A DNA stretch of 40,009 bases from Acidimicrobiia bacterium. GTDB taxonomy: Bacteria; Actinomycetota; Acidimicrobiia; IMCC26256; JAMXLJ01. Made by a program: the position numbers and the translations under genes. Below, in pieces: positions 1-40,009 of this stretch. A model generated the notes under the pieces. It was not told where the DNA came from. It did no database searches and saw nothing but the letters and a program-made list of their open reading frames with translations. Position 1 is the stretch's first letter; each line of letters begins with the position of its first letter. The stretch covers positions 1 through 40,009 of the forward strand of contig JAMXLJ010000012.1 of NCBI GenBank assembly GCA_024281095.1, in the 5' to 3' direction.

Positions 1-555
1 GCGCCGGCGCGCCAGCTGGTCCTGCGCGGCGACGAGCCACGTGTGCGCGTCCGGCAGCAGGCCCATGCGGAAGAGCGAGACGAAGATCGGCGCGACGAGC
101 GCGCCCAACGCGGCGCGCGGCATGAGCCCGGGCGGGCACGGCAGGTGGAGGGCACCCGCCGATTCGGCGGCGCCCGCGAGCTCGCCGCCGGCCGAGATCG
201 CGACGAGCCGGGCACCGGCCTCGATCGCACCGCGCGCCATCGCCAGCGTCTCCTCGGTGTCGCCCGAGTACGACACCGCGAAGGCGAGCGTCGCGTCGCT
301 CACGAAGCGCGGGGTTCGGATCTGCTTGAGCACGGTCACGGGAACTGTGAGCGCGTGGTTCGCGCTCGCCGCGAGCACATCACCGGCAATACCCGAACCG
401 CCCATGCCGAGCACGACGATGTTGCTGATCCCGTCGGCGCTCGGAAATGCGTTGGGCTCGATCGCGCCGGCCGCACGGTGCGCTGCCGCGAGCTGCTCCG
501 GCAGGCCGGCGACGGCGTCGAGGAACCCGAGGCTGTCGGTGGCCGTCCCGACCAC
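1..555 (-). CDS. SIS-domain phosphoglucose/phosphomannose isomerase family protein (3' end cut by window)
   Basis: This is the N-terminal 185 codons of a sugar-phosphate isomerase of the bifunctional phosphoglucose/phosphomannose isomerase type; the C-terminus lies beyond base 1. Residues about 46-60 carry the SIS sugar-phosphate loop (VVLGMGGSGIAGD), and residues 95-103 read SYSGDTEET, the usual second phosphate-binding stretch. Family members interconvert fructose-6-P with glucose-6-P and/or mannose-6-P, feeding the phosphomannomutase encoded upstream. The chosen start is a GTG placed directly after the TAG of the Trm112-like gene, with no spacer, so the two are probably translationally coupled. 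In mycobacteria and streptomycetes an SIS gene holds the same place downstream of manB (from memory). The family call is firm; true activity cannot be read from a fragment. Confidence 0.85.
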   Translation of the reverse strand, partial: MVGTATDSLGFLDAVAGLPEQLAAAHRAAGAIEPNAFPSADGISNIVVLGMGGSGIAGDVLAASANHALTVPVTVLKQIRTPRFVSDATLAFAVSYSGDTEETLAMARGAIEAGARLVAISAGGELAGAAESAGALHLPCPPGLMPRAALGALVAPIFVSLFRMGLLPDAHTWLVAAQDQLARRR

Positions 556-792
556 CTACGCCTCGAAGGTCGGCTTGATCCCCTGGGATTCGGCCTTCGC
601 CATCAGACGCTGGTGCTCCACGTCGTCGACGGCCTCGGCCTCGTCGATCAGCATGATCGGGATGTCGTCACGAACCGCGTACCGGCGCTTGAGGCGCGGG
701 TTGTACAGCGCGCCCTCGTCTTCGAAGTACAGCAGCGGACCCTTGTCCTCCGGGCACGCGAGGATCTCGAGCAACTGCGGGTCCAACGCCAT
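556..792 (-). CDS. Trm112-like / UPF0434 (YcaR) family small protein
   Basis: A 78-residue protein opening MALDPQLLEILACPEDKGPL, the signature start of the YcaR/UPF0434 branch of the Trm112 family. The second family block, YAVRDDIPIMLIDEA, follows at about 38-52. Eukaryotic Trm112 activates methyltransferases; the bacterial versions are usually short and poorly characterised, so no specific role is claimed. Only one Cys is present (Cys13), so a complete zinc site as in some relatives is unlikely. The ATG at 792 is preceded by GAAGGAG at a good distance. It lies between phosphomannomutase and the SIS isomerase, the order conserved in other actinobacteria, and is probably co-transcribed with them. 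Confidence 0.88.
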   Translation of the reverse strand: MALDPQLLEILACPEDKGPLLYFEDEGALYNPRLKRRYAVRDDIPIMLIDEAEAVDDVEHQRLMAKAESQGIKPTFEA

Positions 793-831
793 CTCGGCTC
801 CTTCAGCGTCTGGTGGGCGCCATGTTCTACA

Positions 832-933
832 CGACTCCCTCCGCTGCGCCCTCCCGGGCGTCCGCACTCTCTCCCCGACTCCCTCGCTGCGCCCTCCCGG
901 GCGTCCGCCCAGGGCGCAGCTGCGTCCGCACTC
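832..933. repeat. Short GC-rich direct repeats in the manB-Trm112 gap
   Basis: Two nearly identical copies of about 34 bases (832-866 and 876-908, differing by a one-base indel) share the words CGACTCCCT, CGCTGCGCCCTCCCGGGCG and TCCGC. A partial third copy (GCGTCCGCACTC) ends at 933. The internal CCCGGG is palindromic. The gap 793-939 holds no gene. Words of this type recur near 14420 and 33391-33484, suggesting a dispersed intergenic (REP-like) family, though the similarity between loci is only partial. Confidence 0.6.
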
Positions 934-939
934 AGGAAA

Positions 940-2283
940 TCAGCCCCGGCGGACGAGTGCCAGCACCTCGGCGGTGTGCTTCTCGACCGCCGCCTGATCC
1001 GGCGCCTCGAGGTTCAGCCGCAGGAGCGGCTCCGTGTTGCTCGGGCGGAGGTTGAACCACCAGTCGCCGAGGTCGACGGTCAGGCCGTCGAGCCGGTCCT
1101 GCGTTGCGTCGCGGTACTCGGCCGAGACCTTCTCGATCACCGCGGCGGGATCCTCGACCTCGGTGTTGATCTCGCCGGACTGCGCATAGCGCTCGAACGG
1201 CTTGCGCAGCTCGGACAGCGGCTCGCCCGCGAGGGAGAGCTGCTCCAACACCATCAGCGCCGCGATCGAGCCCGAGTCGGCCCGCCAGTTGTCGCGGAAG
1301 TAGTAGTGCGCCGAGTGCTCGCCGCCGAAGATCGCACCCGTCTCCGCCATCACCTGCTTGATGAACGAGTGGCCGACCCGGGTGCGCACGGGCGTGCCGC
1401 CCATCTCGCGCACGATCTCGGGGACGGCCTTGGAGACGATCAGGTTGTGGACGATCGTCTCGCCGGGGTGTCGCTCGAGCAGCGCCTTGGCGACGATCGC
1501 GGTCGTGGTGGAGCCGGAGACCGGCTGGCCGCGGTCGTCGACGAGGAACACGCGGTCGGCGTCGCCGTCGAAGGCGAGCCCGACGTCGGCGCCCCGGTCG
1601 AGTACCGCACGCTGCAGATCTTTCAAGTTCTCGGGCTGGATCGGGTCGGCAGGGTGGTTCGGGAACGTGCCGTCGAGCTCGGGATACAGCACCGTGAGGT
1701 CGAACGGCAGCCCGTCGAGCACCGCGGGCACGACGAGGCCGCCCATTCCGTTGGCGGTGTCCGCCACGACGACCAGGGGACGCAGCGACCCGACGTCGAC
1801 GAACGAGCGGACGTGCTCCGCGAACGCTGCGAGCATGTCGACGCGCTCCGTGCGCCCGGTCTCCTCGGCCCGTTCGAGCAGGCCCGCGTCCACCGCGGCC
1901 TTGATCTGAGCGAGGCCCGTGTCCTGGCCGACAGGCGCGGCGCCGGCCCGGCACAGCTTGATGTCGTTGTAGCGGGCGGGGTTGTGGCTCGCCGTGAACA
2001 TGGCTGCCGGAGCGTCGAGCCGACCCGCAGCGAAGTAGCACATGTCGGTGGACGCGAGGCCGAGGTCGACGACATCCGCACCGGCCATCGTGGCGCCCTC
2101 GACGAACGCCACGCTCAACGGCTCCGACGACGGACGCATGTCGCGCCCGACGATCACACGGTCGGCGCCGGTGAAGCGGACGAAGGCGTTGCCGACCCGC
2201 CGGGCCACCGACTCGTCGAGCTGATCGGGGTACACGCCTCGGATGTCGTAGGCCTTGAAGATGGCGTCGAGCTCGGCAGACAC
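940..2283 (-). CDS. manB: Phosphomannomutase/phosphoglucomutase (alpha-D-phosphohexomutase family)
   Basis: A 447-residue alpha-D-phosphohexomutase that interconverts hexose-6-phosphate and hexose-1-phosphate in the cytoplasm, here most likely mannose-6-P to mannose-1-P for GDP-mannose. All four family signatures are present: TASHNP at 97-102 with catalytic Ser99, the metal loop DGDADR at 239-244, the sugar loop GGEHSAHYYF at 320-329, and the phosphate loop RPSNTEP at 413-419. The GEHSAHYYF type is found in PMM/PGM enzymes using both mannose and glucose. The GTG at 2283 has AGGAG seven bases upstream. It is followed by the Trm112-like gene and the SIS isomerase and preceded by envelope genes. 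Length is normal and no key residue is missing. PGM activity in addition is possible. Confidence 0.93.
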   Translation of the reverse strand: MSAELDAIFKAYDIRGVYPDQLDESVARRVGNAFVRFTGADRVIVGRDMRPSSEPLSVAFVEGATMAGADVVDLGLASTDMCYFAAGRLDAPAAMFTASHNPARYNDIKLCRAGAAPVGQDTGLAQIKAAVDAGLLERAEETGRTERVDMLAAFAEHVRSFVDVGSLRPLVVVADTANGMGGLVVPAVLDGLPFDLTVLYPELDGTFPNHPADPIQPENLKDLQRAVLDRGADVGLAFDGDADRVFLVDDRGQPVSGSTTTAIVAKALLERHPGETIVHNLIVSKAVPEIVREMGGTPVRTRVGHSFIKQVMAETGAIFGGEHSAHYYFRDNWRADSGSIAALMVLEQLSLAGEPLSELRKPFERYAQSGEINTEVEDPAAVIEKVSAEYRDATQDRLDGLTVDLGDWWFNLRPSNTEPLLRLNLEAPDQAAVEKHTAEVLALVRRG

Positions 2284-2341
2284 AGTGGTCTCCTGGGCCG
2301 GTGGTCTCGAGGGCCGGGGGGCCTCCCGGATCGCAAGGGCA

Positions 2342-5038
2342 TCATGCTAGCGCCGGTTCGTGGGCGGTTTCGCCCGCGTCGCGCACTCCGTCCACATTTC
2401 TGGGGGGCTGCGCGCCGTTCCCCGTACCGTCGTCCCGACGGCGGCGCCGCCACCGCCGCGGCGTGTCGTCGGACGGCGCCGGGCGCCAGCGGATCAGCGC
2501 CACGACACCCGCGAGGCCGACGACCGTGACGAGGATGCCGAGCCACTCCGCACCGGTGCGTCCGTAGTGCAGCGAGACGTCGTGGCCCGTGGGCACGACG
2601 ACCATGAGGTTGGGCGTGAGCCTCCACGGCCCTTCGGCCCCGCTCGCCTTCCAGTTGGGGAAGTACGACGCCTTCACCACGACGGGCACACCCGTGCGCG
2701 ACACATGGAAGCTGATGCGGTCGTCGCGCGCGCGGACTCGGCTCACTGTCACGGGCGGCACCGGTCTGCGTTCGGGCGAGAGATCGGCCAGCTCTGCGCG
2801 CGACCGGGCCCATGACGCCGGCCCGCCGCTCGCGAGCGGGCGGTCCAGGTTCCCGCCCTTGTCGAACCAACCGGCCGCGAGACACTCCCACGGATCGAGG
2901 TGCACGGGCACGGTGCCCGGCGTCGTGGCCGTGCCGTAACACTGCGCGGTAGTACCGCCCTTGATGCCGGTGGCGACGATCGGTTCGTACTGCAGGCCCT
3001 CGACGAGCGGCGCGTCGCGAACCTCGTAGATCTTCCAACCCGAAGGCGCCTGGTGATCGAGGTCCGGCGACGTCGCCACGAGCCGCAGCTCCGCGCTGTC
3101 GCCGTCGGCCGCGTTCTTCGCGTCACTCGAATACACCATCAGGTAGCGCACCCCGAGGACGCGCAGATAGTGCACACCGAGACGGAAGTCGCTGAGCGTC
3201 TTGTACTGCAGGCCTCGGACCGGGTTGGACGCGTTCCCCGACGCGGAGATGGCGGACACCGCGACGAAGTGGTACGGCGTCGTGGCCGACGATTCGAAGT
3301 AGAGGCCCTCCATCGAAGCGATCCGGCCGTGAGTGAAGTACGGGAGCAGCTCGAGCGCCAGCGGGGTGCCATAGCGGTCGATCGCGCTGCCGCCCTCCCA
3401 CATCGCTCGGCCCGGCGGAAGACCGCGCATCGTGTCGACGAGCCGGCGGAATTCGGCCGACGCCTTCCCCGCCCGGCCGGTCGCCTGCTCGTAACCGCTG
3501 TAGTTCCAGTCGGCCCAGAAGGTGAGGAAGCCGCGCCGTTGGTGCACGCGAGCGATGGTGACGATGGCGAGCAGACCGACGAGCGCGGCCGCGACCACGG
3601 GCACGAACAGTGAGCGACGGCGCGCGGTCGCCATGTCCATGTGGACACCTGCCGGCTCGACGCCCGCGGTGATGGCGCCGTCCACCCGCACCGGCTCCGG
3701 CGTCTCGTGTGCGTCGCGCCCGGCGTACGCGTCGTATCCGTCGTACGCGTCGTACGTGTCGCGGGCGTCTTGCGCGTCAACGGCGTCGATCGGCCGGTCG
3801 GGGAACACGAGCCGCATGGTGAGCGTCGAGAGCGCGACGACGATCTCGGCCGTACCGATGCCGGCGAGGAGGAACAGCCCGAGATACCAGAACGGGAGGA
3901 AACGCAGGTTCCACGCGTGCGACTGCGGCCAGAACCTGAAGACGAGCCCGAACACCACGGTGATCGCGAGCACGATCATCGTGCCCCGTCGCCGGCTCAC
4001 CACACCGGAGACCACGCCGACGATCGCCAACGCGAACACCCACCAGAAATATCTGGGGAACATGAACAGCATGTACTTGTCGATGCGTTCGTAGTTCATG
4101 TTCGTCGTGTACTTGAACGTCGCCGCCAGCGGGAACGACCAGAACGCGGTGAGCGCAACCGCGACGGCGCCGATCGCGGCGGCGATGCGCGCGTTGACGC
4201 CGGGTCGGTACGCGATCCAGATGATGAGCGCACCCACTGCCGCGAAGATCCCGACCACGAGGTGGCTCAACACGGTCGCCGCGAGCAACACCGCGGGCAA
4301 CGCGAGTCGCCGACGACGGTCGAGTGCGTAGACGAACGCCGCGAACGTGAACAGCGCAAGGGCGAGCGCGATGGTGAAGGAGAACTCGCCGGCGAGGTTG
4401 CTCGCGAGCGTGCCGCCCATGATGTGCTGGTCGAACGCGGCGGTCTTGCTGTCGGGATGCAGCCGCGGGTCGCCCTTGAAGAAGAGGAGCACCACGGCTG
4501 CGAGCGAACAGAGCGGAGCCGCCGCCCGCGGCAAGCGCAGCGAGCGGATGAACAGGTACGCGGCGACCGGGAGCGCGACGGGCCCGGCTGCCGACACGAG
4601 CTTGAAGGCGATGTTGTACGGCAGGACGACGTTGAGGGCGACGATCAGCAGCGCCGGCAGCGGGAAGTAGAACTGGCCGACGGGGAAGCCCGCGTACCAG
4701 TCGGGGGCCCAGCCCGCGACGCGCCAGTGCGGCAGCAGGTGATCCCGCACGTAGGCGGGCCACCACACGTGCGCGCCCATGTCGCCGCCGTTCGTGGTCG
4801 AGTTGCGCAGCAGGAGATCGGGCCGTTGCTGCCAGAAGACGTAGGCCGCGCAGGCGACGACCACCGCGATGAACACGACCCGTTCTGCGTACGCGAACGA
4901 TGCCGCACGCGGCCCGAGCTCGTCGGCGTCGTCCGTCACCACCGGGTCGGCGAACGCGTCCACCTGCGTACGGCCGGCGGGCGCGGCGGACCGATCACGC
5001 GCCGCGGGTTCCTCGGCGCTCGGTGGTTCGAGGGGCAC
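2342..5038 (-). CDS. Large polytopic membrane protein, PTPS-related (GT-C-like) family
   Basis: An 898-residue integral membrane protein with roughly ten or more hydrophobic segments in its first half (about 47-500) and a long, mostly soluble C-terminal part ending in one more helix near 830-850. The region GGDMGAHVWWPAYVRDHLLP followed by WAPDWYAGFPVGQFYFPL resembles the membrane proteins annotated as '6-pyruvoyl-tetrahydropterin synthase-related'. These look like GT-C glycosyltransferases, with an acidic residue in the first large external loop, but no enzymatic role has been shown to my knowledge. A lipid-linked-sugar transferase role is my inference from its place next to manB and envelope genes. 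A 9-nt tandem repeat encodes a Tyr/Asp-rich spacer near residues 417-441. Start is a GTG; an ATG eight bases upstream is out of frame. Confidence 0.8.
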   Translation of the reverse strand: MPLEPPSAEEPAARDRSAAPAGRTQVDAFADPVVTDDADELGPRAASFAYAERVVFIAVVVACAAYVFWQQRPDLLLRNSTTNGGDMGAHVWWPAYVRDHLLPHWRVAGWAPDWYAGFPVGQFYFPLPALLIVALNVVLPYNIAFKLVSAAGPVALPVAAYLFIRSLRLPRAAAPLCSLAAVVLLFFKGDPRLHPDSKTAAFDQHIMGGTLASNLAGEFSFTIALALALFTFAAFVYALDRRRRLALPAVLLAATVLSHLVVGIFAAVGALIIWIAYRPGVNARIAAAIGAVAVALTAFWSFPLAATFKYTTNMNYERIDKYMLFMFPRYFWWVFALAIVGVVSGVVSRRRGTMIVLAITVVFGLVFRFWPQSHAWNLRFLPFWYLGLFLLAGIGTAEIVVALSTLTMRLVFPDRPIDAVDAQDARDTYDAYDGYDAYAGRDAHETPEPVRVDGAITAGVEPAGVHMDMATARRRSLFVPVVAAALVGLLAIVTIARVHQRRGFLTFWADWNYSGYEQATGRAGKASAEFRRLVDTMRGLPPGRAMWEGGSAIDRYGTPLALELLPYFTHGRIASMEGLYFESSATTPYHFVAVSAISASGNASNPVRGLQYKTLSDFRLGVHYLRVLGVRYLMVYSSDAKNAADGDSAELRLVATSPDLDHQAPSGWKIYEVRDAPLVEGLQYEPIVATGIKGGTTAQCYGTATTPGTVPVHLDPWECLAAGWFDKGGNLDRPLASGGPASWARSRAELADLSPERRPVPPVTVSRVRARDDRISFHVSRTGVPVVVKASYFPNWKASGAEGPWRLTPNLMVVVPTGHDVSLHYGRTGAEWLGILVTVVGLAGVVALIRWRPAPSDDTPRRWRRRRRDDGTGNGAQPPRNVDGVRDAGETAHEPALA
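3723..3790 (-). repeat. 9-nt tandem repeat inside the membrane-protein gene
   Basis: About seven to eight imperfect copies of a 9-base unit (plus strand TCGTACGCG and variants such as TCGTATCCG and TCGTACGTG) run head to tail. In the coding frame they give a three-residue periodicity of the type YDA/YDG/RDT. The translated spacer is acidic and Tyr-rich and joins two hydrophobic blocks, so it is probably a flexible loop. Whole-unit gains or losses would keep the frame. Confidence 0.7.
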
Positions 5039-5135
5039 GGCGCCATCCTGCCAGGCGCAAACAGCGCTTCCCGGGCGCGACGGTGCACCTGCTCAGCATC
5101 CGCCCTCGGACGGCGGCGGACCGCGGTGGACCGCG

Positions 5136-5312
5136 CTAGCGGGGAATCCGTGCGAGGTCGAGGACCCGCTTGAGGGTCATCTGGCCCTCGGCGCCTTCCC
5201 AGGCCTGGGCCTCGCACCGACCGCACCGGCGGAACACGACGTCGTTCTCACCGATCCGCATCCGGATCTCGACCAGACGTCCCTTTGCACACCGTGAACA
5301 CTGCACGCTCAT
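5136..5312 (-). CDS. Small zinc-ribbon protein
   Basis: A 58-residue protein with two CxxC pairs: CSRC at 5-8 and CGRC at 30-33. They are separated by a short beta-like stretch (GRLVEIRMRIGENDVVFRRC), the layout of a minimal zinc ribbon. The C-terminal half (QAWEGAEGQMTLKRVLDLAR) looks helical. The ATG at 5312 has a strong ribosome-binding site (GGGAGG) about four bases upstream, which decides the start. It sits between the CPBP protease gene and the large membrane protein, same strand. Small zinc ribbons of this kind are often adaptors for RNA, DNA or protein; nothing in the sequence fixes the partner. The gene is real by RBS and motif; the function is unknown. Confidence 0.85.
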   Translation of the reverse strand: MSVQCSRCAKGRLVEIRMRIGENDVVFRRCGRCEAQAWEGAEGQMTLKRVLDLARIPR

Positions 5313-5395
5313 CGCCTCCCATTGGCTTTCCCGCAGTCGTTGCATCGACGGATGGGCCGGGAACGCTTGAGGATGATCGAGGGATGATTCGTGCG

Positions 5396-6130
5396 TTACT
5401 TGGCTGACAGGACCTGGATGACGGTCAGGGCGTTGAAGCCGATGTGCAGGGCGATGGATCGCGACAGCCGGCCGGTGCGGGCGGCCTGGTAGCCGGAGAA
5501 CATTCCCAGGGCGAACAGCGCCGGCACCGCGATCAGGCTTCCGAGCGTCGGATCCAGCAGCGGGTGGACGACCGCGAACACGAGACCCGACACCAGGATC
5601 GCCGGGCCGGGCCGCATCCGCCGCAGGAGCGCCCGCAGCAGCACACCGCGGAACAGCAGCTCCTCGACGGTCGGTGCGAGGACCAGGACGCCGATGACGA
5701 ACAGGGCCGTGGCGACCCCGCTCGACGCCTTGAACGTATCGACGATGTCCTGCGTGCGGTGACCCTTCGGGGCCAGCTGGCTCAACGGGTACAGCGCCAA
5801 GCCCGCACCGATCGCGATCCCGGCGCCGATCGCGATCCACGGGCTCTCCCGCCATTCCCAAACGAGACCGAAATCCGTGGCGAGCGACCCGCGACCCTTC
5901 ACTCGGCTGACCCACAGCACCACCGCGACCGACACGAACGACTGGACGAGCAGCGCCACGACCGTCGCGGTGACGGCGTCCCGGTTCGGCGCCGACGGCC
6001 CCGGGCTGAAGGGTGCGGCCGCGATACCGCCCGCGACCACGCCGACGATCCACGCGATGAAGAAGTCGGGGATTCCCCACCGCACGACGCGCCCGGGCGC
6101 CGGCGCCGGCACGGTCGGTCCGACGGCCAC
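5396..6130 (-). CDS. CPBP family intramembrane glutamic protease (Abi/CAAX-like)
   Basis: A 244-residue polytopic membrane protein of the CPBP (CAAX protease and bacteriocin-processing) family. The three family motifs are visible: EELLFR at 156-161 (catalytic Glu pair and Arg), FAVVHP at 185-190 with His189, and HIGFN at 229-233. Hydrophobic segments lie at about 22-40, 53-75, 98-116, 138-153, 178-190 and 199-213. In bacteria these proteins are linked to prenyl-peptide processing, bacteriocin self-immunity or membrane scaffolding; the substrate here is unknown. The GTG start at 6130 lies six bases after a TAGCCT box, so the transcript is probably leaderless. It opens the run CPBP, zinc ribbon, membrane protein, manB, Trm112, SIS. 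Confidence 0.88.
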   Translation of the reverse strand: MAVGPTVPAPAPGRVVRWGIPDFFIAWIVGVVAGGIAAAPFSPGPSAPNRDAVTATVVALLVQSFVSVAVVLWVSRVKGRGSLATDFGLVWEWRESPWIAIGAGIAIGAGLALYPLSQLAPKGHRTQDIVDTFKASSGVATALFVIGVLVLAPTVEELLFRGVLLRALLRRMRPGPAILVSGLVFAVVHPLLDPTLGSLIAVPALFALGMFSGYQAARTGRLSRSIALHIGFNALTVIQVLSAK

Positions 6131-6136
6131 CTCGTC

Positions 6137-6142
6137 AGGCTA
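6137..6142 (-). promoter_or_regulatory. -10 box TAGCCT for the CPBP gene (leaderless type)
   Basis: On the minus strand TAGCCT matches the TANNNT -10 consensus and ends six bases before the GTG at 6130, so the RNA would begin at or next to the start codon. No convincing -35 box is visible. The same hexamer precedes four other genes in this window at 6-9 bases. Confidence 0.6.
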
Positions 6143-6201
6143 CCGACGAGTGGTGCGCGACCGCGCCCGTGCCGCCACGTCGCCTCGACGCAGACGGCCC
6201 G

Positions 6202-6444
6202 TCACGGGGCGGACCGCTCCCGGCGGTCGAGGAGGCGCCAGCCGTGCGGCACCCGCACGCGTGCGGCATGCATCTCGCACAGGTCGTAACCGGCCGGATC
6301 GCGTTCGGGCGGCAGCGGATCGACCCACACCGCGCCGGACGCGTAGTGGTACGTGAGGGACGACGTCGCGGTGCGGCCGCACTCAGGTCGCGCACAGAGT
6401 CGAGCGTCCGAACCGACCGGCACGGTGCCGAAACGTACCTTCAC
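6202..6444 (-). CDS. DUF3499 family protein
   Basis: A short actinobacterial protein of the DUF3499 family, about 80 residues. It shows the diagnostic CARPECGRTATSSLTYHYAS block, a loop with PLPPERDP, then YDLCEMHAARVRVPHGW. The Cys residues plus the CEMH motif suggest a small zinc-binding fold; no biochemical function is known to me. The start is uncertain: GTG at 6444 (reported), GTG at 6423, or an ATG further upstream at 6546 are all in frame, and none has a good ribosome-binding site. DUF3499 genes usually sit beside manB in actinobacteria, which supports the assignment. It is divergent from ftsH. Confidence 0.85.
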   Translation of the reverse strand: MKVRFGTVPVGSDARLCARPECGRTATSSLTYHYASGAVWVDPLPPERDPAGYDLCEMHAARVRVPHGWRLLDRRERSAP

Positions 6445-6493
6445 GGACCATCGAAGCAGGTGGATGCCGGTCTCGGGAACAAACGTCGCGTAT

Positions 6494-6529
6494 CCGGTCG
6501 TTGCGACCGGTGGGGCGGAGCGTCCGCCC
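6494..6529. promoter_or_regulatory. Two tandem perfect hairpins in the DUF3499-ftsH divergent region
   Basis: CCGGTCG-TTG-CGACCGG (6494-6510) and GGGCGGA-GCG-TCCGCCC (6513-6529) are adjacent perfect 7-bp stems with 3-base loops, two bases apart. The interval 6445-6657 has no gene if the shorter DUF3499 start is right. It also holds a smaller inverted repeat, CTACC-ATGG-GGTAG, at 6583-6596. The role is unknown: operator, leader structure or chance in GC-rich DNA. Confidence 0.45.
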
Positions 6530-6657
6530 GCCGTGCCGGCGAGCAACCCTTGGCAGCGAAACGCCGATGTGCCTGCTCGGCCCTACCATGGGGTAGCAAC
6601 CGGCACGACCGTCGTTGCCCCAGGGGGCTTCGTCATCAAGGAGGCTGGGCCGCCCCG

Positions 6658-8679
6658 ATGAGCCGCCGTCCGAACGATCCGAGGCAGATGCGCCGCGACC
6701 CGCAGCGCCAGCCCGGGAACGCGCCCGCGCCCACACCGTGGCGTTGGGTGCTCTGGGTCGGCATCGTGCTCGTGATCGCCGTCCTCGCGTTCAACAGCCT
6801 CGGCACGAAGAGCACCTCCAAGCTCAGCCTGAAGTACAGCGACTTCGTCACCCAGGTCGACGCGGGCAACGTCGCGAACGTCACAGTCGATCCCGCGAAC
6901 GGTCACATCAGCGGCACGTTCAAGACGCCGGTCGACGGCAAGAGCGATTTCACCGCGTCGGGCCCGCAGAACTCGCTCCCAGACTCGGTCGTGAACACGA
7001 TCAAGGAGCACGGCGGCAGCGTCAAGTACTCGCACAAGGGGTCGAACATCATCGGTTCGATCCTCATCTATCTCCTGCCGATCTTCCTGATCATCGGCTT
7101 CCTCGTCTGGATGAACCGGAGGGCTCAGGGACAGATGGGCGCCATCATGAACATCGGGCGGAGCCGGGCGAAGGTCTACTCGACCGAGAAGCCGAAGACC
7201 ACGTTCCAGGACGTCGCCGGCTACGGGCCGGTCAAAGAGGAGATCGCCGAGGTCGTCGACTTCCTCAAGAACCCGGGCAAGTTCCGCGAGATCGGCGCCC
7301 GCATCCCGAAGGGTGTGCTCCTCGTCGGCCCGCCGGGAACCGGCAAGACGCTCATCGCTCGCGCGGTCGCGGGCGAGGCGGGCGTGCCGTTCGTCTCGGT
7401 GACCGGCTCCGATTTCATGGAGATGTTCGTCGGCGTCGGCGCCGCGCGCGTGCGCGACCTGTTCCAGACCGCGCGCAAGCAGGCCCCCGCGATCATCTTC
7501 GTCGACGAGGTCGACTCCATCGGCCGCAAGCGCGGCGCGGGCCTCGGCGGCGGTCACGACGAGCGGGAGCAGACGCTGAACCAGATGCTCGCCGAGATGG
7601 ACGGCTTCGAGGCGTCCGAGGGCATCGTGATGATGGCCGCCACCAACCGCCCCGACGTGCTCGATCCCGCGCTGCTTCGACCCGGGCGATTCGACCGCCA
7701 GATCATGGTGCCGCTGCCCACGCAGGAAGAGCGCGTCCAGATCCTCAAGGTGCACTTCCGCGACAAGCGGATCGGTCCCGACGTCGACGTCAACGTGATC
7801 GCACGCGGCACGCCCGGTATGAGCGGCGCGGATCTCGCGAACCTCGTCAACGAAGCGGCGCTGTTCGCGGTACGGCGGGGCAAGAAGGAGATCTACGCGG
7901 AGGACTTCGAGGCCGCCCGCGACCGCGTGCTCATGGGCCTCAAGCGCGAGTCGATGGCGCTCACCGAAGAGGAGAAGGAGGTGGTCGCGTACCACGAGGG
8001 CGGCCATGCGGTGCTGGCGTACGTGCTCGAGCACGCCGACCCCGTGCACAAGGTGACGATCCTTCCTACGGGCATGGCGCTCGGTGTCACGCAGCAGCTG
8101 CCCCTCGAGGAACGCCACATCTACAAGAAGGACTACATCACCGACTCGCTCGTCGTCCGCCTCGGTGGCCGCATCGCCGAGGAGCTCGTCTATGGCCATC
8201 TCTCGACCGGAGCGCAGAACGACCTCGTCGGCTGCACCGAGCTCGCGCGCAAGATGGTGCGCGAGTGGGGCATGTCGGAGCGCATCGGCCCCATGGCGTG
8301 GGGATCTCAGGGCGCGGTGTTCCTCGGCGAGGACCTCGTGCACACGCGCGACTACTCCGACGAGACCGCGCGCGTCATCGACGAAGAGGTAGAGCGGATC
8401 CTGCGCGAGGAAGAGGAACGGGCCCGCAAGGTGCTCGGCGAGCACCGCGCCGGTCTCGAAGCCGTCGCCCGCTCGCTGCTGGAGCACGAGACGCTCGACG
8501 GTGCCGAGGTCGGGCGCCTCGTCGACACCGCGATGGGGCACAAGGCCGGCGGCCCGCGCGTCACGACCACTGCGGAGGGCCAGGAGATCGAGGTTCCGCC
8601 GGCGCCCGACGAGGAACGCCTCGACGGCACCGGCGCCGACGTCGCCACGCCCGCCAGCGCCCCGTCCGCCGGAGACTAG
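6658..8679 (+). CDS. ftsH: ATP-dependent zinc metalloprotease FtsH
   Basis: A 673-residue membrane-anchored AAA+ protease that unfolds and degrades membrane and regulatory proteins. Two membrane helices (about 31-46 and 131-152) flank the periplasmic domain. Then come the Walker A GPPGTGKT at 224-231, pore loop MFVGVG near 256-261, Walker [10 protein letters not shown] (279-287), the second region of homology ([20 protein letters not shown]), and the zinc motif HEGGH at 446-450. The usual motif is HEAGH, a tolerated difference within HExxH. The C-terminal tail is acidic and Ala/Pro-rich. Start: the ATG at 6658 begins a typical basic N-terminus. AAGGAGG lies 13 bases upstream, rather far, so an in-frame ATG at 6688 cannot be excluded. 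It is monocistronic: divergent from DUF3499 and convergent with the next gene. Confidence 0.97.
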
Positions 8680-8707
8680 CGACGACCGAAGTCCGCGGGC
8701 GCGGCGC

Positions 8708-9160
8708 TCAGGAGAGCGCGCCCAGCCCGGGCTCGGGGCTCACGCCCGGCTCGCGCATCTCCGCGACGGCGGCCCACAAGTCGGTGGCGCTGACCGGCCC
8801 CACGAAGCCGTTGTGCACGATGCCCTCCGCGTCGGCGAGCACGACCATCGGCACGCCGGAGATCGCGTACCGCTGGTGAAGATCGGTGCGGCTCGAGTAC
8901 TCGACGTCTTCCACCGCGACGTCGGCCGACTCGAGCACCGCGACCTTCGGCGCCATCCGCCTGCAGCTGTCGCACGTCGACGACGAGAACAACACGACGA
9001 GCCACGGCGCGTCGGGACGAGCGAAGTCGGCGCGGTCGAGCTGGCGCGGCATCGGGTACGCGTCGCGCGGTGGCGCGGCGGGACGGCGGCGGTTCAGCCA
9101 CCATGCGACCCCGAACGCCGCGATCAGCAGCGCGACGGCCACGATCAAGCGGACGGCCAT
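8708..9160 (-). CDS. Membrane-anchored thioredoxin-fold protein
   Basis: A 150-residue protein with an N-terminal membrane anchor (residues about 4-22) and a thioredoxin domain facing outward. The redox motif is CDSC at 63-66 (WLVVLFSSSTCDSC), and the cis-Pro loop reads SGVPMVV. Such proteins act in extracytoplasmic thiol-disulfide exchange or cytochrome maturation; no partner gene is visible here. The ATG at 9160 was chosen because it directly precedes the hydrophobic anchor and has GGTGGGA upstream; a longer form would add 18 residues. A possible -10 (TACGCT, 9186-9191, minus strand) lies 25 bases upstream. It follows the DUF5719 gene by 70 bases and is convergent with ftsH. Confidence 0.85.
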   Translation of the reverse strand: MAVRLIVAVALLIAAFGVAWWLNRRRPAAPPRDAYPMPRQLDRADFARPDAPWLVVLFSSSTCDSCRRMAPKVAVLESADVAVEDVEYSSRTDLHQRYAISGVPMVVLADAEGIVHNGFVGPVSATDLWAAVAEMREPGVSPEPGLGALS

Positions 9161-9230
9161 CGTTCCCACCCTGACACCGACGACGAGCGTACCGACGAAC
9201 GCCTGACGTGGCACCGCATCGCGCCCGTGC

Positions 9231-10652
9231 TCACGACGCGCCGGGAATGCCGAGGGCCGCGCTCATCGTCTGCGGGTTGGAGTCGACCCGTTCGACGGCG
9301 ACCGGTTCGTCCGTGGTCACGAGCACGCCGGCACCGGCCGGTACGTTGCGCTCCGACAGGTTGACGAGCGCCCGCGCGCCCGGCGGTATCGACACCGACT
9401 GATCGCCGATGATCGGCGGCGTCGCACCCGAAAGGATCGCGTCGACCCGCAGTGTGACCGGGCGCGGGGCCGGGTTCGCCGCGACGATCACGTCGGTCGA
9501 GGGAACGCTCGAGCGCGCCGACGCGAAGGCCCACCGGCGGCTCAACACCGGGGAGGCGGTAACGGTGGCCGACGCCGTCGCCGTGAACACGCTCTGCGCC
9601 GCGACGACCGGCTTGTCGGAATGGGCGCGCACCCAGAACCCGGTGTTGGCCGGGACGCGCGACATGAGGTCGATGCTCACGACCGAATGGTCGGGCACCG
9701 GCACGGATTGCGGTGTCAGCTTCGCTTCTCCGTCGAGGACGACGTCGACGACGACGGTCGCCTGACTGTCGCCCGGGTTGGCCACGACGAGCGAATCCGT
9801 GCCGCCGACGACGACGCCGGCCGGCAGATACCAGTCGACGGCGGTTGCCGGTGCACCGGACGCGAGGGTCATGCCGAACCGGCCATTGCTGCCGTCGAAG
9901 AACAGTGACTGCTCGGCGACGACGCGTCCGATGCGTGTGTGGACCTGCGCGGCGACGATCCCCTGCCGCGGGACGTTGTCGTGCACCGAGACGTTGACCT
10001 TCGTGTGCCTGGGCACCACGAGCCCCTGCAAGGCCTGTGGCGCCTGCGGGCCGGTGTCGGTGAGGAACGTCACGTCGACGATCGCGTCGTCGGGGAACGG
10101 ATCGAAGAGCGAGAGCCACTGCTGCGCGCCTTTCACGGTGGTGCCGGCAGGCAGGTACCAGGTGCTCGCAGCCTGCCGCGCGCACGGTCCCATCGCGATG
10201 CTCACGCCGTTGCGGATCTCGTGCTCGACGACGACAGGTCCCCCGATGCTCTCGACGACGACGCCGGGATTCGGTGTGGCCACGACGTCGGCGACATGAA
10301 CCGCAACCCGTGTGAGCCCGGGAACATCGACCCGGCGTGGCACCGTGGTGTTCGCGTCCCCCATCACGATCACATCGGCCCGCACGATGTGCGAGGCGAC
10401 GTTGGTGACGAAGACGGTCTCGTCGCCGTTGCCACCGGGCGCTGCCGAACCCGCCGCGCAATACCACGCACTCGAGCGTGCATCGGCGGGCGGTATCGAC
10501 GCCGCGACCGAAGCGAAGGGACGCGCGGTGCCTGTTGTGGAAGCGCGCCCGCTTCCGGTCGTGTCCAACACGATTGCCGCGATCAGCGCGACCGCGACGA
10601 ACAGCACGATCGGGAAGCGCCGCGTACGTTCGGCGGGAAGCGCCGACGTCAT
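9231..10652 (-). CDS. DUF5719 family membrane-anchored extracellular protein
   Basis: A 473-residue protein with a short cytoplasmic tail, one transmembrane segment (about 13-29), and an all-beta extracellular part. That part is built from several similar modules carrying phrases such as WYLPAGTTV and WYLPAGVVV, each followed by 'VANPGDSQATVVVDV'-like strands. This matches the actinobacterial DUF5719 family, whose genes stand beside a large GT2 glycosyltransferase and the manB cluster. The ATG overlaps the TGA of the upstream glycosyltransferase in an ATGA, so the two are translationally coupled and probably work together. A structural or accessory role in export or assembly of a surface glycan is my inference; no catalytic residues are recognisable. 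Confidence 0.82.
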   Translation of the reverse strand: MTSALPAERTRRFPIVLFVAVALIAAIVLDTTGSGRASTTGTARPFASVAASIPPADARSSAWYCAAGSAAPGGNGDETVFVTNVASHIVRADVIVMGDANTTVPRRVDVPGLTRVAVHVADVVATPNPGVVVESIGGPVVVEHEIRNGVSIAMGPCARQAASTWYLPAGTTVKGAQQWLSLFDPFPDDAIVDVTFLTDTGPQAPQALQGLVVPRHTKVNVSVHDNVPRQGIVAAQVHTRIGRVVAEQSLFFDGSNGRFGMTLASGAPATAVDWYLPAGVVVGGTDSLVVANPGDSQATVVVDVVLDGEAKLTPQSVPVPDHSVVSIDLMSRVPANTGFWVRAHSDKPVVAAQSVFTATASATVTASPVLSRRWAFASARSSVPSTDVIVAANPAPRPVTLRVDAILSGATPPIIGDQSVSIPPGARALVNLSERNVPAGAGVLVTTDEPVAVERVDSNPQTMSAALGIPGAS

Positions 10653-13600
10653 GTGAGCACCGGTTCGGCCAGCTCCGGCTCGGGAGCGACGACCACCGTG
10701 GTGCGGCCGGCGCGGCGTCGTCGTGTGCGCCACCACACCGCGACAAGCGCCGCCCACACCAGCAGCTGCACGAGGAGCTGCACGTCACGCGCGAGTTGTC
10801 CGGCGAAATGGAGCCGGACCCGCGCCGGTGCGGTGACGGCCCAGCCGTTCGCCCACCCGAAGGTCCGGAGGTGTGGCAACGCACGACCACCCGCGCTCGC
10901 GTGCCAGCGCGCGTCGTACGCCGTCGAGAGCAACGCGGCGCCTGGTACCGCCGGCGCACCCGTCAACGGCCGCGCGCCCGCGAAGTCGGCCGCGAGCCCT
11001 GCCCCGACGGCGTCCGTCGAACGTAGCGAGCTCGGGTCGGCGGGAACGTTGGCCCGTATGGGCAACCAGGCGGTGTTCTCGTAGAGCCCGTAGCTGCCGT
11101 CCGTGCGCAGCCGGCGCAGATCGAGCTGCGCGTCGAGCGTGTCGTGCAAACCCGGCGGCGCGGCCATCGAACGCTGTCCGGGTGCCGGCCCGTCGACGAG
11201 CGCGATGTACCGCACCCCCATCGGGGCAAGGAGATGACCGATGCGGTTCGTACGGTCGCGGCCGGCGAGGACGAGCTGAGCACCGATCAGCTTCGTCGGG
11301 CCCGGCGCCGGCCGCCACAGGCTCCGAGCGTCGACGACCGCGTTGTCGAAGGTGACGTACCCGATGCCGCGCGCGACGAGCGGATCTCCCGGAAGTGCCC
11401 GCGGGTCGCCCACGATCAGCAGGCGCGAGTCGCCGGACGACTGGTCGGACGTCCACGACAGTGTCTGACCCCAGTCGCCCGACGGAGCGCGCCACGAGCC
11501 GTGCGTGGTGTCGGCGAGGAAGCCGAGGAGCGGCAACGCGAGGCCCACCGCGCCCACGACGCTCGCGAGCTGACGCCAACCGAAGTGGAACGTCCGGAGA
11601 TCGTGTGAGAAGGCCGTGACCGCGATACCGACTGCGAGCGACAGGCCGATGGCCGCGAGCACCAGCGCCGCCTCGGGCGGAGGGACGCGCGTCCCGGTTG
11701 CGAAACGCGACGGGACCCATACCGCGGCGAAGCCGAAGAGGGCGAGCATCCACGCGCGTGCCGCCCACATGGCCCGCTCCCCCGTCGCGACGAGCAATGC
11801 CAGTGCCGCCGCCGCGAGCAAACCCCAACCGGCCCAGCCCGCACCGGCGGGCCCGGTGTGGAAGCGCAGCACGTCGGAGAGTCCGAGGTGGAGGTGCAGC
11901 ACCATCCCCCATGCCGACGCGTCAGGCGTCGCGAGCTGCGACAAGGACCACGGCACGAGCAAGACGACCGCGCCCACGCACGCGGCGAGCGCGGCCGCCA
12001 TGGTGCGCATCGCAACGCGCGCGCCGCCGGCAAGCGGCGCCGCCAGCACGAAGCTGGCCGCGACGAGCAGCGGAAAGGCGAGCGCGACAGGCAGGAACGC
12101 CGTCACCACGGCAACGAGCACGGCGGCGCGCAGCATGGACCTCACGAACATCCGTCGATCGCGCTGCGGACCCGCCAGACCGATGAGCGACGACACGATG
12201 AACGGCGCGAGCGCGTAGAGGACCAGTGGCCCGAGCCGCCCGGTGCCGAGATCGTTGCGGGCCACGGGGTTCACCGCGTACGCCGCACCGGCGGCGAACG
12301 TGGCGACCGGCCACGGCGTGAACCGTCGGGCGAGTCGAGCGGCACCCCATGCGCCGACGGGGAGCGCGGCGACGATCATCAGCGTGCGCGCCATGGAGGT
12401 CGCGCCGAGCAGCACGGCGCCGAGGCCGGCCATGGCCGCGAACGCGGGCGGCGCAGGCGCCGCCGATCCGAGGCCCACGGGACGCCACGCATCGCCATAG
12501 GCGCGCGTGAGACCACCGACGCCGGGCCACGGCAGGAACGAGCCGATTGCCGGGACGGTCTTCGTGATGAAGCTGCGCGACCCGATGATGACGAGGAAGA
12601 GAAACACCAACACGCCGACTGTGAGCGGTTGGCGCATCCCGCTGCGCGCCGCGCCGACGACGTTGCGGCTCGTCTCACCCAGGCTGCGGATCGCGTCCTC
12701 GGCGGAGCCGTGGCCGGCCGTGATCCGCCGCAGCTGCGCGCTGCCGTGCAGCTGCAACAGTCGCACGTCGGAATCGGCGACGGTACGCGTCGCCTGCACG
12801 GCCCGACGCGCGCGCACGACGTCGGGGATGTGCCGGAAGTTCCACCACCATGCGCCCAGTGCTGCACGCGCGTGTGCCGGCCGCGCGGACACGAGGTACA
12901 CGATCGCTTCGCCGATGCTGAACACCAGCGCGAGCGGGACGATCCACGCCAAGTTCAGAAGTGAGTACGACTTGAGGACGCTACGCACCCGATGGCGGGC
13001 CCGGCGTCGTACCGCGGTGGCGTCGCGGCCGTTGCGCTCGGCGCGCGAGCCGACAGTGGCCCGATGCCGGACCCGTGCGTCCGGCGCGACCATGACCCGC
13101 GCACCGACGAGCAGAGCCCGCCAGCACAGGTCGAGATCCTCGCCGTCCGGGGAGGTCGCCGGGTCGAACCCGCCGAGCTCGTTGAAGAGGTCCGCTCGCA
13201 CGAGCATCGCGGCGCTGGAGACGTAGAACACGTCGCGCACGGTGTCGTGCTGCTCCTGGTCCAGCTCACCCGGCTCGACGCCCGAGAACGGCACTCCGAA
13301 CCGGTCGACGAGCAGGCCGACCTCGAGCAGCACCTCGGGGTTGTCGTAGCCGACGAGCTTCGGGCCGACGATGCCGGCGTTGGAGCGGTACGCCTCCTCG
13401 ACGAGCACCCGGATCGCGGACGGCTCCACCATGACGTCGTCGTGGCACAGCAGGAGGAAGGTGGCGCCTTCGACGGAGTCCAGCGCCTCGTTCGCGGCCG
13501 CGGCGAAGCCGACGTTCTCGGACAGACGGCGGACGAAGGCGTGCGGGGCGACCGCAGCCACCCTGGGCGTGGGATCCTCGGCCGACCCGGCGTCGAGCAC

Positions 13601-13780
13601 GAAGATCGCCAGAGATGGGTAGTCGGAGGCCGTGAGACTGCTGAGCGTCTCTTCCAGCCACGGACCGGGGTCATGGGTGACGACGACGGCCACCACGGGC
13701 GGAGGGACGGGAACCGGCTCGACGGGCCCAGTGGGCGCCAGCAGTGCGGCTCCGTCGGCGGTGGGGTGTTCGCTCGACAT
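10649..13780 (-). CDS. Giant GT2 glycosyltransferase fused to a polytopic membrane domain
   Basis: A 1043-residue protein. Residues about 28-290 are a GT-A fold family 2 glycosyltransferase: VVAVVVTHDPGPWLEETLSSL, LLLCHDDV (HDD at 113-115) and the acceptor-side GEDLDLCWRA. After a Tyr/Leu-rich helix pair come many transmembrane helices (about 420-830) and a C-terminal extracellular part with a last helix before an Arg-rich tail. Proteins of this architecture occur in most actinobacteria next to DUF5719 genes and are thought to build a surface glycan; donor and acceptor are unknown. Start: the ATG at 13780 fits the family N-terminus. It has no clear Shine-Dalgarno, but a TAAGCT box lies 14 bases upstream. 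The 3' end overlaps the DUF5719 start by four bases. Confidence 0.88.
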   Translation of the reverse strand: MSSEHPTADGAALLAPTGPVEPVPVPPPVVAVVVTHDPGPWLEETLSSLTASDYPSLAIFVLDAGSAEDPTPRVAAVAPHAFVRRLSENVGFAAAANEALDSVEGATFLLLCHDDVMVEPSAIRVLVEEAYRSNAGIVGPKLVGYDNPEVLLEVGLLVDRFGVPFSGVEPGELDQEQHDTVRDVFYVSSAAMLVRADLFNELGGFDPATSPDGEDLDLCWRALLVGARVMVAPDARVRHRATVGSRAERNGRDATAVRRRARHRVRSVLKSYSLLNLAWIVPLALVFSIGEAIVYLVSARPAHARAALGAWWWNFRHIPDVVRARRAVQATRTVADSDVRLLQLHGSAQLRRITAGHGSAEDAIRSLGETSRNVVGAARSGMRQPLTVGVLVFLFLVIIGSRSFITKTVPAIGSFLPWPGVGGLTRAYGDAWRPVGLGSAAPAPPAFAAMAGLGAVLLGATSMARTLMIVAALPVGAWGAARLARRFTPWPVATFAAGAAYAVNPVARNDLGTGRLGPLVLYALAPFIVSSLIGLAGPQRDRRMFVRSMLRAAVLVAVVTAFLPVALAFPLLVAASFVLAAPLAGGARVAMRTMAAALAACVGAVVLLVPWSLSQLATPDASAWGMVLHLHLGLSDVLRFHTGPAGAGWAGWGLLAAAALALLVATGERAMWAARAWMLALFGFAAVWVPSRFATGTRVPPPEAALVLAAIGLSLAVGIAVTAFSHDLRTFHFGWRQLASVVGAVGLALPLLGFLADTTHGSWRAPSGDWGQTLSWTSDQSSGDSRLLIVGDPRALPGDPLVARGIGYVTFDNAVVDARSLWRPAPGPTKLIGAQLVLAGRDRTNRIGHLLAPMGVRYIALVDGPAPGQRSMAAPPGLHDTLDAQLDLRRLRTDGSYGLYENTAWLPIRANVPADPSSLRSTDAVGAGLAADFAGARPLTGAPAVPGAALLSTAYDARWHASAGGRALPHLRTFGWANGWAVTAPARVRLHFAGQLARDVQLLVQLLVWAALVAVWWRTRRRRAGRTTVVVAPEPELAEPVLT

Positions 13781-13811
13781 CGGGTCGGCCGGGAAGCTTA
13801 CATGCGCGCTG

Positions 13812-13872
13812 CTCGTGACCACTGTCACGAGTGCTTGCAAAAGTTTATGATCCGCGTTACGGTGGCAAGCAC
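13812..13872 (+). promoter_or_regulatory. Promoter with two perfect inverted repeats (putative operators)
   Basis: TTGCAA (13835-13840), a 17-base spacer and TACGGT (13858-13863) form the best sigma-70-like promoter in the window, reading towards the gene at 13932. Just upstream is a perfect inverted repeat CTCGTGAC-CACT-GTCACGAG (13812-13831). A second perfect repeat, GTGCTTGC (13831-13838) with GCAAGCAC (13865-13872), brackets the promoter core. The layout suggests control by one or two dimeric DNA-binding proteins. The remainder of 13781-13931 shows no gene. Confidence 0.6.
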
Positions 13873-13931
13873 ACACCTGCCGAGCACTGGCCCGGGCACA
13901 CGTATGCCGGGCCGCGAACAGGAAGGTCCCG

Positions 13932-14309
13932 ATGGACATCCGCAAGTCGCTGCAGGACGCCGCCTACGTCACCGTGGGCTTCGGCGTCATCACGTTCCAG
14001 CAGGCACAGGTGCGCCGCCGCGAAGCCACGGCCAAAGTGGACGCCCAGCGCCGCGAGGCCCGCAAGTTCGTCGAGGCGCAGGCGCGTGACGCCCGAGACC
14101 GCGCCACGACCGTCCGCTCCGAGGTGCTCCACCGCGTCGAGCCGCTCGTGGGGCAGCTCCAGCACCGCGTCGAGCCGTTCGTGGTGCAGCTGCAGGACCG
14201 GGTCGAACCGCTCGTGGGGCAGCTGCAGGCCGTGCCCGACCGCCTCGCGCAGATCGCGCAGGAGAGCGCGAGCCGGTTCCAGCGGGGCCAGCGCGCCGCG
14301 ACCAACTGA
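13932..14309 (+). CDS. Small helical protein with three 11-residue repeats (HbhA/apolipoprotein-like)
   Basis: A 125-residue, almost wholly helical protein of unknown function. The N-terminus has a short hydrophobic patch (AYVTVGFGVITF, 11-22). Then comes a charged region rich in Arg, Glu, Gln and Ala (24-64), and three tandem 11-mers: HRVEPLVGQLQ (67-77), HRVEPFVVQLQ (78-88) and DRVEPLVGQLQ (89-99). Eleven-residue amphipathic repeats are seen in lipid- or surface-binding helices such as apolipoproteins and LEA proteins, and loosely recall mycobacterial HbhA; binding to membrane or polymer is inference. GGAAGG lies five bases before the ATG. It has its own promoter and a strong terminator, so it is a single-gene unit, in the slot where a whiB gene stands in relatives. 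Confidence 0.82.
   Translation: MDIRKSLQDAAYVTVGFGVITFQQAQVRRREATAKVDAQRREARKFVEAQARDARDRATTVRSEVLHRVEPLVGQLQHRVEPFVVQLQDRVEPLVGQLQAVPDRLAQIAQESASRFQRGQRAATN
14130..14228 (+). repeat. Three 33-nt in-frame repeats
   Basis: Three consecutive 33-base units encode the 11-residue repeats of the helical protein. Copies 1 and 3 encode HRVEPLVGQLQ and DRVEPLVGQLQ; copy 2 differs at two internal residues. Unit length and phase keep the amphipathic 11-mer register. Confidence 0.8.
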
Positions 14310-14363
14310 CGGTCCAGTCCGCGTTCTCGCGCCGGCCTGTCCCCCCGGGACCGACGCGAACCA

Positions 14364-14409
14364 GATCGACGCCGGAGTCACGATGAGGTGACCCGGCGTC
14401 GATCTTTTT
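14364..14409 (+). terminator. Rho-independent terminator
   Basis: A 12-bp perfect stem (GATCGACGCCGG, 14364-14375, with CCGGCGTCGATC, 14393-14404) is extended past one bulged A by a further 5 bp (GTCAC with GTGAC). It is closed by a 6-base loop and followed by five T (14405-14409). It lies 55 bases after the stop of the 11-mer-repeat gene and ahead of cofD. This is the clearest terminator in the window. Confidence 0.9.
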
Positions 14410-14422
14410 GGTCGCGCTCGCT

Positions 14423-14445
14423 GCGGCCCGGGATACCCGGGCCGC
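14423..14445. repeat. Perfect 10-bp hairpin next to the terminator
   Basis: GCGGCCCGGG (14423-14432), loop ATA, and CCCGGGCCGC (14436-14445) form an exceptionally stable stem 14 bases past the T-tract. The preceding word CTCGCTGCG also occurs in the repeats near 883, so it may belong to the same dispersed family. The rest of 14310-14493 has no gene. Confidence 0.6.
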
Positions 14446-14480
14446 GGGCGCTCGCCGCTCCCGCTCATAGATGCGCCAGT

Positions 14481-14486
14481 TACGCT
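14481..14486 (+). promoter_or_regulatory. -10 box TACGCT for cofD (leaderless type)
   Basis: TACGCT fits TANNNT and ends seven bases before the ATG at 14494, so transcription would begin at or beside the start codon. There is no convincing Shine-Dalgarno in the short gap. Confidence 0.5.
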
Positions 14487-14493
14487 GGCCGGG

Positions 14494-15432
14494 ATGTTGG
14501 TGGCACTTGCGGGTGGTGTGGGTGCGGCACGATTTCTCCGGGGTCTCGTCCGCATCGTGCCGCGCGAGGACGTGGTCGTCGTCGTGAACACGGCGGACGA
14601 CGACATCTTCCACGGCCTCCACGTCAGCCCCGACCTCGACAGCGTCACGTACACGCTCGCGGGTGCGGAACACCCGGAGCAGGGCTGGGGGCTCGCCGGT
14701 GAGACCTTTGCGGCGATGGAGGCAATGGAGCGCTACGGCGCGCCGACGTGGTTCCGCCTCGGCGATCGCGACCTCGCGACACACCTGTACCGCACCGAGC
14801 TGCTCCGCAAGGGGGCGACGCTGAGCGAGGCCACCGAGCGAATCACGCGCGCGTGGGGCGTCGGGAGCCGGCTGCTCCCGATGTCCGACGACCCCGTCTC
14901 GACCCGCATCACCGTCCGGACCGCCGCGGGCGGCACCACAGAGCTGCGCATGCAGGAGTGGTTCGTGCGGGAACGGTCCGGGCCGCCGGTCGTCGCAGTG
15001 CGTTTCGACGGTGCCGACGAGGCCCGGCCCGCGCCCGGTGTCCTCGAGGCCCTCGACCAGGCCGACACCGTCTTGATCTGCCCGTCGAACCCGGTCATCT
15101 CGATCGGACCGATCCTCGCCGTCGGCGGCGTGCGCGAAACGCTGCGTCGCCGCCGGGCCCGGGTCGTCGCCGTGAGCCCGATCATCGGGGGCGCGCCGGT
15201 GAAGGGCCCGGCGGACCGGCTGATGGGCCCGCTCGGCATCGAGGTTTCCTGCGTCGGTGTTGCCGCGACCTACGCGGACGTGTGCGGGACGCTGGTCATC
15301 GACGCCGGCGATGCCGCCCGCGCACCCGAAGTGGAGGCGCTCGGTGTGCGCGCCGTCGTGGCCGACACGCTGATGACCGACGCACGCGTCGCCGCGGCAC
15401 TCGCGCGTCATACGCTCGACGCCGTCGCCTGA
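14494..15432 (+). CDS. cofD: CofD/FbiA family 2-phospho-L-lactate (or PEP) transferase of F420 biosynthesis
   Basis: A 312-residue protein of the CofD family. It transfers a phospho-lactyl or enolpyruvyl group from its GDP- or GTP-derived donor to the deazaflavin Fo, giving F420-0 or its dehydro form. Recognisable blocks are LAGGVGAARFLRGL (5-18), VVVNTADDDIFHGLHVSPDLD, WFRLGDRDLATHLYRTELL, LICPSNPVISIGPIL and VAVSPIIGGAPVKGPADRLM. In actinobacteria the donor is generally derived from phosphoenolpyruvate (FbiA type), but sequence alone does not settle it. It is followed after ten bases by cofE, as fbiA-fbiB in mycobacteria. Length is normal. FbiC and CofC are not in this window. Confidence 0.95.
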   Translation: MLVALAGGVGAARFLRGLVRIVPREDVVVVVNTADDDIFHGLHVSPDLDSVTYTLAGAEHPEQGWGLAGETFAAMEAMERYGAPTWFRLGDRDLATHLYRTELLRKGATLSEATERITRAWGVGSRLLPMSDDPVSTRITVRTAAGGTTELRMQEWFVRERSGPPVVAVRFDGADEARPAPGVLEALDQADTVLICPSNPVISIGPILAVGGVRETLRRRRARVVAVSPIIGGAPVKGPADRLMGPLGIEVSCVGVAATYADVCGTLVIDAGDAARAPEVEALGVRAVVADTLMTDARVAAALARHTLDAVA

Positions 15433-15442
15433 GCCGTCCCCC

Positions 15443-16153
15443 GTGCCCGCGCTCACAATCATCCCGATCGACGGGATCCCGGAGGTTCGACCGGGCGACT
15501 CGCTCGCGGACCTCGTCGTCGACGCAGCCGGCGCCCAGAGGACGCCGTTCCAGGACCACGACTGCGTGGTGGTCACGCAGAAGGTGGTCTCGAAGGCGGA
15601 GAACCGCCTCGTACCGCTCGATCCCGACGACGCCGCGGCCCGGCGCGAGCTCGTCGAGTCGGAATCGGTGCGCGTCCTGCGGCGTCGGGGCGATTTGATC
15701 ATCAGCGAGACCCGTCACGGCTTCGTGTGCGCGAACGCGGGCGTCGACCTCTCCAACGTCGACGCCGGTTCGGCGGCGCTGCTGCCGCTCGACCCCGACC
15801 GGTCCGCCCGCCGCATCCGTGACATCGTGCGCGCCCGCACCGGCGCGTCGGTCGGCGTGATCGTGTCCGACACGTTCGGGCGGGCGTGGCGCACGGGTCT
15901 CACCGACGTGGCAATCGGTGTCGCCGGCATCGCCGCGGTGGTCGACCTGCGCGGCGAGCTCGATGCGAACGGGCGCGAGCTGCACGTCACGGAGGTGGCC
16001 GTCGCGGACGAGATCGCCGGTGCGGCCGAACTCGTGATGGGCAAGGCCAGCGGCCTCGCGGCCGCAATCGTGCGCGGGCTCGACGTCGCCTGGTTCCGCG
16101 ACGCGTCGGCGCGGGATCTGGTGCGCCCGACCGCCGAGGACCTCTTTCGCTAG
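15443..16153 (+). CDS. cofE: Coenzyme F420-0:L-glutamate ligase, stand-alone CofE form
   Basis: A 236-residue protein that adds glutamate residues to F420-0, using GTP in characterised enzymes. Typical stretches are IIPIDGIPEVRPGDSLADL, DCVVVTQKVVSKAE, RHGFVCANAGVDLSNVD, GVIVSDTFGRAWRTGLTDVAIGVAG and ELVMGKASGLAAAIVRGLD. Mycobacterial FbiB is a fusion of this domain with a C-terminal nitroreductase-like domain of about 200 residues that reduces dehydro-F420-0. Here the protein stops after the ligase domain, so that reductase must be encoded elsewhere if it exists. The start is a GTG ten bases after the cofD stop. The downstream neighbour is convergent. Confidence 0.94.
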   Translation: MPALTIIPIDGIPEVRPGDSLADLVVDAAGAQRTPFQDHDCVVVTQKVVSKAENRLVPLDPDDAAARRELVESESVRVLRRRGDLIISETRHGFVCANAGVDLSNVDAGSAALLPLDPDRSARRIRDIVRARTGASVGVIVSDTFGRAWRTGLTDVAIGVAGIAAVVDLRGELDANGRELHVTEVAVADEIAGAAELVMGKASGLAAAIVRGLDVAWFRDASARDLVRPTAEDLFR

Positions 16154-16228
16154 AGGCGGGATCCGGGTCGTCCGGTCGACACTCGCCGTTGCCGCCGACA
16201 GCCGGTTACACGGCGGGATAGCACGTCC

Positions 16229-17176
16229 TCAACGGCGCGACTTGTCGCGGAAGAAGTCGAGCGTGCGCTGCACGCCGTCGTCGAGGGTCGTCCACGGCTT
16301 CCAGCCGAGGTGGATGCCCGCTCTCGTGGGGTCCAGCGCGGAGCGCTGCAGCTCGCCGGCGCGCGCCGGCGCGTAATTCGGCGGCTGCTTGTATCCGGTG
16401 AGACGGGCCATCGTGTCGTAGAGCTGTTGCACGCTCGTCTCGACGCCCGTACCCACGTTCAGGATCAGGCCGCCGCCCTTGTCCGACGCGCGCACGAACG
16501 CGTCGACGACGTCGTCGACGAACACAAAGTCGCGCGTCTGCTTGCCGTCACCGAAGATCGTCGGACGCTCCTTCTCGAGGAGCAGGCCGGCGAAGATCGA
16601 CACGACCCCGGCCTCGCCGTGCGGGTCCTGGCGCGGGCCGTAGACGTTGGCCAGCGCGCACACCGTGTACTCGAGGCCGTGGATCTCGCGGTAGTAAAAG
16701 AGGTAGTCGCCGGCGGCCTTCTTCGACACGCCGTACGGCGACTCCGGCCGCTGCGAATGTCCCTCCTTGACGGGGATCTCCTCGGGCGTGCCGTACAGCG
16801 TGCCACCGGACCCCGCGAACACGACCTTGCGCGACTTGGCCGCAACCGCGCCCTGGAACACGTTCAGCGAGCCGATGATGTTCACCTCGGCGTCGAAGGC
16901 GGGCTGCGCGACCGACACGCGCACGTCGGCCTGCGCGGCGAGATGGAACACCACTTCGGGCTTGCGCATCTCCATGAGCTCGGTGATCGCCGGTGAGCGG
17001 ATGTCGAGGCGGTGGAACGAGAAGCGGCGGCTGCGGTCGGCGCGGGCGTCGGCGAGATTGGCCAGGTTGCCGGTGGAGAGGTCGTCGACCACGTCGACCT
17101 CGTGACCCTCGGCGAGCAACCGGTCGACGAGGGTCGAGCCGATGAACCCTGCACCTCCGGTGACGAGCGTCCTCAT
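16229..17176 (-). CDS. NAD-dependent epimerase/dehydratase (UDP-glucose 4-epimerase-like)
   Basis: A 315-residue extended short-chain dehydrogenase. The NAD loop TGGAGFIGS is at 6-14, and the catalytic YxxxK is YGVSK at 148-152. DDLSTGNLANL and NVYGPRQDPHGEAGVVSIF are typical of GalE-like nucleotide-sugar epimerases. The substrate is not determined by sequence; UDP-glucose/galactose or a UDP-uronic or GDP-hexose sugar are all possible. The ATG at 17176 has AGAGGAA at good distance; an upstream ATG adds five residues. It is downstream of the nucleotidylyltransferase gene on the same strand, 94 bases away, possibly with its own promoter. Confidence 0.88.
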   Translation of the reverse strand: MRTLVTGGAGFIGSTLVDRLLAEGHEVDVVDDLSTGNLANLADARADRSRRFSFHRLDIRSPAITELMEMRKPEVVFHLAAQADVRVSVAQPAFDAEVNIIGSLNVFQGAVAAKSRKVVFAGSGGTLYGTPEEIPVKEGHSQRPESPYGVSKKAAGDYLFYYREIHGLEYTVCALANVYGPRQDPHGEAGVVSIFAGLLLEKERPTIFGDGKQTRDFVFVDDVVDAFVRASDKGGGLILNVGTGVETSVQQLYDTMARLTGYKQPPNYAPARAGELQRSALDPTRAGIHLGWKPWTTLDDGVQRTLDFFRDKSRR

Positions 17177-17216
17177 CGCGGTTCCTCTCAAGCCTCTCGC
17201 TCACGGGCGAACGCGG

Positions 17217-17222
17217 ACCCTA
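17217..17222 (-). promoter_or_regulatory. Possible -10 box TAGGGT upstream of the epimerase gene
   Basis: TAGGGT on the minus strand, 40 bases before the ATG at 17176, fits TANNNT and would give a short leader containing the AGAGGAA ribosome-binding site. No good -35 is seen. The rest of 17177-17270 is non-coding. Confidence 0.35.
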
Positions 17223-17270
17223 CCCGCCGGGCGGAGGCATCCCCGCCCGTGGCCCGCGCGCGTGAAAACG

Positions 17271-18269
17271 TCAGCCGGCGCACTCGAGGCGGGCGTCGGC
17301 GGCGACGACGACGTCGACCGCCTTCTCGTCGGCCGCGACCCGCGCCCCCGCGAGAACGACCGATCGCAGGACGCGGGCGCCGGACTCGACCGTCGCGCCC
17401 GGCCCGATCACCGATTCCGCGACGTCCGCGCCGGCCCCGATGCGTGCTCCGGTACCGAGGAGAACGGCCGCGCGCAGGCGGGCGTCGGACGCGATGTCGA
17501 CGTCGCCCTGCACCCAGATGCCGCTGTCGTGCTCCCGCGCCCCGGGTGCGGGCGGCAGGCCGAGCTTCCCGCCGAGGACGTCGGCCTGGGCCTCGGCGTA
17601 CTTGCGCGGCGTCCCGATGTCGAGCCAGTACGCGTCACTGTGCTGGGCGAACAGCCGTCGCGGGGAGTCGAGCATGCGTGGAAACGTCTCGCGCTCGATC
17701 GAGACGGTGAGGCGAGGCGGGATGCGGCGAAGCACACTCGGCTCGAGCACGTACGTGCCCGCGTTGATCCAGTTGGTCGGCGCGCGCCCGGGCGGCGGCT
17801 TCTCCACGAACGCGACGACCTCACCGTCTTCACGCGTCGGCACGACGCCGAACGCGGACGGGTCCTCCACGCGCGTGAGCGCGATCGTCGCCTCCGCTGC
17901 GCGCTCGTCGTGGAAGCGCACGAGGCCGGTGACGTCCAGGTCTGTGAGGACGTCGCCGTTGCACACGACGACCCGCTCGTCGATCCCCTCGGCCGCGAAG
18001 CCGATCCCGCCCGCGGTCCCGAGCGGCTCCTTCTCGATGACCCAGCGGATGCGCATGTCACCGAACCGGCCCGAAGCGAAGTGGGCTTCGAACGCCTCGG
18101 GCAGGTACCCGAGCGACAGCACGGCTTCGTCGATCCCGTGCCGGCCCAGCCAGGTCAGCTGGCGCTCCAGGAAGGGCACGTTCGCGATCGGCAGGAGCGG
18201 TTTCGGCGTGTGGTACGTGAGCGGCCGGAGCCGCGTGCCCTCCCCGCCGACGAGAACGATCGCTTTCAC
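17271..18269 (-). CDS. Mannose-1-phosphate guanylyltransferase-like sugar nucleotidylyltransferase
   Basis: A 332-residue enzyme with an N-terminal nucleotidyltransferase domain and a C-terminal left-handed beta-helix of hexapeptides. The N-terminal domain carries GGEGTR at 8-13, TPKPLLPI, EKEPLGTAGGI, CNGDVLTDLD and INAGTYVLEP. The C-terminal part includes GTGARIGAGADV and ESVIGPGATVESGARV. This architecture fits GDP-mannose pyrophosphorylases of the mycobacterial Rv3264c type, which turn mannose-1-P and GTP into GDP-mannose, and the neighbouring phosphomannomutase would supply the substrate. A glucose-1-P thymidylyl- or uridylyl-transferase role is not excluded, and no separate RmlA is present here. 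The GTG start overlaps the TGA of the preceding gene in GTGA, so translation is coupled. Confidence 0.87.
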   Translation of the reverse strand: MKAIVLVGGEGTRLRPLTYHTPKPLLPIANVPFLERQLTWLGRHGIDEAVLSLGYLPEAFEAHFASGRFGDMRIRWVIEKEPLGTAGGIGFAAEGIDERVVVCNGDVLTDLDVTGLVRFHDERAAEATIALTRVEDPSAFGVVPTREDGEVVAFVEKPPPGRAPTNWINAGTYVLEPSVLRRIPPRLTVSIERETFPRMLDSPRRLFAQHSDAYWLDIGTPRKYAEAQADVLGGKLGLPPAPGAREHDSGIWVQGDVDIASDARLRAAVLLGTGARIGAGADVAESVIGPGATVESGARVLRSVVLAGARVAADEKAVDVVVAADARLECAG

Positions 18270-19051
18270 GGCTTCGCGGTCGTGGAGGACGGCGCCGCCG
18301 TTGTCGGGGTCGCGGCCGTGGACGGCGTCGACTGTGCCGGAGCGGTCGTGGGCGTCTGGCTCACTCCCGAGTTCGGCGTCGAGCTGTTGAGCGCCTGGGC
18401 CAGCGCCGCCGTCGACGGCGGGTCGCCGAACGACGTCGCGTTCTTCCCGGCCGGCTCGAAAGCGAGCACGATGCGGTCTCCGTTGTGCGGGGCGTACCCG
18501 CCGACGTTGCCGGAGTGCAGTTTGCCGTTGACGGCCCAGGTGAGCGTGCCCTTGGCCCCGGGTCCGCCGTTCGCGCCCGGGCACGTGTCGCCGTTGCTCT
18601 CCTTCACGCCCTTGTCGTACGCGAAGCTCGTCGACGACACGCTCCAGCCGTTGTAGGTGAAGTAGCGCCCCACGGTCGCGTGCGAGCCGACGTCGTCGGA
18701 GGCCTCGGGCTCGAAGTGGATCAGACCGTCGGCGTGGGTGTGGAGGCCGGCGTACGTGTCGGTGCCGTGCCGCACGATCGTGCCGTTCGAGTCGCGCGGC
18801 GTCTCCGGCGGGTTCGGCAGCCAGTTTCCACAGACGTTCACGCCGAACGCGGCGTGCCAGTGGTCACCGATCTTCAGGCCTCCGGAGGAATCGTTGGCGT
18901 TCTTGGCGAGCACGATGCCGATGACTCCGAGCAGCACGATGGCGACCACCCCCATGGTCCAGCCGGTGCTGCCGCTGCGGCGCGGCGCGCGGCGGGCACG
19001 CGCGCGGGCCTTGCCGCGGTTGTACTTGCCCCGTGTCGACGACTTGGCCAT
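18266..19051 (-). CDS. Unknown single-pass membrane protein with conserved-looking His motifs
   Basis: A 261-residue protein of unknown function. A very basic cytoplasmic N-terminus (1-30) precedes one membrane helix (33-49). The outer domain carries DHWHAAF at 63-69, two Cys (74 and 157), and GLHTHADGLIHFEP at 102-115. A Thr/Ser/Pro/Ala-rich tail (about 212-261) looks like a wall-spanning spacer. The clustered His (64, 66, 104, 106, 112) could bind a metal or form an active site; this is inference. I recall similar actinobacterial 'HWHA' hypothetical proteins but no characterised member. It overlaps the nucleotidylyltransferase gene by four bases and follows the WbbL-like gene by seven. A TAGCCT box nine bases upstream of the ATG may give an internal promoter. 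Confidence 0.85.
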   Translation of the reverse strand: MAKSSTRGKYNRGKARARARRAPRRSGSTGWTMGVVAIVLLGVIGIVLAKNANDSSGGLKIGDHWHAAFGVNVCGNWLPNPPETPRDSNGTIVRHGTDTYAGLHTHADGLIHFEPEASDDVGSHATVGRYFTYNGWSVSSTSFAYDKGVKESNGDTCPGANGGPGAKGTLTWAVNGKLHSGNVGGYAPHNGDRIVLAFEPAGKNATSFGDPPSTAALAQALNSSTPNSGVSQTPTTAPAQSTPSTAATPTTAAPSSTTAKP

Positions 19052-19058
19052 GACCCGG

Positions 19059-19994
19059 TCAGGCTAGTCGTCGCGTTCCGTTGTTCCGGGCGCGCCTCAC
19101 TACCACCTCCCGGGCCGCCAGCAGGGCGCCGCGGGCGGCGAGCAGCACCGCCGCCGGGCCGAGCAGCACCCGCTGCGGACCGTGCCACCGCTTCGACGCG
19201 AAGCGCAGCGCGGAGCGGTGGTGGGCCACGATCGACTGGTACGGGTGCGCCGACCGGCTCACCCCTTCCGCGTGCACGACGGATCCCCCCGGTTCGTACG
19301 CGACGCGCCACCCGGCCCGGCGCAGCCGCCAGCACAGGTCGACGTCTTCCATGAACAGGAAGAAGCCTTCGTCCCATCCGCCGATCTGGTCGAGCGCGCC
19401 GCGCCGCAACCAGATCGCCGCGCCGGAGACCCATTCCGCGTCTCTCGGCCGGCCCGGATCGGCGTCGAGCTGGCGGTAGTGGCGCGTGAAGCGGTTGCCG
19501 GGCAGGAACGGGCCGAGCACTGCATGCCCCACGGCGCTGGTGACCGACGGATGTGTCCGCGCCGACGGATACGTCTCGCCCCCTTCGTCGCGGATGTGCG
19601 GGCCGATCGCGCCGAGGCGCTCATCGGCCTGGAACCGGGTGAGCATCGCGGCGCCGGTTCCGGGCTCGACCTCCACGTCGGGGTTGAGCACGGCGATGAC
19701 GCCGGCGGACGTTGCCGCGATGCCGAGGTTGGCGCCGCGCGCGTAGCCGAGGTTTGCACCGGGCTCGACGACGACGACGTCGGGAAGGTCTCGCCGCAGC
19801 GACTCGATCGAGTCGTCGACCGACGCGTTGTCGACGACGACCACTTCCGGCGGTGATCCCGCGCTGGTATCGGCGAGCAACGATCGGACGCAGCTCACGA
19901 GCCGGGAACCGGCGTTGAAATTGACCACGACGGCGGACCACGCCGCCGCGGGCTCCGTCGCGGCCGGCGTCGCCGACGCCGACGGGTAGGTCAC
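19059..19994 (-). CDS. GT2 glycosyltransferase, WbbL (rhamnosyltransferase)-like
   Basis: A 311-residue family 2 glycosyltransferase. It has VVVNFN at 22-27, the nucleotide-binding VVVVDNAS (51-58), GANLGYARGANLG, a LNPDVEVEP acidic motif, and GGWDEGFFLFMEDVDLCWRLRRAGW. These are typical of rhamnosyl- and galactofuranosyl-transferases such as mycobacterial WbbL, which adds rhamnose to the lipid-linked linkage unit; the nearby rmlB and rmlD make that plausible. The GTG at 19994 was chosen because it overlaps the upstream TGA as GTGA, the coupling pattern seen repeatedly in this cluster; alternative GTG starts lie at 20009 and 20024. A C-terminal hydrophobic and Arg-rich stretch may touch the membrane. 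Confidence 0.85.
   Translation of the reverse strand: MTYPSASATPAATEPAAAWSAVVVNFNAGSRLVSCVRSLLADTSAGSPPEVVVVDNASVDDSIESLRRDLPDVVVVEPGANLGYARGANLGIAATSAGVIAVLNPDVEVEPGTGAAMLTRFQADERLGAIGPHIRDEGGETYPSARTHPSVTSAVGHAVLGPFLPGNRFTRHYRQLDADPGRPRDAEWVSGAAIWLRRGALDQIGGWDEGFFLFMEDVDLCWRLRRAGWRVAYEPGGSVVHAEGVSRSAHPYQSIVAHHRSALRFASKRWHGPQRVLLGPAAVLLAARGALLAAREVVVRRARNNGTRRLA
19061..19066 (-). promoter_or_regulatory. -10 box TAGCCT for the His-motif membrane protein gene
   Basis: TAGCCT lies within the last codons of the WbbL-like gene and nine bases before the ATG at 19051. It suggests an internal near-leaderless start site, in addition to read-through from the operon. Confidence 0.45.
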
Positions 19995-20719
19995 TGCGTG
20001 AACCGGCACTTCGCGAGGACCCACAAAGCGAGTGCACCGTCGCGCCACGTGAACGACTTGCCCTCGTCGCGATCACGACCGGTGTAGCTGATCGGCACCT
20101 CGTAGATGCGCTCGCGGCGACGCAGCACGCGTGCCGTCACCTCAGGCTCGAAGTCGAATCCGTCGGCGGTGAGCGCGAGATCGTCGAGCAGCTGACGATC
20201 GAAGAGCTTGTAGCCGGTCTCCAGATCGGAAAGGGTCGTGTTGTAGAGCACGTTCGCCGCCGCGACGAGCAGGCGGTTCCCGAGCCATGACGACAAAGGC
20301 ATCGCGCGGCGCTCGCCGGTGAAGCGCGACCCGTACACGACGCGGGCGCGGCCCTTCAGGAGCGGCGCGAGGAGCTTCGGCCATTCGTCCGGGTCGTACT
20401 CGAGGTCGGCGTCCTGGATGAGCACGGCGTCACCGGTGGCGTTCTGCAACCCGGTCCGGATCGCCGCGCCCTTGCCTCGGTTGCGGTCGTGCTTCACGAC
20501 GTGCACGGTGCTGTCGGCGAGTTGCGGCAACAGCGCCCGCGTGCCGTCGGTGCTGCCGTCGTCGACCAACACGACTTCGAGGTCGATCGGCAGCTCGACG
20601 TTGCGCATCCGCCGGACGATCTCGGGCAGTGTGTTGCGCTCGTTGTAGACCGGCACGATCACGGACAGCCGCTTGTAGCCCGGGACGGCTCCGGGCGCGG
20701 GTCCTGCGGGCTCAGCCAC
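19991..20719 (-). CDS. DPM1-like GT2 (polyprenyl-phosphate glycosyltransferase family)
   Basis: A 242-residue soluble GT2 enzyme resembling dolichol/polyprenyl-phosphate mannosyltransferases. It has [60 protein letters not shown] and a C-terminal [23 protein letters not shown] block. It would load a sugar from a nucleotide donor (GDP-mannose or UDP-glucose are typical) onto polyprenyl phosphate for use outside the membrane. It lacks the two C-terminal helices of the GtrB type. The GTG at 20719 has AGGAG seven bases upstream; a GTG two codons earlier is too close to it. It overlaps the decarboxylase gene by eight bases and the next gene by four. Confidence 0.88.
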
Positions 20720-21653
20720 GCTCACGCTCCTGCTGATACCACGCGCTGGTGCGCGCGAGACCTTCCCGCAGGCTCACCGCGGGCGACCAGCCGAGCAGCT
20801 CCCGCGCGCGGGTGATGTCGGGCCGCCGGCGGACCGGATCGTCCGTGGGCAGGGGCTCGTACACGATCTCCGAGGAAGAACCGGTGACGTCGAGCACGGT
20901 GTCGGCGAGCTCCTTCACCGTGAACTCGTCGGGGTTTCCGATGTTCACCGGCCCCGCGTGGTCGGACTCGAGCAGCGCGAGGATGCCGCGCACTTCGTCG
21001 TCGACGTAGCAGAAGGAACGGGTCTGACTGCCGTCGCCGTAGACCGTCAACGGCTTGCCGTCCAGGGCCTGCACGAGGAAGTTCGACACGACGCGGCCGT
21101 CGCCGGGCCGTAGGCCGGGGCCATACGTGTTGAAGATCCGCACCACGCCGACGTTCATGTCGTAGACCCGGCGGTATGCGAACGTGAGCGACTCTGCGAA
21201 GCGCTTCGACTCGTCGTAGACGCTGCGGGGGCCAATCGGATTGACGTTGCCCCAGTAGGACTCGGCTTGCGGATGTTCGAGCGGGTCGCCGTACACCTCG
21301 CTCGTCGAGGCGAGGATGAAGCGGGCCGCGTGCGCCTTCGCGAGATCAAGCGCGTGGCGCGTGCCGTTCGAGCCCACGTCGAGCGTGGCGAGAGGATGCT
21401 CGAGGTAGTCGGGTGGGCTCGCCGGACTGGCGAAGTGCAACACCGCGTCGACCGGCCCGTCGACGGGCACGCCACGCGAGACGTCGTGTTCGAGGAACTC
21501 GACGCGGCCGTCGGGAAGGAGGTCGTCGAGATTCGACCGCCTGCCGGTCATCAGATTGTCGACGGCCACGACGTCCCAACCGCGCCCAACGAGCGCACGA
21601 CACAGGTGCGAGCCGATGAAGCCGGCTCCGCCGGTGATGACCGCGCGCCTCAT
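20712..21653 (-). CDS. uxs: UDP-glucuronate decarboxylase (UDP-xylose synthase family)
   Basis: A 313-residue extended SDR enzyme very close in sequence style to UDP-xylose synthases. It carries [62 protein letters not shown], the catalytic YDESK and [21 protein letters not shown]. The enzyme oxidises and decarboxylates UDP-glucuronate to UDP-xylose or its 4-keto form. The gene encoding its substrate producer, UDP-glucose dehydrogenase, lies immediately upstream, and the stop and start overlap by one base (TGATG), a strong sign of coupled function. Length is normal for the bacterial short form. Confidence 0.92.
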
Positions 21654-22948
21654 CAGCGGCCGACGCCGTGGTAGGTGAACCCGCGCCGGCGGAGCGCGAC
21701 CGGGTCGAGCAGGTTGCGCGCGTCGAGCAGGGCGGGCACCTCCATCAAATCGTGGACCCGTTCGAAGTCGGCCCAGCGGAATTCGTCCCACTCCGTGAGG
21801 AGCGCGAGCACACGGGCTTCACGCACCGCGTCGTAGGGATCAATGACCACTTCGAGACCGTCGACGAGCGCGGCGGCGCGCTCCCCCGCCGCCGGGTCGT
21901 ACGCGCGCACCCGCGCGCCTTGCTCGATCAGGCGGCGCACGATCGCGATGGCGGGCGAGTCGCGCAGGTCGTCGGTGTCGGCCTTGAACGTCAGGCCCCA
22001 CGCTGCGACCTGGACGCCTTCGAGCTGCCCGCCGGCGAGCATCGAGACCTTCTCGACCATGCGTTCGTGCTGCCGGCGGTTCACGTCCACGGCGCCCTGC
22101 AACAGGCTGAACGAGTACCCGGCCCTGAACGCCGTGTGCAGCAGTGCCGCGGTGTCCTTCGGGAAGCACGACCCGCCGTAGCCCGGGCCGGGATTGAGGA
22201 ACTCGAAGCCGATTCGCGGGTCGTAGCCCATGCCGAGCGTCACGTCACGGACGTCGGCGTCGACGGCCTCGCAGAGATTCGCGATCGCGTTGACGAACGA
22301 GATCTTGGTGGCGAGAAACGCGTTCGAGGCGTACTTGATCATCTCGGCCGACGCCGCATCGGTGACCAAGATGGGCGCGTTCACCGTGCGATAGAGATCG
22401 GAGACGCGCACCGCGGTTCCTGCATCGTCGCAACCGATGACGACGCGCGCCGGGTTCAGGAAGTCGTGCACCGCGGTGCCCTCGCGCAGGAACTCCGGAT
22501 TCGACGCCACCTTGATGTCGTCGAGGTGCGGACGGTGCTCCGCGAGGCGCCGGCGGACCAGACGAGTGGAGCCGACGGGCATCGTCGACTTGTTGACGAT
22601 CACCGAGCCGGCGCGAAGTGCCGCCGCGATCTCGCGCACGACATCTTCCACGAACGAGAGGTCGGCGGCTCCGTCGTCGCCCTGAGGTGTGGGTACGCAC
22701 AGGAACACGAACTCCGCCTCGGGCGCGGCCGCGGCCGCTCCGACGATGAAGCGCAAGCGCCGGGCTTGGAGGCCTTCGGCCACGAGCTCGGGCAAGCCGT
22801 CCTCGAGGATCGACACCTCACCCTTGCGCAGCTCCGCGACGCGGCGCTCGTCGATGTCCGCGCAGACGACGTCGTGGCCCAGATGAGCCAGGCACGCGGC
22901 GGTGGTGAGCCCCACGTAGCCGGCGCCGATCACCGCGACTCTGCTCAT
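21653..22948 (-). CDS. ugd: UDP-glucose 6-dehydrogenase
   Basis: A 431-residue NAD-dependent enzyme that oxidises UDP-glucose twice to UDP-glucuronate. It has the N-terminal Rossmann loop [18 protein letters not shown] and [20 protein letters not shown]. Further on are [57 protein letters not shown] and the catalytic-Cys motif [10 protein letters not shown]. The C-terminal domain includes [20 protein letters not shown]-mannose dehydrogenases are related, but the adjacent UDP-glucuronate decarboxylase favours UDP-glucose. The ATG at 22948 has GAGG five bases upstream. A 50-base gap separates it from rmlD; downstream it overlaps the decarboxylase gene. Confidence 0.94.
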
Positions 22949-22998
22949 GGCCGCCTCGCCAGCCCGCTGTGAGTCACCCGTTGCACGACGTCACCATG

Positions 22999-23862
22999 TC
23001 AGATCCTCACCCCGGCGCTGGACACGTACTCTGCGAGCGCTTCACGGTAGTGGCGCAGGGTGGGAAGCCCACAATGGCGCAACGCCACTTGCTCCAGGGC
23101 CGTGAACGGGGGCCGTGGCGCCGGGCGATCCAGCGCCACGGTGGTGGTGGGGCGCGCGATCGACGGATCCAGGCCCGCCGCCTCGAGGACCTCGCGCGCC
23201 TGCTGATACCGAGTGCAGTAGCCCGCGTTGGCCACGTGGAAGATGCCTTCGCGGCGCTCGACCGCGAGCCGCACGAGCACTGCGGCGAGATCGGGCGCGT
23301 AGGTGGGCGACCCGGTCTGATCGTCGACGAACCGGATCCCCCGATCGGGCTCGGTTGCCGCTTGGAACACCAGTCGGATGAAGTCGTGACCCGCGCGACC
23401 GAAGACCCACGCCGTGCGTGCGATCGTCCACGATCCGGCGTGCCGCGCGACTTCGAGCTCGCCGCCGAGCTTCGAGCGGCCGTACACCGAGATCGGGTTC
23501 ACCGCGTCCCACTCGTCGTACGGGCGCCCGGCGGTGCCGTCGAAGACGTAGTCGGTGGAGACGTGCACCACATGCGCTCCGATGCGCTTCGCCGCGACTG
23601 CGAGATGCCGGGGACCCGAGGCGTTGACCGCGAACGCCAGATCGGGCTCCCGTTCGCACCGGTCGACGTCGGTGAGCGCGGCACAGTTCACGATCGCATC
23701 GGGCAGGAGCTCGCCGACGACCTGTTCCACCGCATCACGATCCGCGATGTCGAGCTGCGCACGGGCCACGCCGCGCACATCGTGGTGGCCCGCCGCCTCG
23801 AACGCGGCCACCGTTGCCGCGCCGACCTGGCCGCCCGCGCCGGTGACGAGCACACGCGTCAT
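22999..23862 (-). CDS. rmlD: dTDP-4-dehydrorhamnose reductase
   Basis: A 287-residue SDR enzyme for the last step of dTDP-L-rhamnose synthesis. It shows the NADPH loop VTGAGGQVGAATV, AIVNCAALTDVDRCE, VHVSTDYVFDGTAGRPYDEWD, the catalytic YGRSK and RTAWVFGRAGHDFIRLV. The ATG overlaps the rmlB stop as ATGA, so translation is coupled. No epimerase (RmlC) or thymidylyltransferase (RmlA) gene with clear signatures is in the window, so dTDP-rhamnose synthesis would need genes elsewhere. Length and motifs are normal. Confidence 0.94.
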   Translation of the reverse strand: MTRVLVTGAGGQVGAATVAAFEAAGHHDVRGVARAQLDIADRDAVEQVVGELLPDAIVNCAALTDVDRCEREPDLAFAVNASGPRHLAVAAKRIGAHVVHVSTDYVFDGTAGRPYDEWDAVNPISVYGRSKLGGELEVARHAGSWTIARTAWVFGRAGHDFIRLVFQAATEPDRGIRFVDDQTGSPTYAPDLAAVLVRLAVERREGIFHVANAGYCTRYQQAREVLEAAGLDPSIARPTTTVALDRPAPRPPFTALEQVALRHCGLPTLRHYREALAEYVSSAGVRI

Positions 23863-24881
23863 CGCGCAGCCTCGGGTCCGGGTCGTTCCCAGGCGCTCTC
23901 CACGACCGGGGCCCGGTCGAGCAGCGGCGACCACCAGGCGCGATTGTGCGCGTACCACTCGACCGTCTCGCGGACACCGTCGGCGAAGGCGACCTGAGGC
24001 TCCCATCCGAGCTCGCGGCGGATCTTGCCCGAGTCGAGCAGGTACCGCCGGTCGTGCCCCGGGCGGTCCGGGACGATCGACTTGAGCGACGACGGCTTGC
24101 CGAGCGTGCCGAGCACGAGATCGGCGATCTCCTCGATCGTCGCCTCGACGCCGCTGCCCACGTTGTATGTCTCGCCCACGGCACCGTCGAGCAGGATGCG
24201 CTCGACCGCGGTGCAGTGGTCGCGCACGTGCAGCCACTCGCGCCGGTGCTTCGTGGACGCGTACAACGGCAGCCGACGATCGTCCAGCGCATGGGTCGCG
24301 AAGAGCGGGATGACCTTCTCGGGGAACTGGTACGGGCCGTAGTTGTTCGAGCAGTTCGAGATCGTCACCGGCAACCCGTACGTCTCGTGGTAGGCGCGCA
24401 CGAGGTGATCGGCGCCGGCCTTTGACGCGTTGTACGGCGTGCGCGGCCGGTACGGCGACGACTCCGTGAACGCCTCGTCAGAGTCGAGCGGCAGGTCCCC
24501 GTACACCTCGCACGTCGAGATGTGGTGGAACCGTGCGATGCCGGCGCGACGGGCCGCCTCCAGCAGCGTCTGGGTTCCGAGCACGTTCGTGCGCACGAAC
24601 CGCTGCGGGTCGACGACGGCGAGACTGTTGTGCGACTCGGCCGCGAAGTTGACGACGACGTCGATGCGTTCGTCCGCGAGCAGCGACTCGACGGTGTCGT
24701 GATCACCGATGTCCGCCTCGACGAACCGCACGAGCGCGGCGACGTCGTCGAGGTTCGCGCGGTTCCCGGCGTACGTGAGAAGATCCAGCGCGACGACGCG
24801 ATCGTCATCATGCCGTGTCACCCAGTGCCGGACGAAGTTCGAGCCGATGAACCCGGCCGCCCCGGTCACGAGCAGTTGCAC
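23859..24881 (-). CDS. rmlB: dTDP-glucose 4,6-dehydratase
   Basis: A 340-residue SDR enzyme converting dTDP-glucose to dTDP-4-keto-6-deoxyglucose. It begins QLLVTGAAGFIGSNFVRHW and has LDLLTYAGNRANLDDV and VNFAAESHNSLAV. Further on are the dehydratase triad region HISTCEVYGDLP, the catalytic YNASK, and SNNYGPYQFPEKVIPLF. The start is GTG, with GGGGAG upstream. The gene follows the LCP protein gene by twelve bases and overlaps rmlD by four, forming the head of the sugar-nucleotide operon. Confidence 0.95.
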   Translation of the reverse strand: MQLLVTGAAGFIGSNFVRHWVTRHDDDRVVALDLLTYAGNRANLDDVAALVRFVEADIGDHDTVESLLADERIDVVVNFAAESHNSLAVVDPQRFVRTNVLGTQTLLEAARRAGIARFHHISTCEVYGDLPLDSDEAFTESSPYRPRTPYNASKAGADHLVRAYHETYGLPVTISNCSNNYGPYQFPEKVIPLFATHALDDRRLPLYASTKHRREWLHVRDHCTAVERILLDGAVGETYNVGSGVEATIEEIADLVLGTLGKPSSLKSIVPDRPGHDRRYLLDSGKIRRELGWEPQVAFADGVRETVEWYAHNRAWWSPLLDRAPVVESAWERPGPEAAR

Positions 24882-24893
24882 GTGTCACTCCCC

Positions 24894-26324
24894 TCAGCAG
24901 GTCGGCGCGGCGGGTTTGGCCGTGGTCGGTGTCGTGCCCGCACCCGAGCGCGCGGCCGAGCTCGACGTCGGAGCGGAGCCCGGCGTGACGACGCCTTGGA
25001 AGTCGCGTCCGAGGAGCACGAGCACGTCCGCGTCGACGATGCGCCGGTCGAGCACGAGCTGACCCACACCGATGTACGACTGCACGAGCTTGGCCTTCTC
25101 GATCATGCCGGGCAGATAGTGGATCGACGTCAGCGCGCTGTGCGTTCCGTTGCCGGTGCCCGCGCCGGGGAAGCCGGCCTGCTCCAGCGCATTGATGGTC
25201 GACGCGGCCTGGCCGCTGATGCCGGTCCCGTTGAGCACCCGCACCTTGACCTCGGCCGGCTTGACCGTCGCGCGCGACGGGGACGACCCGATTGCGGCGC
25301 CGAACCGGCGCAGCTGTGCGAGGACCTGATCGGCGTCGGGCTGCTTCAGGTCGAGCACGGACTGACCCTGCTGGGGCGCCCCGTTGACCCACGGCAAGGT
25401 GACCATCTGCAGCGCGTTGGGACTGTTGGGGTCGACACGGCGGAACGCGTTGACGAGCCCGAAGATGTCGCCCTTGCCGAGCGCACTGTCGACCGTGAGC
25501 TTCGACACGACCTTGTCGGCGACCGCGTTGGCGGTCAGAGGGTTCCGCAGGCTGGCCTTCACCGCGACGTCGGCGAGATGGCGCACGAAGTTCTGTTGAC
25601 GGTTGATGCGGCCGATGTCGGCCAGGCCGTCCGCGTCCTGCCAGTGGCCGTCGACGAAGTACTGCAGGTGCCGTGACCGCACGTACGCGAGCGCCTGGGT
25701 GCCGTTCATCGAGAAGCATCCGGGCGCGGGCACGTCCAGGCCGGTGAACGTGTCGCGCGCTCGTGACGGGAAGTACACCGACACCCGGCCGATCGCGTCG
25801 ACGATGCCCTGGAAGGTGACGAAGTCGACCAGGAGGAAGTGATCGATGCCGACGTTGAAGTTCAGCTTGATCGTGTCGATGACCGACTGGACCTGCTCGG
25901 CGGGCGTGCGGCCGTAGTCGAACGCGGAATTGATCTTGCCCATGCCGTGGCCCGGGATCTGAACCCAGAGGTCGCGCGGGATCGAGACCAGCAGGCTCTG
26001 CTTCGACTTGGGCTCGACGTGCACGATCATCATCGTGTCGGAACGCTGGCCGGTCTGCTGCGCCGCGCTCCCGAATTGCTGGGCCTGTTGCGTGGTGTCG
26101 ACGAACGCCCGCGAGTCCGAGCCGAGCACGAGGTAGTTCCCCGCCCGGGCGGGGTGGCCGCCGTCGGCGAGCCGCACGTTGCCGACCCGGTGGATGGAGG
26201 AGAGCTTCTGGTCGACGACGACGTTCGCCGCGCCGATCCCCGTCGTGATCACGGCCAGGGCCAGCACGAGCGCCAGCACGTAGCGGCGCCACCAGACGCG
26301 CAGGGAGGCAGGAGCGGTCGCCAC
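24894..26324 (-). CDS. LytR-CpsA-Psr (LCP) family protein with LytR_C domain
   Basis: A 476-residue membrane-anchored LCP phosphotransferase, the family that ligates lipid-linked glycopolymers to peptidoglycan outside the cell. A membrane helix (about 15-33) is followed by the LCP domain: GNYLVLGSDSR, the RSD at 94-96, SIPRDLWVQIPG with Arg117 and Asp118, and ALAYVRSRHL. These residues normally bind the pyrophosphate and Mg. A C-terminal LytR_C domain (about 370-455; VKVRVLNGTGISGQA) and a Ser/Thr/Pro/Ala tail end with a lone terminal Cys. It heads the rml/ugd/uxs glycan cluster, so it probably attaches that glycan to the wall. The start is a GTG nine bases after a TAGACT box. Confidence 0.93.
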   Translation of the reverse strand: MATAPASLRVWWRRYVLALVLALAVITTGIGAANVVVDQKLSSIHRVGNVRLADGGHPARAGNYLVLGSDSRAFVDTTQQAQQFGSAAQQTGQRSDTMMIVHVEPKSKQSLLVSIPRDLWVQIPGHGMGKINSAFDYGRTPAEQVQSVIDTIKLNFNVGIDHFLLVDFVTFQGIVDAIGRVSVYFPSRARDTFTGLDVPAPGCFSMNGTQALAYVRSRHLQYFVDGHWQDADGLADIGRINRQQNFVRHLADVAVKASLRNPLTANAVADKVVSKLTVDSALGKGDIFGLVNAFRRVDPNSPNALQMVTLPWVNGAPQQGQSVLDLKQPDADQVLAQLRRFGAAIGSSPSRATVKPAEVKVRVLNGTGISGQAASTINALEQAGFPGAGTGNGTHSALTSIHYLPGMIEKAKLVQSYIGVGQLVLDRRIVDADVLVLLGRDFQGVVTPGSAPTSSSAARSGAGTTPTTAKPAAPTC

Positions 26325-26333
26325 GGTGGCGCA

Positions 26334-26339
26334 AGTCTA
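26334..26339 (-). promoter_or_regulatory. -10 box TAGACT for the LCP gene and glycan operon
   Basis: TAGACT ends nine bases before the GTG at 26324 on the minus strand and lies in the 65-base gap after the SRPBCC gene. It is a candidate near-leaderless promoter for the long glycan operon. No -35 is evident. Confidence 0.5.
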
Positions 26340-26389
26340 CCGAATACCGGCTGACCTGCGGTTTCGGGTACTGGGGTCAGTTTGCGTCG

Positions 26390-26833
26390 TCACCCAAACC
26401 GCCGTCGCAGATGCTGGTGCCTGCGGCGGAACATCCAGCGAACTGACCACCCGATGAGCGGGTCGGACACTGCGAGTCGCGGTTGGATCTCTACATCATC
26501 GCGGACGATGCAGCCGCCGGGCGCGTCGAGCAGGCTGCGTTCGTGCCACCAAACGCGGTGCCACCAACTCGACGAGGATTCGCGAAACCCACGACCGTCC
26601 GGCAGAGCGACCATTTCAACGCAATGGCGGTCGACGGGAATGAACCCGAACCCCAGCTGCCAAAGCACCGGAGTACCTGTCCGCCACGGTTCGGCATCGA
26701 AGTGCGAACCGTGCGTCGGGTCAGTCATCCGAAGGAATGGCGCGACCTCCTGGTTGATGCCGTCAACGGTCGACACAGCCGCCCAGACCTCTGAGCGGCT
26801 GGCCCGCAGTGGTAGCTCAACGGTGAGGCGCAT
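26390..26833 (-). CDS. SRPBCC-like (START/polyketide-cyclase fold) small protein
   Basis: A 147-residue protein opening MRLTVELPLRASRSEVWAAV, the usual first strand and helix of SRPBCC ligand-binding proteins. It has aromatic-rich strands (WQLGFGFIPVDRHCVEMV; SSSWWHRVWWHERSLL) and a final amphipathic helix ending in an Arg-rich tail (RWMFRRRHQHLRRRFG). The ligand and role are unknown. The coding sequence uses noticeably more A and T, including at third codon positions, than the surrounding genes, which suggests later acquisition or low expression. It stands alone between the LCP operon and the divergent aminotransferase gene. A TAGTTT box lies about 30 bases upstream of the ATG. Confidence 0.7.
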   Translation of the reverse strand: MRLTVELPLRASRSEVWAAVSTVDGINQEVAPFLRMTDPTHGSHFDAEPWRTGTPVLWQLGFGFIPVDRHCVEMVALPDGRGFRESSSSWWHRVWWHERSLLDAPGGCIVRDDVEIQPRLAVSDPLIGWSVRWMFRRRHQHLRRRFG

Positions 26834-26915
26834 CCGTCCACGCTCAAGCGTCAGTCGGAGTCAAACTACGCCACTACCCGGTTTCGCCATGCGCTGTCGC
26901 GACCCGTCCGGGAAG

Positions 26916-26921
26916 TACGGT
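26916..26921 (+). promoter_or_regulatory. -10 box TACGGT for the aminotransferase gene (leaderless type)
   Basis: TACGGT ends six bases before the ATG at 26928, so the transcript would begin at or beside the start codon. An upstream in-frame ATG at 26889 is less likely for this reason. Confidence 0.5.
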
Positions 26922-26927
26922 CGGCCG

Positions 26928-27788
26928 ATGGCTCCGGAGTACCCGCCGGCCGTGCAAGTGTTCGTCAACGGCGAGGTCGTCGCGGCCAACGACGCCCGGT
27001 TGTCGCCGTTCGACCACGGTCTCCTCGTCGGCGACGGCGTGTTCGAGACCCTTCGCGTGTGCGGCGGCATCCCGTTCGCTTGGCGCCGGCACATCGAGCG
27101 TCTCGCGCACTCGGCCGAGGGTCTCGGGCTGCCGCTGCCCGACCTCGTCGACCTCCGTCACGCGGCCGACCGCGTGTTGACCGCGAACAGGCTCGCCGAC
27201 GCACGCCTGCGGATCACCATCACGGGCGGCCCGTCGCCGCTCGGATCCGAACGCGGCGACAGCAGGCCCACCGTCATCGTCGCCGCGACGCCGTACGAGC
27301 TGCCGCCGGCCTCTGTGCCCGTGGTCGTCGCGCCGTGGCCCCGCAACGAGCGGGGCGCGACCGCGGGGCTGAAGACGATTTCATACGCCGAGAACGTGCG
27401 GGCCCTCGCGTACGCGCGCGCACACGGCGCGAGCGAGGCGGTGTTCGCGAACACGGTCGCAAACCTGTGCGAGGCAACGGGATCGAACGTATTCGTGGTC
27501 GAGGGCGACCGCGTCATCACGCCGCCGCTCAGCGCCGGCTGTCTTCACGGCGTGACGCGCGCGCTCGTGCTCGAGGTCGCGCCGGCGGCGGGGATCGAGT
27601 GCGTCGAGACCGACATGACGATCGACACGTTCCGCGACGCGGACGAGGCGTTCCTCACCTCGACGACGCGCAACGTGCAGGCGCTCCACGCGATCGACGG
27701 CCGCGCGTTGCCGCGAGTGTGCGGCCCGCTGACCCAGCGGCTCGCCGACGTCTTCGACGCACTCCTCGCGAGCAACCTCGACCCCTGA
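26928..27788 (+). CDS. PLP-dependent aminotransferase class IV (PabC/IlvE/DAAT type)
   Basis: A 286-residue fold-type IV PLP enzyme. VFVNGEVVAANDARLSPFDHGLLVGDGVFETLRV is the characteristic N-terminus. The Schiff-base Lys is Lys149 in AGLKTISYAENV, and the cofactor Glu is Glu182 in CEATGSNVFVV. The PLP-phosphate region is SAGCLHGVTRALVLE. Family members act as aminodeoxychorismate lyase, branched-chain aminotransferase or D-amino acid aminotransferase. The PFDHGLLVGDGVFET form and length fit PabC-like enzymes slightly better, but the substrate is not settled. No folate gene is adjacent; birA is convergent downstream. Confidence 0.88.
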   Translation: MAPEYPPAVQVFVNGEVVAANDARLSPFDHGLLVGDGVFETLRVCGGIPFAWRRHIERLAHSAEGLGLPLPDLVDLRHAADRVLTANRLADARLRITITGGPSPLGSERGDSRPTVIVAATPYELPPASVPVVVAPWPRNERGATAGLKTISYAENVRALAYARAHGASEAVFANTVANLCEATGSNVFVVEGDRVITPPLSAGCLHGVTRALVLEVAPAAGIECVETDMTIDTFRDADEAFLTSTTRNVQALHAIDGRALPRVCGPLTQRLADVFDALLASNLDP

Positions 27789-27807
27789 GGCCCCCTGCGT
27801 CAGTCGA

Positions 27808-28596
27808 TCACGAGTCGGCGTCGCGCAGGTGGACGACATCGCCTGCGGCGACCTCGACGATGCAGCCCGAGTCCACCTCGACGAGCAGCCGGCCCGCGTG
27901 GTCGACGTCGACGGCGCGCCCGATCACCGCGCCGCTGCCCACCTCGACACGCACGCGACGTCCGAGCGTGGCGAGTTTCCCGCGGTACTCACCCGCAACG
28001 GCGTCGAGCGCGTGCAGGCGCCGCTCCAGGCCCCGCAGCAACGCGACCAGAAGGTCGGCACGCGACACCGTGCGGCCCGCTTCGAGGTTGCACGCGGTTG
28101 CGATCGCCCCGATCTCCTCCGGCACGCGGTCCCAGTTCACGTTCACGCCGGCACCCAGCACGACCGAGCGCGACGTCCCGTCGGCGGCGACGTCGGCCTC
28201 GACGAGGATGCCGGCCAGCTTGCGGTCGCCGACGAGCACGTCGTTGGGCCACTTCAAGACGGCGTCGATTCCTGCGGTCACCGAGACCGCCTCGGCCACC
28301 GCAAGGCCCGCGGCCATCGTCACGAGGTGCAGCCGCTCGGCGCGAAGGTCGGGCCGCAGGAGCACCGAGACGAGCAGCGAACCACCCGGCGGCGCGACCC
28401 ACGTGCGTCCGAGGCGGCCCCGCCCGGCACGCTGGTGTTCGGCGACGACCACGAGACCCTCCGCAACCCCGGTGGCCGCTTCGTCGAGCACGACCCGGTT
28501 CGTCGAGTCGACGTCGTCGAGCACTCGCACGTCGGTGAAACGCGTGCCTTCGAGCGACGCGCGCACGGTGGCCCAGGTTTCGGTGATCCCGGCCAT
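27808..28596 (-). CDS. birA: Biotin--[acetyl-CoA-carboxylase] ligase
   Basis: A 262-residue monofunctional biotin protein ligase that activates biotin as biotinyl-AMP and attaches it to carrier lysines. It has the biotin and ATP loop GRGRLGRTW (58-66), KWPNDV (115-120), RKLAGILVEAD and a C-terminal SH3-like domain (GKLATLGRRVRVEV to the end). There is no N-terminal winged helix, so it is not a repressor of the E. coli type. The ATG at 28596 begins a normal N-terminus, seven bases from a TATCCT box. It is divergent from the carboxylase gene whose biotin domain it probably modifies, and the two start sites share one -10 region. Confidence 0.94.
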   Translation of the reverse strand: MAGITETWATVRASLEGTRFTDVRVLDDVDSTNRVVLDEAATGVAEGLVVVAEHQRAGRGRLGRTWVAPPGGSLLVSVLLRPDLRAERLHLVTMAAGLAVAEAVSVTAGIDAVLKWPNDVLVGDRKLAGILVEADVAADGTSRSVVLGAGVNVNWDRVPEEIGAIATACNLEAGRTVSRADLLVALLRGLERRLHALDAVAGEYRGKLATLGRRVRVEVGSGAVIGRAVDVDHAGRLLVEVDSGCIVEVAAGDVVHLRDADS

Positions 28597-28602
28597 CGCC
28601 CG

Positions 28603-28609
28603 TAGGATA
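28603..28609. promoter_or_regulatory. Shared bidirectional -10 element between birA and the carboxylase gene
   Basis: The seven bases TAGGATA read TAGGAT on the plus strand (28603-28608) and TATCCT on the minus strand (28609-28604); both fit TANNNT. The minus-strand box lies seven bases from the birA ATG, and the plus-strand box lies 24 bases before the GTG at 28633. One symmetric element could therefore serve both genes. No clear -35 box is visible on either side. Confidence 0.5.
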
Positions 28610-28632
28610 CGCCCGGGCCTGGGAACCGCCGC

Positions 28633-30465
28633 GTGACAAGCCGCGCGTGGCAAGCCGAACGGGAGCGCCAGTTGCTGTCGAAGATCCTGATCGCCAACCG
28701 CGGGGAGATCGCCGTACGTGTCATGCGCACGTGTCGCGAGCTCGGCATCACCACCGTCGCGGTGTACTCGGAGCTCGACCGCGACGCGCTCCACGTACGC
28801 TACGCCGACGAGGCGTACGCGCTCGGTGGTCAGACCGCGGCCGAGAGCTACCTCAACACCGACGCGATCCTCGACGTGATCCGGCGCAGCGGTGCCGACG
28901 GTGTGCACCCGGGCTACGGCTTCTTCTCCGAGAACGCCGACTTCGCCCGCGCCATCATCGAGCTTCCCGGCGTGACGTGGATCGGCCCGCCGCCCGAGGC
29001 GATCGAGGTGATGGGCGACAAGATCTCGTCGCGCAAGGCCGCGGCCGCGGCGGGCGTCGAGGCCGTCCCGGGCACGCTGGAGCCGGTTCGTGACGCGTCG
29101 GAGATCGTCGAGTTCGGCGAGAGCCACGGCTGGCCGGTCGCGATCAAGGCCGCGTACGGCGGCGGCGGCAAGGGGCTCAAGGTCGTCAACGGTCCCGACG
29201 AAGCGGCGCGCCAACTCGAGTCGGCCGCGCGCGAGGCGCAGGCGTACTTCGGCCGTCCCGAGGCGTACCTCGAGCGCTACCTCGCGCGTCCGCGCCACAT
29301 CGAGATCCAGGTGTTCTGCGACACGCACGGCAACGCCGTCTGGCTCGGCGAGCGCGACTGCTCCACCCAACGCCGTCATCAGAAGCTCATCGAGGAAACC
29401 CCCGCGCCCGGTCTCGACCCGAAGATCCGCGCGGCCATGGGCGACGCCGCCGTCCGCGTCGCACGCGCGTGCGGCTATGTGAACGCAGGCACGGTCGAAT
29501 GCCTCTACCAGGAGGGCGCGTTCTACTTCCTGGAGATGAACACCCGGCTGCAGGTCGAGCACTGCGTCACCGAGATGGTCACACAGCGGGACCTCGTCGC
29601 CGAGCAGATCCGCGTGGCGTCGGGCGAGCCGCTGAGCTTCACGCAGGACCAGATCACCCACACCGGGCATTCGATCGAGTGCCGCATCAACGCAGAGAAC
29701 GTCGCCAAGGGGTTCCTCCCGTCGCCGGGCACGATCTCGCGCATGCGCACACCGAGCGGTCCGGGCGTGCGGTGGGACGGCGGCTACGAGGAAGGCGACA
29801 CCGTCTCGCAGTACTACGACAACCTCGTGGGCAAGCTCCTCGTCTGGGCACCCGACCGGGACCGCGCCCGCGCCCGCATGGTGCGCGCGCTCGACGAGTT
29901 CGTCGTCGAAGGCATCAACACCACCATCCCGGCGCACCGCGCCCTGCTCGTCGACCCCGTGTTCGCGGCGGGCAACCACTCCACGAAATGGCTCGAGGAC
30001 GAGGTGGACTCCGCGGTGTTCTCGACCGCGGTACGGCAGGTGCCTGTCGCCCCGGCGCCGGCGGACGAGGGCGCGCCTGCGGAAGAGCTCGTCGAACGCT
30101 CCGTGCCGGTCGAGGTCGACGGCAAGCGGTTCACGGTGAAGCTCTGGCTCCCGCCGGCACCGGTCGCCGCGGCCGGCGCCGGATCCCGCGCCGCCGGCGG
30201 CGCCACGAGGACGCGGCGCGCCGCGTCGGCATCCGCGAGCGGCAGCGGCGGCAACGGCACGATCTCCGCGCCGATGCAGGGCACGATCGTGAAGGTGCTC
30301 GTCAACAAGGGCGACACCGTCGAAGCCGGTCAAGCCGTGCTCGTGCTCGAGGCGATGAAGATGGAGAACCACATCAACGCCGAGACCGGCGGCACGGTGT
30401 CGGATGTCCGTGTGGCGGCCGGCGACACGGTCGGCACCGGCGACGTGCTCGTCGTCATCGAGTGA
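28633..30465 (+). CDS. Acyl-CoA (acetyl/propionyl-CoA) carboxylase alpha chain: biotin carboxylase plus biotin carrier
   Basis: A 610-residue alpha subunit of an actinobacterial acyl-CoA carboxylase. Residues about 16-460 are biotin carboxylase: KILIANRGEIAVRVMRTCRE, DGVHPGYGFFSENA, AAYGGGGKGLKVV, ERDCSTQRRHQKLIEE and FLEMNTRLQVEH. A Gly/Ala/Ser linker (about 510-540) leads to the biotinyl domain, with EAMKMENHIN and the biotin Lys at 576. It needs a separate carboxyltransferase beta subunit, not found here, and makes malonyl- or methylmalonyl-CoA. Start: GTG at 28633 or TTG at 28672, the latter with GGGAG upstream, giving 597 residues. It is divergent from birA and followed by the PhzF-like gene after ten bases. 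Confidence 0.95.
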   Translation: MTSRAWQAERERQLLSKILIANRGEIAVRVMRTCRELGITTVAVYSELDRDALHVRYADEAYALGGQTAAESYLNTDAILDVIRRSGADGVHPGYGFFSENADFARAIIELPGVTWIGPPPEAIEVMGDKISSRKAAAAAGVEAVPGTLEPVRDASEIVEFGESHGWPVAIKAAYGGGGKGLKVVNGPDEAARQLESAAREAQAYFGRPEAYLERYLARPRHIEIQVFCDTHGNAVWLGERDCSTQRRHQKLIEETPAPGLDPKIRAAMGDAAVRVARACGYVNAGTVECLYQEGAFYFLEMNTRLQVEHCVTEMVTQRDLVAEQIRVASGEPLSFTQDQITHTGHSIECRINAENVAKGFLPSPGTISRMRTPSGPGVRWDGGYEEGDTVSQYYDNLVGKLLVWAPDRDRARARMVRALDEFVVEGINTTIPAHRALLVDPVFAAGNHSTKWLEDEVDSAVFSTAVRQVPVAPAPADEGAPAEELVERSVPVEVDGKRFTVKLWLPPAPVAAAGAGSRAAGGATRTRRAASASASGSGGNGTISAPMQGTIVKVLVNKGDTVEAGQAVLVLEAMKMENHINAETGGTVSDVRVAAGDTVGTGDVLVVIE

Positions 30466-30475
30466 CCGCGCACGC

Positions 30476-31273
30476 GTGACCTTTCCTCTCTACCAGGTCG
30501 ACGCGTTCACGGACGAGCGGTTCCGAGGGAACCCGGCCGCCGTGTGCATCCTCGACCGCCCGGTGAAGTCAACGTGGATGCAGCTCGTCGCGGCCGAGAT
30601 GAACCTCTCCGAGACCGCGTTCGTGCTCGGGACGGGCGACGTGTTCCCGTTGCGCTGGTTCACGCCGACCATCGAGGTGCCGTTGTGCGGCCACGCGACG
30701 CTCGCCGCCGCACACGTGCTCTGGGAGACCAAACGTCTCCCGCTCGACGCCGTCGCGCGGTTCAACACCGCGAGCGGACAGCTCGACTGCCGGTTCGTCG
30801 AGGGCGAGATCGAGATGGACTTCCCCGCGGAGCCGGCCCGCCCTGCGGTCGCGTCGGTCACGCCGGTGCGCCTCGACGACGCGCTGCACGGCACCGCGCT
30901 CCAGGTGCTGCGCGGCGAGCGGAACTACCTCGTCGAGCTGGCCGACGAAGAGACCGTGCGAACGCTGCGGCCCAATCTCGCCCTCCTCGCCCAGCTCGAC
31001 TCCATCGGCGTGATCGTGACTGCCCCCTCCGCGGATACGCGCTACGACTTCGTGTCGCGCTACTTCGCGCCGCAGTCCGGTGTGCCGGAGGACCCGGTCA
31101 CGGGGTCGGCCCACTGCATGCTGGGCCCGTGGTGGGCGCAGCGGCTCGGCAAGATCGAAGTGGTCGGGCACCAGGTGTCGGCACGCGGTGGCGTCGTGCG
31201 GGTGCGCGTCGACGCCGATCGTGTGCGTCTGGGCGGCCGGGCGCTGACGGTGCTTGCCGGCGAGCTGCTCTGA
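30476..31273 (+). CDS. PhzF family isomerase/epimerase-like protein
   Basis: A 265-residue protein of the PhzF family (diaminopimelate-epimerase fold). It opens FPLYQVDAFTDERFRGNPAAV. It has the catalytic Glu46 in NLSETAFV, CGHATLAAAHVL (about 77-88) and GVPEDPVTGSAHC. Family members isomerise diverse small acids; only PhzF itself, in phenazine synthesis, is well defined, and there are no phenazine genes here. The GTG start lies ten bases after the carboxylase stop, and co-transcription is likely. The downstream gene is convergent. Confidence 0.92.
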   Translation: MTFPLYQVDAFTDERFRGNPAAVCILDRPVKSTWMQLVAAEMNLSETAFVLGTGDVFPLRWFTPTIEVPLCGHATLAAAHVLWETKRLPLDAVARFNTASGQLDCRFVEGEIEMDFPAEPARPAVASVTPVRLDDALHGTALQVLRGERNYLVELADEETVRTLRPNLALLAQLDSIGVIVTAPSADTRYDFVSRYFAPQSGVPEDPVTGSAHCMLGPWWAQRLGKIEVVGHQVSARGGVVRVRVDADRVRLGGRALTVLAGELL

Positions 31274-31313
31274 CCGAACGCCGACGCGATCGCGAACGGC
31301 GCGACTACGACGA

Positions 31314-31925
31314 TCAGCGAGGAGGTACCACGCCGGCGAGCTGCTCCCGCTCCAGGATCACACCGAACTCGTCCGGCGTGTTCTCGACGGCCTGGAGCTC
31401 GCGCAACCGGGCTGCTCGCGCCCGCCACCACGCGGCGCCGCCGACCGCCGCCGCGATCACGACGACGACGAGGACCGGGCGCGACATCGAGCGCTTCTGA
31501 CGCCGGCGCTTGCGCCGAAGGGGCAGCGCGTCCGGGGCGTGTTCGGCTGCCATCTTCGCGGCCTCCACCACCGCGAGCGCCTTCGCGGCGCGCTTCGCGG
31601 CCCGTCTTGTCGTCTTGCGGGCGCGCTTGCGCGCCTGCTTCGCGTTCTTCTTCGCCCGGGCGGTCGCCTTCTCCGCAGCCTTTTGCGCGGCCTTGCTCGC
31701 CGCGCTCTTGGCGACGGTCGCGGCTACACCCGTGGCGGCCGCCTTGATGGCGGCACCACCGACGCCGTGCTCGTCGTCGCCCTCGTCGCCGAGATGGAGC
31801 TCCCTGCCGACCATCTTCAGCACCTCGTCGGCCCGGTCCTTGAGTGCCTCGACCACTGCGTCGACCTCCTCGAGCGCGTCCTCGACGGTCTTCACCCCGC
31901 GTGCTGTCACGGTGACGGTCGCCAT
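31314..31925 (-). CDS. Ala/Lys-rich histone-H1-like protein with a C-terminal membrane segment
   Basis: A 203-residue protein of unknown function with three parts. Residues 1-50 are acidic and helical (VKTVEDALEEVDAVVEALKD). Residues about 58-125 are an Ala/Lys/Arg-rich stretch (KAAQKAAEKATARAKKNAKQ and similar) like bacterial histone-H1-like or Hup C-terminal domains, normally associated with DNA or RNA. A very basic run (RRKRRRQKR, 137-145) then precedes one membrane helix (151-167), and the tail reads LQAVENTPDEFGVILEREQL. A nucleic-acid-binding protein tethered to the membrane is my inference. GGGGGAG stands about ten bases before the ATG. It follows the flavoprotein gene by 56 bases with possible alternative hairpins between. 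Confidence 0.82.
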   Translation of the reverse strand: MATVTVTARGVKTVEDALEEVDAVVEALKDRADEVLKMVGRELHLGDEGDDEHGVGGAAIKAAATGVAATVAKSAASKAAQKAAEKATARAKKNAKQARKRARKTTRRAAKRAAKALAVVEAAKMAAEHAPDALPLRRKRRRQKRSMSRPVLVVVVIAAAVGGAAWWRARAARLRELQAVENTPDEFGVILEREQLAGVVPPR

Positions 31926-31948
31926 GACTCTTGGTCTCCCCCATCCGG

Positions 31949-31980
31949 CCGGGCGGGGAAACGCCCGGGCTGGAGCCCGG
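31949..31980 (-). promoter_or_regulatory. Two overlapping, mutually exclusive hairpins before the histone-like gene
   Basis: Stem A is CCGGGCG (31949-31955) with CGCCCGG (31962-31968) around a 6-base loop. Stem B is CCGGGC (31965-31970) with GCCCGG (31975-31980) around TGGA. They share bases 31965-31968, so only one can form at a time. They lie between the flavoprotein stop and the ribosome-binding site of the next gene, an attenuator-like layout. There is no T-tract, and chance pairing in GC-rich DNA is possible. Confidence 0.35.
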
Positions 31981-31981
31981 C

Positions 31982-33340
31982 TCAGGAGGCGGCTTCGGCC
32001 AGCGACTCCGCCAGCGCCGGGTGGACCAACAGCGAGTCGACGATGTCAGCGACCTTCAGTCCGTTCGTGACCGCCACCGCGAGCACACTGATGAGCTCGG
32101 CCGCGTTGCGCCCCACGATCGAACCTCCGAGCACGACACCCGTCGCCGGGTCGGACAGGATCTTCACGAAACCACGCGGATCGCCCTCGATGAGCGCCTT
32201 CGCGTTGGCCGAGAACGGCACCTTCGTGACGCGGATCTTGCGACCCTCCGCGAACGCCTCCGCCTCGGCCAACCCCACGTCCGCGATCTCCGGGTCCGTA
32301 AAGATCGCCGATGCCGCCTTGTCGTAGTCGAGGTGGCGGTGCTCCCGGGTGTGGAGACCCATGAGGTGCTCGGCGATCTTGCGACCCTGCATCGCGGCAA
32401 CCGACGAGAGCGGCAGCCGGCCCGAGAGGTCGCCCGCCGCGTAGACGTGGCGGACGTTGGACTGGCAGTGGTGGTTCACCGGCACGTAGCCGTAGGCGTC
32501 GATCTCGACACCCGCGTCCGGGAGCCCGAGCGCCTCGCTGTTCGGGATCGAACCGACGGCGAGCACGGCGTGCGATCCGATCGCGACGCGGCCGTCGTCG
32601 CACGCGACCCGCACGACGTCGCCGTCGCGCTCGATCGCGGTCGCGCGCGCGCCCTTCAGGAGCTTCACACCGCGGCGCAGGAACGCGTCCTCGAGGACTG
32701 CAGCCACTTCCGGGTCCTTGTACGGCAGCACCTGCTGGCGCGACACGACGAGCGTCACCTTCGAGCCGAGCGCGCTGAACATGTGCGTGAACTCGACGCC
32801 GGTGACGCCCGAGCCGATCACCACGAGGTGCTCCGGGACCTCCGGCGGCGGATAGGCCTGGCGGGTGGTGAGCACCCGTTCGCCGTCGATGCGGACGAAG
32901 TCGGGAACGCGGGGCCGGGAGCCCGTGGCGAGCACGATGAAGTCGGCTTCGAATTCCTCCACGCCGTGGTCGGTCTCGGCGGTGACGGTGTGCGCGCCCT
33001 TGAGCACCCCCGTGCCTCGGACGATCCGGACGCCCTGCGACTCGAGGAGGCCGCACACCGAGGCGTGCAACCGGTCCTCGATCGACGCGACCCGCAGGCG
33101 CAACGAATCGAGATCCAGGCGCCCTTCGGCGGTGAGGCCCATGGCCTGGGCCCGGGTGAGCTCGGCCAGTGCACCCCCCGTCGCGATCATGGCCTTCGAC
33201 GGGATGCAGTCGCGAAGATGCGCCGCGCCGCCGACGATCTCACGTTCGATGAGCGTGACGTCGGCGCCGAGCGTGGCGGCCACGGTTGCAGCGGTGTTCC
33301 CGGCCGGGCCGCCCCCGATGATCACGAGGCGAACGGGCAT
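31982..33340 (-). CDS. lpdA: Flavoprotein disulfide reductase family NAD(P)H dehydrogenase, LpdA (Rv3303c)-like
   Basis: A 452-residue FAD/NAD(P) pyridine nucleotide-disulfide oxidoreductase. It carries the FAD loop IIGGGPAGNTAA (7-18), the NAD loop VVIGSGVTGVEFTHMFSALG, the FAD-ribityl block VYAAGDLSG, and a dimerisation domain with SAIFTDPEIADVGL. The redox centre, usually GGxCxxxGCIPSK, reads GGAAHLRDCIPSK: Ala40 replaces the first Cys and only Cys45 remains. The C-terminal base region is HPALAE (His440, Glu445) rather than HxHPT-SE. M. tuberculosis LpdA (Rv3303c) also lacks one active Cys and acts as an NAD(P)H:quinone reductase, so lipoamide dehydrogenase activity is unlikely here. The ATG lies six bases after a TAGCCT box. 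Confidence 0.9.
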   Translation of the reverse strand: MPVRLVIIGGGPAGNTAATVAATLGADVTLIEREIVGGAAHLRDCIPSKAMIATGGALAELTRAQAMGLTAEGRLDLDSLRLRVASIEDRLHASVCGLLESQGVRIVRGTGVLKGAHTVTAETDHGVEEFEADFIVLATGSRPRVPDFVRIDGERVLTTRQAYPPPEVPEHLVVIGSGVTGVEFTHMFSALGSKVTLVVSRQQVLPYKDPEVAAVLEDAFLRRGVKLLKGARATAIERDGDVVRVACDDGRVAIGSHAVLAVGSIPNSEALGLPDAGVEIDAYGYVPVNHHCQSNVRHVYAAGDLSGRLPLSSVAAMQGRKIAEHLMGLHTREHRHLDYDKAASAIFTDPEIADVGLAEAEAFAEGRKIRVTKVPFSANAKALIEGDPRGFVKILSDPATGVVLGGSIVGRNAAELISVLAVAVTNGLKVADIVDSLLVHPALAESLAEAAS

Positions 33341-33346
33341 ACGTCC

Positions 33347-33352
33347 AGGCTA
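33347..33352 (-). promoter_or_regulatory. -10 box TAGCCT for the flavoprotein gene (leaderless type)
   Basis: On the minus strand TAGCCT ends six bases before the ATG at 33340. The divergent galT-like gene has the identical hexamer at the identical spacing on the other strand. Confidence 0.6.
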
Positions 33353-33390
33353 GGCGACGCCCGACCCCGCCCCCGCGCCGGGACACGTGC

Positions 33391-33484
33391 GGACGGAGCG
33401 CAGCTCTGCTCGGCGCAGCCCCCTCGAGCGGAGCGCAGGGAGCCATGGACACGGACGGAGCGCAGCTGTACTGGGCGCAGCCCC
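33391..33484. repeat. Two 32-nt direct repeats in the lpdA-galT divergent gap
   Basis: Copies at 33391-33422 and 33453-33484 start GGACGGAGCGCAGCT, end GGCGCAGCCCC, and differ at three positions. Between them stands a related word, CGAGCGGAGCGCAGGGAG. The same kind of words (GCGGACG, GCGCAG, GGAGGGCGCAG) appear on the other strand at 832-933. The remainder of 33341-33511 has only the two -10 boxes. Confidence 0.65.
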
Positions 33485-33499
33485 GTCCGGCTCCACAGC

Positions 33500-33505
33500 T
33501 AGCCT
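33500..33505 (+). promoter_or_regulatory. -10 box TAGCCT for the galT-like gene (leaderless type)
   Basis: TAGCCT ends six bases before the GTG at 33512, so the RNA probably starts at the GTG. No ribosome-binding site is present in the gap. Confidence 0.6.
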
Positions 33506-33511
33506 CGGTCG

Positions 33512-34462
33512 GTGCCCGAGCTGCGTCGCGAGGCCCTGACCGGCCGCACCGTCATCGTCGCGACCGGACGGTCGGCCCGCCCCAAGGTGTTCACGGGCCC
33601 GGGCGCGACGCCGCCTGCGACTCCTCCGGCCGACTGCCCGTTCTGTGCCGGCCACGAGACGATGACTCCGCCCGAGGTCTGTCGCGCCGGCCCGGGCGGG
33701 GCCGACACGCCGGGTTGGGCGGTGCGGGTGGTCCCGAACCTCTATCCGATCGTTGGCGGGGACGACGCGGGGCCGGGAGCCACTGGTGCGCACGAGGTCG
33801 TTGTGCTGTCACCCGCGCACGATCGAACCTTCGCGGCCCTGTCATCCGAACAGGCACTCGAGGTGATGAAGGTGATGCGCGACCGCGCACGCGCGCATCT
33901 CGACGCGGGGCGTGCGCACGTGCAGGTCTTCGTGAATCAGGGTCGTGAGGCGGGCGCGTCAATCGAGCACCCGCACGCACAGGTGATCGCGCTCGACATC
34001 GTGCCGCCCGCGGTGGAGGCGACCGTCGAGCGGTTCACCGCGGCGAAGGAGGATCTCCTCGCGTCCGCACTCGAGAGTGCGCGCACATCTGGCCGCGTCG
34101 TGATCGAGGGGCACGCGCCCGCGTGGACGCCGTACGCACCGTCCGCGCCATATGAGCTCGCGATCGCCCATGAGCAATCGGGCGCCAACTTCGCGGACGC
34201 GAGCGATCACGAGCTCGAGGAGCTCACGCCCGTACTGCGCGACGCGCTCCGCCGCATCCGCTCGGTCGCCGGCGATCCGCCCTACAACGTCGTCGTGCAC
34301 TCCGGGCCCGCGCATTTCGATCCGCCCGACCTGCCCCTGCGGTGGTGGGTCGAGGTGACGCCGCGACTGTCGGTGCAGGCCGGGTTCGAGATCGGTACGG
34401 GCGTCCTCGTCGCGACCGTGCCACCCGAGACCGCGGCCGAGGCGTTACGCGAGGCCGGCTGA
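33512..34462 (+). CDS. galT: Galactose-1-phosphate uridylyltransferase-like protein (HIT superfamily)
   Basis: A 316-residue GalT-like nucleotidyltransferase. A possible zinc-site CPFC is at 42-45 (ADCPFCAGHE), PNLYPIV is typical of the first domain, and the active-site H-P-H is at 153-155 (IEHPHAQVIAL). The second half contains SAPYELAIAHEQSGANFAD and PPYNVVVHSGP, the duplicated HIT-like fold. GalT swaps UMP between UDP-glucose and galactose-1-P; relatives include ADP-glucose phosphorylases, so the exact substrate is open. The first-domain spacing is shorter than in E. coli GalT (348 residues), as in other actinobacterial versions. It is convergent with the enoyl-CoA hydratase gene, with only eleven bases between stops. 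Confidence 0.85.
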   Translation: MPELRREALTGRTVIVATGRSARPKVFTGPGATPPATPPADCPFCAGHETMTPPEVCRAGPGGADTPGWAVRVVPNLYPIVGGDDAGPGATGAHEVVVLSPAHDRTFAALSSEQALEVMKVMRDRARAHLDAGRAHVQVFVNQGREAGASIEHPHAQVIALDIVPPAVEATVERFTAAKEDLLASALESARTSGRVVIEGHAPAWTPYAPSAPYELAIAHEQSGANFADASDHELEELTPVLRDALRRIRSVAGDPPYNVVVHSGPAHFDPPDLPLRWWVEVTPRLSVQAGFEIGTGVLVATVPPETAAEALREAG

Positions 34463-34473
34463 TCGGGCAGCCG

Positions 34474-35250
34474 TCATCGGCCGACGAAGTCCGCCTTGCC
34501 GGGGCCGTTCTCGAGGAAGCTGCGGACGCCGATCGCGGCGTCCTCCGTCGCGAACACCTCGACGAACGCGTCGGTCTCGAGGTCGAGGCCCTCGGCGAGG
34601 CTTCCGTCGAGCCCGCGGTCGATGGCCCGCTTCGCGAGCCCCATCGCGACCACGGCACCGCGCGCGAACTGCGCGGCCCAGTCGGTGGCCGCGTCGAGGA
34701 GCTCGGCCGCGGGGACGACCCGGTCGACCAGCCCGATGCGCTCGGCTTCGTCGGCCCGCAACTGACGGCCGCTCCAGACGATCTCCTTGGCCCGCGCCGG
34801 GCCGACGAGGCGCGCGAGCCGCTGTGTGCCGCCGGCTCCGGGGATGAGCCCGAGGAGGATCTCCGGCTGACCGACGCGCGCGTTGTCGGCGGCGATTCGC
34901 AGGTCGCACGCCATCGCGAGCTCGAGGCCGCCACCCAACGCGTAGCCGTTCACCGCCGCGATCACCGGACGCGGGATGTCGCCCAACGCGTCGAACGCGC
35001 TACGGAAGCGGGCCGCGACGAGGCGGGCCCGTTCCTCGTCGCCGAACTCGGAGATCTCGAAGCCGGCGGCGAACGCCCGTTCACCACCCGCGACGACGAC
35101 CGCCTTCACCGCGGGGTCGGTCGCGAGCGACGCCACGGCGTCGGCCAGCTCGCCGAGGAGGCCGAGTGAAAGCGCGTTCATCGGCGGACGGTCGATCCTG
35201 AGAAGTGCGACGCCGTCGGCGCGCGTTTCGGTGGAGACGAAATCGGCCAT
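34474..35250 (-). CDS. Enoyl-CoA hydratase/isomerase (crotonase) family, canonical catalytic residues
   Basis: A 258-residue crotonase-fold protein. Oxyanion-hole blocks are ERAFAAGFEISEFG and AVNGYALGGG. Both catalytic Glu of hydratases are kept: GGGLELAMACDLR and VGQPEILLGLIPGAGGTQRLARL. It is therefore expected to hydrate trans-2-enoyl-CoA in fatty- or organic-acid breakdown; chain length is unknown. The ATG at 35250 lies eight bases after TAGCCT, which marks the start. The GNAT gene is upstream with a 58-base gap, and the end faces the galT-like gene. Confidence 0.92.
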   Translation of the reverse strand: MADFVSTETRADGVALLRIDRPPMNALSLGLLGELADAVASLATDPAVKAVVVAGGERAFAAGFEISEFGDEERARLVAARFRSAFDALGDIPRPVIAAVNGYALGGGLELAMACDLRIAADNARVGQPEILLGLIPGAGGTQRLARLVGPARAKEIVWSGRQLRADEAERIGLVDRVVPAAELLDAATDWAAQFARGAVVAMGLAKRAIDRGLDGSLAEGLDLETDAFVEVFATEDAAIGVRSFLENGPGKADFVGR

Positions 35251-35258
35251 CGCGGGAG

Positions 35259-35264
35259 AGGCTA
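35259..35264 (-). promoter_or_regulatory. -10 box TAGCCT for the enoyl-CoA hydratase gene
   Basis: TAGCCT on the minus strand ends eight bases before the ATG at 35250, in the gap after the GNAT stop. It would give a leaderless or nearly leaderless transcript. Confidence 0.55.
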
Positions 35265-35308
35265 CCCCGGCCCGCTCGAAGCGACCGGGGCCACGGTGCG
35301 ACGCGAGG

Positions 35309-35950
35309 TCAGTGCGGGAAGAAGAGGATCTCCGCGCCGATCGGCGCGAAACCCGCGGCGAGCAGCGCGCGCAGCGACGGCGCGTTGGCTGCGGCGACCT
35401 GAGCGAACAGCGGTTCACCTTCCGGCACCAGCGTCCGCGCGGTCGCCGCAATCGCGCGACCGAGCCCGTGACCCCGCCAATCGGGACTGACCTCGAACGC
35501 GAGCTCGTAGCGACCGGTCAGGCCGCACCCGACAACCAGCACGCCTCGCTCGTGGTCGTCGACCCACACGTTCACATCGGTTCGCGCCCGCGACGCCTGG
35601 CGGACGCGCGGGTGGTCGAACGCGGCGCCGGCGTGTCGCAATGCGATCGCCGGTGGCCGCCGCTCACCCGGCGCGACAAGGACGACATCCTGCGAACCGA
35701 CGCGCGCGTCGAGCGTGGCGGCGAGCCAGCCGACGAACTCCGGCGCGATCCACGACGCGAAGTCGCCGGGTGCCACCCATTCGTCGACCTGCTTGCCGTC
35801 GATCGGCGCGGCGACGACGAGGTGCCCCGGGAACAGCACGATCGCCGCACGCGCGCCCTCAGGGGCCGGGAGCACGTCGATCGACCCGTCGGGCTCGGGC
35901 GCCCGACCCCGCGCGGCATCGAAGAGCACGGCGCGCAGCGGGTGCTCCAC
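35309..35950 (-). CDS. GNAT family N-acetyltransferase-like protein
   Basis: A 213-residue protein whose C-terminal half (about 120-213) is a GNAT domain. YELAFEVSPDWRGHGLGRAIAATA contains the acetyl-CoA pyrophosphate loop RGHGLG at 159-164, and the final AANAPSLRALLAAGFAPIGAEILF is the usual last helix and strand. The N-terminal half (DVLPAPEGARAAIVLFPGHLVVAAP) is not a recognised domain and may be a degenerate GNAT repeat. The acceptor is unknown. The GTG start stands one base after the meaB stop, so the two are probably coupled. Confidence 0.84.
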   Translation of the reverse strand: MEHPLRAVLFDAARGRAPEPDGSIDVLPAPEGARAAIVLFPGHLVVAAPIDGKQVDEWVAPGDFASWIAPEFVGWLAATLDARVGSQDVVLVAPGERRPPAIALRHAGAAFDHPRVRQASRARTDVNVWVDDHERGVLVVGCGLTGRYELAFEVSPDWRGHGLGRAIAATARTLVPEGEPLFAQVAAANAPSLRALLAAGFAPIGAEILFFPH

Positions 35951-35951
35951 G

Positions 35952-36890
35952 TCACTCGCCGAGCAGCTCGTCGGCCGCGGCGTACGGGTCGAGCTCGCGC
36001 CGGCTCACCTGTGCGAGCAACTTGTCGAACCGATCAGCGCCCGCGCGCTGCACGACCTGTTGCTCGAGCCGGGCGCGCACGATCCGTTGCACCTCGTCGC
36101 GCAGGCGGGCGTCGCGGCGCGCCTTCAGTCTTTCGCCCCCCTCGAGGAACGCGCGGTGCTCGTTGATCGCGCTCCAGAGCTCGTCGATGCCCTGGCCGGT
36201 CGTGGCGACCGTCTGCAGGATGCGCGGCCGCCATTCGAGCTCCCCGGAGAAGTCGAGCATCGCGTTGAGGTCGCGCACGGTATCGGCTGCGCCGTCGCGA
36301 TCCGCCTTGTTCACGACGAAGAGGTCGGCGATCTCCATGAGCCCGGCCTTGTTCGCCTGCACCGCGTCACCCCAGCCGGGGTTCACGACGACGATGGTCG
36401 TGTCGGCCGCACCGGCGACCTCGACCTCCACCTGACCGACACCGACCGTCTCGATCAGGATCCACGGCTTGCCGGCCGCGTCGAGGATCCGGACCGCCTG
36501 CGGTGTGGCGAGCGACAGGCCACCGAGGTGTCCTCGGGTCGCCATCGACCGGATGTACACGCCTTCGTCGGTGGCGTGGTCCTGCATGCGGACGCGGTCG
36601 CCGAGGATCGCGCCGCCGGTGAACGGGCTCGTCGGGTCGATCGCGAGCACGCCCACCTCGTCGCCGCCGGCCCGCATCCGGCCGATGAGCTTGTCGGTGA
36701 GGCTCGACTTGCCCGAGCCGGGCGCACCGGTGATCCCGATGGTGTACGCCCGCCCGGTGTGCGGGAACAGCCGCGCGACGGCCGCGTCGGCACCCTCGCC
36801 ACCCTGCTCGACCAGCGAGATCAGCTTGGCGATGCCGGCCCGATCGCCTGCGAGCGCGCGCCCTACGAGCTCGGAAGCATCCCGCCTCAC
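35952..36890 (-). CDS. meaB: MeaB/ArgK-type GTPase (methylmalonyl-CoA mutase chaperone)
   Basis: A 312-residue G3E-type GTPase. It has Walker A GAPGSGKSSL (55-64), the acidic IDPTSPFTGGAILGDRVRM, SMATRGHLGGLS, IETVGVGQVEVEV and VVNKADRDGA as the guanine motif. MeaB proteins load and protect the adenosylcobalamin of methylmalonyl-CoA mutase or related mutases. No mutase subunit is in the window, but the acyl-CoA carboxylase and crotonases would fit propionyl-CoA metabolism. The C-terminal dimerisation helix is present and the length is normal. The start is GTG, fifteen bases after the Nfu-like gene, with GNAT following. Confidence 0.93.
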   Translation of the reverse strand: MRRDASELVGRALAGDRAGIAKLISLVEQGGEGADAAVARLFPHTGRAYTIGITGAPGSGKSSLTDKLIGRMRAGGDEVGVLAIDPTSPFTGGAILGDRVRMQDHATDEGVYIRSMATRGHLGGLSLATPQAVRILDAAGKPWILIETVGVGQVEVEVAGAADTTIVVVNPGWGDAVQANKAGLMEIADLFVVNKADRDGAADTVRDLNAMLDFSGELEWRPRILQTVATTGQGIDELWSAINEHRAFLEGGERLKARRDARLRDEVQRIVRARLEQQVVQRAGADRFDKLLAQVSRRELDPYAAADELLGE

Positions 36891-36905
36891 GGCTGCGACG
36901 GAGTG

Positions 36906-37142
36906 CTACTCGGAGACGACTTCGGTGACCTCGGGTACCCGGTCCTTGATGATGCGCTCGACTCCCGCCTTGAGCGTCATCGTGGACACGGGACACGTGC
37001 CGCACGCCCCCACCAGCGTCACGTGCACGACGCCGTCGTCGTCGACGCCGTTGAGGACGATGTCGCCGCCGTCGGCCTGCAGCGCAGGCCGGATCGCGTC
37101 GATCGCCTCGGCCACCCCGGCCTCGATCGTCTCGGTGGGCAT
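36906..37142 (-). CDS. nfu: NifU C-terminal-domain (Nfu) iron-sulfur scaffold protein
   Basis: A 78-residue stand-alone Nfu domain. It shows IRPALQADGGDIVLNGVDDDGVVHVTLVGACGTCPVSTMTLKAGVERII, with the cluster-binding CxxC at Cys47 and Cys50. Such proteins carry a [4Fe-4S] cluster bridged between two subunits and hand it to target enzymes. The ATG at 37142 has GGAGGTGA ten bases upstream. It leads the run Nfu, MeaB, GNAT. Upstream is a 245-base gene-free segment with two large stem-loops. Confidence 0.93.
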   Translation of the reverse strand: MPTETIEAGVAEAIDAIRPALQADGGDIVLNGVDDDGVVHVTLVGACGTCPVSTMTLKAGVERIIKDRVPEVTEVVSE

Positions 37143-37229
37143 GAGCAGGTCACCTCCAGAGAGCTGCAACACAGCAAGTATCCCATCTCTTCCCCCACGA
37201 CCCCCTTTCGTGCGCACCGGTACCCGTGG

Positions 37230-37276
37230 TTCATGCGTGGATCCGCGTCGCTCAGCGACGAATTTCCACGCATGAA
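37230..37276. repeat. Perfect 12-bp inverted repeat with nested hairpin
   Basis: TTCATGCGTGGA (37230-37241) and TCCACGCATGAA (37265-37276) are exact inverted copies. Between them lies a second hairpin, CGTCGC-TCA-GCGACG (37246-37260), giving a cruciform-like structure of 47 bases. It lies about 90 bases upstream of the Nfu-like start in the gene-free interval 37143-37387. The AT content of the arms is high for this DNA, so chance is unlikely. Confidence 0.75.
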
Positions 37277-37293
37277 CGCCGGGACGGGTGACT

Positions 37294-37363
37294 GCGGCGG
37301 GGGACCCCGCCGTGCGGAACGTTCGCTCGTGAGCGCCTGGAGCACGGTGGGGTCCCCCGCCGC
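37294..37363. repeat. 22-bp inverted repeat (21 of 22 paired) between the Lrp-like and Nfu genes
   Basis: Arms 37294-37315 and 37342-37363 pair over 22 positions with a single mismatch; each arm contains GCGGCGGGGGACCCC or its complement. The 26-base loop holds its own small hairpin CGCTC-GT-GAGCG. It begins 24 bases past the stop of the Lrp-like gene, so it may end that transcript, but no T-tract follows on either strand. Confidence 0.75.
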
Positions 37364-37387
37364 CCCCAAGCCGCCGCCCCGGCTCGC

Positions 37388-37663
37388 TCAAGCCCCCAGG
37401 CTGAACATCGACTCCAAGTCGTGGCGGGAGTAGGCGCGGAAGGCGATGAGGGTCTCGGTGCGCACGATCCCGTCCACCTTGGCGATCTCGCCCGTGACCA
37501 CGTCGGCGAGCCGCTCGTGGGCCCCGACCCGCACGATCGCGACAAGGTCGAACTCCCCCGTCACGGAGTACACCTCACTCACGTCGTCGAGGTCGGCGAG
37601 CGCCTGGGCGGTTTCGGGTATGAGGCTCGGCTCGACCTCCATGAGGACGATCGCGGTGATCAC
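37388..37663 (-). CDS. Stand-alone Lrp/AsnC ligand-binding (RAM) domain protein
   Basis: A 91-residue protein corresponding only to the effector-binding half of Lrp/AsnC regulators. It has [38 protein letters not shown] and a C-terminal [18 protein letters not shown]. There is no helix-turn-helix. Such domains form dimers and higher rings that bind amino acids, and may modulate full-length Lrp proteins or act as enzymes' sensors; the ligand is unknown. The GTG start overlaps the murA stop codon as GTGA, so the two are translationally coupled. Confidence 0.9.
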
Positions 37664-38922
37664 TCGCCCTCCGCCGAGGTGACGTCGGCTCCGAGCGCCC
37701 GGAGCTTGCCCGTGAAGTCGACGTAGCCGCGGTCGACGTGCCTGCGGTCGAGCACGGTGGTCTCGCCGTCAGCTGCAAGCCCCGCCAGCACGAGCGCGGC
37801 GCCGGCGCGCACGTCCGACGCGCGGACGGGCGCGCCGCTCAGACGCGGCACACCACGCACGACCGCGTGTCGACCCTCGGTACGGATGTCGGCGCCCATG
37901 CGGTTCAGCTCGTCGACGAAGCCGAAGCGCGCGTCGAACACGTTCTCGGTGACGATCGCGGTGCCGTCGGCGACGGACAACAACGCGACGGCCATCGGCA
38001 TGAAGTCGGTGGCGAAGCCAGGGTACGGCAACGTCGCGATGTCGACCGACTGCAGACGCTTCGTCGCCAGCGCCCAGATCCCGTCGGGCGTGGGCGAGAC
38101 GCGCATCCCCATCTCGCCCAGCTTCATCACCACCATCTCGAGGTGCTCGAGACGCACACCCTGCAGCTCGATCTCGCCGCCGGCGATGCCGCACGCCATG
38201 AGGAGCGTGCCCGCCTCGATCCGGTCACCCATGAGCTCGGTGTCGACCGCGAGCAGCTCCTCGACACCGTCGATCTCGATGGTCGACGTACCCGCACCGA
38301 TCACCTGGCCGCCCATGCGGTTCACGAACGCGGCAAGATCGGTGATCTCCGGCTCACGCGCGGCGTTCTCGATCACCGTCGTGCCCTTCGCGAGGACCGC
38401 CGCCGTCAACAGGTTCTCGGTGGCACCGACGCTTGGGAAGTCGAGGACGACACGGGCGCCGTACAACCGATCGCAACGCGCCTCGATGAACCCGTGCACG
38501 ACGGACAGGTCGGCGCCCATCGCCTCGAGGCCGCGGAAGTGCATGTCGAGCTTCCGGCTGCCGATGTTGTCGCCACCCGGCATCGCGACCCTCGCGCGAC
38601 GGCACCGCGCGAGCAGCGGCCCGAGCACGTTGATCGACGCGCGCATACGTGTGACGAGCTCGTAGGGCGCCTCGCCCTCGAGCGGGCCGCTCGCGTCGAC
38701 GGTGACCTCTTCGTCTCCGGTGCGTTCCACTGCGGCACCGAGCGCGCGAAGCACGTCCATCATCACATCGAGATCGGACACTGGCGGTGCGTTGCGGATG
38801 ACCGTGACGCCGGGCGCCAGCAACGCGGCCGCAAGCTGCTTACAGCCGGAATTCTTCGCCGCCCCGGACACGCGTACGACACCGGAGAGCGGCGGACCCG
38901 GACGGACCACAAACCGGCTCAC
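37660..38922 (-). CDS. murA: UDP-N-acetylglucosamine 1-carboxyvinyltransferase with Asp in the catalytic Cys position
   Basis: A 420-residue MurA (EPSP-synthase fold) that transfers enolpyruvate from PEP to UDP-GlcNAc in the first committed step of peptidoglycan synthesis. Lys23-Asn24 of the substrate site are in [19 protein letters not shown]. The active loop reads [15 protein letters not shown], so Asp118 takes the place of the Cys of E. coli MurA (Cys115). The same natural change is known in mycobacteria, chlamydiae and some other bacteria, and it makes the enzyme insensitive to fosfomycin while still active. Start: the GTG at 38922 gives the family N-terminus ([21 protein letters not shown]), eight bases from a TACCAT box. 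The 3' end overlaps the RAM-domain gene by four bases. Confidence 0.95.
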
Positions 38923-38930
38923 GGGAAGCG

Positions 38931-38936
38931 ATGGTA
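38931..38936 (-). promoter_or_regulatory. -10 box TACCAT for murA
   Basis: TACCAT on the minus strand fits TANNNT and ends eight bases before the GTG at 38922. It would give a nearly leaderless murA transcript. Confidence 0.5.
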
Positions 38937-38963
38937 CGTCGGACGGGGCGCGGGGGTCGGGTT

Positions 38964-39770
38964 CTACCGAGCGCGGTAGCGGGGCGGCCGCTGTTCCACG
39001 AACGCGGTGATCGCCTCGCGCATGTCGTCGGACTGGAGGCAGACGGCCTGAGCCTCGGCCTCCACCACGAGTCCTTCGCGGACGGGCACGGTGGACGCAG
39101 CGTCGACAGCGCGCTTCACGCCCCGCACCGCGAGCGGCGGCTGGCCCGCGATACGTGCCGCGAGCTCGCCTGCTTCGCGCTGGAGATCGGCGTCCGCGAC
39201 GACGCGCTCCGCGATGCCGATGCGCAATGCTTCCGCCGCGTCGATCTGCGTCCCCGTGAAGATGAGCTCCTTCGCCTTCCCCGGCCCCACGAGACGCGGC
39301 AACCGTTGGGTTCCGCCGAGATCCGGGAGGATGCCGTACTTCAACTCGAGCAGGCCGAGCTTGGTGCCTTCGGCGACCACGCGGAGATCGCACGCGAGCG
39401 CGAGCTGCAGCCCGGCACCGAGTGCATAGCCGCGCACCGCGGCGATCGTCGCGAACGGTGCCTCCTCCAGCCACGTGTACGCGTCCTGCGTTCGCAACAC
39501 GGTAGCGACGACGGGATCGGGATGGCGCGACGACGCGTCACGGAAGTCGGTGCGTTCGGTGGCCGTGAACACCGACGTGTCGATGCCACTCGAGAACGCG
39601 CGTCCCTCCCCGATGACGACCAGCGCGCGCAACTCGTCGTCCCCGGCGAGCTTCTCGCCGAGCTCGGCGAGCTCGCGCCACATCTCCAGCGTGAACGAGT
39701 TGAGCTTCTCGGGCCGGTTGAGCCAGAGCCAACCGACGGGCCCGTCGCGTTCCAGGCGCAGCGTCTCCAC
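38964..39770 (-). CDS. Crotonase-fold protein with altered catalytic residues (dienoyl-CoA isomerase-like?)
   Basis: A 268-residue enoyl-CoA hydratase/isomerase family protein. Oxyanion-hole stretches are [13 protein letters not shown] and [10 protein letters not shown]. The position of hydratase Glu144 is Gln122 ([13 protein letters not shown]), while Glu142 in [20 protein letters not shown] matches hydratase Glu164. Asp150 in the same block is where delta3,5-delta2,4-dienoyl-CoA isomerase has a catalytic Asp (Asp204 of rat). Plain hydration is therefore doubtful, and isomerase or another crotonase reaction is possible. The GTG start lies eight bases from a TAGCGT box. It stands between murA and the cyclase gene, all on the same strand. 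Confidence 0.88.
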
Positions 39771-39778
39771 GACGATGG

Positions 39779-39784
39779 ACGCTA
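39779..39784 (-). promoter_or_regulatory. -10 box TAGCGT for the crotonase gene
   Basis: TAGCGT on the minus strand ends eight bases before the GTG at 39770. Its TAG is also the stop codon of the upstream cyclase gene, so promoter and stop overlap. Confidence 0.45.
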
Positions 39785-40009
39785 CTGCTGCTCGGCTGCG
39801 AGCGTCGCCTCACCCACCGCAGGGCCGAGACCGAGCCGCACCAGGGGCACCGGATGCGACAGACCGGGGATCATGCGCTCCCCGACGTTGGTGCACTCGC
39901 ACCCGTCGGGAGCGACGGCCGCGGTCGCGGGCGTGGCGAGCGTTTCACCGGGTTGTGCGATCGCGCAGAGCCGCGCCGCGAGGTTCACCGCGCCTCCGAT
40001 GTAGTCGTC
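39782..40009 (-). CDS. Class III adenylate/guanylate cyclase domain protein, 3' end only
   Basis: The last 75 residues of a protein that begins beyond the window. The visible start DDYIGGAVNLAARLCAIAQP matches the class III nucleotide cyclase block normally read as GDYxGxxVNxAARL, which includes the Asn and Arg that stabilise the transition state. The following PGETLATPATAAVAP and NVGERMIPGLSHPVPLVRL are the usual end of the catalytic domain (ribosylation of strand 7 and the G-x-x-L-KG-like region). Whether it is an active cyclase or part of a larger regulator (for instance an AAA/TPR protein) cannot be judged from the fragment. Confidence 0.85.
   Translation of the reverse strand, partial: DDYIGGAVNLAARLCAIAQPGETLATPATAAVAPDGCECTNVGERMIPGLSHPVPLVRLGLGPAVGEATLAAEQQ

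Follow-up and report, generated by a model that had tools for sequence, protein, structure and literature searches.

A predicted promoter upstream of a small helical protein gene in an Acidimicrobiia bacterium appears to carry an operator of the kind bound by the lipid-droplet regulator MLDSR, and we consider it likely, with real room for doubt, that this is the regulated promoter of a protein that probably coats droplets, in which an MLDSR-type operator is combined with a CRP-type site and served by a regulator encoded in trans. The window (the whole stretch of DNA analyzed, 40,009 nucleotides) lies on contig C12 of a 4.39-Mb draft genome, G000. Within it, 151 bp of intergenic DNA (13781-13931) lie between a divergent family 2 glycosyltransferase gene (10649..13780, minus strand) and the target gene (13932..14309, plus strand), which encodes 125 residues comprising a conserved N-terminus and 11-residue repeats and is a candidate lipid-droplet coat of the MLDS/HbhA type. 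Read from the sequence, the predicted elements are a promoter, an MLDSR (Rv0474)-type operator lying over the -35 element and spacer, an upstream CRP-type site and an extra half-site, and regulators of both types are encoded in the genome. We take the named-type regulator to be Rv0474, which is consistent with the mycobacterial loci.

With a 711-base query, similar DNA turned up in 31 of 61 related genomes, one of them the query's own. The regions between the glycosyltransferase and small protein genes of these relatives share a conserved core, GTGCTTGCAAtAGTTAGCA, followed by about 8 bp, a TAnnnT and then often GnAGCAC. Searched with at most one mismatch, the core pattern was present in 31/61 genomes, nearly always as a single copy (the reversed control gave 3 hits). 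The 37 related promoters referred to below are those among the 61 genomes that showed the site by DNA query, pattern or sequence model, and do not constitute a count of losses. The corresponding element of the window is the predicted main operator, a 20-bp dyad, GTGCTTGCAAAAGTTTATGA (13831..13850, plus strand), with its left half-site intact and its right half degenerate in the window's lineage. The gene that follows the site was not identified as this small protein in four genomes (G012, G023, G049 and G013). G013 also gave no glycosyltransferase match beside the site; its locus (L042, about 1480-1520) has two cores in tandem, TGCTTGTAGTGGTTAGCG and then TGCTTGCTATGGTTAGCA, before a different helical protein. 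Among other candidate elements, TTAGCACTC, present in some relatives, was compared with what we take to be the CIRCE motif of HrcA and was rejected on reading the alignment because its arms are in the wrong order. The RamB/ScfR, PhaR and KstR2 sites, which we had presumed to be possible leads, were dropped once the element was found before MLDSR-type genes.

In a survey of 396 genomes spread over the phylum, 17 carried the exact core (control, 0), and in 11 of these it stands in front of an XRE regulator, the fetched stretch also giving a match of HbhA type. It was also upstream of an XRE regulator at 80/80 named loci (from Nocardia, Rhodococcus, Mycobacterium, Gordonia, Pseudonocardia and allies), these being the best 80 of 580 confirmed loci ranked by similarity to one Nocardia-type query and therefore an uneven sample. 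In the named genomes the element thus stands ahead of the regulator gene, an HbhA-type gene lying farther downstream: an HbhA/MLDS-type gene was found by HMM in the fetched stretch of 77 of the 80 (a count that supersedes the 17/80 of a first search), the misses being L175, L177 and L200, the last a stretch shortened by a contig end. A study of Rhodococcus jostii describes MLDSR, the regulator of the lipid-droplet protein MLDS, as an XRE protein on lipid droplets that binds two motifs in the mldsr-mlds promoter, and gives the MLDSR box as GNT(T/A)GCTNNTGCTANC (PMC5504291). Scored against this published box, the core matches 10-12 of 12 positions in all 80 named sites (11 in R. opacus and 12 at one Nocardia carnea locus, with R. 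jostii outside the 80 loci scored) and from 8 to 11 of 12 in every one of the 37 related sites. For a random 16-mer of 70% GC the probability of reaching a score of 10 is 0.00005 and that of reaching 8, the score of the window's own site, is 0.005. As far as the literature found goes, what was known before was the MLDSR box from one Rhodococcus promoter: a search from which most subscription papers were beyond reach found no description of the element outside Rhodococcus, and a text search for the literal core string returned no paper. At L182 (Smaragdicoccus niigatensis) a second strong core, GTGCTTGCAAGTGTTAGCG (3156, minus strand), lies away from the regulator promoter and is a possible second target.

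The promoter itself is read as TTGCAA (13835..13840, plus strand), which lies within the operator and is conserved in relatives, and TACGGT (13858..13863, plus strand) at a spacer of 17. The original prediction called this the strongest -35/-10 pair in the window. By E. coli consensus it is not, the sole pair reported by a scan of 5000-24900 being CTGTCA-18-TATGAT, but conservation picks TTGCAA-17-TACGGT, and we adopt it because the TAnnnT spacing is conserved over the 37 promoters rather than on consensus. TAnnnT stands at spacer 17 in 32 of the 37 related promoters and at no other spacer outside 16-18 when 8 to 35 were tested; among the named MLDSR promoters it is at spacer 17 in 73/80, and the TACGGT hexamer itself occurs at this spacing in 12/80. 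A housekeeping-sigma layout, that is, the -35 element plus TAnnnT at a spacer of 16-18, is present in 34/37 related and 76/80 named promoters. TATGAT (13846-13851) was rejected as the -10 element because it is not conserved, the relatives reading TTAGCA there. The transcription start is predicted by assuming a position 7 bases after the -10 element.

The promoter is bracketed by an exact 8-bp inverted repeat, GTGCTTGC (13831-13838) and GCAAGCAC (13865-13872), 100% complementary across a 26-nt gap. It had been said to enclose the promoter exactly, and it does bracket it, but the left arm overlaps the -35 element by four bases and the right arm starts two bases past the -10 element. AGCA at the right-arm position occurs in 26/37 related promoters (4/37 in an adjoining control stretch) and in 2/80 named promoters, on which grounds we assign the right arm as a putative third half-site particular to this group. 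That half-site (13865..13872, no strand assigned) lies at the predicted transcription start, some 33 bp or about three helical turns from the first half-site on the left. By this reading of the alignment the bracketing repeat is real but is composed of parts of two predicted sites, one good operator half-site and the extra half-site. The proposal of a regulated promoter for the small 11-mer-repeat protein stands in that core, spacing and position are conserved in 37 promoters and recur before MLDSR-type regulator genes elsewhere, but its main operator is the 20-bp dyad over the -35 element and spacer rather than the bracketing repeat. For the small helical protein gene, control by the element is supported by the predicted orientation and distance of the latter. 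The suggested control of the divergent glycosyltransferase is not: the gene is a neighbor in related genomes, but the element is oriented and spaced in a way that suits the small gene instead, the distance to the first aligned glycosyltransferase codon varies from 50 to 259 bases among the related promoters, and at the named loci it is the regulator gene and its HbhA-type companion that follow the element.

Directly upstream lies a second perfect repeat, CTCGTGAC (13812-13819) and GTCACGAG (13824-13831), also 8 bp and 100% complementary, with a 4-nt gap. It was described as abutting the bracketing repeat; it is directly upstream, but base 13831 is common to both. The full palindrome, CTCGTGAC-CACT-GTCACGAG (13812..13831, no strand assigned), contains a CRP-type core, GTGAC-N4-GTCAC (13815-13828). 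Allowing one mismatch in its 10 positions, this core was found in 15/37 related promoters, 10 of which have it exactly, whereas shuffles gave 0.14 on average and 1 at most; among the named MLDSR promoters it was found in 5/80 (exact in 0/80). A register of -16 is favored, 8 of the 15 cores lying in the window's register and 7 at other distances. The longer CGTGAC-N4-GTCACG, searched for across the genome along the lines proposed, was found at two places in it. Two CRP-type proteins having both domains are encoded in G000, and one has the recognition helix GASRERVNKAL, a helix type that reads GTGA. The predicted core centers lie at about -48.5 from the predicted start in the window and at -48.5 to -74.5 elsewhere, and -48.5 is not a textbook class I or class II CRP position. 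Relative to the CRP palindrome TGTGAN6TCACA, as given in PMC4117774, the window palindrome fits the GTGA-N6-TCAC core but has C/G rather than T/A as outer bases. These outer bases, together with the fixed register in which the palindrome abuts the operator in 8/15 promoters, would suit a site for another factor, or an additional place of contact for the XRE regulator itself. We consider this unlikely, although it is one of the two best-surviving alternatives, given the fit of the core to the CRP palindrome, the CRP-type regulators encoded in the genome and the seven promoters in which cores at other distances move independently of the operator. In Pseudonocardia, CRP-type cores (9/10) lie 30-32 bases before the core at L195, L198, L203 and L191, a similar distance that suggests an independent CRP input in that genus.

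The small protein family has the N-terminus D-[VIL]-R-K-T-x-x-D-A-x-Y-I-x-V-G-x-G-V-L-G-F-Q-Q-A-Q-V-R-R-R-E, followed by variable amphipathic repeats. Full-length homology to HbhA was rejected. The hhalign probability was 85, but reversed profiles gave 25.7 and 24.6 versus 36.1, and in hmmsearch reversed decoys equaled the real sequences. A comparison with HbhA restricted to the N-terminus gave p = 0.017, and both the small protein and the HbhA of L069 matched a Pfam apolipoprotein family weakly, with scores under the curated cut-off. When the first 34 residues were compared with the regulator-linked protein of L072, which was picked after its sequence had been seen, 26/29 gave p <= 0.05 (reversed control, 1/29); the values were 24/29 for R. 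opacus L166 (reversed control, 6/29) and 5/29 for L186, the sole mycobacterial sequence tried (reversed, 1/29). What withstood the decoy controls was the resemblance of the N-terminus to L072 and L166 alone. Searches of G000 gave nine WS/DGAT (wax-ester/triacylglycerol synthase) matches in eight open frames and no match to PhaC_N (PHA synthase). We favor a droplet coat over a PHA-granule phasin because of the WS/DGAT matches and the lack of a PhaC_N match, the latter being the ground on which the phasin was rejected.

The small protein is therefore probably a lipid-droplet coat, as judged from its sequence and genomic setting. A role in the nucleoid or envelope instead is the other of the two best-surviving alternatives, and also seems unlikely to us. 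In its favor, M. tuberculosis HbhA is reported as a nucleoid-associated protein and surface adhesin (PMC10665949, PMC6176652), and MLDS binds DNA through a lysine-rich tail. The last 50 residues of the window's protein, however, have no lysine. Moreover, its N-terminus resembles those of MLDSR-linked proteins, the N-terminus of MLDS being reported as the droplet-targeting part (PMC5504291), and the genome has many WS/DGAT domains. HbhA is itself described in mycobacterial lipid inclusions (PMC6176652). An odd variant of the droplet-coat candidate was seen at L033 (G059), where the gene after the core (from about 1568) consists of short tandem repeats (LDPRKLDLQKLDVTKIDF..., PKFDMPKFDLP...) and its protein ends in a stretch resembling the usual N-terminal helix. 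Downstream of the small gene in the window (14494-16153) are cofD and a gene for an F420 gamma-glutamyl ligase, and G027 and G018 likewise have cofD-like genes there, a synteny that ties the small gene to F420 genes.

The genome encodes one MLDSR-type XRE protein, on contig C56 (20011-20349, minus strand), with 55% identity to a mycobacterial-type query (E 1.3e-31). Regulator and target are on different contigs, and the arrangement is not a single autoregulated operon. At least one copy of an MLDSR-type regulator was found in 56/61 genomes. The five without a detected regulator (G002, G005, G007, G029 and G047) were the same when the window's own copy was used as query against the 61 genomes, and three of them (G005, G007 and G029) have the site. 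These absences are weak counter-evidence because the stated completeness of the drafts predicts about 7 misses. Most of the regulator copies read share the helix region SNPYLSQIERG with the named type. A scan of 46 regulator loci gave no site at the threshold used in 44, the exceptions being L103 of G058 (strong) and L106 (weak). In G058, from another order of the same class, a palindromic site and the regulator occur together with an HbhA-like protein whose tail is rich in lysine and alanine. The retention of an intact unit in that genome suggests that the split between regulator and target is derived. The gene after the regulator in G000 is presumably an MshA-like glycosyltransferase. Directly upstream of the regulator (L256, 1862-2377, minus strand) is a gene for a 171-residue protein containing ETEVSYVRRLAQARID, which fits E-x3-S-x2-R-x3-Q-x3-D, a pattern we take to be the cyclic-di-GMP signature of RsiG-type anti-sigma factors. 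Genes similar to it precede the regulator in some relatives and could tie the regulator region to cyclic-di-GMP signaling.

The identity of the operator was examined with a matrix built solely from 35 distinct named sites and applied to 35 of the 37 related promoters plus 700 shuffled loci. Thirty of the 35 promoters outscored every shuffled locus; the other five, with weak scores, were those of G000, G019, G008, G005 and G057, and in G001 the best place was over the -10 element and third half-site rather than the main site. In the 40-kb window the 13831 site is the top place, at 8.5 versus 0.85 for the next, a score with p = 0.02 per locus. A sequence model made from the same 35 named sites and run on the 61 whole genomes gave a best hit of E <= 0.02 in 28 genomes, which in 27 of the 28 was the glycosyltransferase-flanked locus (the exception was G006), and gave no match at E <= 1 in G000, where the right operator half reads GTTTATGA rather than GTTAGCAC. 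These sequence comparisons make a strong case for the predicted identity of the element in the order as a whole but a weak one for the copy in the window, and the degenerate right half in the window's own lineage is the main weakness of the case.

That degeneracy, the unlinked position of a regulator whose own promoter, in this order, carries no strong site, and the three genomes with a site and no detected regulator would be accommodated if the core were the operator of another regulator with the same sequence preference, the order's MLDSR-type protein having other targets. We regard this as quite improbable, since the same 18-20 bp sequence stands before the regulator gene itself in 80/80 named loci, the regulator is kept in 56/61 related genomes with the helix region of the named type in most copies read, and there is nearly one strong site per genome.

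Both 8-bp repeats exist and are exact, yet palindromes by themselves are weak evidence, and the case is carried by cross-genome conservation. In the whole window there are 95 perfect 8-bp inverted repeats with loops of 3-30, versus a shuffle mean of 83, so such repeats are common and near chance; two within the 151-bp intergenic region, found in 49/2000 shuffles, are rarer than that. That these palindromes are chance products of a GC-rich window, RNA hairpins or a terminator is very hard to credit, as they are conserved across many genomes, both sit on the predicted start or ahead of it, an Rfam search of 13700-14000 gave no match and a site scan found no terminator-like site at the palindromes. 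The original prediction had foreseen, as the outcome adverse to it, palindromes lost while the promoter was kept. In the relatives the left arm is nearly invariant, and the right-arm AGCA (26/37) and the CRP-type core at 9/10 or better (15/37) also persist. A tRNA search of the window found none, and a phage origin was rejected when a search gave no match.

For the MLDSR-type reading, we propose that the XRE regulator made from the other contig would bind the operator as a dimer and compete with the sigma factor for the -35 element, giving repression. Droplets would then draw the regulator away and relieve repression, much as reported for R. jostii, where MLDSR represses when the protein-to-DNA ratio is high and activates when it is low, and where droplets may pull it from its promoter (PMC5504291). 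A CRP-family protein at about -48.5 could tune the promoter to carbon or energy state. The ancestral regulator-target operon would have split in this order, with the operator staying with the coat gene. More tentatively, and with somewhat less than even confidence, we suggest that a droplet-occupancy feedback circuit, in which a sensor of the MLDSR type represses the gene for a droplet coat, predates the divergence of the actinobacterial classes and has here been rewired into a trans, nearly single-target form with a CRP input and a third half-site. If so, supply of the coat protein would follow both droplet surface and carbon state. In the promoters compared, the operator-promoter stands before small uncharacterized helical proteins in another actinobacterial order, conserved while regulator and target separated, and its predicted regulator has nearly one strong site per genome. 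It would also put a name to a likely lipid-inclusion coat protein in bacteria for which a limited literature search found none described.

Three known systems invite comparison. Actinobacterial CRP-type sites share with the upstream palindrome the GTGA-N6-TCAC core and a CRP-type protein in the genome, and the window differs from them in its outer bases and in the center near -48.5. The Rv0474-hbhA system of Mycobacterium tuberculosis is similar in regulator type, in its HbhA-type target, of which the window's protein is a candidate counterpart, and in the same core at mycobacterial loci; we claim no adhesin role for the window's protein, and for Rv0474 a copper response and control of rpoB are reported (PMC10961391). 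The third is the MLDSR-MLDS operon promoter of R. jostii RHA1 (ro02105, mlds). Here, unlike there, regulator and target are unlinked and the regulator gene in the order lacks a strong site, a start-site half-site and an upstream CRP-type palindrome have been added, and the operator of the window's lineage has a degenerate right half. What the two have in common is an operator core that scores 10-12/12 in the named genera, with the -35/17/-10 layout there, an XRE regulator of the same type and an amphipathic target with a similar N-terminus.
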